In this document: positions 1-41,917 of the stretch, piece by piece
Numbering within the stretch: position 1 is the first letter of the stretch
Layout of the letters: the number at the start of each line of letters is the position of its first letter
IMG/VR virus record: IMGVR_UViG_3300047550_003664
Location: 1 to 41,917 of that record
From: a virus
Length of the DNA: 41,917 bases
Strand: one strand, 5' to 3'
Notes under the pieces: model-generated
What the model was told of the DNA's origin: nothing
The model's input: the letters and a program-made list of their open reading frames with translations, nothing else
Databases searched by the model: none
Position numbers and translations under genes: made by a program

Positions 1-7
1 TGGAAAC

Positions 8-442
8 ATGATGATAAAAACAATGACATTAGAAGAATTGGTAGAGAAACATCCTAAGATATTTCATCCATATGAGGGCAATCCATATATGGTCAATTGG
101 ACAGGAGTGCCTAACGGATGGATACCAGTTATTGATACACTCTGTTCCTCCATACAGAATTATATTGATAACCATGTTAGATATGTAGGCGGCAAAGAAA
201 TACATGTCCCTCAGGTGACATGTACACAGATGAAAGAGAAGTTTGCCGGATTGAGGTTCTATTACAACGGAGGAGATGACATAGTGAAAGGGATGGTCAC
301 AATGGCAGAGTACATGTGCAGACATACATGTGAGCATTGCGGTGGTAAAACAGATGGGCATCCTGTAAGTATAAACGGATGGATGAGAACAATGTGTCCT
401 ACATGTAAGGAGAATGTAGAGAAGCGATTTCATGAATCATGA
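8..442 (+). CDS. Conserved hypothetical protein with C-terminal zinc-ribbon-like cysteines
   Basis: A 144-residue protein of unknown function. The C-terminal third contains Cys/His pairs (CRHTCEHCGG, then CPTCK about 25 residues later) that could bind one zinc ion; the N-terminal part has no motif I recognise. The stop overlaps the next start by 4 bases (ATGA), so the two genes are probably translationally coupled. It opens a run of small unknown genes upstream of the DNA polymerase. A methionine one codon downstream is an equally good start. Confidence 0.75.
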   Translation: MMIKTMTLEELVEKHPKIFHPYEGNPYMVNWTGVPNGWIPVIDTLCSSIQNYIDNHVRYVGGKEIHVPQVTCTQMKEKFAGLRFYYNGGDDIVKGMVTMAEYMCRHTCEHCGGKTDGHPVSINGWMRTMCPTCKENVEKRFHES

Positions 443-777
443 AACCCATTCACAAGTTTAATGGTGGAAAGGGAGCTACACTATGTCACACATGCCATGT
501 GACTATATCTGTAGGACTAACAAATGATTTGTATTGTAAAAAATGTAATACAATGGCAAAAAGAACAATGCCTGATCATCCAGCATTTGCATCAGATGAA
601 TCAACAGGATTGACAAAGAGAGAATACTTTGCAGCCATGGCTATGATGGGAATTCTATCATCTCAAAAATACGACTTACGTCATGATGATGTAATAGCAC
701 AAGAATGTATCATATGGGCTGACAGATTGATCAAACATTTGAACAAAAACAGAAAAGATGAAACACAATCTCATTAA
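439..777 (+). CDS. Small CxxC-CxxC putative zinc-binding protein
   Basis: 112 residues. The N-terminus carries CHTC and, 14 residues after it, CKKC, a typical four-Cys zinc ribbon. The remainder is polar with a predicted helical, Lys-rich end. It resembles small phage proteins of unknown role that start with a similar P-H-K-F-N segment. The start overlaps the upstream stop (ATGA), and the 3' end overlaps the next gene by 20 bases, so it sits inside a polycistronic unit. A nucleic-acid-binding role is only a guess. Confidence 0.75.
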   Translation: MKPIHKFNGGKGATLCHTCHVTISVGLTNDLYCKKCNTMAKRTMPDHPAFASDESTGLTKREYFAAMAMMGILSSQKYDLRHDDVIAQECIIWADRLIKHLNKNRKDETQSH

Positions 778-1255
778 AACAGACAACTACCTATTGGTGG
801 TTGATGATTCAGAAATTAAACAAAGTGATTGGATTTATAATGAAGAAAGAGAACCTTCTATTGTGCAATGTATTGGTAAGGGTAGCTTAAGAGGTTGGGC
901 AAAAATCATAGCATATCTCCCTCTTAACGGAGCACCAGTTCTTGATGGTGTTCCACTACTTCCATCACTTCCACAAGAAGATGATAAAGAGAAGTATAAG
1001 TACACAGAGGAGGATATAAGAGCAATTAAAAGAATACTTATATATGACGATGATAAAAATGATGAAGAAAAAATATCAGAAGTTATCAGAGTTATCGAAT
1101 CCCTCCAACACCGCCCCAAACTACCTATTGCGTTTGAGTGTGAGGTGATTACAAGAGTGTACGATGTCTATCCACAAAGAACAGAACGCAAACCCAAAAC
1201 CATCACCAACTCTGAAGGCAGAACAGAATGGGTGGGGAAATACATTTATGAATAA
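758..1255 (+). CDS. Conserved phage hypothetical protein
   Basis: 165 residues. The N-terminal part (roughly 1-70: DNYLLVVDDSEI, then AYLPLNGAPVLDGVPLLP) and the C-terminal part (PIAFECEV to VGKYIYE) match a protein layout I associate with Bacteroidota phages, always without known function. The middle is acidic and low in complexity (KYTEEDIRAIKRILIYDDDK) and is probably helical. The start overlaps the preceding gene by 20 bases. No catalytic motif is visible. Confidence 0.75.
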   Translation: MKHNLIKTDNYLLVVDDSEIKQSDWIYNEEREPSIVQCIGKGSLRGWAKIIAYLPLNGAPVLDGVPLLPSLPQEDDKEKYKYTEEDIRAIKRILIYDDDKNDEEKISEVIRVIESLQHRPKLPIAFECEVITRVYDVYPQRTERKPKTITNSEGRTEWVGKYIYE

Positions 1256-1266
1256 AACACAACAAA

Positions 1267-1440
1267 ATGAACAAAAAACTTAAAGCGGCAATTTACACAT
1301 TTTTGTCATTTTCAATGATTGGTTTAATGTGTATTATGATAAAAATATATCCTCATGAAACGGTGAAAATTTTTGCCTCAATATGTTTATGTTTCTTTAT
1401 TTTTATTTTTTATAAAGTTATTTTATCGTCTTTAGACTAA
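1267..1440 (+). CDS. Small membrane protein with two transmembrane segments
   Basis: 57 residues starting MNKKLKAAIY. Two hydrophobic stretches (about residues 8-25 and 34-54) are separated by a short polar loop (KIYPHET), so a two-span helical hairpin in the host membrane is likely. A basic N-terminus follows the positive-inside rule. The gene fits the 185-base gap between its neighbours exactly and is preceded by an A-rich leader (AACACAACAAA), as is usual here. Function unknown; a holin or antiholin, or a superinfection-exclusion protein, would be possible. Confidence 0.6.
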   Translation: MNKKLKAAIYTFLSFSMIGLMCIMIKIYPHETVKIFASICLCFFIFIFYKVILSSLD

Positions 1441-1450
1441 AAACAATAAT

Positions 1451-1651
1451 ATGTCACCCAAGGAAAAAGCATTAGAATTAATTGACAAATACAAATGGAT
1501 AAGTTATGATCTTGATGATATTGAAAATCATAAAGAATGTGCATTGATAGCAGTGGATGAGATATTTAAAACAGGATTTTTAGAAGGTACAACGTTGGGT
1601 ATTACTAAAAAATATTGGCAAGAAGTAAAACAAGAGCTTGATAAAATGTAA
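1451..1651 (+). CDS. Small helical hypothetical protein (paralogue A)
   Basis: 66 residues, predicted all-helical and acidic. It is a tandem paralogue of the following gene: both begin MS.(K/E)E.ALEL, share KECAL near the centre, and end with YW..V.QE..K. Only three bases separate the two genes. Function unknown. The duplication implies local expansion of an accessory gene. Confidence 0.7.
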   Translation: MSPKEKALELIDKYKWISYDLDDIENHKECALIAVDEIFKTGFLEGTTLGITKKYWQEVKQELDKM

Positions 1652-1654
1652 ACT

Positions 1655-1873
1655 ATGTCAGTGGAAGAACAGGCACTAGAGTTATACAAGCAATATGATG
1701 AATTGGTAAAAGATCATACAAGAGGTGTCACTGTCAAATCCTTGGCTAAAGAGTGTGCTTTGACAGCAGCACGTAAGATAAAACAAGAACTAGTAGATGC
1801 TTTGGATGATGAGGTGTCCGGTATTCATGGAATGTATTGGAATAAAGTGATACAAGAAATAGAAAAACTATGA
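1655..1873 (+). CDS. Small helical hypothetical protein (paralogue B)
   Basis: 72 residues; paralogue of the gene directly upstream (shared ALEL, KECAL and YW-V-QE positions), with a slightly longer middle section. It overlaps the next start by 4 bases (ATGA), indicating translational coupling. No known domain recognised. Confidence 0.7.
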   Translation: MSVEEQALELYKQYDELVKDHTRGVTVKSLAKECALTAARKIKQELVDALDDEVSGIHGMYWNKVIQEIEKL

Positions 1874-2142
1874 CACAAAAGAAAATAGATGCAACAGATG
1901 CTCCTCTTGAAGGAGCCATTGAATGGTTTTGGAAACAACTGCCAGAGATTCTGCCATTCACTGTTGATACAGAAACTGCTATGAAATTAAGAGATGCTTA
2001 CGAACGGGCTAAACAAACTCAAAAGCACATGGTGATGCATGCGTACAATTATGGATGGGATGATGGGCATTTTGATGTAAAAGGAAGCGAGGGAGATGAT
2101 GCTGATCAAAAATTTTACAATGAGTTTTATGGAAAACAATAA
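1870..2142 (+). CDS. Small acidic hypothetical protein
   Basis: 90 residues. The first part contains EWFWKQLP, the middle is a charged helix (AMKLRDAYERAKQTQKH) and the end is DQKFYNEFYGKQ. The following gene has the same plan (hydrophobic start, KEMEKEQI-type helix, EQYFNETYEKK end), so the two are likely diverged paralogues of a family frequent in Bacteroidota phages. Function unknown. Confidence 0.7.
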   Translation: MTQKKIDATDAPLEGAIEWFWKQLPEILPFTVDTETAMKLRDAYERAKQTQKHMVMHAYNYGWDDGHFDVKGSEGDDADQKFYNEFYGKQ

Positions 2143-2350
2143 AAAGCAAACAGCTGTGGAATATTTAGCAAATAGATTACCGCTTGGAGTTAAATGGTCT
2201 ATGCATGATTATATTCAACAAGCCAAAGAAATGGAAAAGGAGCAGATAACTGATGCCTTTGGAGTTGGTTGTCAAGTTGAATCAAAAAGACTTATAGGAT
2301 ACCATGAAATGGCTGAACAATACTTCAATGAAACATATGAGAAAAAATAA
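2129..2350 (+). CDS. Small hypothetical protein, relative of the upstream gene
   Basis: 73 residues from MENNKKQ; this start gives a 14-base overlap with the upstream gene, and a methionine three codons earlier (2120) is possible. It carries the same layout as its neighbour: an N-terminal VEYLANRLP segment, a KEMEKEQI helix and an aromatic end (EQYFNETYEKK). Function unknown. Confidence 0.68.
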   Translation: MENNKKQTAVEYLANRLPLGVKWSMHDYIQQAKEMEKEQITDAFGVGCQVESKRLIGYHEMAEQYFNETYEKK

Positions 2351-2801
2351 TGGACAAACAGAAGAACGTATGACAAGGGAACAGCAATTGATTTTTGATG
2401 TTGTGTTAAAGCATTCACAATTGACAAAGGAGCAGCTTGAGGGGTGTTCCAGAGAGGAAGAGATTGTTATGGTGAGACATCTTTTGATGTATCTTTACAG
2501 GGAGTGTCTTGGGATGCCTTATGCTAGAATAGGAGCTATTATGAAGAAGGGACCAGATTCCCATTTTGATCACACCAGTGTAATGCATGGATGTAGTAGG
2601 GCAAAAGAGAGACTCTTCACCAAGGAGACGGCATTTTGTTATTTGTATAAAAAGGTGATGGAAGAATTGAAAGGGCATGGATTTGAATGGGAGGGTAAGG
2701 GCTGCATGCTTGTTGTACGCTATCCTAAAGGGTTTCCTATTCATGAAGTGATTAATGTTGTCAACCAGCATTATAAAAATCTTACATATGAGTTTATATA
2801 A
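2337..2801 (+). CDS. DnaA domain IV-like DNA-binding protein
   Basis: About 154 residues. The central segment (REEEIVMVRHLLMYLYRECL, then MPYARIG and DHTSVMHGCSRAKERL) matches the order of DnaA domain IV: basic helix-turn-helix followed by the D-H-T-(T/S)-V signature that contacts DnaA boxes. The AAA+ ATPase domain of DnaA is absent. It lies one gene upstream of the DNA polymerase, so it could recognise the phage origin or a regulatory site. Start choice is uncertain: 2337 gives a 14-base overlap with the previous gene, and 2370 is also possible. Confidence 0.6.
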   Translation: MRKNNGQTEERMTREQQLIFDVVLKHSQLTKEQLEGCSREEEIVMVRHLLMYLYRECLGMPYARIGAIMKKGPDSHFDHTSVMHGCSRAKERLFTKETAFCYLYKKVMEELKGHGFEWEGKGCMLVVRYPKGFPIHEVINVVNQHYKNLTYEFI

Positions 2802-2985
2802 TTATGTTTTCCATTACAATCCTTTTGATGATATTTGGTATGCTGTTCCCAGAGAATTGTACACTGAATATTGGAATAACAAGGAAACACATGGCATATT
2901 GAAAGCAAAAGACATTATGGTGCTAGTGGAATTGATTCGTAAAGGAGAAGATTTTGTAAAAAAGTTGAATGATGCTAATGTATGA
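2788..2985 (+). CDS. Small hypothetical protein
   Basis: 65 residues starting MSLYNYVFHYNPF, with a predicted C-terminal helix (KDIMVLVELIRKGEDFVKKL). It overlaps both neighbours by a few bases (14 upstream, 8 with the polymerase), which supports 2788 rather than the upstream start at 2755. Function unknown; it may be translationally coupled to the polymerase. Confidence 0.65.
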   Translation: MSLYNYVFHYNPFDDIWYAVPRELYTEYWNNKETHGILKAKDIMVLVELIRKGEDFVKKLNDANV

Positions 2986-4924
2986 CATAGAGACATTGCA
3001 AGAATTCTTTCTTGTCACTGTCTATGTTCCTGATGAGGGAAAGTGGTATGAGTTTTCCGTAAACAAATGGGAAAATCAGCTCACTTCCTTCATCAGGTTT
3101 ACAGAGAAATATTCCGAACATCATTGGGTGGGATATAACAGTTTGAGGTTTGACAGCCAAGTGGTGGAATGGGTGATGAGAAACCATGAGCAATGGCATG
3201 AGTTAAGTGGGCTGGAAATAGCAGCCAAGATTGCTCAAAAGGCTCAAGATGTCATTCATGATGCCAATTATGAACTATTGCCTGAGTTTTCTGAAAAACA
3301 ACTATCTCTCAGGCAAATAGATCTTTTTAAGATGGCCCACTTCGACAATAAAAATCGACGAGTGAGCTTAAAAAGGCTAGAGTTTGAGATGGATATGGAA
3401 AACATCGAGGAGATGCCCATCCATCATGCTAAGAAGGATTTGACACAGGATGATGTAGCTGTTATTAAAGGTTATTGTAGGAATGATGTACTTGCCACTT
3501 ATGAGTTTTACAAAATATTGAGGGGTGACACATCCCATCCTCTTTACAAAGGCAATGACCAATTTCAGCTAAGGTGGGATATAGAACAGGAGTTTGGTAT
3601 TCCCTGCATCAATTATTCAGACAGCAAGATAGGAGATGAGATGGTGAAGAAGTTCTATTGCCAAGAAAAAGGAATAGAATATAGCCAGCTTCCCAAAAAG
3701 GGCACTTTCAGAAAAAAGGTGGAAGTGAGGAATTGCATAGCCAAGCATGTGAGATTTGAGACACCCCAGCTAAAGGAGTTTCTTGAAAACATTAAGAAGG
3801 AATCCTTGGGTATGGATGATGATTTCAAGCATGAGGTGAGTTTCTATGGCAATGTATATTCCTTCATGAAGGGTGGACTTCATACAGAGAACAAGCCTGA
3901 GATGATTGAAGTTGATGATGAACATGAGATAATAGATTGGGATGTCACCAGCTACTATCCTGCCACCATCATTAATAATAAAAAATATCCTGTCCATTTG
4001 GGAAAAGAGTTTCTTGCAGGATATGAACAAATGTTCAACAAAAGGATTGAACTCAAGCCTTTGGCAAAGAAAGACAGTAGGATAAAAGGCATTGTAGGTG
4101 CTTTAAAGCTTGCTGTCAATTCTGTGTATGGCAAGAGTAGTGAAATCACTAGTTGGCTATATGACAGGCAGCTCACCATGTTCACCACCATCACAGGTGA
4201 GCTATCGTTAATGATGCTTATTGAGAAATATGAAACAAATGGAATAAAGGTGATGAGTGCTAACACAGACGGTGTCACCATCATGATTCACAAAAGCCTC
4301 ATTCCTTTGATGGAGAGAATAAACAAATGGTGGATGGACACTACCAAGTATGAGCTTGAGAGAACAGACTATCGCAAGATCATATTTTCCACCGTCAACG
4401 ATTATATTGCAATTAAAACTGATGGAGAGGTTAAAAAGAAAGGGGATTTTGTCACAGATTTTGAACTACATAAAAACAAGAGTGGTAGGATTGTTCCTAT
4501 TGCTCTTGAGAATTATTTTGTTCATAACATCCCTGTTGCTGATACTATTGCTAAGCATGATAATGTTTTTGACTTTGCTATTAGGCAAAAGGCTAGCAAA
4601 GATTTCCACTATGAAGGCATGGATAGGAAAAATGGCCATGTTAACATTTATAACAAGCTTATTCGGTATTTCGTGTCTCTTAGAGGAGAAAAGCTCATGA
4701 AGGTGAAAAACCAAGACAGCAAATCTACAGCTCCTGAAAGGAGTCAAGTGGAGGCTGGTGAGTGGTTGTGTACAGTGTGCAATCATTTGACAAAAGATCA
4801 TCCTATGGACAACATCAACAAGGCATATTATATAGAAAAGGCAGAAAAGATGATTAGAAAGATTGAAACAAATGGAAGAAAAACAAATGTTTACGTAAAC
4901 CCACAACAATTATCATTATGGTGA
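2978..4924 (+). CDS. Family B DNA polymerase with 3'-5' exonuclease
   Basis: About 648 residues from MYDIET (a start at 2969 would add three residues). The exonuclease domain shows D3/E5 (YDIET), N54 to D59 (GYNSLRFDSQ) and the ExoIII-type Y166-C-R-N-D170. The polymerase domain shows motif A (D322-VTSYYP), motif B (K377 to NSVYG at 381-385) and motif C (ANTDG, 428-432). Motif C has Asn where DTD-type enzymes have their first Asp; the second Asp (431), the metal ligand, is kept. This is the likely replicative polymerase, acting with the DnaB-like helicase, primase and SSB encoded downstream. It is shorter than T4-type enzymes. Confidence 0.9.
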   Translation: MYDIETLQEFFLVTVYVPDEGKWYEFSVNKWENQLTSFIRFTEKYSEHHWVGYNSLRFDSQVVEWVMRNHEQWHELSGLEIAAKIAQKAQDVIHDANYELLPEFSEKQLSLRQIDLFKMAHFDNKNRRVSLKRLEFEMDMENIEEMPIHHAKKDLTQDDVAVIKGYCRNDVLATYEFYKILRGDTSHPLYKGNDQFQLRWDIEQEFGIPCINYSDSKIGDEMVKKFYCQEKGIEYSQLPKKGTFRKKVEVRNCIAKHVRFETPQLKEFLENIKKESLGMDDDFKHEVSFYGNVYSFMKGGLHTENKPEMIEVDDEHEIIDWDVTSYYPATIINNKKYPVHLGKEFLAGYEQMFNKRIELKPLAKKDSRIKGIVGALKLAVNSVYGKSSEITSWLYDRQLTMFTTITGELSLMMLIEKYETNGIKVMSANTDGVTIMIHKSLIPLMERINKWWMDTTKYELERTDYRKIIFSTVNDYIAIKTDGEVKKKGDFVTDFELHKNKSGRIVPIALENYFVHNIPVADTIAKHDNVFDFAIRQKASKDFHYEGMDRKNGHVNIYNKLIRYFVSLRGEKLMKVKNQDSKSTAPERSQVEAGEWLCTVCNHLTKDHPMDNINKAYYIEKAEKMIRKIETNGRKTNVYVNPQQLSLW

Positions 4925-5343
4925 CAAAACTATTATTATTAACGACATTTATTATTCCTACAAAGGAAGACGTATGGAGTGAAATAAAGAATTCAGGAGT
5001 GAAACATCCTAAAGTGGTGTTTGCTCAGGCAGTGATTGAATCAGGAGGATTTAAGAGTGTGTTAGCCAAGAGTTGCAATAATCTGTTTGGGATGCGTATT
5101 CCCAAGAAAAGACCAACATTGGCTGTAAACAGGTGCAAGAATAAGCTTGGATTTGCTACATTTGACAGCTGGCAAGAGAGTGTGTATGACTATCTGCTCT
5201 ATCAGAAATACATCCTTAGGAACAAGGAGAAAATGACTGATGAGCAATATCTTAGGCACATTGCTAAGACATACGCCAGCAATCCTCAATATGTTACATT
5301 GATTATCAACACAATGAAAAGATATTCAAAACTGACAATATGA
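4918..5343 (+). CDS. Glucosaminidase-type peptidoglycan hydrolase (endolysin)
   Basis: 141 residues. A short hydrophobic N-terminus (VTKLLLLTTFIIP) may be a weak export signal. The body contains AQAVIESGGF, NLFGM and YASNPQYVTLI, the arrangement of the GH73 glucosaminidase domain, with the catalytic Glu in VIESGGF. It would cleave the glycan backbone of host peptidoglycan, either at lysis or during infection. The start overlaps the polymerase stop by 7 bases. No cell-wall-binding domain is attached. Confidence 0.78.
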   Translation: MVTKLLLLTTFIIPTKEDVWSEIKNSGVKHPKVVFAQAVIESGGFKSVLAKSCNNLFGMRIPKKRPTLAVNRCKNKLGFATFDSWQESVYDYLLYQKYILRNKEKMTDEQYLRHIAKTYASNPQYVTLIINTMKRYSKLTI

Positions 5344-5834
5344 AAAATGTATTGATTAAAAAAGACACTCATAGTGGATTTCGGATTCCCGAACTTCTGT
5401 TTGATTGTCAAAGACTTGCAGCTAATGTGATTTTTACAAACAGCTGCAGGTATGACATAGGAAGAGCTGACCAAGGGGATATAAACAAGCTCTTCGGCAT
5501 TGGGTATTTCCCCTCTCACCATAGGAATAGCGTAAGGTTTGGGTGGAGATACATCATTGAAATGGATGCCATGGAAATAATGGCTTATTGGTATTCTAAT
5601 GGACAGAGGAAATGGGAACATATTTGCTTTTGTATAATGGGAAGAGAACACCTATTCATGCTAAACATGACAGAAAAAGGTCATTTGATGCATGTGTATA
5701 ATGATATTGTGCAAATAGGTACATACACAGTGAAAGATGTTCCTCAGCAACCTCTAGGTTATTTGCTCAGGCCCTATTTTGGTGGCAATCAAAAAGCTCC
5801 TCATGATATTGTAATTCAAATGCAATGGCTATGA
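5340..5834 (+). CDS. Conserved phage hypothetical protein
   Basis: 164 residues. It includes the segments DINKLFGIGYFPSHH, SVRFGWRY and LRPYFGGNQKAPHD, which I associate with a protein conserved among Bacteroidota phages without assigned function. The fold looks like mixed alpha/beta with many aromatic residues. The start overlaps the lysin stop (ATGA) and the 3' end overlaps the next gene by 10 bases, so expression with the lysin is likely. Confidence 0.72.
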   Translation: MKNVLIKKDTHSGFRIPELLFDCQRLAANVIFTNSCRYDIGRADQGDINKLFGIGYFPSHHRNSVRFGWRYIIEMDAMEIMAYWYSNGQRKWEHICFCIMGREHLFMLNMTEKGHLMHVYNDIVQIGTYTVKDVPQQPLGYLLRPYFGGNQKAPHDIVIQMQWL

Positions 5835-6142
5835 GGTACGAAAAAGCCAACAGGGAGAACATTGCCATGTATCTTGTTGAGAGACAAATGTCCATCATAG
5901 GCAAGACATTTGAGGATGCTGAGAATGACAAAAACTGGTTTCATAACAACACAATGACCCAAGAACAGTTTTTGGAGTTCAGGAAAGAAGCCATATCTTT
6001 GATAAAGAAGGTGTTCAAATGCAACAAAAGATATGCAGAGAACAGCTTTGATTGGTGGAACCTCAATTGGGGACTTCGTATATTCCCTGTTCCTGAAGAT
6101 GTGAGATTGATGAAGATTGATCTACCTAAAAGATTTTCTTAA
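5825..6142 (+). CDS. Conserved phage hypothetical protein
   Basis: 105 residues, Lys/Asn rich and predicted helical. Segments ENIAMYLVERQMSIIGKT, MTQEQFLEF and LIKKVFKCNKRYAE, ending WNLNWGLRIFPVP, resemble a family repeated across phages of this type. It is the last gene before the hairpin at 6178, so it closes the polymerase transcription unit. A start at 5831 is equally possible. Function unknown. Confidence 0.7.
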   Translation: MAMRYEKANRENIAMYLVERQMSIIGKTFEDAENDKNWFHNNTMTQEQFLEFRKEAISLIKKVFKCNKRYAENSFDWWNLNWGLRIFPVPEDVRLMKIDLPKRFS

Positions 6143-6177
6143 ATTTTTGTGTGTTCATAAGTGTAGGGTTTATTTTC

Positions 6178-6201
6178 CCCCGATGGTTTCCACCATTGGG
6201 G
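6178..6201 (+). terminator. Stem-loop terminator candidate
   Basis: Ten-base-pair stem (6178-6187 with 6192-6201, one G-T pair) with a TTCC loop, followed by TTTAATTTC. It sits in the 81-base gap between two gene runs. The tail is less T-rich than in a classical intrinsic terminator, so partial read-through or RNA-end protection is also possible. Confidence 0.6.
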
Positions 6202-6223
6202 TTTAATTTCTAAAACATATTTT

Positions 6224-6349
6224 ATGCAAGGAAAAAGACAACAACAAATCAAAGACAGTGAGAATTATGTAATTTATGGATTGTATGGAGTGATTGTAAT
6301 TGTAACATTGTTGATAATAATGAATGTTTATTTTCTCATTAAAAACTAA
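6224..6349 (+). CDS. Small single-span membrane protein
   Basis: 41 residues beginning MQGKRQQQIK, with one long hydrophobic segment (about residues 15-37: VIYGLYGVIVIVTLLIIM and onward) and a Lys-Asn end. A polar N-terminus followed by one transmembrane helix suggests a small inner-membrane protein. The gene fills the gap between the hairpin and the next start with three bases to spare. Function unknown. Confidence 0.5.
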   Translation: MQGKRQQQIKDSENYVIYGLYGVIVIVTLLIIMNVYFLIKN

Positions 6350-6352
6350 ACA

Positions 6353-6574
6353 ATGACTATTGATGAAGTGGTGGCTTACATGAGTGGAAGCAAGAATGTT
6401 CAAGATTGGAACAAACGTAGAACCTATGCATTTTCTCTTTACAGGGGAGAGTTCAAACACTTTGTCCAAAAAGTGGATGGGGTGAATGACCTTGATGGGT
6501 CTAGTTTGATTGTGAAAACTCTTGGAAGGGATGATGTAGAAAAGAACACCCTTGAAAAAAATGAACAAAATTAG
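6353..6574 (+). CDS. Small hypothetical protein
   Basis: 73 residues, starting MTIDEVVAYMSGSKNVQDWN, a motif seen at the N-terminus of small phage proteins of unknown function. The C-terminal end is highly charged. It overlaps the following gene by 14 bases. Confidence 0.65.
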   Translation: MTIDEVVAYMSGSKNVQDWNKRRTYAFSLYRGEFKHFVQKVDGVNDLDGSSLIVKTLGRDDVEKNTLEKNEQN

Positions 6575-7205
6575 CATATGCTTGAGCTTCGAACATTTTA
6601 GAAGCTTGTCCTCACAAGGATATACATTAGATGTAGTGTTTTTGCTAAAAGCTTTTAACGAAGGTGTTGATTTGAATGAAATATCTCAAGATAACAGACT
6701 AGCCATTCTTCACACTACGTTGTTAAGAAAAGGATTGATTACAAAAGAAAACAAGCTTACAAAAGAAGGGAAGTCCGTCTTGGACTTCCTTTCTTCTCCT
6801 GCAGAGATGATGGTTGAAAAACCTATTCAGAAGGGGACAATGATGAATGATGAGGATTTCAACAAATGGTGGAATGCCTATCCAAGCACAGATACATTTG
6901 TGCACAAGGGAAAGAAGTTTGTTGGTACAAGGGCTCTCAAAGCCAAGAAGGACGAATGTAAGCTGAAGCTTAGCAAGATATTGGCTGAAGGAGAATACAG
7001 CCTAGATGAGCTTGTAAAGGCTCTTGAGATGGAGGTGGGTCAGAAGAAGGACAATTCTGTAAAGACCAATGCCAACAAGCTAAGCTACATGCAAAGCTCC
7101 ATCACCTATCTCAACCAGCGCACCTTTGAACCCTTCATTGAACTTGTAAACAATGTAGATGTGAATAGTGCACAAGAAGAAAAAACAGGAGGTGTGGATA
7201 TATGA
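6561..7205 (+). CDS. Putative replication accessory protein
   Basis: About 214 residues. The N-terminal ~75 residues look like a winged helix (FEHFRSLSSQGYTLDVVFLL, LLRKGLITKENKLTKEGKSVLDFL). After a linker comes a domain with FNKWWNAYPSTD and GTRALKAKKDEC, ending YMQSSITYLNQRTFEPF, a layout seen next to replicative helicases in related phages. It lies directly before the DnaB-like helicase with a 4-base overlap, so a helicase loader or origin-binding role is plausible but inferred only from position and architecture. Confidence 0.55.
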   Translation: MNKISICLSFEHFRSLSSQGYTLDVVFLLKAFNEGVDLNEISQDNRLAILHTTLLRKGLITKENKLTKEGKSVLDFLSSPAEMMVEKPIQKGTMMNDEDFNKWWNAYPSTDTFVHKGKKFVGTRALKAKKDECKLKLSKILAEGEYSLDELVKALEMEVGQKKDNSVKTNANKLSYMQSSITYLNQRTFEPFIELVNNVDVNSAQEEKTGGVDI

Positions 7206-8266
7206 GAGACTTCAATGTGTTAAAAGAGGAGGTTGAAAGAGGCTTGGAAGGAAGAAATAGTGGCATTCCAATGGGCTTCAACAGACTCAACAAATATGTA
7301 GGTATTAGAAAAAGGATGTATTTTCTTCTTTTTGGTGCTACAGGATCTGGAAAGTCAGCATTTTGTCATTCTTCATTCATTCTCAATCCATTTGATTGGT
7401 GGTATGCCAATAAACAAAACTTGAATGTAAAGCTCAAGTTTATTCTTTTCTCCATGGAAAGAAGCAAGGTGTATACACTAGCCAAGTGGACCAGTAGGAA
7501 AATATTCCTAGAGCAAGGGGTAAATATTCCCATTGCCAAGCTGCTGGGATGGTGGGATACAAAGCTTACAAAGGATGAGCATGACTTATTTCTCATGTAT
7601 GAGGACTACATCAATGAACTTTGTGAGGTGTGTACAATTATTGAGGGTGCTCAAAATCCCACAGGAGTGTACAAATACCTTAAAAAGTATGCTGAAAGTG
7701 AAGGTAAGATTGAGGAAATCAGCGAATTTGAAAAGGTGTATCTTCCTCATCACCCTAATAACATGGTGATTCCCATTATTGACCACTTTGGTTTGTTGAA
7801 GCCAGAGAAATCCATGAACAAGAAGGAAGCCATTGACAAGGCTAGCGAGTATTTCCAATGGGCTAGGGACTTTCTTGGCTATACACCAATAGGTGTCTCT
7901 CAACTTAACAGGAATCTCAGCAATCCCATCTATCAGAAGATGGATAGCTTTGAGCCTAGCTTAGATGATGTCAAGGAGAGCGGTAGACCTGCAGAGGATA
8001 GTGATGTTGTCATGTCGTTATTTCAACCTTCTAGGTATAAAACATACGATGCCAGTTATAACAATGTCAGCAAGTTTATTAGTCCTGAGGGTGCAGATTG
8101 CTTCAGAAGCATAAAGATTCTTAAAAATACATACGGAGAATCGGATTTAAGGATTGGTATGGGATTTCATGGCTCTACAGGAACATTCAAAGAGCTTCCC
8201 AAACCCAAGCATATGGAAGGATTTGATTACGATAGCTTATTCACAGGTCAATTTTTCTTAGAATGA
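7202..8266 (+). CDS. DnaB-like replicative helicase (RecA-fold)
   Basis: 354 residues. Walker A is GATGSGKS (45-52); a Walker B-type strand is VIPIIDHFGLL; further SF4 features are GVSQLNRNL and the SGRPAEDSDVVMSLFQP segment. It lacks the N-terminal primase-interaction domain of bacterial DnaB. It should form a hexamer that unwinds DNA 5'-3' ahead of the family B polymerase, with the primase encoded at 12212. It overlaps both neighbours by 4 bases. A KaiC-like ATPase is a less likely alternative. Confidence 0.8.
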   Translation: MRDFNVLKEEVERGLEGRNSGIPMGFNRLNKYVGIRKRMYFLLFGATGSGKSAFCHSSFILNPFDWWYANKQNLNVKLKFILFSMERSKVYTLAKWTSRKIFLEQGVNIPIAKLLGWWDTKLTKDEHDLFLMYEDYINELCEVCTIIEGAQNPTGVYKYLKKYAESEGKIEEISEFEKVYLPHHPNNMVIPIIDHFGLLKPEKSMNKKEAIDKASEYFQWARDFLGYTPIGVSQLNRNLSNPIYQKMDSFEPSLDDVKESGRPAEDSDVVMSLFQPSRYKTYDASYNNVSKFISPEGADCFRSIKILKNTYGESDLRIGMGFHGSTGTFKELPKPKHMEGFDYDSLFTGQFFLE

Positions 8267-8457
8267 ACAACATGTATGAAGCATTTGGCACATCTACATT
8301 TCCAAAAAAGAAGGAATGTTATTGGCAATTGGTATTGATGCCCACAATTTCAGTTTATACAAGCAAGTGTGATGGACATACAGCGATAAACATGGAATGG
8401 CTGTTCTGGTGTTTCACTATTCTCAAAAGGCCTAAAGATAAAATAATAGCTGTATGA
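8263..8457 (+). CDS. Small hypothetical protein
   Basis: 64 residues, rich in aromatics (INMEWLFWCF) and lacking any known motif. It lies between the two helicases and overlaps each by 4 bases, so it is probably translated with them. A second methionine at 8272 could be the real start. Function unknown. Confidence 0.6.
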   Translation: MNNMYEAFGTSTFPKKKECYWQLVLMPTISVYTSKCDGHTAINMEWLFWCFTILKRPKDKIIAV

Positions 8458-9323
8458 GCTTAAGAGATGAGAAACAACAGCTATTTGCTAAAAAGTGGAT
8501 GGATGATGGTGACAAATTTGGTATTCTCTTATTAGCACCTAGGTTTGGGAAAATAAGGACCACCATCAACATTTTCAACAAACTACAGCCAAAGAGAATA
8601 CTCATTGCCTATCCAGATTTGAAAATAGAGGCTTCTTGGAAGAACGATTTTGAGAAATTTGGATTTGTACATGATGACATCACCTTCACCACTCATTTGT
8701 CGCTAAAAAAGTATGTCAACGAGAAATATGACATGATAGTGATAGATGAAATCCATCTCCTCAGCACCAACCAATTGGACAGTTTAGAAACCCTCATTGC
8801 TACAAATAATGAGGAAAATGTTCTTGGTTTAACAGGAACAATGACTAGAGAGACAGAGGCAGAGATATTTGATGCTACAGGACTGGATGTCGTTGTAAGA
8901 TATCCCATTGAGGCTGCTGTGAGAGATGGGATAGTGGCTGATTACGAAATCATTGTCAAAACTGTACCTCTTGACAACACTAAGCCTTTGAATTTCAAGG
9001 GCAAAATGCGTACAGAGAAGAAGCAATTTGATGCTATTGGATGGGTGATAGAGCAAAAACAGCTTCGTGGAGAGGAAACAATGTTCCTAAGGCTATCCAG
9101 AATGAGGATAATACAGAACAGCATTGCTAAATTGGAATACACCAGAAAGCTCTTGGAACAAATGAAGCATGAGAGAGTGCTGGTATTTTGTGGTGTCACC
9201 AAGATTGCTGATAGTTTAGGTATTCCCTCCTATCATAGTAAGGCTGGTGAGAGAAAGATGTTTGAGGACTTTGCTAACGGAGAAGGTAATCACATGGCTG
9301 TTGTGAAGATTGGTAACACGGGT
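8454..9323 (+). CDS. SF2 helicase, exon 1
   Basis: The first 290 residues of an intron-split superfamily 2 helicase/ATPase. Motif I is APRFGKIRT (28-36; Ile instead of Ser/Thr after GK), motif II is DEIH (98-101), motif III is LTGT (126-129), and motif V begins as GNTG at the exon end. Reading past 9323 gives one Arg codon and then a stop. The reading frame resumes in phase at 10320, where the missing end of motif V and motif VI are encoded. The joined protein has 361 residues. It may act in branch migration, replication restart or transcription of late DNA, as T4 UvsW-like proteins do. Confidence 0.85.
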
Positions 9324-9454
9324 AGATGAAAGTTATGCCCGTATAAAACTCCTCTAATTCGGTGAAGCCTGACCATTAAGTTGAAGGTAATACCGAGCCA
9401 AGCAGAAATAGAAATATTTCAGGCGTGTGTAGAGACTATTCCGAAAGGAAGTAC

Positions 9455-9462
9455 TATATTTG
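9455..9462 (+). promoter_or_regulatory. Possible -7 promoter element inside the intron
   Basis: TATATTTG matches the Bacteroidota -7 consensus TAnnTTTG and lies 41 bases upstream of the endonuclease start. No TTTG/TTGG is found at the expected -33 distance (the bases there are GAGA and part of P7), so this is a weak candidate for separate endonuclease expression. Confidence 0.3.
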
Positions 9463-9502
9463 TAAAAGAATATGGGAAACGGGGAGTGTTATTTGAATTT
9501 AT

Positions 9503-10276
9503 ATGTACAGGATATATTATTTAACATCAGATAAAGATTTTAACATGCCTATGTACGTAGGTATGACTAAGTTATTGTTAAAAGATAGACTTAAAAATCA
9601 TCTTTCACATACTAAGAAACATAGTAAAATCAATAACTGGAAAAAGTCAGTAAATAATGTTAGAATCTGTCTGATTGAAGATGGTATACAAACTTTTGAG
9701 GAATGTAGCAGTGCAGAACTTGGTTGGATAAACTTCTGGAAAAAAATTAATCCAGAATTAAAGAATTCTATTTTTTATAAACTTTCTGACAATCCCTACA
9801 AAAATTCTATTGAGAATATAAGAAAAAACATCTCTGAAGGAGTTAGAAGAAAAAGATGTAAAGATGTAATTGTTTTGGATTTAAATGGAAATTTTGTAGG
9901 TGAGTTTCCCACTATTAAAGAGGCTTCTTTAAATACCAAAATTAAAGAAGAAACAATATCTTTAATATTAAAAAACAAGTCAAAGGCAAGTAAGTTAATA
10001 TTCATATACAAAGATGAATATGTAGAAGGTCTTGACTATAGTCATAAAGTTTATTTTGCAAAAAATAGAAATCCTTGTAAAATCAAACCTGTTGTATCTG
10101 AAAACTGCAGAAATAAGAGAAAAATCAGTTGTGTTGTAAAAAACACTATCACAGGAGAAGTTTTTAATTTTTCTTCTCAACAAAAAGCTTGTGATTATTT
10201 TGGTTTTTCTTCTTCTCTTTACTCAAGAAATAAAAAGTCAGGAAAACTTTATAAAGGTACATATAAATTTGAATAG
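9503..10276 (+). CDS. GIY-YIG homing endonuclease with NUMOD-type DNA-binding repeats
   Basis: 257 residues inside the intron. The GIY-YIG nuclease domain is N-terminal: IYY (4-6), YVG (18-20), Arg29 in KDRLKNHL and Glu72 in AELGWINFW. After a NPYKNS linker come two modules that look like NUMOD1-type helix-turn-helix DNA-binding repeats (VIVLDLNGNFVGEFPTIKEA, ~115-150; NTITGEVFNFSSQQKACDYF, ~215-255). It should cut intronless alleles of the helicase gene near motif V and promote intron spread. Its A+T-rich codon use differs from neighbouring genes, as expected for an invading element. Confidence 0.88.
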   Translation: MYRIYYLTSDKDFNMPMYVGMTKLLLKDRLKNHLSHTKKHSKINNWKKSVNNVRICLIEDGIQTFEECSSAELGWINFWKKINPELKNSIFYKLSDNPYKNSIENIRKNISEGVRRKRCKDVIVLDLNGNFVGEFPTIKEASLNTKIKEETISLILKNKSKASKLIFIYKDEYVEGLDYSHKVYFAKNRNPCKIKPVVSENCRNKRKISCVVKNTITGEVFNFSSQQKACDYFGFSSSLYSRNKKSGKLYKGTYKFE

Positions 10277-10319
10277 CAAAGATATAGTCCGAACCTCAAA
10301 GAAATTTGAGTAACATAAG

Positions 10320-10535
10320 GTAACGTATAAACCACTTAACAAGGTGATCATCAACTATTTCGATAGCAATGGAGAAAATCTTGCACAAAAGATCAACCGA
10401 TGCATGGCAATGGAATATGACAATCCTGACAAGAAGGCAATCATTTATATAATATGCTCTACAGAGGAGGTGGAGAAGAAATGGCTCATGAAGGCCTTGG
10501 AGTTCTTCCAAGCTGACAAAATAAAGTTTGAATAA
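10320..10535 (+). CDS. SF2 helicase, exon 2
   Basis: The last 71 residues of the split helicase. It opens VTYKPLNKVIINYFDSN, completing motif V across the splice junction (GNTG joined to VTY), and carries motif VI as QKINRC (residues 313-318 of the joined protein). Exon 2 has no start of its own that would give a functional domain; a GTG at 10344 is in frame but would miss motif V. The last codons (AAG TTT GAA) overlap the -33 element of the next promoter. Confidence 0.85.
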   Translation, partial: VTYKPLNKVIINYFDSNGENLAQKINRCMAMEYDNPDKKAIIYIICSTEEVEKKWLMKALEFFQADKIKFE

Positions 10536-10557
10536 CCAAAAAAGTTAGCTATCTTTG
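10527..10557 (+). promoter_or_regulatory. Bacteroidota-type promoter for the Sak4/SSB unit
   Basis: TTTG (10527-10530), a 19-base spacer and TATCTTTG (10550-10557) match the primary Bacteroidota promoter TTTG-N19-TAnnTTTG. The ATG of the next gene is 17 bases downstream of the -7 box. The -33 element overlaps the end of the helicase reading frame. Confidence 0.6.
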
Positions 10558-10574
10558 GTGAAACTATAGAAAGC

Positions 10575-11246
10575 ATGGCTAGCAAACTCATTGGCATCGT
10601 AGGAAACACAGGTACAGGCAAATCCACTTCCATCAAGCATCTAGATTCCAAGGAAACCTACATCATCAATGTTGCAAAGAAGGAACTTCCCTTCAAAGGA
10701 GCAGAAAAGATGTACAACACGGAAAACAAGAATTACAAGGAAGTGGATGACATAAATGATGTAACACGTCTTTTGCTCACACTTTCTGAAAAAGCTCCTC
10801 AAATCAAGAACATCATTATTGAGGACAGCAATTACATGATGAGCTTCAGAATGGCTGAAAAAGCTACAGAGGTGGGATTTACAAAATTCACTATTCTCAT
10901 GAGAGATATGGTGGATTTGTTCAAGACAGCTAGGAAACTTAGGGATGACATCAAAGTGTTCTATTTCTCCCATCCGGAAACTATTGAAGATGGTGGTGAG
11001 ATAGTGGGATATAAGATAAAGACCTCTGGCAAAGCTCTTGATAATCAAATCGCTCTTGAGGGCTTGTTCACCATCTGTCTTTACACGTATGTAGAAGAAA
11101 GCAAAGACGGTGCAGCAAATTATTATTTCCTTACAAACAGGTTTAAGAAATTCCCTGCAAAATCTCCTAGCGGAATGTTTGAGGATCTTAAAATTCCCAA
11201 CGATCTCAATCTTGTTTGTAAAAAAGTAGACGAGTATTATTCTTAA
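10575..11246 (+). CDS. Sak4-like RecA-fold ATPase
   Basis: 223 residues. Walker A is GNTGTGKST (10-18); a Walker B-type strand is IKNIIIEDSN; and FYFSHPE is the sensor-type strand. Size and layout match the phage AAA_24/Sak4 group, which anneal single strands or promote strand exchange together with a cognate SSB. The next gene encodes an SSB-like protein, the usual partner. It begins a transcription unit just behind a good promoter and ends 21 bases before the next start. Confidence 0.7.
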   Translation: MASKLIGIVGNTGTGKSTSIKHLDSKETYIINVAKKELPFKGAEKMYNTENKNYKEVDDINDVTRLLLTLSEKAPQIKNIIIEDSNYMMSFRMAEKATEVGFTKFTILMRDMVDLFKTARKLRDDIKVFYFSHPETIEDGGEIVGYKIKTSGKALDNQIALEGLFTICLYTYVEESKDGAANYYFLTNRFKKFPAKSPSGMFEDLKIPNDLNLVCKKVDEYYS

Positions 11247-11267
11247 CCAAAAACAAAACACAAAACA

Positions 11268-12137
11268 ATGGCAATTGGAGGAAGTAAACGAGAAAGCAAT
11301 GTCGAACAGAAGGATTTTGCAAAAAAGATAGGCCTGTTCGAAGCCAAGGTGATTGCTGTAAATCCTTCTATGGAGGAGTATTCCGAGATTCTTGGAATTG
11401 AACTCAAAGAGGGAAGCAAGGCTGTAGAATATCTTGGTACATCCACTGAAGGAAACACCACTCTTAGGGTGGATTTCTGGCTTGAAGAGGTGAAAACCAA
11501 GGAGAAGTATAAAGTGAACTTCTTCCTTGAGGACAAGAAGAAGAGCAACAAGGATGGTACAAAAACGCAATTCATCAACAGCATCGGTACCACCTCTTGG
11601 GCAGAGAGTCAGAACTCTCTTCCTGATTGGTTTGTTGGAAGGGACTATCGTACAGCTTATGTAGGTGAGGAAGAGCTTTATAATTTCCTCAGGACATGGC
11701 TTGGTAATCTCAACTATCGTGATGCTGAAACTGTGCTTGAGATTGATTGGAAAATGCTGATGAAAGGCAATGTAAAAGACATCAGGTCTCAGATTGATGG
11801 TGAATATTGCACTAATGTTGTAGCTCTCGCCACTGTAAAAACCGTCGAAAAGGATGGTGAAATAAAGGAATATCAGGGAGTATACAACAAAGCATTCCTT
11901 CCCTCATATGCTCTGAAACAATTCAGACTTGTGGATTATTCCAAGCCTGAACTTCAGAACAGCCTAAGGCTCAAGAAGAGCAAAGAGCTAAAGGCCCACG
12001 AAAGGTTTGTTGTCAACATCACTGGAGAATATGGCTGCAGGGATTTCTATTCTCTCAAGGAGCTTCGTGAATACAACTCACTTGAGAACATGACAGCTTC
12101 TGACAAGGTGATTTCTTCAGACGACGACAGCTATTAA
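11268..12137 (+). CDS. Putative single-stranded DNA-binding protein
   Basis: 289 residues. It is beta-rich with an acidic, flexible tail (SDKVISSDDDSY), as in SSBs that use the tail to recruit partners. The segments NPSMEEYSEILGIEL and RVDFWLEEV resemble proteins annotated as SSB in related phages. It is preceded by an A-rich leader and lies directly behind the Sak4-like ATPase. It is longer than OB-fold SSBs of bacteria (about 170 residues), and no OB signature can be proven by eye; the assignment depends on the tail, size and synteny. Confidence 0.55.
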   Translation: MAIGGSKRESNVEQKDFAKKIGLFEAKVIAVNPSMEEYSEILGIELKEGSKAVEYLGTSTEGNTTLRVDFWLEEVKTKEKYKVNFFLEDKKKSNKDGTKTQFINSIGTTSWAESQNSLPDWFVGRDYRTAYVGEEELYNFLRTWLGNLNYRDAETVLEIDWKMLMKGNVKDIRSQIDGEYCTNVVALATVKTVEKDGEIKEYQGVYNKAFLPSYALKQFRLVDYSKPELQNSLRLKKSKELKAHERFVVNITGEYGCRDFYSLKELREYNSLENMTASDKVISSDDDSY

Positions 12138-12159
12138 TTGTAGGCATTTCCTTCTAAAT

Positions 12160-12190
12160 CCCCATCACATCCTATTGGTATGTGGTGGGG
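12160..12190 (+). terminator. Stem-loop terminator after the SSB gene
   Basis: Eleven-base-pair stem (12160-12170 with 12180-12190, one T-G pair) with a nine-base loop CCTATTGGT, followed by ATTTTCTTAT. It ends the Sak4/SSB unit. Its loop contains the TTGG of the downstream promoter. Confidence 0.7.
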
Positions 12191-12205
12191 ATTTTCTTAT
12201 ATTTG
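12175..12205 (+). promoter_or_regulatory. Bacteroidota-type promoter overlapping a terminator
   Basis: TTGG (12175-12178), a 19-base spacer and TATATTTG (12198-12205) precede the primase start at 12212. The -33 element is in the terminator loop and the spacer runs through the 3' arm of the stem. Confidence 0.55.
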
Positions 12206-12211
12206 AACAAT

Positions 12212-13219
12212 ATGATAAAGGGTGGTTTGAGGGTGAGACTCACCAAAGAAAGTGTGCTGTCACTAATTAGCGAGTATGACATCTTCAAATATTACATGCC
12301 TAATGAATGGAAACTCAATAGATCATGCCATTCTCCATTTAGAAAAGACTCCCATCCCTCTTTCATAATAGGAGACAGACATGGGAAGTTGTATTTCATA
12401 GATTTTGCAGACAGCAGCAAAAGAGGTGATTGTTTTGAGTTTGTAAGAGCTCTTTTCAATCATCCCACCATTAAGGAAACTCTTCAGAGAATAGATGTCG
12501 ATTTTGGTCTTGGTATTGGAGAAGGTGTTGTAAAGAAGGACTACAAGACAAACATCATTAATACATATGAGCAGCCTATAATGGATGATGCTAAGTGTTA
12601 TTCCTTGGTGCAGGTGGTGACAAGAAAGTTTACCAATAGAGAACTTCAATATTGGAACGAATACCATCAAACTGAGGATGATCTTAGGAACAACAATGTA
12701 TATGCTGTAAAGAAAGTGTTTCTCAACAGGCAATTGTTCAACATTGCTGAGAAGGAGATGGTGTTTGGCTATCTGTATGACAGATGCTGGAAGATTTACA
12801 GGCCTTTAAATCCAAGAGAGAGCAAATGGATGCCTAATAATGTTCCCATTGTTACAATGGATGGAAAAGATGACATAAAAGCTAATCATACAGCCATCAT
12901 CACCAAGTCTAAAAAAGACTACATGGTGTTGAAGAAAGTGTTTCCTTATGTTTGTGCTGTTCAGAATGAAAGTGTAGCATGTTTTAACGAAGAGAATGTA
13001 GAGCATATAAGAGCTAATTCATCACGTCAGATATTGGCTTTTGATAGCGATGGGGCTGGTGTGATGAACAGTCAGAAGATAACGAAGATGTTTAATTTCG
13101 AATACATAAACGTTCCTAAAATCTATTTAAACGAAGGCATCAAGGATTTTGCTGATTTAGCAAAAAAGCATGGTCTACAATCAATCGAACACTATCTAAA
13201 GGAAAAACAATTATTATGA
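12212..13219 (+). CDS. DnaG-type DNA primase
   Basis: 335 residues from MIKGGLRVRL; the upstream ATG at 12182 lies inside the terminator stem and is rejected. The N-terminal region (CHSPFRKDSHPSF, then KRGDCFEFV) has the layout of the DnaG zinc-binding domain with a reduced set of Cys/His ligands. The C-terminal TOPRIM-type motif is FDSDGAGV (DSDG at 278-281), followed by KDFADL, which corresponds to the K-D-x-(D/N) element. It would synthesise RNA primers for the polymerase in concert with the DnaB-like helicase. Its TGA stop overlaps the next start. Confidence 0.82.
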   Translation: MIKGGLRVRLTKESVLSLISEYDIFKYYMPNEWKLNRSCHSPFRKDSHPSFIIGDRHGKLYFIDFADSSKRGDCFEFVRALFNHPTIKETLQRIDVDFGLGIGEGVVKKDYKTNIINTYEQPIMDDAKCYSLVQVVTRKFTNRELQYWNEYHQTEDDLRNNNVYAVKKVFLNRQLFNIAEKEMVFGYLYDRCWKIYRPLNPRESKWMPNNVPIVTMDGKDDIKANHTAIITKSKKDYMVLKKVFPYVCAVQNESVACFNEENVEHIRANSSRQILAFDSDGAGVMNSQKITKMFNFEYINVPKIYLNEGIKDFADLAKKHGLQSIEHYLKEKQLL

Positions 13220-13374
13220 CAATACCAGAACTGGTGGCAGCTATTCAAGAGGATGTAGAATGGCTATCTAATTCGGAAGATGATGAGGTGGAATGTATAC
13301 CAATAGAGATTTTAGAAGGTGTATTAAGTAAGTATTTTAACCAAACAATCAAAATTTCACAAAATTGGAACTAG
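13216..13374 (+). CDS. Small acidic hypothetical protein
   Basis: 52 residues starting MTIPELVAAIQ, very acidic in the middle (SEDDEVECIP). It overlaps the primase stop (ATGA) and the next gene by 10 bases. Function unknown; overlaps on both sides support its reality. Confidence 0.5.
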   Translation: MTIPELVAAIQEDVEWLSNSEDDEVECIPIEILEGVLSKYFNQTIKISQNWN

Positions 13375-13568
13375 AAAGGTATACGAAGAACTTAAAATTG
13401 GATGGTGAAAAAGTGATGTCCTATAACACACACGTTGCCACTGTTGATTATTCTCAAAAGAAAGTGTTCATACATAAATGGTGGAGTGCCACCACAGCTA
13501 AACATATTAATTATGTAGCCAAAAAACTTGGCTATCAAACGGAAGTGAATAACAATTTTTCTAATTAA
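13365..13568 (+). CDS. DUF8033-like small protein
   Basis: Up to 67 residues. LKLDGEKVMSYNTHVATVDY and WWSATTAKHINYVAKKLG match a phage family I recall as DUF8033. No ATG covers the LKLDG segment: a TTG at 13365 gives full length, while the ATG at 13416 would drop it. The TTG is preferred because the segment before the ATG is part of the conserved domain. Function unknown. Confidence 0.6.
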   Translation: MELERYTKNLKLDGEKVMSYNTHVATVDYSQKKVFIHKWWSATTAKHINYVAKKLGYQTEVNNNFSN

Positions 13569-13582
13569 CAAAACCAAACAAA

Positions 13583-14365
13583 ATGAGCTATGTTTCCGAC
13601 AGGCAGTATCTTTTGAACATCAATGTTCCTGCCACTACAAGAACTTACAAAGCTATTCCTCATGGACATCTTATTGATGTTACAATGCAATCTCTTGAGC
13701 AAGCAGGTTTTAAGGTGGAGAGTGAACAATATTATTCAGCAATTGATGGTCTTGTTGCCACTGGCAGATATTCCATCAGCAATGTTAACGATAGTGAGAT
13801 GAAGCTTCAGATTGCTTGGCAGAACAGCTATAACAAGTCCAAGAGTCTCAAGTTTGCTATTGGTGCTTATGTGATTGTGTGTGGTAATGGTCTTGTACAT
13901 GGAGACATGGGAGCTTTCAAGCGTAAGCATGTTTCTGATGTACAGGAATTCACTCCTTCCAAGATTGCTGAATACATCACAAAAGCAGGAGATATGTTTT
14001 CAATGATGCAGAAGGAGAGAGAAGTGATGAAGACTATTGAGATTTCTCCTCGTCTGAGGGCTGAACTCATTGGTCGCATGTTCATCGAAGAGGACTTCAT
14101 CCATAGCACACAGCTGAACATCATCAGCAAGGAGATTAAAGCTCCTACGCACGACTATAATGCTCCTAACACCATGTGGGAATTGTACAACTTCACCACT
14201 TTCTCCATGAAACAGCTTCACCCCAGCCTCTGGATGGAGAATCACATTGATGCTCACACATGGTTTGTGAATGAATCAGGTGCTATTGTGAATGCAAAAT
14301 CTTCTTCGATGGTGGTAACACAGGATTTAGCCACTAATAATAACACACCTATAGAAGTATTCTAA
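13583..14365 (+). CDS. DUF932 family phage protein
   Basis: 260 residues. Characteristic segments are FKVESEQYYSAIDGLVATGRY, YVIVCGNGLVHGDM and FKRKHV, matching the DUF932/plasmid-like protein family found in phages and plasmids. Function is unknown; members lie near replication or recombination genes, as here. An A-rich leader (AACAAAACCAAACAAA) precedes the start. Confidence 0.75.
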   Translation: MSYVSDRQYLLNINVPATTRTYKAIPHGHLIDVTMQSLEQAGFKVESEQYYSAIDGLVATGRYSISNVNDSEMKLQIAWQNSYNKSKSLKFAIGAYVIVCGNGLVHGDMGAFKRKHVSDVQEFTPSKIAEYITKAGDMFSMMQKEREVMKTIEISPRLRAELIGRMFIEEDFIHSTQLNIISKEIKAPTHDYNAPNTMWELYNFTTFSMKQLHPSLWMENHIDAHTWFVNESGAIVNAKSSSMVVTQDLATNNNTPIEVF

Positions 14366-14366
14366 T

Positions 14367-15092
14367 ATGAATTGGGATAATTTTTCCAAGCAATTCCATG
14401 AGAGTTGGCATGCGAAAATGAGACCCTTCATAGAATCAGAAGAGTGTGACAAGATTTATGAACATTTGAAGAACAGAAGTAAGAGGGGGCATGTAATTGC
14501 CCCTTCTTCTTCTAACACCTTCAGATGTTTTAGAGAAACACCTTATGATGATGTGAAGCTTGTTCTCATGGGCATGGCTCCCTATCACACAATTTACAAA
14601 ACCATCAATGACAACATCATTGTTGCTGATGGATTGCTGATGGGATGCAGCAATACAGATGTTCTTCAGCCCAGTCTTAGGAATTTCTATGAGACAATAG
14701 AGAGAGATGTGTATGGAGGAAACAGCCAAGGTAGGTGGTTCAATCCTGATGTCACCTATTTGGCAAAACAGGGAGTGCTGATGTGTAATGCATCTCTCAC
14801 CACTGAGATAAACAAAGCAGGAAGTCATTTGGAAATATGGCATCCATTTACAAAATATCTCATAGAAGATGTTCTATCTCACACAGGAGCCCCTATTGTA
14901 TTCTTAGGTAAAGATGCTGCTCAGTTTGAAAAATACGTATTCCCTTTCCAATGGAGTTTCACTGTCTCTCACCCAGCAGCAGCAGCTTACAAGGGAACAG
15001 AATGGAATGCAGATGACATATTCAACAGATTGAATAAGCTTCTTAAAGACATGAACAATTTTGAAATTCAATGGCTTGATAATAAAAACTAG
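14367..15092 (+). CDS. Uracil-DNA glycosylase-fold protein lacking the catalytic Asp
   Basis: 241 residues. It aligns by eye with family 1 UDG: VKLVLMGMAPYH at 63-74 occupies the GQDPYH position, QPSLRNFYETIERD the PPSLKN position, LAKQGVLMCNASLT the strand with the uracil-reading Asn (N141), and VSHPAAAAY (H202) the HPSPLS loop. The water-activating Asp is Ala71 and HPSP has become HPAA. Uracil excision is therefore doubtful. It could be a divergent enzyme, or a structural partner of the polymerase, as poxvirus D4 is. It lies between the DUF932 and rIIA genes. Confidence 0.7.
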   Translation: MNWDNFSKQFHESWHAKMRPFIESEECDKIYEHLKNRSKRGHVIAPSSSNTFRCFRETPYDDVKLVLMGMAPYHTIYKTINDNIIVADGLLMGCSNTDVLQPSLRNFYETIERDVYGGNSQGRWFNPDVTYLAKQGVLMCNASLTTEINKAGSHLEIWHPFTKYLIEDVLSHTGAPIVFLGKDAAQFEKYVFPFQWSFTVSHPAAAAYKGTEWNADDIFNRLNKLLKDMNNFEIQWLDNKN

Positions 15093-15097
15093 AAAAT

Positions 15098-17329
15098 ATG
15101 ATTGTTGAAAAGCAAAACGATGTGGTGATTTTGGAGGAAGGAGTTTCCTCACAAAGCATTGACATGACACTCGACTTAGATTCTGCCAGCATGCTGATGC
15201 AGATGTTAAGTAAAAACCTGTATTCCGATGGCATAGGATCTGCTATTCGTGAAACATGTTCTAACGCCCTAGATAGCCACAGAAGGGCAGGTGTCTCACA
15301 ACAGCCTATTATTGTAAGTCTAAAGCCTAACAATCAAGGCAATTATGAATTCTCTGTTGAGGATTTTGGTCTTGGCTTGGATGGAGATGATGTAGAGAAC
15401 ATCATTAGCAAATATGGCAAGAGTACAAAACGTAATTCTGCTACAGAGCTAGGAATGTTTGGATTGGGATTCAAAGCACCTCTTGCATATTCTTCTACAT
15501 TCTATTTTGTATGTAGGAAAAATGGAATGGAAAGGAAATATTCCATGTATGAGAGTGATGAAATGAACAAAATAGACCTTATACATGAATCTCCCACCAC
15601 TGAAAGAAACGGTGTCAAGGTGGTGATTCCTGTAAAATCTTGGCACATTACAGACTTCAAGAAGAAGATTGTAGAACAGCTTGCATATTTTGAAAACGTG
15701 TTCTTCAATGTAGAAGGAATGAGCAATGATTTCAAGATATTCAGAACAGATGACTATCAGTATAGTGAAATGGTGAATGATGATAGAATGCACATTTGTC
15801 TTGACAATGTCTACTATCCTATTGACTATTCTAAACTAGGAATTAGGTCTATAGATGTTCCTATTGGTTTGAGGTTTAGCTTGAGTGATGGAATTTATCC
15901 TACGCCAAACAGGGAATCCATCCGATATACATCTGAGGCAAAAGTCATCATTGTTGACAAGATTAGGAAAGTGTGCACTCAGCTTGTACAGAGGTTCAAT
16001 GACCATCATTCCACCACTGACAATGTTGAAATGCTGTATGATTTTTACAGGTTTGATTCAAAATACTATTTCATTGGAGACAAGAGGATTGATCTGAAAG
16101 AGCTGTTGGTTCATTCCTCTGTTTCTATTGATGACATGAAATTGAAGAATGCTCATTATTCAGGTTTTGATTACAAATCATTCTTTGAGAGCAGTTTCGC
16201 AATGTTGAATGAAAGTTATGTTGTATCATCAAAATTTGATACCAGAAGGTTTTCTTCCAATGTAAGGCCTTTGTACCTTCCTGATCTTTGGAACAAGAAT
16301 GTTCACATCATCAATAAGGAAAAACTTAGCAATTATGACAAGTCTTACATAAGAAGCAATGTAAAGAATGAGTGTCTGTTTGTTGTTAAAAAACAATCCA
16401 TCAACACTCTTCGTGGAAAGAAAGGGTATTATTTAACACTTAATCTTCACAAGCATCCTAAGAGTGAATGGAGGAATTTGATTATTTGTGCTCAGAAGAT
16501 TGTTGAACATTGTATTAATACTTATATCAAACCTTCGATTGAAGCTCCTCAAGATTTTATTGATGGAATAAAGAAAATGAGGCAGAGAGCACCTTCGTCT
16601 TCTGTTGTCACTGTTAGAAAAAAGAGGATTGATGGAGAAGTGAATTTCAAACTGGGAAATGTTTTGGAAAAAGCTTCTTCCAAAGGTGCTAATTGCAAGT
16701 TCACACCTACATTGATGAAGATTTCTTCTGTAAGAAAGGGTAAAATATTCATTATTTATGGAGGAGAGGAACAAAAGGAGCTTTTGGATGGTCTCTTTCC
16801 TTACATGGACCGTTCTAAAATAAGAATAGCATTGGTGGGTGTTAATGATGAGAAATTGTTGAATGAGGCAAACGTTCATAATTGTATGAATGTTGTTGAT
16901 TTCATGAAAGGAAATAACAAGATTTTTAAAAGGCTAGTGACAGCTCACATCATTTATAATTTTAAGAATAACAATAGTGTTTCAGATGTTTTTAGTAGAC
17001 ATGCAAAGCTTGATGGGTTTTTACCTTTTGGCATGCGTGAAAAAGTGGACCATTTGAATTATTATACAAAAGAGAATTTATTTAACTCTAGTGCAAATGA
17101 AGTGTTTCAAAAAATACTAGATGTTGCCAAAGAGGAGAATCTGTACGATTATTCTATTTATGGAACATTCTTGGAAATAAAGGCATTTCTTGAGAAATAT
17201 GAATGGCTTCCAACTATTTATGATGTTGCATCATGGAGTGATGCAAAAGTGTTAAAGGATGTAATTGTACAGCTTTGCAAGAGAAATCACATACGTTTAG
17301 ACATTTCCTATTATCGTTTGAAACAATGA
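15098..17329 (+). CDS. rIIA-like GHKL ATPase
   Basis: 743 residues. The N-terminal GHKL/Hsp90-type ATPase domain has the N box IRETCSNALDSH (E52, N56), the G1 box EDFGLGLD (89-95) and the G2 box GMFGLGFKA (119-127). The long C-terminal part has no recognised domain. Size, ATPase type and the rIIB-like gene that follows match T4 rIIA, a membrane-associated protein involved in lysis timing and resistance to host exclusion systems. Function in this phage is inferred from this pairing. Confidence 0.75.
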   Translation: MIVEKQNDVVILEEGVSSQSIDMTLDLDSASMLMQMLSKNLYSDGIGSAIRETCSNALDSHRRAGVSQQPIIVSLKPNNQGNYEFSVEDFGLGLDGDDVENIISKYGKSTKRNSATELGMFGLGFKAPLAYSSTFYFVCRKNGMERKYSMYESDEMNKIDLIHESPTTERNGVKVVIPVKSWHITDFKKKIVEQLAYFENVFFNVEGMSNDFKIFRTDDYQYSEMVNDDRMHICLDNVYYPIDYSKLGIRSIDVPIGLRFSLSDGIYPTPNRESIRYTSEAKVIIVDKIRKVCTQLVQRFNDHHSTTDNVEMLYDFYRFDSKYYFIGDKRIDLKELLVHSSVSIDDMKLKNAHYSGFDYKSFFESSFAMLNESYVVSSKFDTRRFSSNVRPLYLPDLWNKNVHIINKEKLSNYDKSYIRSNVKNECLFVVKKQSINTLRGKKGYYLTLNLHKHPKSEWRNLIICAQKIVEHCINTYIKPSIEAPQDFIDGIKKMRQRAPSSSVVTVRKKRIDGEVNFKLGNVLEKASSKGANCKFTPTLMKISSVRKGKIFIIYGGEEQKELLDGLFPYMDRSKIRIALVGVNDEKLLNEANVHNCMNVVDFMKGNNKIFKRLVTAHIIYNFKNNNSVSDVFSRHAKLDGFLPFGMREKVDHLNYYTKENLFNSSANEVFQKILDVAKEENLYDYSIYGTFLEIKAFLEKYEWLPTIYDVASWSDAKVLKDVIVQLCKRNHIRLDISYYRLKQ

Positions 17330-17344
17330 AATCATTCAGAACAA

Positions 17345-17363
17345 AGGGGGTGGAATTCCCCCT
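17345..17363 (+). terminator. Stem-loop terminator between rIIA and rIIB
   Basis: AGGGGG (17345-17350) pairs with CCCCCT (17358-17363) across a TGGAATT loop, followed directly by ATTTTTA. It is a short but GC-rich intrinsic terminator candidate that may lower rIIB expression relative to rIIA. Confidence 0.6.
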
Positions 17364-17387
17364 ATTTTTAAAAGCAAAACAGCAAAT

Positions 17388-18692
17388 ATGTTTAGTTTTA
17401 ATTGGTTCATGAAGAACAAGCCTACAGAAGAAGTTGTGAAAGAGAACGTAGAGGTTTCTAAAAAGCCTTATTCCAAGCTCAAGCTTGTAAATGATGTCAT
17501 CACTGTAGTGTTTGATAATGGTGATGTTTTGGTAAAGGCTAGTGAGAACGTGGATACATATGCTAAAATCAGACAATGTGCATCAGAAGAGGAGATTATG
17601 TCTCTCCTGTCTGATGAAGTTTCTCTTAAAAGGATGGAAGATGAGAAAGTTGATGCTAAGGAGAAAGCTAGTGTTGCTAATGGAATACACCTTCTCAAAA
17701 GCCTCAATAAAGAGTTTGAGTTTATAGGAGACAATATGGTGGTGATGAAGAGTACAGGAAGAACAATTCCTTCTCTTCTTGTAGAAAGGTTTGCCATCAT
17801 TGCCCATCGTCATAATGGAGATGTGGAAAGCATTGTGAATGATGAGGAATACATTGGTCTAAAGAGGTTCTTTCTGTGGTGCTGCCTCAATCCAAGGGCT
17901 GAAGTGGCTGACAGGCTGTATGACTTTCTCACCAAGAATGGCATGAAAATCACCAAGCAGGGCTTCTTTGTTGCTCTGAGGAATGTTGTAAAGGTGGAAA
18001 ATGCTGACACCGCTCTTACAGAGTTTGTAAGCAATGCTTATAATAAGGTGAAAGCTGTATGGAAGAAGAATCCTGTCAACTTCCGTGTAATGGAAATTGA
18101 TGGAGAGTATTCTATTGAGAAAGTGACCAACACCCATTACAAAGGAGCTATTGTTGGCAATCTAGACACTCTTTATTCCACTCTTCCTGAGGAAGAAGGT
18201 AATCGTTATACAGACAATTACTCTAAGACTTTCGACATTCGCATAGGAAAAGCTGTAAGCATGCCTCCTGAGGAATGTAGCTGGTCTACAGCCGACTGCG
18301 CCCATAAAGGCCTTCATTTCGCTGGGCATACAGCTCCTTATGTTCTCTGCGGTGACACCACTGTATTCACTCTTCACAATCCTATGAAAGTGGTAGGCAT
18401 TGGCGAAGAGAAGGGTAGGTGTTATGAATACCTGCCTTTCATGATAACAAACATACAAGAAGCTGATGAGATAATGTCTTCTCGATCATTTGATTTCCTT
18501 CAGCTTGATGAAACTTATGCAATTGACCAGCTTTCACAACTTGAGGAAAAAGCGAAGGAAGGATTCTCAAAAGAGATGAGGAAGTATAGTTTTAACATTC
18601 CTTCAATGTCTTATAACCAAATGGTAAATATCGTTTCATCGCTAGAAGAAATGAAGAATGAAATCAACAAACGAGTTCAAAATCTTGTATAA
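17388..18692 (+). CDS. rIIB-like protein
   Basis: 434 residues. The C-terminal half has CLNPRAEVADRLYDFL, GFFVALRNVVKV, and CAHKGLHFAGH followed by YVLCGDTTVF and NPMKVVGI. These correspond to the conserved T4 rIIB core that has a GLH motif and a paired C..NP..VV segment. The N-terminal ~170 residues are helical and variable. It lies 58 bases behind the rIIA-like gene, preserving the T4 order, and the pair probably acts at the host membrane. The 3' end overlaps the next gene by 35 bases. Confidence 0.7.
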   Translation: MFSFNWFMKNKPTEEVVKENVEVSKKPYSKLKLVNDVITVVFDNGDVLVKASENVDTYAKIRQCASEEEIMSLLSDEVSLKRMEDEKVDAKEKASVANGIHLLKSLNKEFEFIGDNMVVMKSTGRTIPSLLVERFAIIAHRHNGDVESIVNDEEYIGLKRFFLWCCLNPRAEVADRLYDFLTKNGMKITKQGFFVALRNVVKVENADTALTEFVSNAYNKVKAVWKKNPVNFRVMEIDGEYSIEKVTNTHYKGAIVGNLDTLYSTLPEEEGNRYTDNYSKTFDIRIGKAVSMPPEECSWSTADCAHKGLHFAGHTAPYVLCGDTTVFTLHNPMKVVGIGEEKGRCYEYLPFMITNIQEADEIMSSRSFDFLQLDETYAIDQLSQLEEKAKEGFSKEMRKYSFNIPSMSYNQMVNIVSSLEEMKNEINKRVQNLV

Positions 18693-19275
18693 CCATCCAC
18701 AGCTTGTAATGTCAAACATTGCAAGAGTGTATGACGAGGTGACGTTTGATGATTATGAGGAAGGAAGGAATTGGTACGAAAGTGCCAATTCCTTTTCTCA
18801 TTCATTATCAAACACTTACAATGTTCATGTAATGAAAGTGGCAGGTATTGTTTCTGCTCTTTCTCCAATGAAAGAATGGAATGTGAATAAAAGAATAGCA
18901 AAAGAGTTTATAGAAAAAGAAGGACAGGTGAATAGCCATTTTACAAAACAAATGGACAAGGCTTTCATCATCCTAAAAGGACCTGAATGCAAACAAAGCA
19001 TAGAAAAACAATTAAAAGGATTGAAAACTGTCAATTTCTTCAATAACATATTTTCTCCTGATGATGGAGAATATGTCACTGTAGACAGGCATCACATCCA
19101 AGTGTGTACAGGAATTAATACAGAATCTGTCACTCCCAAGCAGTATCAATTTATAAAAAAAGCCACTGTAGATTTCTCAAAAAGAGTTAACTTGAGGCCT
19201 TGTCAGCTTCAGGCTATCTTGTGGGTGACGTGGAAAAGATTGAAATCCAATGGCAAAGGGAAAAAAGCTGCTTAG
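18658..19275 (+). CDS. Conserved phage protein, possible HhH-type DNA glycosylase fold
   Basis: 205 residues. Segments RNWYESANSF, AGIVSALSPMKEWNVN, LKTVNFFNNI and VTVDRHHIQVC are found in a phage family (I recall DUF7178). The D-R-H motif after a helical region resembles the catalytic end of HhH-GPD DNA glycosylases, in which an Asp follows a helix-hairpin-helix. That would make it a base-excision protein, but the similarity is structural guesswork. It overlaps the rIIB-like gene by 35 bases; a later methionine at 18709 is possible. Confidence 0.45.
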   Translation: MKSTNEFKILYNHPQLVMSNIARVYDEVTFDDYEEGRNWYESANSFSHSLSNTYNVHVMKVAGIVSALSPMKEWNVNKRIAKEFIEKEGQVNSHFTKQMDKAFIILKGPECKQSIEKQLKGLKTVNFFNNIFSPDDGEYVTVDRHHIQVCTGINTESVTPKQYQFIKKATVDFSKRVNLRPCQLQAILWVTWKRLKSNGKGKKAA

Positions 19276-19666
19276 GACAAGGAACAATGGCACCATGACA
19301 GAATCTATGTTCTGGAGCATGATAAGAGCTGCTCTTAGGAACAAGAGTAGGTGGTGGAAGCCTATTACACAATGCAAGATGAATGCACGTAGGGTGTACA
19401 AAGGCCCTAACAAAAGGCAGAAATACGAATATCTGTGCAATCATTGTAAACAATGGTTTCCTGAAAAGCAAATCAACACAGATCATATTTGCCCAGCAGG
19501 AAGTCTTAATTCTGCACAAGACCTGCCAGATTTTGTAGAAAGGTTGTTTTGTGAGGTGGAAGGCTTACAATGTTTGTGCGAGAATTGTCATTCTATAAAA
19601 ACCAAATCCGAATCAGATGATAAAAGGAAAAACAGAAAAGGAATATCGAGCACTCAGTCTCGATAG
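19250..19666 (+). CDS. HNH-type endonuclease
   Basis: 138 residues. A zinc-binding frame CNHC (23 residues before DHICPAG) and CENCHSIKTKSE surrounds the NTDHICPAGS segment, giving the C..C-DH-C..C order of HNH nucleases. The first His of the motif follows Asp (DH). Such small phage HNH proteins are either homing enzymes or packaging/recombination nucleases. It lies directly before a PD-(D/E)XK nuclease with a 50-base overlap, so a role in DNA processing is plausible. Confidence 0.65.
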   Translation: MAKGKKLLRTRNNGTMTESMFWSMIRAALRNKSRWWKPITQCKMNARRVYKGPNKRQKYEYLCNHCKQWFPEKQINTDHICPAGSLNSAQDLPDFVERLFCEVEGLQCLCENCHSIKTKSESDDKRKNRKGISSTQSR

Positions 19667-20654
19667 TAGTAGTAGTTTGAAGGAATTCTCCTTGGACAGG
19701 AGAAAGTATTACAAGAAGCACATATTGGGAGAGAATGTGGAGGAAAAGGAATCCTCTGCCATTCTTATGGGTAAGCTAGTGGAGACATTGTTAATGGAAC
19801 CTGAGCTCTTTGATGAGAAGTTTAGCATGTCAAGTCTCATTAGCCCTCCTACAGGGTTGATGCTTGAATTTGTAGAGGCTTTGTATAGACAGACAATAGC
19901 TGCTACAGATGAGAAAGGTAACATCACTAGGAGCTTTGAGGACATAGCCAAGGATGCTTATGCTGAAAGTGGCTTCAAGATGAAGTTTGAGACAGTGATT
20001 GGCAAGTTTGTAGGAAGTGAGGCAGAAATGTATTATGAGGAGATTAGGAATGTCAGGGCTAAAGGACTGTCTGTTGTAACAGCTGAGGAGGCATCTATTG
20101 CTGAGAGGATTGTTGAAACCCTCAAAACCAGCGATGTTACACACGAGATTGTCAATCTTGTAAGCAGCTCTCGGTATGAGGTGTTTAATCAGATGCAAAT
20201 AGAAAGTTTTGAGGTGGATGGGTTGAAACTCAAGGGAATGATTGATAAGGTGGTGATTGACCACCAAAAGAAGACCATCCAGCCATATGACCTTAAGTGT
20301 GTGTGGAGTGTTGAGAACTTCTATGAGGACTACTATCTCTATCGTAGGGCTTATATTCAGGCATATGTGTATTATTGTGCATGCCTTACAATAAAGAATG
20401 ATGTAGAAGGCGACTATAAGGTGCTACCTTTGCAATTCATTGTTTGTGATAGCGGTAGCTATTATTCTCCTCTGATATATACACTGGATGGAGAGGACAT
20501 GGCAGATGCTTATGAGGGATTTGAACACAAGGGAAGGAAATATCCCGGTGTACATAAAATCATCAAAGATCTCAAATGGGCTGTTGAGAACAATAAATGG
20601 GACATTAGCAGGGAGAATTTTCAAAGGAGAGGTGTGTTGAACATAAAAGGTTGA
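19617..20654 (+). CDS. PD-(D/E)XK nuclease, RecB/Cas4/RecE-like
   Basis: 345 residues. The N-terminal region (SSSSLKEFSLDRRKYYKK, then MGKLVETLLM) corresponds to the helical entry domain of RecB/RecE-type nucleases. The core contains LKGMIDKVVID (D210) and QPYDLKCVWS (D225-L-K) followed by RRAYIQAYVYY (Q248), which is motif II, motif III and the Q-x-x-x-Y motif. It likely resects double-strand ends for recombination with the Sak4/SSB or RecA proteins. The start overlaps the HNH gene by 50 bases; no later methionine preserves the N-terminal motif. Confidence 0.75.
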   Translation: MIKGKTEKEYRALSLDSSSSLKEFSLDRRKYYKKHILGENVEEKESSAILMGKLVETLLMEPELFDEKFSMSSLISPPTGLMLEFVEALYRQTIAATDEKGNITRSFEDIAKDAYAESGFKMKFETVIGKFVGSEAEMYYEEIRNVRAKGLSVVTAEEASIAERIVETLKTSDVTHEIVNLVSSSRYEVFNQMQIESFEVDGLKLKGMIDKVVIDHQKKTIQPYDLKCVWSVENFYEDYYLYRRAYIQAYVYYCACLTIKNDVEGDYKVLPLQFIVCDSGSYYSPLIYTLDGEDMADAYEGFEHKGRKYPGVHKIIKDLKWAVENNKWDISRENFQRRGVLNIKG

Positions 20655-20655
20655 A

Positions 20656-21222
20656 TTGATGAATGTAATAAGGAAGAATGTCACTACAATATTCATGCTG
20701 CCCACTCTGAAGATAGACAGAGAGAAGATTAGAGAGAATGGGTTGATAAATGCTTATGTCAAAGATGGGAACAAAGAAGTGCATTATGAAGGATGTCTTT
20801 ATGTTCTCTTCAAGCCAACCAATGATCATTTGTTCAAGATGTTTGTAGATGAGGAGTATGAAAGAACAAAGTCCTTGATAGAGGATTATGATTATGATGG
20901 AGGATTTGTAGTTCTTGTGTATGAATTGAATAATAAGTTTAATGAGGATTTTGAACTCATAAAACAGGGCAAGTATTCTTCCACTTCCGAAGAGTTTCAA
21001 AGACAGTTTCCTAAGATTGTAAGAATTGTAAAAAATGGACTGAGAAGGGATGAAATATCCCTTCAATATCGTGTTTTTAACAAAACTCCAGACATTAAGA
21101 AATATTGGGAGGACAGGATAGGAATAGAGTTTACAGACGACATGGAGTATTGGCAAGGATTTATTGAAGAAGAAGAAGTGCTTAATATTGAAAAGATAAA
21201 AGAAGTTTATTATGTGGAATGA
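20656..21222 (+). CDS. Conserved phage hypothetical protein
   Basis: 188 residues. Blocks IFMLPTLKIDREKIRENG, EDYDYDGGFVVLVYEL, GKYSSTSEEFQRQFPKI and DEISLQYRVFNKT are typical of a conserved unknown family in this type of phage. It follows the nuclease gene by one base and overlaps the next gene by 11 bases. A role linked to the nuclease is possible from position alone. Confidence 0.7.
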   Translation: MMNVIRKNVTTIFMLPTLKIDREKIRENGLINAYVKDGNKEVHYEGCLYVLFKPTNDHLFKMFVDEEYERTKSLIEDYDYDGGFVVLVYELNNKFNEDFELIKQGKYSSTSEEFQRQFPKIVRIVKNGLRRDEISLQYRVFNKTPDIKKYWEDRIGIEFTDDMEYWQGFIEEEEVLNIEKIKEVYYVE

Positions 21223-21457
21223 ACTAATATTCAACCATTTGTTAGCAAAATATGGCATAGACGCTACAATTGAATATTGTAAATTGCATAGTGAAGGTTG
21301 TCAAATGGTGTATGACATTAGGAATAATGAAAAAGGAGACCCATATGAATCCTATGCAGATTATTCCTATGATGCATATTGGTGGAAAAAGAAAGGTGAA
21401 GAATTACAAAAACAAAAGGATGAAAACTCTGCTAGAACAACACCCCAAAACTACTAA
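21212..21457 (+). CDS. Small hypothetical protein
   Basis: 81 residues, rich in Tyr, Trp and acidic residues (YADYSYDAYWWKKKGEE). Overlaps the preceding gene by 11 bases and the next by 38. Function unknown. Confidence 0.6.
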   Translation: MWNELIFNHLLAKYGIDATIEYCKLHSEGCQMVYDIRNNEKGDPYESYADYSYDAYWWKKKGEELQKQKDENSARTTPQNY

Positions 21458-21827
21458 TCTCCTTTGTGAGTATTACACAAAAGCGTTCATTGATTCCTTA
21501 AATGCAAAAGGTCTTCCCAAAGATTTTGTAGAAGGTGCAAAATCTTTTTCTTTGAATGGAGAAACATTGTCTAAATTAGTGGGTACAAATCCCAGAATGC
21601 TCTTTGATGCTTTGGATGATAATGGTGTATTTGTGTCAACCAATTGGATGCAAGGTGGATGGCATTGGAGAGTGGACAACAGCCATCAATCTATAATTTC
21701 TGATGAACTCTTTCCAACTAGGAAAGAGGTGGAATACAAAGCTGTTGAAGAAGCGTTTAAAGCTTTGGAGAAAAAGTTAAACAATGTTAGAATTCCAGAA
21801 GCCGATTCCAGTGGTAGTGGAGGGTGA
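21420..21827 (+). CDS. Hypothetical protein
   Basis: 135 residues from MKTLLEQHPK; in-frame upstream methionines (21270 onward) would lie deep within the previous gene and are less likely. NPRMLFDALDDNGVFVSTNW and WHWRVDNSHQ are notable, and the Gly/Ser end is flexible. It overlaps the next gene by 44 bases in another frame. Function unknown. Confidence 0.6.
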   Translation: MKTLLEQHPKTTNLLCEYYTKAFIDSLNAKGLPKDFVEGAKSFSLNGETLSKLVGTNPRMLFDALDDNGVFVSTNWMQGGWHWRVDNSHQSIISDELFPTRKEVEYKAVEEAFKALEKKLNNVRIPEADSSGSGG

Positions 21828-21987
21828 CAAGGATGGATATGCCATCTATGTTACAGATAGCGGAGCTTTTGAGAACGACATTTGGTGTGTTGTTTTGTGT
21901 GATGGTGGTGTTGTTAGACATTATAGAAGTGACCAGATAAGAGTGTATTTCAATTCCACACTAGCTATAACAAAATCTTCAGAATGA
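21784..21987 (+). CDS. Small conserved phage protein
   Basis: 67 residues: VVVEGDKDGYAIYVTDSGAF, then NDIWCVVLCDGG and HYRSDQIRV. This beta-rich pattern recurs in small phage proteins of unknown function. Overlaps the upstream gene by 44 bases and the next by 4 (ATGA). Confidence 0.65.
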   Translation: MLEFQKPIPVVVEGDKDGYAIYVTDSGAFENDIWCVVLCDGGVVRHYRSDQIRVYFNSTLAITKSSE

Positions 21988-22223
21988 AAGACCCAATTGT
22001 AACAAGTCTGGTGGAGAGATACCAGACAAGAAGTGAGAAAGGGATTGCTAAATACGGCACCACTCTCCACGAAAACAACACAGACAACTATTTTAAACAC
22101 CTATTAGAGGAGTTGATGGATGCTAGTCTCTATTTAGAGAAACTCATACATATTATTCAAACAGAGCCAAATGATGCTGCTCTGGGAGAGAAGATAAGAG
22201 ACTTGGTTAGAGGCAAAGTTTAA
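21984..22223 (+). CDS. Small protein with MazG-like EExxDA helix
   Basis: 79 residues. The pattern R-x-x-K-G-x-x-K-Y-G-T-T-L followed by LLEELMDASLYLEKL resembles the first helices of MazG/dUTPase-type all-alpha NTP pyrophosphohydrolases, in which EExxD binds metal, but the second ExxD pair is not evident. It precedes the ribonucleotide reductase unit, which would suit a nucleotide-pool role. Confidence in function is low. Confidence 0.45.
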   Translation: MKDPIVTSLVERYQTRSEKGIAKYGTTLHENNTDNYFKHLLEELMDASLYLEKLIHIIQTEPNDAALGEKIRDLVRGKV

Positions 22224-22229
22224 CATCTC

Positions 22230-22260
22230 TTGGTTATGAACTTGGGGGGCGATATATTTG
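22230..22260 (+). promoter_or_regulatory. Promoter whose -7 box is the loop of a terminator hairpin
   Basis: TTGG (22230-22233), a 19-base spacer and TATATTTG (22253-22260) lie ahead of the ribonucleotide reductase gene. The eight-base -7 box is exactly the loop of the hairpin at 22244-22269. Confidence 0.58.
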
Positions 22261-22269
22261 TCGTCCCCC
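22244..22269 (+). terminator. Stem-loop terminator upstream of the RNR gene
   Basis: Nine-base-pair stem (22244-22252 with 22261-22269, one G-T pair), loop TATATTTG, followed by TAATTTTTAA. It closes the preceding gene run and coincides with a promoter. Confidence 0.68.
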
Positions 22270-22295
22270 TAATTTTTAACCATTAAATTTTTGCA

Positions 22296-24221
22296 ATGAA
22301 AGATCTTGGATTGGAGGCTTTAAGTGCCATCACTGTGTATTCAAAATACGCAAAATATATTCCTGAGCTTCAAAGAAGGGAAACTTGGGATGAGATAGTG
22401 GACAGGTATAGGGATATGATGGTGAAAAAGTATCCCATTTTGAAAACTACGATTGATGAGAATATTGTCTTTATTAAGGAGAAAAAGGTGCTTCCTTCCA
22501 TGAGGGCTCTTCAGTTTGCAGGACCTGCAGCTGAGGTGAACAATTCTAGGATTTACAACTGCTGTTATTTGCCAATTGATAGCATATACAGTTTTAGTGA
22601 AACAATGTTCCTTTTGTTAGGGGGTACAGGTGTGGGATATAGTGTACAAAAGCATCATGTTGCACAGCTTCCTTCAATCAAGAAACCCGGAAAAGCAAGA
22701 AACTATCTCATTGAGGATAGCATTATGGGATGGGCAGATGCTGTAAAGGTGCTGATGAAAGCCTATCTTGAGGGAGCATTTATGCCTAAGTTTGACTTCA
22801 GGGCTATTAGGCACAAGGGAGCTAGGCTTGTTACAGCAGGGGGTAAGGCTCCTGGTCCTGAACCACTTAAAATATGCATAGCTCATATACAAGCTATTCT
22901 TGACAGGAAGCAAGAAGGGGAACAATTGTCTCCTCTTGAATGTCATGACATCCTTTGCCATATTGCAAATAGCGTTCTCTCTGGAGGAATTAGGAGATCG
23001 GCAATGATTGCCCTCTTTAGCCATGATGATGAGGAGATGATTACATGTAAGTATGGCAACTGGTGGGAAATGAATGAACAGCGTGGTAGAGCAAACAATA
23101 GTGCTGTACTTCTTAGAGGTGAGATATTTGCTCAGGAATTCTTTGACTTGTGGAAAAGGATAGAGCTTAGCAACAGTGGAGAGCCTGGGATTTATTGGAC
23201 AAATGATTTGGAATGGGGAACCAACCCTTGCGTAGAGATTGCTCTTAGACCCTATCAATTTTGCAACCTTTGCGAAATAAACGCAGATGATATAGACAGT
23301 CAGGAAGACCTTAATCAAAGAGCCACCATAGCAGCATTCTTTGGCACCCTCCAAGCTGGATTTACAGATTTCCACTATCTAAGGCCTATATGGTCTAAAA
23401 CCACTCAGAAGGATGCTTTGCTGGGTATAGGAATGACAGGCATTGCTAGTGGGAAAGTGCTTTCTCTAGACTTGACACAAGCCTCTGAGAAAGCTAAAAT
23501 GATGAACTCTTTTGTATCTTCCACTATTGGTATAAATGAAGCAGCTAGGGTGACATGCATAAAGCCATCGGGAACCACATCTTTGGTGCTAGGTACTTCC
23601 AGTGGCATCCATGCTTGGCACAATGATTACTATCTCAGGACAATGAGATTCAATAAGAATGAGGACATTGCTGCCTATTTGATGGTAAATCATCCTGAAC
23701 TGTGCGAAGATGACCAACTGAGACCTACAGACACCCTTTGTGTAAGGATTCCTGTAAAAGCTCCTGAGGGCTCCATTCTCAGAACTGAAACTGCTATTGA
23801 CACCCTAGAGCGTGTTAAGAAGTTCTCCAAAGAATGGATTAAGCCGGGGCATAGAAATGGAAACAACTCCCACAATGTCAGTGCTACAATTTCTATTGAT
23901 AAAAATAGACTTTATACAGAAGGAGAGAATGAATGGGTTGCAGTGGATGAGGAAGATGATCTTGTATATAAAGTTGATGAGTGGGAAGCTGTAGGACAAT
24001 GGATGTGGGACAATAAAGACTATTACAATGGGTTGAGTGTTCTTCCTTATTGGGGAGGCAGTTTCATTCAAGCTCCTTTTGAGGACATCACCAAAGAAGA
24101 ATATGAAAAGAGGATGGCTAGTGTTAGCTCTATAGACCTCACAAAGGTGATAGAGCTTGATGACACTGTGGACTTCGGTGCTATCGCAGCTTGCGCTGGT
24201 GGACAATGCAGTTTGGAATGA
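22296..24221 (+). CDS. nrdJ: Adenosylcobalamin-dependent ribonucleotide reductase (class II)
   Basis: 641 residues, single-chain. NCCYLPID (88-95) has the redox Cys pair region; GGTGVGYSVQ the nucleotide site; NPCVEI at 310-315 with the thiyl Cys312; FCNLCEIN follows; and the C-terminus is CAGGQC (Cys633/Cys638), the swinging redox pair typical of monomeric class II enzymes. No nrdB-like subunit is present, and the C-terminal pair fits the B12-dependent enzyme. It reduces ribonucleotides for phage DNA synthesis and would use host cobalamin. The gene starts behind its own promoter and its stop overlaps the next start (ATGA). Confidence 0.85.
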   Translation: MKDLGLEALSAITVYSKYAKYIPELQRRETWDEIVDRYRDMMVKKYPILKTTIDENIVFIKEKKVLPSMRALQFAGPAAEVNNSRIYNCCYLPIDSIYSFSETMFLLLGGTGVGYSVQKHHVAQLPSIKKPGKARNYLIEDSIMGWADAVKVLMKAYLEGAFMPKFDFRAIRHKGARLVTAGGKAPGPEPLKICIAHIQAILDRKQEGEQLSPLECHDILCHIANSVLSGGIRRSAMIALFSHDDEEMITCKYGNWWEMNEQRGRANNSAVLLRGEIFAQEFFDLWKRIELSNSGEPGIYWTNDLEWGTNPCVEIALRPYQFCNLCEINADDIDSQEDLNQRATIAAFFGTLQAGFTDFHYLRPIWSKTTQKDALLGIGMTGIASGKVLSLDLTQASEKAKMMNSFVSSTIGINEAARVTCIKPSGTTSLVLGTSSGIHAWHNDYYLRTMRFNKNEDIAAYLMVNHPELCEDDQLRPTDTLCVRIPVKAPEGSILRTETAIDTLERVKKFSKEWIKPGHRNGNNSHNVSATISIDKNRLYTEGENEWVAVDEEDDLVYKVDEWEAVGQWMWDNKDYYNGLSVLPYWGGSFIQAPFEDITKEEYEKRMASVSSIDLTKVIELDDTVDFGAIAACAGGQCSLE

Positions 24222-24391
24222 AACAGGAATTTATAGAGAATGTCCACTACTATCTCGAAGATGGGAAAATAGTGTTTACAGAGAAATATCTATCTGAGAA
24301 GAATAAACACTGCTGTGGAAATAAATGTCGACATTGTCCTTTTGTTGACAAATGGAAAAAAGGAGCTGTTGAGAAAAGAGAAATACAATGA
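24218..24391 (+). CDS. DUF5522-like small Cys-rich protein
   Basis: 57 residues: FTEKYLSEKNKHCCGNKCRHC, with a C-C-G-N-x-C-R-H-C-P core, as in the DUF5522 family of bacterial and phage proteins. The cysteines may bind a metal. Start at 24218 overlaps the RNR stop by 4 bases, so it is likely co-translated with NrdJ. Function unknown; a redox or maturation role for RNR is only suggested by position. Confidence 0.6.
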   Translation: MKQEFIENVHYYLEDGKIVFTEKYLSEKNKHCCGNKCRHCPFVDKWKKGAVEKREIQ

Positions 24392-24410
24392 TTTTTTCGT
24401 TTTGCATTTT

Positions 24411-24435
24411 CCCCCTGCCGTGTCTACGGTGGGGG
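24411..24435 (+). terminator. Stem-loop terminator after nrdJ
   Basis: CCCCC (24411-24415) and GCCGT (24417-24421) pair with GGGGG (24431-24435) and ACGGT (24426-24430), bulging T24416; the loop is GTCT, followed by TTTTTATTTTTT. Strong candidate for an intrinsic terminator of the nrdJ unit. Confidence 0.72.
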
Positions 24436-24460
24436 TTTTTATTTTTTAAAACCAATTTAT

Positions 24461-24730
24461 ATGAGAGTTAATTGTATATGTTCTGTTACAACAGATGAAC
24501 AGTTTGAAACAGCAAATGAACTGTGTGGAGAATCTTTGAAAAAAACTCCTACAGGTACATACGAGTTAAAAAAATGGTTTAGGACTAAAAGAGATGCCCA
24601 GCGTTGGATGATTGGTAGAGTGTATGAATTGAATAAAGAAGATCTTTGTAATGAAATGATACATGATGTATTCAATCGTAGTATGTTGAGATACAAGGAT
24701 GTATGCATTTTCATAAAAAGAGACTTTTAA
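24461..24730 (+). CDS. Small hypothetical protein
   Basis: 89 residues, mixed charge (WFRTKRDAQRWMIGRVYELN), no known domain. It stands alone between the nrdJ terminator and the recA promoter. Function unknown. Confidence 0.6.
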   Translation: MRVNCICSVTTDEQFETANELCGESLKKTPTGTYELKKWFRTKRDAQRWMIGRVYELNKEDLCNEMIHDVFNRSMLRYKDVCIFIKRDF

Positions 24731-24761
24731 TTGGTATGGTGTCTAAATTTTTGTAAATTTG
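24731..24761 (+). promoter_or_regulatory. Bacteroidota-type promoter for recA
   Basis: TTGG (24731-24734), a 19-base spacer and TAAATTTG (24754-24761). The recA ATG is 16 bases downstream. Same spacing as the primase and nrdJ promoters. Confidence 0.6.
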
Positions 24762-24777
24762 AAAACAATATCAACAC

Positions 24778-25803
24778 ATGGCTAAAGAGAAAATTGAGAG
24801 CTCAGGAAAGAGTAAGCTTCAGGAGACACTGGAAAAGCTTAACAAGACTTATGGACAAGGGTCTGTCATCACTCTTGACACCAAGACCAATGGTAATTAC
24901 GACATTATTCCTTCAGGAAGCATTGGATTTGATTGGGTGACATTAGGTGTTGGTGGATTTGTTAAAGGTAGGTTGTATGAATTGATGGGCTGGGAGGGAA
25001 GCGGGAAGTCTACAATTTGTGGACATGCTGCTGCTAATTGTCAAGCTCAAGGAGGAAAGGTGCTCTATATTGATGGAGAGCATGCATTGGATAAGAAGTA
25101 TTTCCAAGCTCTTGGTGTCAACACTTCTGAAATGCTTATTGCTCAACCTAGCTGTGGTGAAGAGGGATTTAACATAGCTATTGACATGATAACCACTGGA
25201 GAGCTTGATCTTGTCATCATTGACAGTGATAGCAGTTTGATTCCCAAGAAGGTGCTTGATGGTGAGGTGGGTGATAGTTCCATAGGTTATAAAGCAAGGT
25301 TGAATAGCAATGCCTATCCTAAGCTTAAGACAGCTCTTTCCAATAATGGAACATGTGTTATTGTTGTAAGTCAATATCGTGAGAAGATTGGAATTATGTT
25401 TGGCAATCCCACAACAACTCAAGGTGGACATGCTCTTAAGTTTTATTCCGATGTACGCATAGAAGTGAGCAAGAGTTTGGCCAAGGATGGAGATGTTGTT
25501 TATGCCAACACTACAAAAGTGAAAGCTGTAAAGAACAAAATGGGCAACCCTTACAAACAATCTCAGTTTGAAATTGTGTATGGTGAGGGTATTGACAAGA
25601 TGGCTGAAATAATGGAGCTGGGAAATGAGCATGATATATTCAAGAAATGGGGAAAAACCATCACACTTGATGAAGTGAAATACGACATTGAGGATTTCAA
25701 GAAAATGGTGATGGATAATGAAGAATTCTATAACAACATTGTTGAAAAAATAAAAGAGAAAATCAATGGCTCTGAAGATACAGTTCAAGAAGTTGTACAA
25801 TAG
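24778..25803 (+). CDS. recA: RecA/UvsX-like recombinase
   Basis: 341 residues. Walker A is GWEGSGKST (71-79), GKVLYIDGEHALD follows (93-105), Walker B is DLVIID (144-149), and VVSQYREKIG and TQGGHALKFY match the RecA loop-2 neighbourhood. It would form filaments on single-stranded DNA for strand exchange and recombination-dependent replication. The N-terminal oligomerisation helix is present. Its 3' end overlaps the dut start by 38 bases. A long antisense open frame here is a shadow. Confidence 0.88.
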   Translation: MAKEKIESSGKSKLQETLEKLNKTYGQGSVITLDTKTNGNYDIIPSGSIGFDWVTLGVGGFVKGRLYELMGWEGSGKSTICGHAAANCQAQGGKVLYIDGEHALDKKYFQALGVNTSEMLIAQPSCGEEGFNIAIDMITTGELDLVIIDSDSSLIPKKVLDGEVGDSSIGYKARLNSNAYPKLKTALSNNGTCVIVVSQYREKIGIMFGNPTTTQGGHALKFYSDVRIEVSKSLAKDGDVVYANTTKVKAVKNKMGNPYKQSQFEIVYGEGIDKMAEIMELGNEHDIFKKWGKTITLDEVKYDIEDFKKMVMDNEEFYNNIVEKIKEKINGSEDTVQEVVQ

Positions 25804-26206
25804 CACAAAGCTCCCTGTAAAAGGGAGCTTACATGCTGCTTGTTATGATGCTCATGCTGCAAGTATTTCATTTGACAATAACAATAGTGTTGTTATAGGA
25901 TTGGGATTTGCCACAAAGATTCCTGACGGGTATAGAGGAGTGATAGTGCCTAGAAGTGGATTTACAAAGACTAACTGGGTGATGAATAATGGAATAGGAG
26001 TGGTGGATAGCGACTACATTGGGGAGTGGATGATGAAGATAAAACCTATTGATGGAAAGATATATGAAACCCCTCTACCTTTCATTATTGGTGACAGATG
26101 TTGCCAGATATATTTTGAGAAGGTGCTAGATGTGGAGTTTGTAGAAGTGGACGAGCTAGAAACTACAGAGAGAGGAACAGGGGGATTTGGTAGTACAGGC
26201 TTATGA
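25766..26206 (+). CDS. dut: Trimeric-type dUTPase
   Basis: 146 residues with the five dUTPase motifs: AACYDAHA (I), PRSG at 62-65 (II), NGIGVVDSDYIGE with the catalytic Asp81 (III), GDRCCQIYF (IV) and RGTGGFGSTG near the C-terminus (V). It hydrolyses dUTP to dUMP, keeping uracil out of phage DNA and supplying precursor for dTMP. It overlaps recA by 38 bases and the next gene by 4. Confidence 0.9.
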   Translation: MALKIQFKKLYNSTKLPVKGSLHAACYDAHAASISFDNNNSVVIGLGFATKIPDGYRGVIVPRSGFTKTNWVMNNGIGVVDSDYIGEWMMKIKPIDGKIYETPLPFIIGDRCCQIYFEKVLDVEFVEVDELETTERGTGGFGSTGL

Positions 26207-26592
26207 ACAAGTGTAAGAAGTGTGGAAAGAATTGCGTAGGGGAATGGTGCTTTTCACACAAGCCAAGAAAACCATTAAAAGCAAAACCTTCTGAGAAGAA
26301 CAAAAAACCATTGTTTGATTTCTTCTTGAGCATATGGAACAAAAGACAACATATTTCTGAAATAAGTGGAGAGGGGCTTGGAAAACAGCCTCTCTCCATA
26401 TTTTTTCATCATATTCTTCCAAAAAGCAAATATCCTGAGGCTGAGTTTGATGAAGATAATATAATTCTTGTTACCTTTGACGAACATCAGATGGTGGAAA
26501 TAGACATGTATAAGTATGAGGAAGTGAACAACAGAAGGCAAATGCTAATAAGGAAGTATGATGAGAGAGCCAAAGAAGGAGTTCAAGAGTGA
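26203..26592 (+). CDS. Cys-rich HNH-type endonuclease-like protein
   Basis: 129 residues. The N-terminal CKKCGKNCVGEWC is a possible zinc knuckle; the C-terminal IFFHHILPKSKYPEAEFDED, then NIILVTFDEH, has the HH-N-H spacing of HNH nucleases such as NinG-like recombination proteins. Located between dut and phoH, with overlaps on both sides. It may process recombination intermediates; homing activity cannot be excluded. Confidence 0.6.
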   Translation: MNKCKKCGKNCVGEWCFSHKPRKPLKAKPSEKNKKPLFDFFLSIWNKRQHISEISGEGLGKQPLSIFFHHILPKSKYPEAEFDEDNIILVTFDEHQMVEIDMYKYEEVNNRRQMLIRKYDERAKEGVQE

Positions 26593-27211
26593 CATAAGGT
26601 ACAAGATTACGCTAAATGATGAACAAAAAGAAGCCAAAAGGCTGATTATTGACCATCAGATAGTGGTCATCACTGGTAGAGCTGGTAGTGGAAAGTCGTT
26701 AATTGGCGCTCAATGTGCTTTGGATTTTCTTTTTAAGAAGCAAGTGGACAAGGTGTTTGTCACAAGAGCCACTATTGAAGTGGGATCTAGCATGGGATTT
26801 CTACCCGGAGCTCTTGAGGAAAAGTTCAATCCTTATATGGAGGCTTTTCAGGAGAATCTGTTCAAATGCTATGATGAGCAGAAGGTCAATGATTTGATAA
26901 ACAACAAGAAAATAATGGCCTATCCTGTGCAATTCATCAGAGGAAAGACAATTGACGATTTGTTGATTGTTGAGGAAAGTCAAAATATGAATAAAGCTCA
27001 AATGCTAGCTATTCTCACAAGGCTTGGGAAGACAGGAAAGATTGTGATAAATGGAGACAATGAGCAGAAGGATATAAGAGATGAGTACAATGGTCTTAGT
27101 TATGTTATTGAACTATCAAAGAAAATAGATGAAATCAAATGGATTAAGCTCAAGGAGAATCACAGGAGTGATATTGTTGCTCGTATTCTTGAATATGAGT
27201 ATGGCAAGTGA
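26558..27211 (+). CDS. phoH: PhoH-like ATPase
   Basis: 217 residues. Walker A is GRAGSGKSL (40-48), the PhoH segment TRATIEVGSSMGFLPGALEEK follows (three short blocks in a row), then a Walker B strand IDDLLIVEESQN and GKIVINGDNEQ. It is a P-loop ATPase common in phages; cellular function remains uncertain (RNA helicase-nuclease partner or phosphate-starvation-linked). It overlaps the HNH gene by 35 bases; the start at 26561 is equally good. Confidence 0.82.
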   Translation: MMREPKKEFKSDIRYKITLNDEQKEAKRLIIDHQIVVITGRAGSGKSLIGAQCALDFLFKKQVDKVFVTRATIEVGSSMGFLPGALEEKFNPYMEAFQENLFKCYDEQKVNDLINNKKIMAYPVQFIRGKTIDDLLIVEESQNMNKAQMLAILTRLGKTGKIVINGDNEQKDIRDEYNGLSYVIELSKKIDEIKWIKLKENHRSDIVARILEYEYGK

Positions 27212-27284
27212 AGGATGTAGAAGTCCTAAGTGCTATGTGAGGAAAGCAGCAATGTTAGACAGTAATACAGCTAAAATCAAATAA
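27195..27284 (+). CDS. Possible very small Cys-containing peptide
   Basis: 29 residues starting MSMASEGCRSPKCYVRK, with a C-x-x-x-x-C pair. It begins inside the phoH 3' end and fills most of the 79-base gap to the next gene. Small peptides with a similar C-SPKCYVRK core occur in related phages to my recollection, but the evidence here is thin. Confidence 0.3.
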   Translation: MSMASEGCRSPKCYVRKAAMLDSNTAKIK

Positions 27285-27290
27285 TAGGAT

Positions 27291-27572
27291 ATGGAAAAAA
27301 ATCAATTCTACTACACCCGTAAGAATGGGGAAAAGGAAGTGAAGGACAGTTTTAATGTAAACAAGGTGATTCGCACTGTTATAGAAGATGATGGAAGGAC
27401 GCTTGTTCTTCTGGATGATCTTCATGAGCGTGTGTTGGAGGTGCCTATTTACGACCAAAGAACAGGTAAAGTCAAAGAAACACGAAGAGAAAGGAACACC
27501 TACCAGTCTGAAATCCATCTTGAGCCTGAAGATGCTGAAAGGTTTTATAAACTGACAAAAATTGACGACTGA
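27291..27572 (+). CDS. Small hypothetical protein
   Basis: 93 residues, highly charged and apparently beta-rich (KVIRTVIEDDGRTLVLLDDLHERVLEV, in two blocks), followed by a KVKETRRERNTY segment. Its stop overlaps the next start by one base (TGATG). No domain recognised. Confidence 0.65.
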   Translation: MEKNQFYYTRKNGEKEVKDSFNVNKVIRTVIEDDGRTLVLLDDLHERVLEVPIYDQRTGKVKETRRERNTYQSEIHLEPEDAERFYKLTKIDD

Positions 27573-27862
27573 TGAAAGAGTTTAAGAAACTTAGAGGGAA
27601 TCGTGTATATCTTAACATTCCTGAATTCAAGGAAAGCCCCATCTATCTCACAGAGGAATTGAAACAGGCATTCATCGAGGAAGAGAAAAAGAGATATACC
27701 AGCTTGGAAGTGTATGCTGTAGGTGATCTGGTGACAGATATTGCAGAAGGTGACAAAGTTATGGTGGATCCTCAAGCTCTTCAGAATGCTTCTGTCATCA
27801 GCATCAGTGATGCTAAGAAAGTGATACTAATATCTCCGTTTGACATCATCCACATTTGGTAA
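27572..27862 (+). CDS. Hypothetical protein, faintly GroES-like
   Basis: 96 residues. The pattern VYAVGDLVTDIAEGDKVMVDP, then SDAKKVILISPFDIIHIW, has the order of a GroES/gp31-type beta-barrel (VGD-V plus a C-terminal strand after a basic loop). A co-chaperonin acting on a capsid protein is possible, but the resemblance is weak. It forms a translation-coupled pair with the previous gene. Confidence 0.4.
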   Translation: MKEFKKLRGNRVYLNIPEFKESPIYLTEELKQAFIEEEKKRYTSLEVYAVGDLVTDIAEGDKVMVDPQALQNASVISISDAKKVILISPFDIIHIW

Positions 27863-27864
27863 TT

Positions 27865-28605
27865 ATGTTACTATCTGCAAAATGTATAACCTATGGAAGA
27901 GTGGAGTTTCTGGAAGAGTCACTCCACTCTTTCCTTATTCAAGAATATGATGGGGAGAAAGAAATGGTGATAGTCAATGACTGTCCATTTCAAAAACTCA
28001 TCTTTGACCATCCCAATGTTAGGATATTCAATCTGAGTGAAACCTTCAATACTCTTGGGGATAAGGAAAACTTTGCTACAGAGCAATGTAGAGGAGAGGT
28101 GATAATGCAATGGGATGATGATGACCTAGCCCTCCCCAATCATCTTAGCAATGTAAAAAAGTGGTTTGTAGAAGGTAGTGATCTTCTCCATTGGCATAGA
28201 GCAATATTCATGAATGCTCCTAACATTTCTGCTATTACAGGAGTGGGTAATTCAGGTATTGTTTACAGCAAAAAGATATGGAGAGAGATGGGTGGCTATC
28301 CTCTTGAGAATGCTGGATATGATATGTCTTTTGTAGTGAAGATAAAGCAAATGAGTAATAACATTGTGTTTGCTGATCCTCCTGATGATGAGGTGAGTTG
28401 GATATATGTATGGGGAGGAAGAGGCTATCATTGTAGTGGTATGGGTACAGACACTCCTGATAGACCTAGTGTGATGGTGAGGCACAGCGAGTATATTGAA
28501 AGTCTTAGAAGAATGAACATGATTCCTGAAGGAGATGTTTATTTGCAACCTCATTGGAAGCATGATTATAATGTTAAACTGAAACAGTTTATTAATGCTG
28601 GTTGA
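27865..28605 (+). CDS. Family 2 glycosyltransferase
   Basis: 246 residues from the ATG at 27865; a TTG at 27856 is rejected. The GT-A fold is shown by CITYGRVEFLEESLHSFL at the start, EMVIVNDCPF and a metal-binding EVIMQWDDDDLALP motif. It would transfer a sugar from a nucleotide donor to a lipid, protein or DNA acceptor. It is the first of four genes (27865-30486) forming a sugar cassette at the end of the + strand block. It overlaps the next gene by 11 bases. Confidence 0.75.
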   Translation: MLLSAKCITYGRVEFLEESLHSFLIQEYDGEKEMVIVNDCPFQKLIFDHPNVRIFNLSETFNTLGDKENFATEQCRGEVIMQWDDDDLALPNHLSNVKKWFVEGSDLLHWHRAIFMNAPNISAITGVGNSGIVYSKKIWREMGGYPLENAGYDMSFVVKIKQMSNNIVFADPPDDEVSWIYVWGGRGYHCSGMGTDTPDRPSVMVRHSEYIESLRRMNMIPEGDVYLQPHWKHDYNVKLKQFINAG

Positions 28606-29161
28606 GTTTATAATCCCCACTTATTACAGACCCCATTTGCTAAAAGCAATGTTAGCAAGCCTTGTTGCCCAAACAGATGGTGATTGGGGAGCTCTTGTGA
28701 TGATTGATAATGACAAGAATGAGGAAATTGAGAATGTGTGCACCATGTTTGAGGATGAGAGAATAAGATGGGCGTACATGGATAAAAGGTATAATGATTG
28801 GGGACATACGCCTAGAGAACAAGGTAAACAAATGTCTCAGGCTGATTACATCATAATGACAGGTGATGATAATTATTACACTCCAAACTTTGTAGAAGAA
28901 CTAAGAAAAGCAACAGTGAATCTTCCAGCTCTTGTGTATTGGGATATGGTGCATTCTCATTATAATTATCAATTTTTTGGATGCCATCTTAACATGGGTC
29001 AGATAGACATGGGAGCTTTTGCCACAAGAAAAGATGTGGCACATGACATATATTTAGGTACACATTATGCTGCTGATGGATTTTTCATTGAAGAATTTAA
29101 GAAGAATCATAGACACAAGGGAGTGGTGAAGATTGACAAGGTTTTGTTTGTACACAATTAA
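28595..29161 (+). CDS. GT-A-type glycosyltransferase
   Basis: 188 residues. VEFIIPTYYRPHLLKAML is the family 2 N-terminal strand-helix, and ADYIIMTGDDNYYTPNFVEE provides the D-D donor-binding motif. It is short, covering mainly the catalytic domain. Overlaps the upstream glycosyltransferase by 11 bases, suggesting coordinated expression and a possibly sequential reaction. Confidence 0.72.
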   Translation: MLVEFIIPTYYRPHLLKAMLASLVAQTDGDWGALVMIDNDKNEEIENVCTMFEDERIRWAYMDKRYNDWGHTPREQGKQMSQADYIIMTGDDNYYTPNFVEELRKATVNLPALVYWDMVHSHYNYQFFGCHLNMGQIDMGAFATRKDVAHDIYLGTHYAADGFFIEEFKKNHRHKGVVKIDKVLFVHN

Positions 29162-29170
29162 TTTAAAAAT

Positions 29171-29833
29171 ATGTTAGTTACAAAAAGAGGAATAACAATT
29201 AATGTTGCTGAAACAAAGCTTAATAAGAATTTCTGGACAGATCATTATAGTTACTGGGAAGAATCTACTTTCGAGTTTTTACAAAAGTATTGGAACAACG
29301 ATAAAACTTTTATTGATATTGGTGCTTGGATTGGTCCTATATCCTTAATAGCAAGTAAGTATTCAAAAGAATGTGTATGTTTTGAACCAGACACATTTGC
29401 TTACGATGAGTTTAAACATAACATAGAACTAAATGGAATTACAAATATACATTTAGAAAAAAAGGCTGTTTCTATTCATCCAACAATAGAAATAGGATGT
29501 GAAGTACTTGGTCAAAGTGGAACAAGAGACTCCTGTAAACAAAATGTAATAACATGCGAATGTATTTCTATATCAGAAATACTTTCTAAATACAATTTGA
29601 ATAAAGAGAATATATCAGTGATTAAGATAGATGTAGAGGGACATGAAACAGAATTGTTACAAGACAGAGTTCTTTGGGACTTGAATCTTCCTATACACAT
29701 TTCCTTTCATCCTGGATGGAAAGAAAACAGAAAAGCTTTCTATGAGAGCGTTAAACCATTCCTTATTCACAAAGGAATCAATGTTTCTAACATAGAAAAT
29801 TATGGAAACTTCTTTGATCTGACAATAGAATGA
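29171..29833 (+). CDS. FkbM-family methyltransferase
   Basis: 220 residues. SAM-binding motif FIDIGAWIGPIS, CFEPD as the acidic strand-2 end, NGITNIHLEKKAVS, and IKIDVEGHETELL are the FkbM signature. FkbM enzymes methylate hydroxyl groups, frequently on sugars. Placed between glycosyltransferases, it likely caps a glycan. Its codons are more A/T-rich than those of its neighbours, hinting at later acquisition. The stop overlaps the next start (ATGA). Confidence 0.8.
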   Translation: MLVTKRGITINVAETKLNKNFWTDHYSYWEESTFEFLQKYWNNDKTFIDIGAWIGPISLIASKYSKECVCFEPDTFAYDEFKHNIELNGITNIHLEKKAVSIHPTIEIGCEVLGQSGTRDSCKQNVITCECISISEILSKYNLNKENISVIKIDVEGHETELLQDRVLWDLNLPIHISFHPGWKENRKAFYESVKPFLIHKGINVSNIENYGNFFDLTIE

Positions 29834-30486
29834 AAATCCCTATTGTTATAAACAACAGAGACTTGTACACATGGCCTGTAGCCATGGTTCACAGGATGAT
29901 GAAATATGATGGTGTAGGAGATATTATTATTGTAGACAATGGTTCTACATATCCTCCTCTCATACATTGGTATGATAGACAAACACTTGTAGAAGTGGTG
30001 AGGTGTGAAAATCTAGGACATGGAGGGGCTTGGGTAAGTGGTGTTGTTGAGAGACTTGGGAGCAAGCATTACGTTGTTACAGACTCTGACATGGGGCTTG
30101 AAGACACTCCTGATGACACTCTTATGGTGTTGATGGAAAAGCTTGAAAAGCATCCATACATCAGGAAAGTGGGACTTGGACTAAATTGGCAAATAGTGAA
30201 ACCTGAAAGCCCTTATTACAACAGACTCAATCTGTATGAAAAAGATAGATGGGAGAAGTCAAAAATAATGGATGATGTATATGTAGATGTGGAAATCGAC
30301 ACTACGTTTGCCATGTACAATGTAGACAGTTATTTCATAGGAGGAGGAAGCTTAACATTTCCTTATGTAGCAAGACACTGTCCTTGGGAGCTTACAAAAG
30401 CTGAATATGAAGCAAATGATGAATTCAAATATTACATAAAAAATGCTTCTCATTCTTCTTCTTATAAAACCCTCTTAGGATTGTAA
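29830..30486 (+). CDS. Putative glycosyltransferase (GT-A fold)
   Basis: 218 residues. IPIVINNRDLYTWPVAMV, DIIIVDNGSTYPP and KHYVVTDSDMGLED give the nucleotide-sugar-binding order with a D-S-D metal motif. VGLGLNWQIVKPES and FAMYNVDSYF follow in the acceptor half. It is the last gene of the + strand block, ending just before the bidirectional terminator. Confidence 0.7.
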   Translation: MKIPIVINNRDLYTWPVAMVHRMMKYDGVGDIIIVDNGSTYPPLIHWYDRQTLVEVVRCENLGHGGAWVSGVVERLGSKHYVVTDSDMGLEDTPDDTLMVLMEKLEKHPYIRKVGLGLNWQIVKPESPYYNRLNLYEKDRWEKSKIMDDVYVDVEIDTTFAMYNVDSYFIGGGSLTFPYVARHCPWELTKAEYEANDEFKYYIKNASHSSSYKTLLGL

Positions 30487-30491
30487 ATAAA

Positions 30492-30517
30492 AAAAGCCCT
30501 CGATCAAGAGGGCTTTT
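30492..30517. terminator. Bidirectional intrinsic terminator between convergent blocks
   Basis: Perfect ten-base-pair stem AAAAGCCCTC / GAGGGCTTTT (30492-30501 with 30508-30517), loop GATCAA. Flanking A and T runs make it work on both strands. The + strand genes end at 30486 and the - strand genes at 30599. The remaining bases to 30598 contain no gene that I can support. Confidence 0.85.
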
Positions 30518-30598
30518 CTTTTAGAAGGCTTCCAAAGAATAGCTGTTCTAGACCAACCATTCACCTAGTGTGCATTGTGAAGAGGCATGTGAAGCCAA

Positions 30599-30736
30599 TC
30601 ATTTAGATAGTCTTTTCTGTTTCATAGGCCACATTTTACTCTTGAGCCTGAGCTTTGTATCAGCCTCTTTCATATAATTGTCCTTTGGCCTAGGATTATT
30701 CACTTTAGGAGCTTTCTTTGGCTTGCCGCTTTTCAT
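30599..30736 (-). CDS. Small Lys-rich protein
   Basis: 45 residues starting MKSGKPKKAPKV, strongly basic (about one third Lys/Arg), with KMWPMKQKRLSK at the end. Last gene of the - strand unit, sharing one base with the stop of the gene before it (TAATG). Function unknown; see the cluster of similar basic proteins upstream. Confidence 0.55.
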   Translation of the reverse strand: MKSGKPKKAPKVNNPRPKDNYMKEADTKLRLKSKMWPMKQKRLSK

Positions 30737-30891
30737 TAGCAACCCATTTTACAGGTCTTCATCTTTCCTTTACCACTAGTGTTCTTACCAATGGTGCGCT
30801 TGTAAGAAGCGAGATTGGTGGAGGTGCTAGTCTTGGAAGGAGCAAGGGTTCCACCCTTTGCCATCTTTTTCATTTTAACAGGCTTTTTCAT
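30736..30891 (-). CDS. Small Lys-rich protein
   Basis: 51 residues, MKKPVKMKKMAKGG at the start and KMKTCKMGC at the end, basic and probably disordered. The Cys near the C-terminus might be structural. One-base overlap with the next gene supports translation of both. Function unknown. Confidence 0.55.
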   Translation of the reverse strand: MKKPVKMKKMAKGGTLAPSKTSTSTNLASYKRTIGKNTSGKGKMKTCKMGC

Positions 30892-30899
30892 TGTATGTA

Positions 30900-31256
30900 T
30901 TATTTAGATTTTTTAACCATCTTCTTGCCATATTTGGCTTTCCCCTTGGCAGCTACAATAATGTCAGCCCTTGTAACACCGGGATTCTTGTCATACCCAG
31001 CCTTTACAGACTTCATTCCAAGCTCACCACCACTCTTCATTTTCTTTTTAGGAGCTGATTTAGGTTTTTCAAACATCTTGTCAAACTCACGATTGTGATA
31101 ATTAGACTTAGACCTAGGGATCATTGTTCCGGGAAACATTTCACTAGGAACAGAATCCTTACGACGATAGTCAGCTTCTGTGAACACCCTCATAGGAGGA
31201 GATTTCTTGGCAGGAGTCTTTGCTCCTTTTTGAGCCTTTTTAATAGTTTTTGCCAT
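30900..31256 (-). CDS. Basic protein with IKKAQ N-terminal motif
   Basis: 118 residues, basic: MAKTIKKAQKGAKTPAKKSP at the start, Lys/Ser-rich end (AKYGKKMVKKSK). The IKKAQ(K/D)G N-terminus is shared with the genes at 31549 and 32228. The middle contains ADYRRKDSVPSEMFPGTMI. Function unknown; a DNA-binding or packaged virion protein is plausible from charge and context. Confidence 0.6.
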   Translation of the reverse strand: MAKTIKKAQKGAKTPAKKSPPMRVFTEADYRRKDSVPSEMFPGTMIPRSKSNYHNREFDKMFEKPKSAPKKKMKSGGELGMKSVKAGYDKNPGVTRADIIVAAKGKAKYGKKMVKKSK

Positions 31257-31274
31257 TATGTATAATTTTAATTA

Positions 31275-31547
31275 TCAACAATTCCATTTCCTCAAAGAGA
31301 GAGCTTTTCTTGTAGGCTTACCATTAGGTTTTTTCATAGGACCAGGCATTCCTGACATTCGAGCACAAAAACTTTTTCTACGTTTAGCAGCTTTACTCCC
31401 AGGTTTCAGCTTGGAAGGTTTAGTGGTGACAGCCATGGAAAGTTTGCTACCGGGATTTTCCCTTCTGTAGGAAGCAATTCCTTTCTTATTGAGACCTCCA
31501 GTGGGACTCTTCCCTTCCTTGCGGGTCCAAGCAGCAGTTTTTGCCAT
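31275..31547 (-). CDS. DUF6321-like basic protein
   Basis: 90 residues: SPTGGLNKKGIASYRRENPG, AVTTKPSKLKPGSKAAKRRK and CARMSGMPGPMKKPNGKPTR, ending LRKWNC. This arrangement is a recurrent phage protein that I recall as DUF6321. The two Cys sites could bind metal. It lies among several unrelated basic small proteins. Function unknown. Confidence 0.72.
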   Translation of the reverse strand: MAKTAAWTRKEGKSPTGGLNKKGIASYRRENPGSKLSMAVTTKPSKLKPGSKAAKRRKSFCARMSGMPGPMKKPNGKPTRKALSLRKWNC

Positions 31548-31548
31548 G

Positions 31549-31878
31549 TTATTTCTTTTTAGCTATTTTACCACCACTCCTTTTTTGCAAAGACTTTAGT
31601 GTAGATGGAACATCTTTCCTAGAAACAGTTTTTGAACTATTTTTAGTCACTTTATTCAAACCAAGTTTATCAGATTCTCCCTCTACAGTTTTCATTTGAT
31701 AACTAGGTTTTCCTTTTGAATACCCAGATGTATCAATAGATTCTGTTTTATATTTATAAGGTTTTGCCAAACCGCCTACAGTGGTTCTTTCTTTTTCTGT
31801 TCTAAACACACCAAGTCCCTTCCTAGTTCCTTTTACAACAGACCTACCATCTTGAGCTTTCTTAATACTCTTTGCCAT
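31549..31878 (-). CDS. Basic protein with IKKAQ N-terminal motif
   Basis: 109 residues. MAKSIKKAQDGRSVVKGTRK at the start repeats the N-terminus of the 30900 protein; the remainder is Ser/Thr/Lys-rich, probably unfolded, ending KRSGGKIAKKK. It is separated by two bases from the next gene. Function unknown. Confidence 0.6.
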   Translation of the reverse strand: MAKSIKKAQDGRSVVKGTRKGLGVFRTEKERTTVGGLAKPYKYKTESIDTSGYSKGKPSYQMKTVEGESDKLGLNKVTKNSSKTVSRKDVPSTLKSLQKRSGGKIAKKK

Positions 31879-31880
31879 AG

Positions 31881-32231
31881 CTATTTCTTTTTGCCTTTGT
31901 ATTTATAATCAGGATTGTCCTTGTGCCATTTCTTTGTGGAGGCCACTCCCTGCTTCACTGTCTTAGCTCTACCAATTCTAGTGAGGTTGATGGTGTCCCA
32001 TTTTCCTTTATCCATTGTGGGATGGTTCACCATGATGTCTCCCTTCTTACTCTTAGGAGTGTCTTTCTTAGCTTTATACACTACGTGGTTCTCACCACCA
32101 GCTTTCACCTTCACCTTTCCACCTTCTTTTAGTGTAGAGTCTTTGAAAGGTCCTTTCTTCTTAATAAGAGGACCATTGGGAACAGGTGTTATTGCTCCTT
32201 TTATGGAAGGTATGGTGTCCTTCTTTTTCAC
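31881..32231 (-). CDS. Conserved basic phage protein
   Basis: 116 residues: an N-terminal Lys/Pro-rich region, then GGENHVVYKAK, GDIMVNHPTMDKGKWDTINL and KTVKQGVASTKKWHKDNPDY. The MVNHPTMDKGKWDTI segment is conserved in small phage proteins of this type. Overlaps the next gene by 4 bases. Function unknown; location suggests a late-expressed virion-associated protein. Confidence 0.62.
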   Translation of the reverse strand: MKKKDTIPSIKGAITPVPNGPLIKKKGPFKDSTLKEGGKVKVKAGGENHVVYKAKKDTPKSKKGDIMVNHPTMDKGKWDTINLTRIGRAKTVKQGVASTKKWHKDNPDYKYKGKKK

Positions 32232-32653
32232 TTCTTCTTGGCCATTTTGCGGAATGTCTTTGCAAGATTGTATCTCTTGCTTCCCGGCTTACATGTAGGA
32301 CCTCCAAACTTAGAGCCTGTGCATACACCTTCAGTGCCTCTACGTTTAATAGAGGCTGTTGCTGATTGTATCCACTTTCCTCCTTTAGCTTTAGTTACAG
32401 TTCCTCCAGTTTTTCTTTTCGGTTTTTCATATGCTTCAGCATACCCTAACCTTTTTTGAGTCATTCCAAATTGAGGATCATATTGAGTTTTACTTTTAGG
32501 TAGACCTTTTTTAATATCACTCACTCCTTTAAAATAACCAGATCTATAGTCAGCACTATCCTTTGAAGTTGGTTTATCTGTCCAACTTAAAAGATTTATA
32601 TTACTATATTTAGGTTGTTTCAAACCTTTTTGAGCTTTTTTAATCGTAGCCAT
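32228..32653 (-). CDS. Basic protein with IKKAQ motif and Cys pair
   Basis: 141 residues. MATIKKAQKGLKQPKYSN at the start carries the third copy of the IKKAQ N-terminal motif. The end, GVCTGSKFGGPTCKPGSKRY followed by NLAKTFRKMAKKK, contains a Cys pair separated by 9 residues. Charge is strongly positive. Function unknown. Confidence 0.6.
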   Translation of the reverse strand: MATIKKAQKGLKQPKYSNINLLSWTDKPTSKDSADYRSGYFKGVSDIKKGLPKSKTQYDPQFGMTQKRLGYAEAYEKPKRKTGGTVTKAKGGKWIQSATASIKRRGTEGVCTGSKFGGPTCKPGSKRYNLAKTFRKMAKKK

Positions 32654-32655
32654 GA

Positions 32656-32817
32656 CTATTTCTTTTTAACCTTTCCACCCTTCTTCATGTTACCAAGAGT
32701 GCGTTCTTGCACCTTTGTCCAAGCACCTTTAGGATCAACCATAGGAGCTTTTGTTTTCTTAGTGGCTACACCACCAGCCTGCATTTTCTTTGCAGATTTT
32801 TTTACATGAGATGACAT
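32656..32817 (-). CDS. Small Lys-rich protein
   Basis: 53 residues from MSSHVKKSAKKMQAGG; the upstream in-frame start at 32889 would overlap the previous gene and is rejected. Basic throughout, with PKGAWTKVQERTLGNMKKGG near the end. Function unknown. Confidence 0.55.
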   Translation of the reverse strand: MSSHVKKSAKKMQAGGVATKKTKAPMVDPKGAWTKVQERTLGNMKKGGKVKKK

Positions 32818-32818
32818 T

Positions 32819-32974
32819 TTATTTCTTTTTACTTTGAGCCTTAATCTTCTTCTCTTGCTTGAGCATTTGAGCAGTGGGTTTTTTCCCACTGCCCTTATTG
32901 GCCCTCAAATTATCCCAAAGACCGCGTTGGGAATAAGAGCCATCAGCTCTCTTAATCATTTCCTTCTTTGCCAT
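32819..32974 (-). CDS. Small basic protein
   Basis: 51 residues: MAKKEMIKRADGSYSQRGLW, then DNLRANKGSGKKPT and QEKKIKAQSKKK. The pattern GLWDNLRANKGSGKKPT..ML recurs in small phage proteins of unknown function. It is separated by one base from the following gene. Confidence 0.6.
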   Translation of the reverse strand: MAKKEMIKRADGSYSQRGLWDNLRANKGSGKKPTAQMLKQEKKIKAQSKKK

Positions 32975-32976
32975 AA

Positions 32977-33237
32977 TTAGGAGAGTTTGCCTTCAGCTTT
33001 GAGCCTACCATAAATAGCAAGGAATGTACCTACAGCAGAGACAGCTTGGCTGATGATGACAGCTACATTGCCTTCTGCAGCTTTGACAGCTTCAGCATAC
33101 GCTTTCAATTGTTCGAAATCAGCATTCGGAGGAAGCTGTACATCAGGCACTTTGAGCACCTCTGTAATAACAAAACCAAGAGCAGCTACAAGAATGCCCC
33201 AAATGGTTTTTGATTGATACCATGCTTTTGTTTCCAT
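32977..33237 (-). CDS. Holin-like membrane protein
   Basis: 86 residues from METKAWYQSK; the longer frame from 33273 is unlikely. The segment SKTIWGILVAALGFVITEVL (about residues 8-27) is the first transmembrane helix, and AVIISQAVSAVGTFLAIYG (about 60-78) is a second hydrophobic helix, followed by a charged end. Size and layout fit a small phage holin or virion membrane protein. The lysin lies on the other strand at 4918, so the pairing is not direct. Confidence 0.55.
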   Translation of the reverse strand: METKAWYQSKTIWGILVAALGFVITEVLKVPDVQLPPNADFEQLKAYAEAVKAAEGNVAVIISQAVSAVGTFLAIYGRLKAEGKLS

Positions 33238-33250
33238 TGTATTGTTTGTT

Positions 33251-33475
33251 TTAATTGTTAGCTTCCTGTTCAACAGCTGTTCCTTCTTCTACAGCTTTTG
33301 CTAGTTGGTTATGGATTATTTCATTTGCTTCAATGGCTAAGAAGATTTTCTGTGCTTCGGGAGAAGAGAGAATGGTTCTAATAGCTGTCATTATAAGCCC
33401 AAATTCCTGACCATTGAATACAAACTGAGCATTTGGTTCCCAAGTGTAAGGCTTGGAAGGGTCAAACTTTGCCAT
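33251..33475 (-). CDS. Small conserved hypothetical protein
   Basis: 74 residues, acidic: YTWEPNAQFVFNGQEFGLIM followed by a helix with LSSPEAQKIFLAIEANEIIH. Resembles small proteins near tail genes in related phages. Function unknown. Confidence 0.6.
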   Translation of the reverse strand: MAKFDPSKPYTWEPNAQFVFNGQEFGLIMTAIRTILSSPEAQKIFLAIEANEIIHNQLAKAVEEGTAVEQEANN

Positions 33476-33508
33476 GTTATTTGGTTTTATTTAATGCGTA
33501 AATGTATA

Positions 33509-33796
33509 TTATTCAATTGAAATATCAAAGACAATTGTTCCTCCACTTGATTTAATACTTTTAGAAAGATCGAGTCTGATGTTCAACATTGTGTGGAATT
33601 TCAGAATCTCTTCCAAAAGCATTTCAGAATATTTGGGAACAGAAGGAACAAGCCTAAAGTGATAGCTGTGTGGATTCTTAACTATCTCCATAATAGCCAT
33701 CTCATCCACTGAGCTGATGATTCCCTCCAAATGTGATAGATAGGCAAGTTCATTATCCACCATCACCTTTGGAAAGAACTTTGTCACTATTTCCAT
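33509..33796 (-). CDS. Hypothetical protein
   Basis: 95 residues, mixed alpha/beta, with a hydrophobic core pattern but no known motif (SYHFRLVPSVPKYSEMLLEE). Located one base after the ferritin-like gene in the same unit. Function unknown. Confidence 0.65.
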   Translation of the reverse strand: MEIVTKFFPKVMVDNELAYLSHLEGIISSVDEMAIMEIVKNPHSYHFRLVPSVPKYSEMLLEEILKFHTMLNIRLDLSKSIKSSGGTIVFDISIE

Positions 33797-33797
33797 C

Positions 33798-34205
33798 TCA
33801 GCTCAGTGTTAGGAGATATTTCGTCTTGCTTGCTTTTCCACTAAGTTCCTGAGCCATGTTTTCTACATCGCAATAGTTGTTCTCACCAGCCCATTCATAC
33901 AATTGGTATGACCAGCTCATAAGCTCTGCCACCACTGTATTGGAAGAAGCTCCATCAACAATAGCCTCAGCTTTATAGGCTTTGGGCCTCTTATTCATGT
34001 ACCCCATAAGCTTCTCCATGACATCATCTTTGAAGTCTTGGACATATTCATACAGCTCTCCAACAGCCTTATGCTCTGCATAGCTGTTTGTTTGCCAATG
34101 AATTAGATGGAGTTGCTCATGAAAATACGTGAGCTTGCTGGCGATGGTTTCCAATGTCATTCCATTGCTCTGCAACATTTTTTCAGGAAACAAGGATTTA
34201 GCCAT
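33798..34205 (-). CDS. Ferritin-like helical protein (DUF5856-like)
   Basis: 135 residues, all-helical. TYFHEQLHLIHWQTNSYAEH and EKLMGYMNKRPKAYK are the conserved blocks of a phage family that I recall as DUF5856; the H-W-Q-T with nearby E/H residues resembles the Dps helix. Metal binding is possible but the full di-iron pattern is not evident. It overlaps the next gene by 8 bases. Function unknown. Confidence 0.65.
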   Translation of the reverse strand: MAKSLFPEKMLQSNGMTLETIASKLTYFHEQLHLIHWQTNSYAEHKAVGELYEYVQDFKDDVMEKLMGYMNKRPKAYKAEAIVDGASSNTVVAELMSWSYQLYEWAGENNYCDVENMAQELSGKASKTKYLLTLS

Positions 34206-34620
34206 TCTTTGTTTGTTTTGTAATAGCGTTAAGATCTACGCGGAAATATCCAATCTTCTCATCGAAGTGGACATGCTGAGGATACATCTCAAGAGCTTCT
34301 TGAGCCATTACACCCTTTGTAGGATTGCCATCAATGCCAATGTATTTGGCAAGATCATTCCACTCCCATGTGTATTCCTTCAGTTCACCAATCATGTTAC
34401 CTGTAGCAACAATGTTTGTTTTCAGACGGAAGTCAGAAACAGGAATAGCTGTAGTGGTGGTGGTTGTAGGAAAATCAGGGTCACAGCATTCGTATGCCGA
34501 GATTTGTTTCCAATTACCCACCTTGGGCATGCTCCTCCTAAGGATGAGACTGCTAGGTACAACTCTCCCACTGCCATCAAAACGAACATAGGCCTTGAGG
34601 TCTTTTCTAGAATTTGCCAT
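34198..34620 (-). CDS. Peptidase S74-like intramolecular chaperone domain protein
   Basis: 140 residues. After a short beta part and a Thr linker (FPTTTTTTAIP), it carries SDFRLKTNIVATGNMIG, a YTWEWND strand and GVMAQEALEMYP, ending GYFRVDLNAI. These are the features of S74/endosialidase-type chaperone domains that trimerise and usually self-cleave C-terminal to phage fibres. The Ser at the SD start is present. It is freestanding here, so it may act in trans on, or be a small relative of, the fibre proteins encoded nearby. Confidence 0.6.
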   Translation of the reverse strand: MANSRKDLKAYVRFDGSGRVVPSSLILRRSMPKVGNWKQISAYECCDPDFPTTTTTTAIPVSDFRLKTNIVATGNMIGELKEYTWEWNDLAKYIGIDGNPTKGVMAQEALEMYPQHVHFDEKIGYFRVDLNAITKQTKNG

Positions 34621-34622
34621 TT

Positions 34623-35645
34623 TTACGAGTATTTAATGTTATATTTTTGTTTCAATTCCAATATCTTTTGTAGATAGTAGTTATTGCACAATCTTTTGTT
34701 GCTTTCATTTTCCAATACCTCATCTACAAGGCGAGGGTCATCAAAAGGAAGCATCCCTGCGTGGTATTTACCTTTGTAGAACATAGGAATTGCCCCATGC
34801 ATTTCCCCTGTCACACCAGCATTGTGCATAATACCTGTCTTCTCAAGCTTGTCTATATGATCTGTGGACCATGAGAATTCCATCTCAGGCACCACCCTTG
34901 TCTCAAGACCCCTTAGCCAGAGATTCCAAAGCACTGCCCACATATCTGCGCACCATCTTTGGAAACCCTTGTTCTCATTCTCAAAGAAGTCTCTATTAAT
35001 ACCTGCCAAATAGGTGTTGATGTGGAGACAATCACTAATCACCTTGTCCCAAAACTTGTCATCAATATTCTTTAGCAGATATTGGGCTCCTCCTGAATGT
35101 AGATTGTTGGCTTCGCAAATCTGTCTATTGATTCCAACAGGAGCTGTTAGCTCTGTTAGAACATCGAATGTTTTGTATTTCTCAAGCATGTGAGGAAGTA
35201 CATCCCTCTCCTTGCTGTCAAAATAGCTTGCATTTATATAGCTGTTTGTATCACTTAGATAGCAAACATCATCATCTATGTATTTGTCGATATTGAATTG
35301 CGGGGTGAATATCACATCACAATCGCAATAAAACACTGCACATTCCTTCATTTCAGGATGGAGCCTGAAGTATTTCATAAGAATGTACGGTCTGAGGATG
35401 GGAGTATATATGCCCAGAAGTTTGCTTATTCCATCCTCATCCTTGAGGTAGAAGAACTCAGCCTCAGGATAAATCTCATCTAGCTGTTTCCAATCCTCAT
35501 TTGGTTCTCTGAAGCTTGGTGTGAAGACAAGGACAATGGCTTTATCTGAATGTCCTATTTGCCTCAAACTCTCCAGCCAAGCATGTGTCTGCCAGAAATA
35601 ATAAACATCATCAGGCTGAGCACATATAAATTTTAATTGTCTCAT
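34623..35645 (-). CDS. GT-A-like glycosyltransferase
   Basis: 340 residues from MRQLKFICAQPDD; the upstream start at 35681 would extend across the previous gene's end and is less likely. FICAQPDDVYYFWQTHAWLE is the N-terminal strand and CAVFYCDCDVIFTPQF has the D-x-D motif. WSTDHIDKLEK and GIMHNAGVTGE recall the His-containing end of GT8/GT-A enzymes. It starts the second sugar cassette, with the GT4 gene following upstream. It may modify virion or host glycans. Confidence 0.6.
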   Translation of the reverse strand: MRQLKFICAQPDDVYYFWQTHAWLESLRQIGHSDKAIVLVFTPSFREPNEDWKQLDEIYPEAEFFYLKDEDGISKLLGIYTPILRPYILMKYFRLHPEMKECAVFYCDCDVIFTPQFNIDKYIDDDVCYLSDTNSYINASYFDSKERDVLPHMLEKYKTFDVLTELTAPVGINRQICEANNLHSGGAQYLLKNIDDKFWDKVISDCLHINTYLAGINRDFFENENKGFQRWCADMWAVLWNLWLRGLETRVVPEMEFSWSTDHIDKLEKTGIMHNAGVTGEMHGAIPMFYKGKYHAGMLPFDDPRLVDEVLENESNKRLCNNYYLQKILELKQKYNIKYS

Positions 35646-35662
35646 GTAGTTGGTTTTTAGTT

Positions 35663-36850
35663 TTATACTAGTCTGTGCCATCCTTTCTTATTCTCATCAA
35701 CAGCTGATTCATATACATTGTATAAATCATCAAACCATTTTTGGAATTCCAATTTCACATTGTCCATCAGAAATCTTTCTCCATACTCCCTTACAAACTT
35801 ATGTTCAACATCTTTTGCTGAGATGGCAGCATCAACAAAGTCTTGAAGCGTGTTGCACCTAAATCCCACCTTCCCATTAAGATGATCAGGAATAGTGCCC
35901 GGAAATACAGCAAAGTTTGTAGTTATAGGAGGGGTGCCGTGAAGCATAGATTCTATATGTGTTCCTGCAAAACACTCCAAATATTCTGTAGGGGTAAACG
36001 TGGCTATGGCATTTCCCATCAACCTTTTTCTATCTTTCACTCCAGCATATCCAAAATATTCCCAAGTGCCAGGAGGAAGTTGGAAGTCAGGGTCTGTGTT
36101 AGGTACTAAATAACCTCTTGAGTCAACATGTGCTCCTTGTCCAACAATAATTAGTTTCTTATTTAGATGATTACAAGCAAGTGCTGCTGTAATGATGCCT
36201 TTTCTTTTTATCATTCTTCCTATGAAAAGGTAATAGTCTTCCTTTTCCTCTTGATACTCTACATCCTCAGGATCAAAATAATTAGGTATCACCCTATCAT
36301 AATAACTCCCGTTGATGGATTCATATGGATGTTCACTTCCATATGTAAAATTCTGTATGTAGCTGCTTTCAAAAGCTCTAAATCTACCTTTAATCGACCC
36401 TCTATACCCTATTCCCGGCTCACATGTAAGAAACAATTGTACAGCATCTGCTATAGGAGAATGGTAGACACCCTGTGTACACAATAGAAAATCATCATCT
36501 TTCTTGTTTTTGTTGATGTAATCTATTGTCTTATTGTAGAATTTGTGCGTTGTAGGTGTTCTTGAACTATTAAAGTCATGTCTGAAATCAGTATTTGTCC
36601 AATCATATCCAAGTTCATATCTGTTGTCGCCATCTCCCCATTCACGTTGTATATCTTTCAATGTGTGGGTTTGGATGAACTCTGTACAAGGAACATCACT
36701 ACCTTCAGAGCCATAATAGAACACTTCGTGTCCCATGCTTAGGAGCATTCTACTAAGCTTATGATTCTTTTGTGTGAATGCACAGCTCATGTACTCCCTG
36801 CTGCAGGGCAGGTGTACCAGCCCTAGCATGTGAAATCTGTATTTTTTCAT
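35663..36850 (-). CDS. Family 4 glycosyltransferase (GT-B fold)
   Basis: 395 residues from MKKYRFHMLGLVHLPCS; a longer start at 36952 would overlap the methyltransferase. DYYLFIGRMIKRKGI (about 215-230) is the start of the C-terminal nucleotide-sugar domain, LIIVGQGAHVDS the following strand and LECFAGTHIESMLHGTPP the E-x7-E motif of GT4. It transfers a hexose from NDP-sugar with retention of configuration. The acceptor cannot be read from sequence. Neighbouring genes are a methyltransferase and another glycosyltransferase. Confidence 0.78.
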   Translation of the reverse strand: MKKYRFHMLGLVHLPCSREYMSCAFTQKNHKLSRMLLSMGHEVFYYGSEGSDVPCTEFIQTHTLKDIQREWGDGDNRYELGYDWTNTDFRHDFNSSRTPTTHKFYNKTIDYINKNKKDDDFLLCTQGVYHSPIADAVQLFLTCEPGIGYRGSIKGRFRAFESSYIQNFTYGSEHPYESINGSYYDRVIPNYFDPEDVEYQEEKEDYYLFIGRMIKRKGIITAALACNHLNKKLIIVGQGAHVDSRGYLVPNTDPDFQLPPGTWEYFGYAGVKDRKRLMGNAIATFTPTEYLECFAGTHIESMLHGTPPITTNFAVFPGTIPDHLNGKVGFRCNTLQDFVDAAISAKDVEHKFVREYGERFLMDNVKLEFQKWFDDLYNVYESAVDENKKGWHRLV

Positions 36851-36858
36851 ACGTTGGT

Positions 36859-37452
36859 TTAATAATGTCTTCCCTTGAACACTCCCCAATACGCCATGCC
36901 TACACAAGGACCTATGTTTATATATTCCGTCTTTCCAGAACCTCCTAGCCATTCATCTAGCTCATTAGCATGTAAGTCGTGAATATGACCATCAGATACA
37001 CCCTGCTCCACCCACTCAAATATCCTCACAATTTTTGAACAGGCCAATACATTCTCTATAATTTTTTTAGGACGGATGGTGTGTTGTAAACAATTGTAAA
37101 TCAAGGCTTCATCAAAAACATGCTTACTTTTTAGTTCCTCAGCAGGAATCTGTAAAAGTTTTACATCAGATGCCTCATAACGCATTTTCACCCACTCTGG
37201 GTAGTCACAAGGATCCACTCCCACTTTTAGTTTTGCATTACTCTTCATGAGAATGGAATAAGGTCCACATCCCACATCAATAATGTTTTTGTCTCCAAAA
37301 TCCCAACCCATTTGTCCAAAGTAGTTGGTTTTATAAACATCCAATCCCATCAATCCAGCATAGATGTATTGCTTGGTTTCCTCGTTGTAGCTATTGACAC
37401 AGTTACCGTGCCACTCTTTCTCCCATGATTGGGCTTCTTCCCATGTTTGCAT
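36859..37452 (-). CDS. SAM-dependent methyltransferase
   Basis: 197 residues. NIIDVGCGPYSILMKSN is motif I, VGVDPCDYP the strand-2 acidic end and ALIYNCLQHTIRPKKIIENV the class I/type 11 post-motif. Possibly methylates a sugar in the same pathway as the adjacent glycosyltransferases. A 20-base A run on the coding strand lies just upstream of the start. Confidence 0.75.
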   Translation of the reverse strand: MQTWEEAQSWEKEWHGNCVNSYNEETKQYIYAGLMGLDVYKTNYFGQMGWDFGDKNIIDVGCGPYSILMKSNAKLKVGVDPCDYPEWVKMRYEASDVKLLQIPAEELKSKHVFDEALIYNCLQHTIRPKKIIENVLACSKIVRIFEWVEQGVSDGHIHDLHANELDEWLGGSGKTEYINIGPCVGMAYWGVFKGRHY

Positions 37453-37459
37453 GAATTGG

Positions 37460-37479
37460 TTTTTTTTTTTTTTTTTTTT
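37460..37479. repeat. 20-base homopolymer run
   Basis: Twenty consecutive T on the + strand (A on the coding strand) begin within the stop codon of the 37478 gene and end 7 bases before the methyltransferase ATG. May serve as an A-rich leader for translation, or slip during transcription; assembly length error is also possible. Confidence 0.9.
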
Positions 37480-37813
37480 ACAAATCTACGTTGATAAATT
37501 CAACTATAGAACATCCAATTTTATTTGCAATTATTTCATACAATTCTTCATCATCGGTGCCCCATGTAGATAGCTCCTCTTTTGTTAATTGTATCTGATA
37601 TGTGTAAACAAAAATATAAAGAGGAAGCTGAGGTTCCTCGGGAGGGGAAGGAGGCACAGTGTGTCCAAAAGACAGAATGAAGTTTGTCACATCAGCATTG
37701 GGAATGTACGGATTTGCCAACACACTCATATAAGGAGCACTTATTACAGAGTGCTCAAAAGGAGATGTTTGTACTACTATATTAGCAGGTGGGTCAATTT
37801 TTGCTAGTAACAT
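37478..37813 (-). CDS. Hypothetical protein
   Basis: 111 residues starting MLLAKIDPPANIVV; an upstream start at 37834 overlaps the LamG gene by 11 bases and cannot be excluded. The centre has a Pro-rich linker (TVPPSPPEEPQLP), the ends are beta-rich. Located after fibre genes; perhaps a small virion or fibre-assembly protein. Confidence 0.55.
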   Translation of the reverse strand: MLLAKIDPPANIVVQTSPFEHSVISAPYMSVLANPYIPNADVTNFILSFGHTVPPSPPEEPQLPLYIFVYTYQIQLTKEELSTWGTDDEELYEIIANKIGCSIVEFINVDL

Positions 37814-37823
37814 ATTATTTATA

Positions 37824-38524
37824 TTAAAGTCCAAATCGAGATTTTAGTGCGTTGTAATTTTGTAGAACTTCGGTTGACGATAATTCTTTCGTGTAACCCT
37901 GTACAATAGCAATACCTCCATTAAATCTTGCACTACCCCAAGTAGGGTCTGGTCCTCCTACTGAAAATTGAGTGGTTGGCGGAGACCCACTGTTTCCAGA
38001 TGTGTTTGGTGTTTGTATTCCATTTACGTAGCATTTAGTAGTAGCTGAATCTCTTGTTATTACAACATAATACCATGTATTTGCAGATGGGTATGTATAA
38101 CCTGGATCAAACCATGCTGAACCACTAAATAAAACTTGTAATTTATTTCCTGGGTTGCCATTCCCATTACCTACACCAAAAGCGAACCCATTTCCAGATG
38201 AACCTGTTTCGCGCCCATTGTGTACTGCCAAACCTAATTGGTTTATACTGGCAGGTCGTATCCAAGCACACATAGAATAGTTACTGTTTGTAGTAATTAC
38301 GGTAGACGCACGATTAGCATATTGAGTACTACCATTGAAAGAAAAATATCCTCCATTACTACTTGTAAATGTTGGGCTATTTACAGTTGTTACATTATTA
38401 CTATTTCCACTAATATCAGTCCAAGTGGTTCCAGATCCAGGATATGAACGTAATTGTGCTGCATCTAAATGTAAAACTAGTGAGCTAGCTACAATTTTCT
38501 GAGAGCTATCAAGTACTGCTAACC

Positions 38525-38528
<4 letters not shown>
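37824..38528 (-). CDS. LamG/concanavalin-type lectin domain protein
   Basis: 234 residues. A full LamG_3 (laminin G-like jelly roll) is visible: LVLHLDAAQLRSYPGSGTTW, GGYFSFNGSTQYA, YSMCAWIRPAS, TWYYVVITRDS and KCYVNGIQ, then FNGGIAIVQGYTKELSSTEV. Such domains bind carbohydrates and occur at the receptor-binding tips of phage fibres. The start overlaps the collagen-like fibre gene stop by 4 bases (ATGA), so both are made together and may form one tip. Confidence 0.8.
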
Positions 38529-41230
<2,702 letters not shown>

Positions 41231-41243
41231 ATTAAATGACTTA

Positions 41244-41678
41244 TTATTCTAGTATATTAGCGTTCTTCAGGGCTTGTACGACCTGCTTTAGAGTGTATCC
41301 CCCAAAGGTAGAATTTTCATTTATTGGTTCTCCCGAGTTTTGTGAAAACTCACACTCATCGACAGATGGAGATTGTTTCTCTATCTTATCTTGCTTTGAG
41401 TTGAATATTGCCCAGTCATGAGCAGATAGCATCCCTTTTGTTTCCTGAGAAGCGTTAGGAATATTGAATATATGGACACCGTTTTTTGACTGGATGTTAA
41501 AGGTTTCTCCAGCTGTTCCTGTTGCAAAACTCTGTTCTGATTCCGTCATTCCATTTACAGAAACCACTCCAGAATTGAACATTGCATTTCCATGTCTAGA
41601 TATAATATTCTTCACCTGAGAGGTGAGCTGCCTTTCAGAAGAAGCACTGCTGTTTACATCTCCAATCTGCCTAGCCAT
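41244..41678 (-). CDS. Fibre-associated structural protein
   Basis: 144 residues. The central SKNGVHIFNIPNASQETKG, then MLSAHDWAIFNSKQDK, is a short domain found in phage tail-fibre proteins. The N-terminus is coil-forming (SSERQLTSQVKNIISRHG) and the C-terminus (YTLKQVVQALKNANILE) is helical. It lies between the collagen-like fibre and the short IGWS peptide, so it is probably a fibre linker or adaptor. Confidence 0.6.
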   Translation of the reverse strand: MARQIGDVNSSASSERQLTSQVKNIISRHGNAMFNSGVVSVNGMTESEQSFATGTAGETFNIQSKNGVHIFNIPNASQETKGMLSAHDWAIFNSKQDKIEKQSPSVDECEFSQNSGEPINENSTFGGYTLKQVVQALKNANILE

Positions 41679-41699
41679 TGATAATTATTTTTTCTTCTA

Positions 41700-41819
41700 T
41701 TAAGGAGCTTGTGTAGTGGTAGTGGATGTTGTTTGTGTTGGAACACACTCACAACTTAGTTTTTTCACTATTCCCTGCAAGAGATTAGCTTCGATGCTCC
41801 ACCCTATTTGTCTTGGCAT
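41700..41819 (-). CDS. Short fibre-type protein with IGWS N-terminal module
   Basis: 39 residues: MPRQIGWSIEANLLQGIVKK, then a Cys pair (CEC) and a Thr-rich end (TTSTTTTQAP). The first 17 residues match the start of the 901-residue fibre at most positions. It may be an attachment peptide of a fibre or a remnant of a longer fibre gene. Note the A-rich leader with repeated AAAAT. Confidence 0.5.
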   Translation of the reverse strand: MPRQIGWSIEANLLQGIVKKLSCECVPTQTTSTTTTQAP

Positions 41820-41830
41820 TTTATTTTATT

Positions 41831-41917
41831 TTATACAAACAATGCTTGGAATGCTGTGGCAATTTGTTGATTGCCAAGCACATTGGGATGGGTGCCGTCA
41901 ACAGTGTTAACATAGCT
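41831..41917 (-). CDS. GDSL/SGNH hydrolase, C-terminal fragment (cut by window edge)
   Basis: The last 28 residues of a protein that continues beyond the window. VDGTHPNVLGNQQIATAFQA carries the D-G-x-H-P-N catalytic Asp/His block V of SGNH esterases, with the usual terminal helix. Such enzymes on phage tails deacylate or deacetylate host surface polysaccharide. Its position upstream of the fibre genes fits a receptor-modifying tail enzyme. Confidence 0.6.
   Translation of the reverse strand, partial: SYVNTVDGTHPNVLGNQQIATAFQALFV

Follow-up and report, generated by a model that had tools for sequence, protein, structure and literature searches.

A group I intron with a P8-borne GIY-YIG endonuclease in a phage helicase gene, and a free-standing relative of the enzyme beside an intronless copy of the gene

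The helicase gene of a viral record of 41,917 bases (the whole of the stretch analysed, hereafter the window) is interrupted by a group I intron of subgroup IA2, and the intron encodes within its P8 element a GIY-YIG endonuclease. A relative of this enzyme in another phage contig (L022) is free-standing and adjoins that contig's copy of the helicase gene, which has no intron. Comparison of the sequences makes it very probable that the intron is mobile and that its endonuclease directs homing at the helicase site, with the free-standing relative probably homing likewise. On balance we favor a reading in which a single lineage of GIY-YIG enzyme with one helicase target would follow two lifestyles in related phages, either shielded by an intron or free-standing and shielded by a recoded target carried along with the enzyme gene. 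The conversion tract of the free-standing form would begin at the intron site, and the pair would thus capture a stage in how a mobile intron is put together (or taken apart). The intron itself belongs to a known kind; it is the pairing of L022 with the intron that is unusually informative. How introns and endonucleases come to be united is a standing question, for which the usual examples are few and come from other enzyme families.

The interrupted helicase gene

Exon 1 (8454–9323, plus strand; 290 codons, recognized as an open reading frame, by homology and by a Pfam ResIII match of 33.4 bits) ends ...AVVKIGNTG with U9323 as its last nucleotide, and an in-frame reading continued beyond KIGNTG meets R and then a stop just inside the intron. 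Exon 2 (10320–10535, plus strand) resumes at 10320 with VTYKPLNKV... and has 71 codons and a stop, its translation being VTYKPLNKVIIN...KFE, as recognized by homology to uninterrupted helicases. As classified from its sequence, the interrupted gene encodes a helicase of SF2/SNF2 type. The site is uninterrupted in 101 of 103 homologous helicase loci (a set that includes some redundant contigs), 94 of the 101 reading AVVKIGNTGVTYKPL; the sole exceptions, L024 and L025, both carry the same intron there. This comparison had been proposed in a preliminary description made from the window's letters, which placed both splice sites so as to join GNTG to VTY without loss of frame, and the uninterrupted homologues match that junction. 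Its further claim that the insertion target is among the most conserved parts of the helicase also holds, the 40 residues past the site being the best-conserved stretch of the protein (mean identity 0.96–0.97), a stretch that we take to cover helicase motif V and to run towards motif VI. Comparison with homologues shows that both exons are still conserved despite the intron. Helicase annotation in such phages can overlook a split gene of this sort, and Rfam at its gathering threshold misses the window intron.

Intron RNA structure

The intron (9324–10319, plus strand, 996 nt, IA2-like) lies exactly where the preliminary description had put it, as seen from split matches to the Rfam group I model (RF00028), from the intron at the same site in L024 and L025, and from its helices. 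The exon strand of P1, ACGGGU (9318–9323), makes six of six pairs with GCCCGU (9337–9342) and places a U.G pair at the 5′ splice site (U9323). Directly ahead of GCCCGU lies the P10 strand GUUAU (9332–9336), which pairs five of five with GUAAC at the beginning of exon 2 (10320–10324), the two strands thus forming a single unbroken internal guide (9332–9342). P3 comprises 7 bp between ACUCCUC (9348–9354) and GGGGAGU (9481–9487), and it is followed from its 5′ strand by P4/P5 (9358–9397; UUCGGU/ACCGAG and GCCU/AGGU) and by the hairpin P6a (9405–9420; GAAAU/AUUUC), which has 5 bp in the window and is longer and different in L024 and L025. The P7 strands, GACUAU (9434–9439) and AUAGUC (10284–10289), are far apart; the 5′ strand and its pairing are invariant in the three introns, and the 3′ strand falls within the 3′ match to RF00028. 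Between P7 and P3 are P7.1 (UUCC/GGAA) and P7.2 (AUAUU/AAUAU), spanning 9439–9473 and kept with divergent stems in L024 and L025; this placement marks subgroup IA, and in all three introns it agrees with an IA2-like type. No P2 was seen in the fold of the window intron. P9 (10295–10310) has 6 bp and a GAAA loop, and the intron terminates in G10319.

The most extended element is P8, in which a 5′ strand of 21 nt (9488–9508) pairs 21 of 21 with 10257–10277. It is the longest inverted repeat inside the window intron, and its duplex, at -24.8 kcal/mol, was equalled by none of 1000 dinucleotide-preserving shuffles.

P1, P10, P3, P4, P5, P6a, P7, P7.1, P7.2, P8 and P9 all form in the window, L024 and L025, so the preliminary claim that P1 with its U-G pair, P3, P7, P9 with a GAAA loop and P10 could be drawn is borne out in each. 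Support for the catalytic core (P3, P4, P6, P7, P8 and P9) comes from the three divergent introns together, with compensatory changes in P3 (U-A to C-G in both L024 and L025), P4 (G-C to A-U in L024) and P9 (two changes, A-U to G-C and C-G to U-A, across L024 and L025). For P10 in L024, the exon-2 strand is AUAAC, which turns a G.U into an A-U pair, and there the V of exon 2 becomes I. A check against the Rfam model had also been suggested: in a narrow search both halves matched (5′ half 28.2 bits, E 7e-5; 3′ half 22.8 bits, E 0.0028), each below the gathering score of 50 bits because the reading frame divides the intron core. With the whole window as query, at the gathering threshold and at E <= 1, Rfam gave no match, the intron surfacing only in the narrow search.

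The intron-encoded endonuclease

The reading frame within the intron (9503–10276, plus strand, 257 aa) has Pfam matches above cut-off to GIY-YIG (29.0 bits, cut-off 22.6), in agreement with the endonuclease assignment made earlier, and to NUMOD1 (30.9 bits). Residues Y6, Y18, R29, H33 and E72 are invariant in four endonuclease relatives. Substitution patterns indicate that the enzyme is under purifying selection, with dN/dS below 1 against its relatives and, between L024 and L025, dN of 0.18 vs dS of 0.79 (dN/dS ~0.22). The NUMOD-like repeats mentioned in the preliminary description reduce, by Pfam, to one significant NUMOD1 in the window protein; a second module shows in the predicted fold and is recognized in the relatives from L022 and L025. 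That predicted structure is poor (mean pLDDT 59) save for two beta-beta-alpha-alpha modules near residues 122–156 and 210–246, and its top structural match in the PDB, I-HmuI, is not significant (E 0.08). Searches by sequence gave no PDB match and no PHROG family, and bacterial and archaeal genomes yielded no relative. The GIY-YIG genes at other loci (L028, L106 and L119) were set aside, being just 35–39% alike over the catalytic domain.

The frame had been described as sitting in the P8 loop; the location in P8 stands, while confinement to the loop does not, as both ends reach into the stem, the 5′ strand holding the start codon (9503–9505) and the 3′ strand the final codons and the TAG stop. 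With both codons inside the stem, translation of the endonuclease from the folded precursor should therefore be hindered, the 21-bp duplex burying the start codon. Control of T4 endonucleases by RNA structure has been reviewed (PMC2988022), and a restriction of this sort would be in line with it.

The same intron in other phage contigs

Scans with the endonuclease found the same intron at the identical helicase position in L024 (to which L031 is near-identical) and L025. Intron core DNA is 72–88% identical among the window, L024 and L025. Identity of the endonuclease to that of the window is 60% for L024 and 54% for L025, and L024 and L025 are 72% identical to each other in the endonuclease and 58% in the helicase. 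Such identities suggest horizontal spread of the intron among the three carriers, which is not claimed here: L024 joins L025 in the helicase tree (support 97), and intron mobility among the carriers is not shown by the tree because a single clade of window, L024 and L025, and with it single inheritance, is not rejected (p-AU 0.39).

Relatives of this intron type that lack an ORF support the group I assignment. Two of them lie within a few hundred bases of each other in a phage terminase gene in L032 (3740–4550, minus strand); they pass the gathering score of RF00028 (59.6 and 56.4 bits), and the first aligns with the core of the window intron.

A free-standing relative beside an intronless helicase gene

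In L022, which belongs to a 115-kb contig, the genes run in the same order as in the window (DnaB, helicase, AAA ATPase, etc.), and the helicase gene is complete and intronless. Directly after it is a free-standing endonuclease gene with a product of 257 aa, 52% identical to that of the window, whose ATG overlaps the helicase stop codon. The arrangement is known from this single metagenome contig. The L022 helicase lies inside a clade of phages that are intronless and endonuclease-less (support 99), with protein identity up to 88%, and trees that place it with the window helicase are rejected (p 9e-6); the endonuclease therefore moved between helicase lineages at some time.

The direction of the change between the two states is a matter on which the evidence is divided. 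One reading, to be taken seriously without being our first choice, has the free-standing gene derived by escape from the intron, and not reflecting an endonuclease that entered an intron afterwards: four sequences without an outgroup cannot set a direction, and the intron form is present in three lineages and the free-standing form in one. Against it, no intron remnant was found around the L022 gene, nor do its ends have a P8-like pairing (436 of 1000 shuffles are as good), and reviews prefer the entry of free-standing endonucleases into introns (PMC3984707).

Close neighbors without the endonuclease allow the boundary of a divergent segment to be mapped. In the last 150 bp upstream of the intron site, L022 DNA is 95–98% identical to that of L101, L109, L114 and L119, vs 60–63% in the first 60 bp past the site and 66–69% from the site to the stop; for the more distant L122 the corresponding values are 87, 60 and 66%. 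Identity to the neighbors returns in the ATPase gene downstream of the endonuclease. L022 is set apart from all five neighbors at no position in the final 150 bp of exon 1 and at 50 positions in the 210 bp of exon 2, i.e. 0 per 100 bp before the site vs 23.8 after it, with the five neighbors themselves having 3–7 private positions each in exon 2. The maximum-likelihood breakpoint is at +2 from the intron site (2-lnL interval -7 to +7). Of helicase residues that are otherwise invariant, L022 has changed 7 of 41 in exon 2 and 1 of 94 in exon 1 (p 0.001). Its GC3 also falls close to the insertion site (p 0.03). No excess of changed invariant residues in exon 2 was found in the intron-bearing alleles, in which the site is already broken up by the intron.

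Recoding from the insertion point onward is the trace to be expected if the free-standing enzyme homes at the intron's own site. Ordinary recombination bringing in the segment and the endonuclease, or relaxed selection, with the breakpoint agreeing by chance, seems an improbable source of the same pattern. Phage genomes are mosaic, the arrangement comes from one contig, no donor was found for the exon-2 segment, and roughly 1–2% of random placements along the gene would also put the breakpoint within 7 bp of the site, all of which it would accommodate; it is opposed by a breakpoint placed within 7 bp of the insertion site, by the L022 enzyme being a 52% relative of one encoded at that very site, and by a segment that alters otherwise invariant residues and has shifted GC3.

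Proposed splicing and homing, and the two states

In the mechanism that we favor, the helicase transcript would fold and the intron would excise itself by two transesterifications, the U.G pair of P1 marking the 5′ site and P10 aligning the 3′ exon; splicing, we infer, would restore GNTG/VTY in the helicase mRNA. It is most doubtful that the insert is instead a group I intron that has decayed or become inert, or that an inserted endonuclease gene has split the helicase into two parts translated separately from an unspliced message. An in-frame stop does lie just past exon 1, exon 2 has an internal GTG start, and T4-like phages offer the precedent of split genes with free-standing endonucleases (PMC2988022); yet the three divergent copies all retain intact catalytic-core helices, P1/P10 and the terminal G, with compensatory changes preserving them, and conservation persists in both exons.

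The P8-borne GIY-YIG/NUMOD enzyme would then cut the helicase gene of co-infecting phages that lack the intron, at the insertion site or close to it, and repair of the break would copy the intron into the cut allele. For the family as a whole the target would be the helicase gene at or near GGT/GTAACG. With the intron-borne form, the intron itself would destroy the target; the free-standing form in L022 would cut the same site, and the recoded 3′ part of the helicase gene may travel along with it and so protect its own genome. The idea of 'preadapted' endonucleases and collaborative homing has been reviewed for HNH and other enzymes (PMC3984707, PMC10448857), and L022 has the related free-standing enzyme beside the same gene without an intron, which would make it the GIY-YIG equivalent of the collaborative homing known from T7-like phages and cyanophages. 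Here both states of one endonuclease family are found at one gene, and endonuclease-less neighbors fix the conversion boundary to within a few bases of the site; this opens the 'preadapted endonuclease' model to direct test, for which two small proteins and one short DNA target would be enough.

Comparison with known systems

T4 td with I-TevI likewise combines a group IA2 intron of a phage and a GIY-YIG endonuclease. The td reading frame is located in P6 and in another gene, whereas the present one is in P8, and the window enzyme has NUMOD1 modules where I-TevI has a zinc finger/HTH arrangement. Closer in organization are the DNA polymerase introns of T7-like phages with I-TslI, to which gene 5.3 of phage T3 is reportedly a related free-standing gene (work of Bonocora and Shub, 2009, cited in PMC10448857). 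In both systems an intron-borne enzyme has a free-standing homolog adjoining a copy of the same gene that lacks the intron, and the two enzymes share the intron insertion site as target (presumptively so for L022). They differ in enzyme and gene, HNH and DNA polymerase there, GIY-YIG with NUMOD1 and an SF2/SNF2-type helicase here, and in that cleavage is reported to have been shown for I-TslI/gene 5.3, while for the window and L022 the recoding breakpoint points to it.

A further parallel is F-CphI and the cyanophage psbA intron (Zeng et al. 2009, cited in PMC3984707 and PMC3428280), where a free-standing endonuclease adjoining the gene is reportedly aimed at the intron insertion site, as we suppose for L022. 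The psbA gene neighboring F-CphI has the intron and the enzyme is of another family, whereas the neighbor of the L022 enzyme is intronless.

Phage context and additional features

In crAss-like phages, too, group I introns interrupt conserved replication genes (Yutin et al. 2021, PMC7886860), and the DnaB-SF2 helicase-AAA ATPase-primase block of the window resembles theirs. Distant matches of the window helicase are in Crassvirales genera and Bacteroides phages. From the replication block (PMC7886860) and these matches, the phage is probably crAss-like.

Several other genes deserve mention. An extra reading frame directly upstream of the L022 helicase gene (1259–1936) resembles an HNH/AP2-type homing endonuclease and has no Pfam match; the L022 helicase gene is accordingly flanked on both sides by homing-type genes, the other being the free-standing GIY-YIG gene. 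Two divergent phages, L024 (4134–4811) and L106 (4414–5058), have another, different GIY-YIG gene, also free-standing, after the ATPase gene beside the helicase, which makes the neighborhood look like a hot spot for homing genes.

Elsewhere in the window, rIIA-like and rIIB-like genes are adjacent (15098–18692, by PHROG matches, that of the rIIA N-terminus being very clear), and a 901-aa protein encoded at 38525–41230 on the minus strand consists mostly of collagen-like KGDTG repeats and is probably a tail fiber. Several glycosyltransferase-like and methyltransferase-like genes occupy both strands at 27856–37452, around a switch of direction at ~30.5–30.9 kb.
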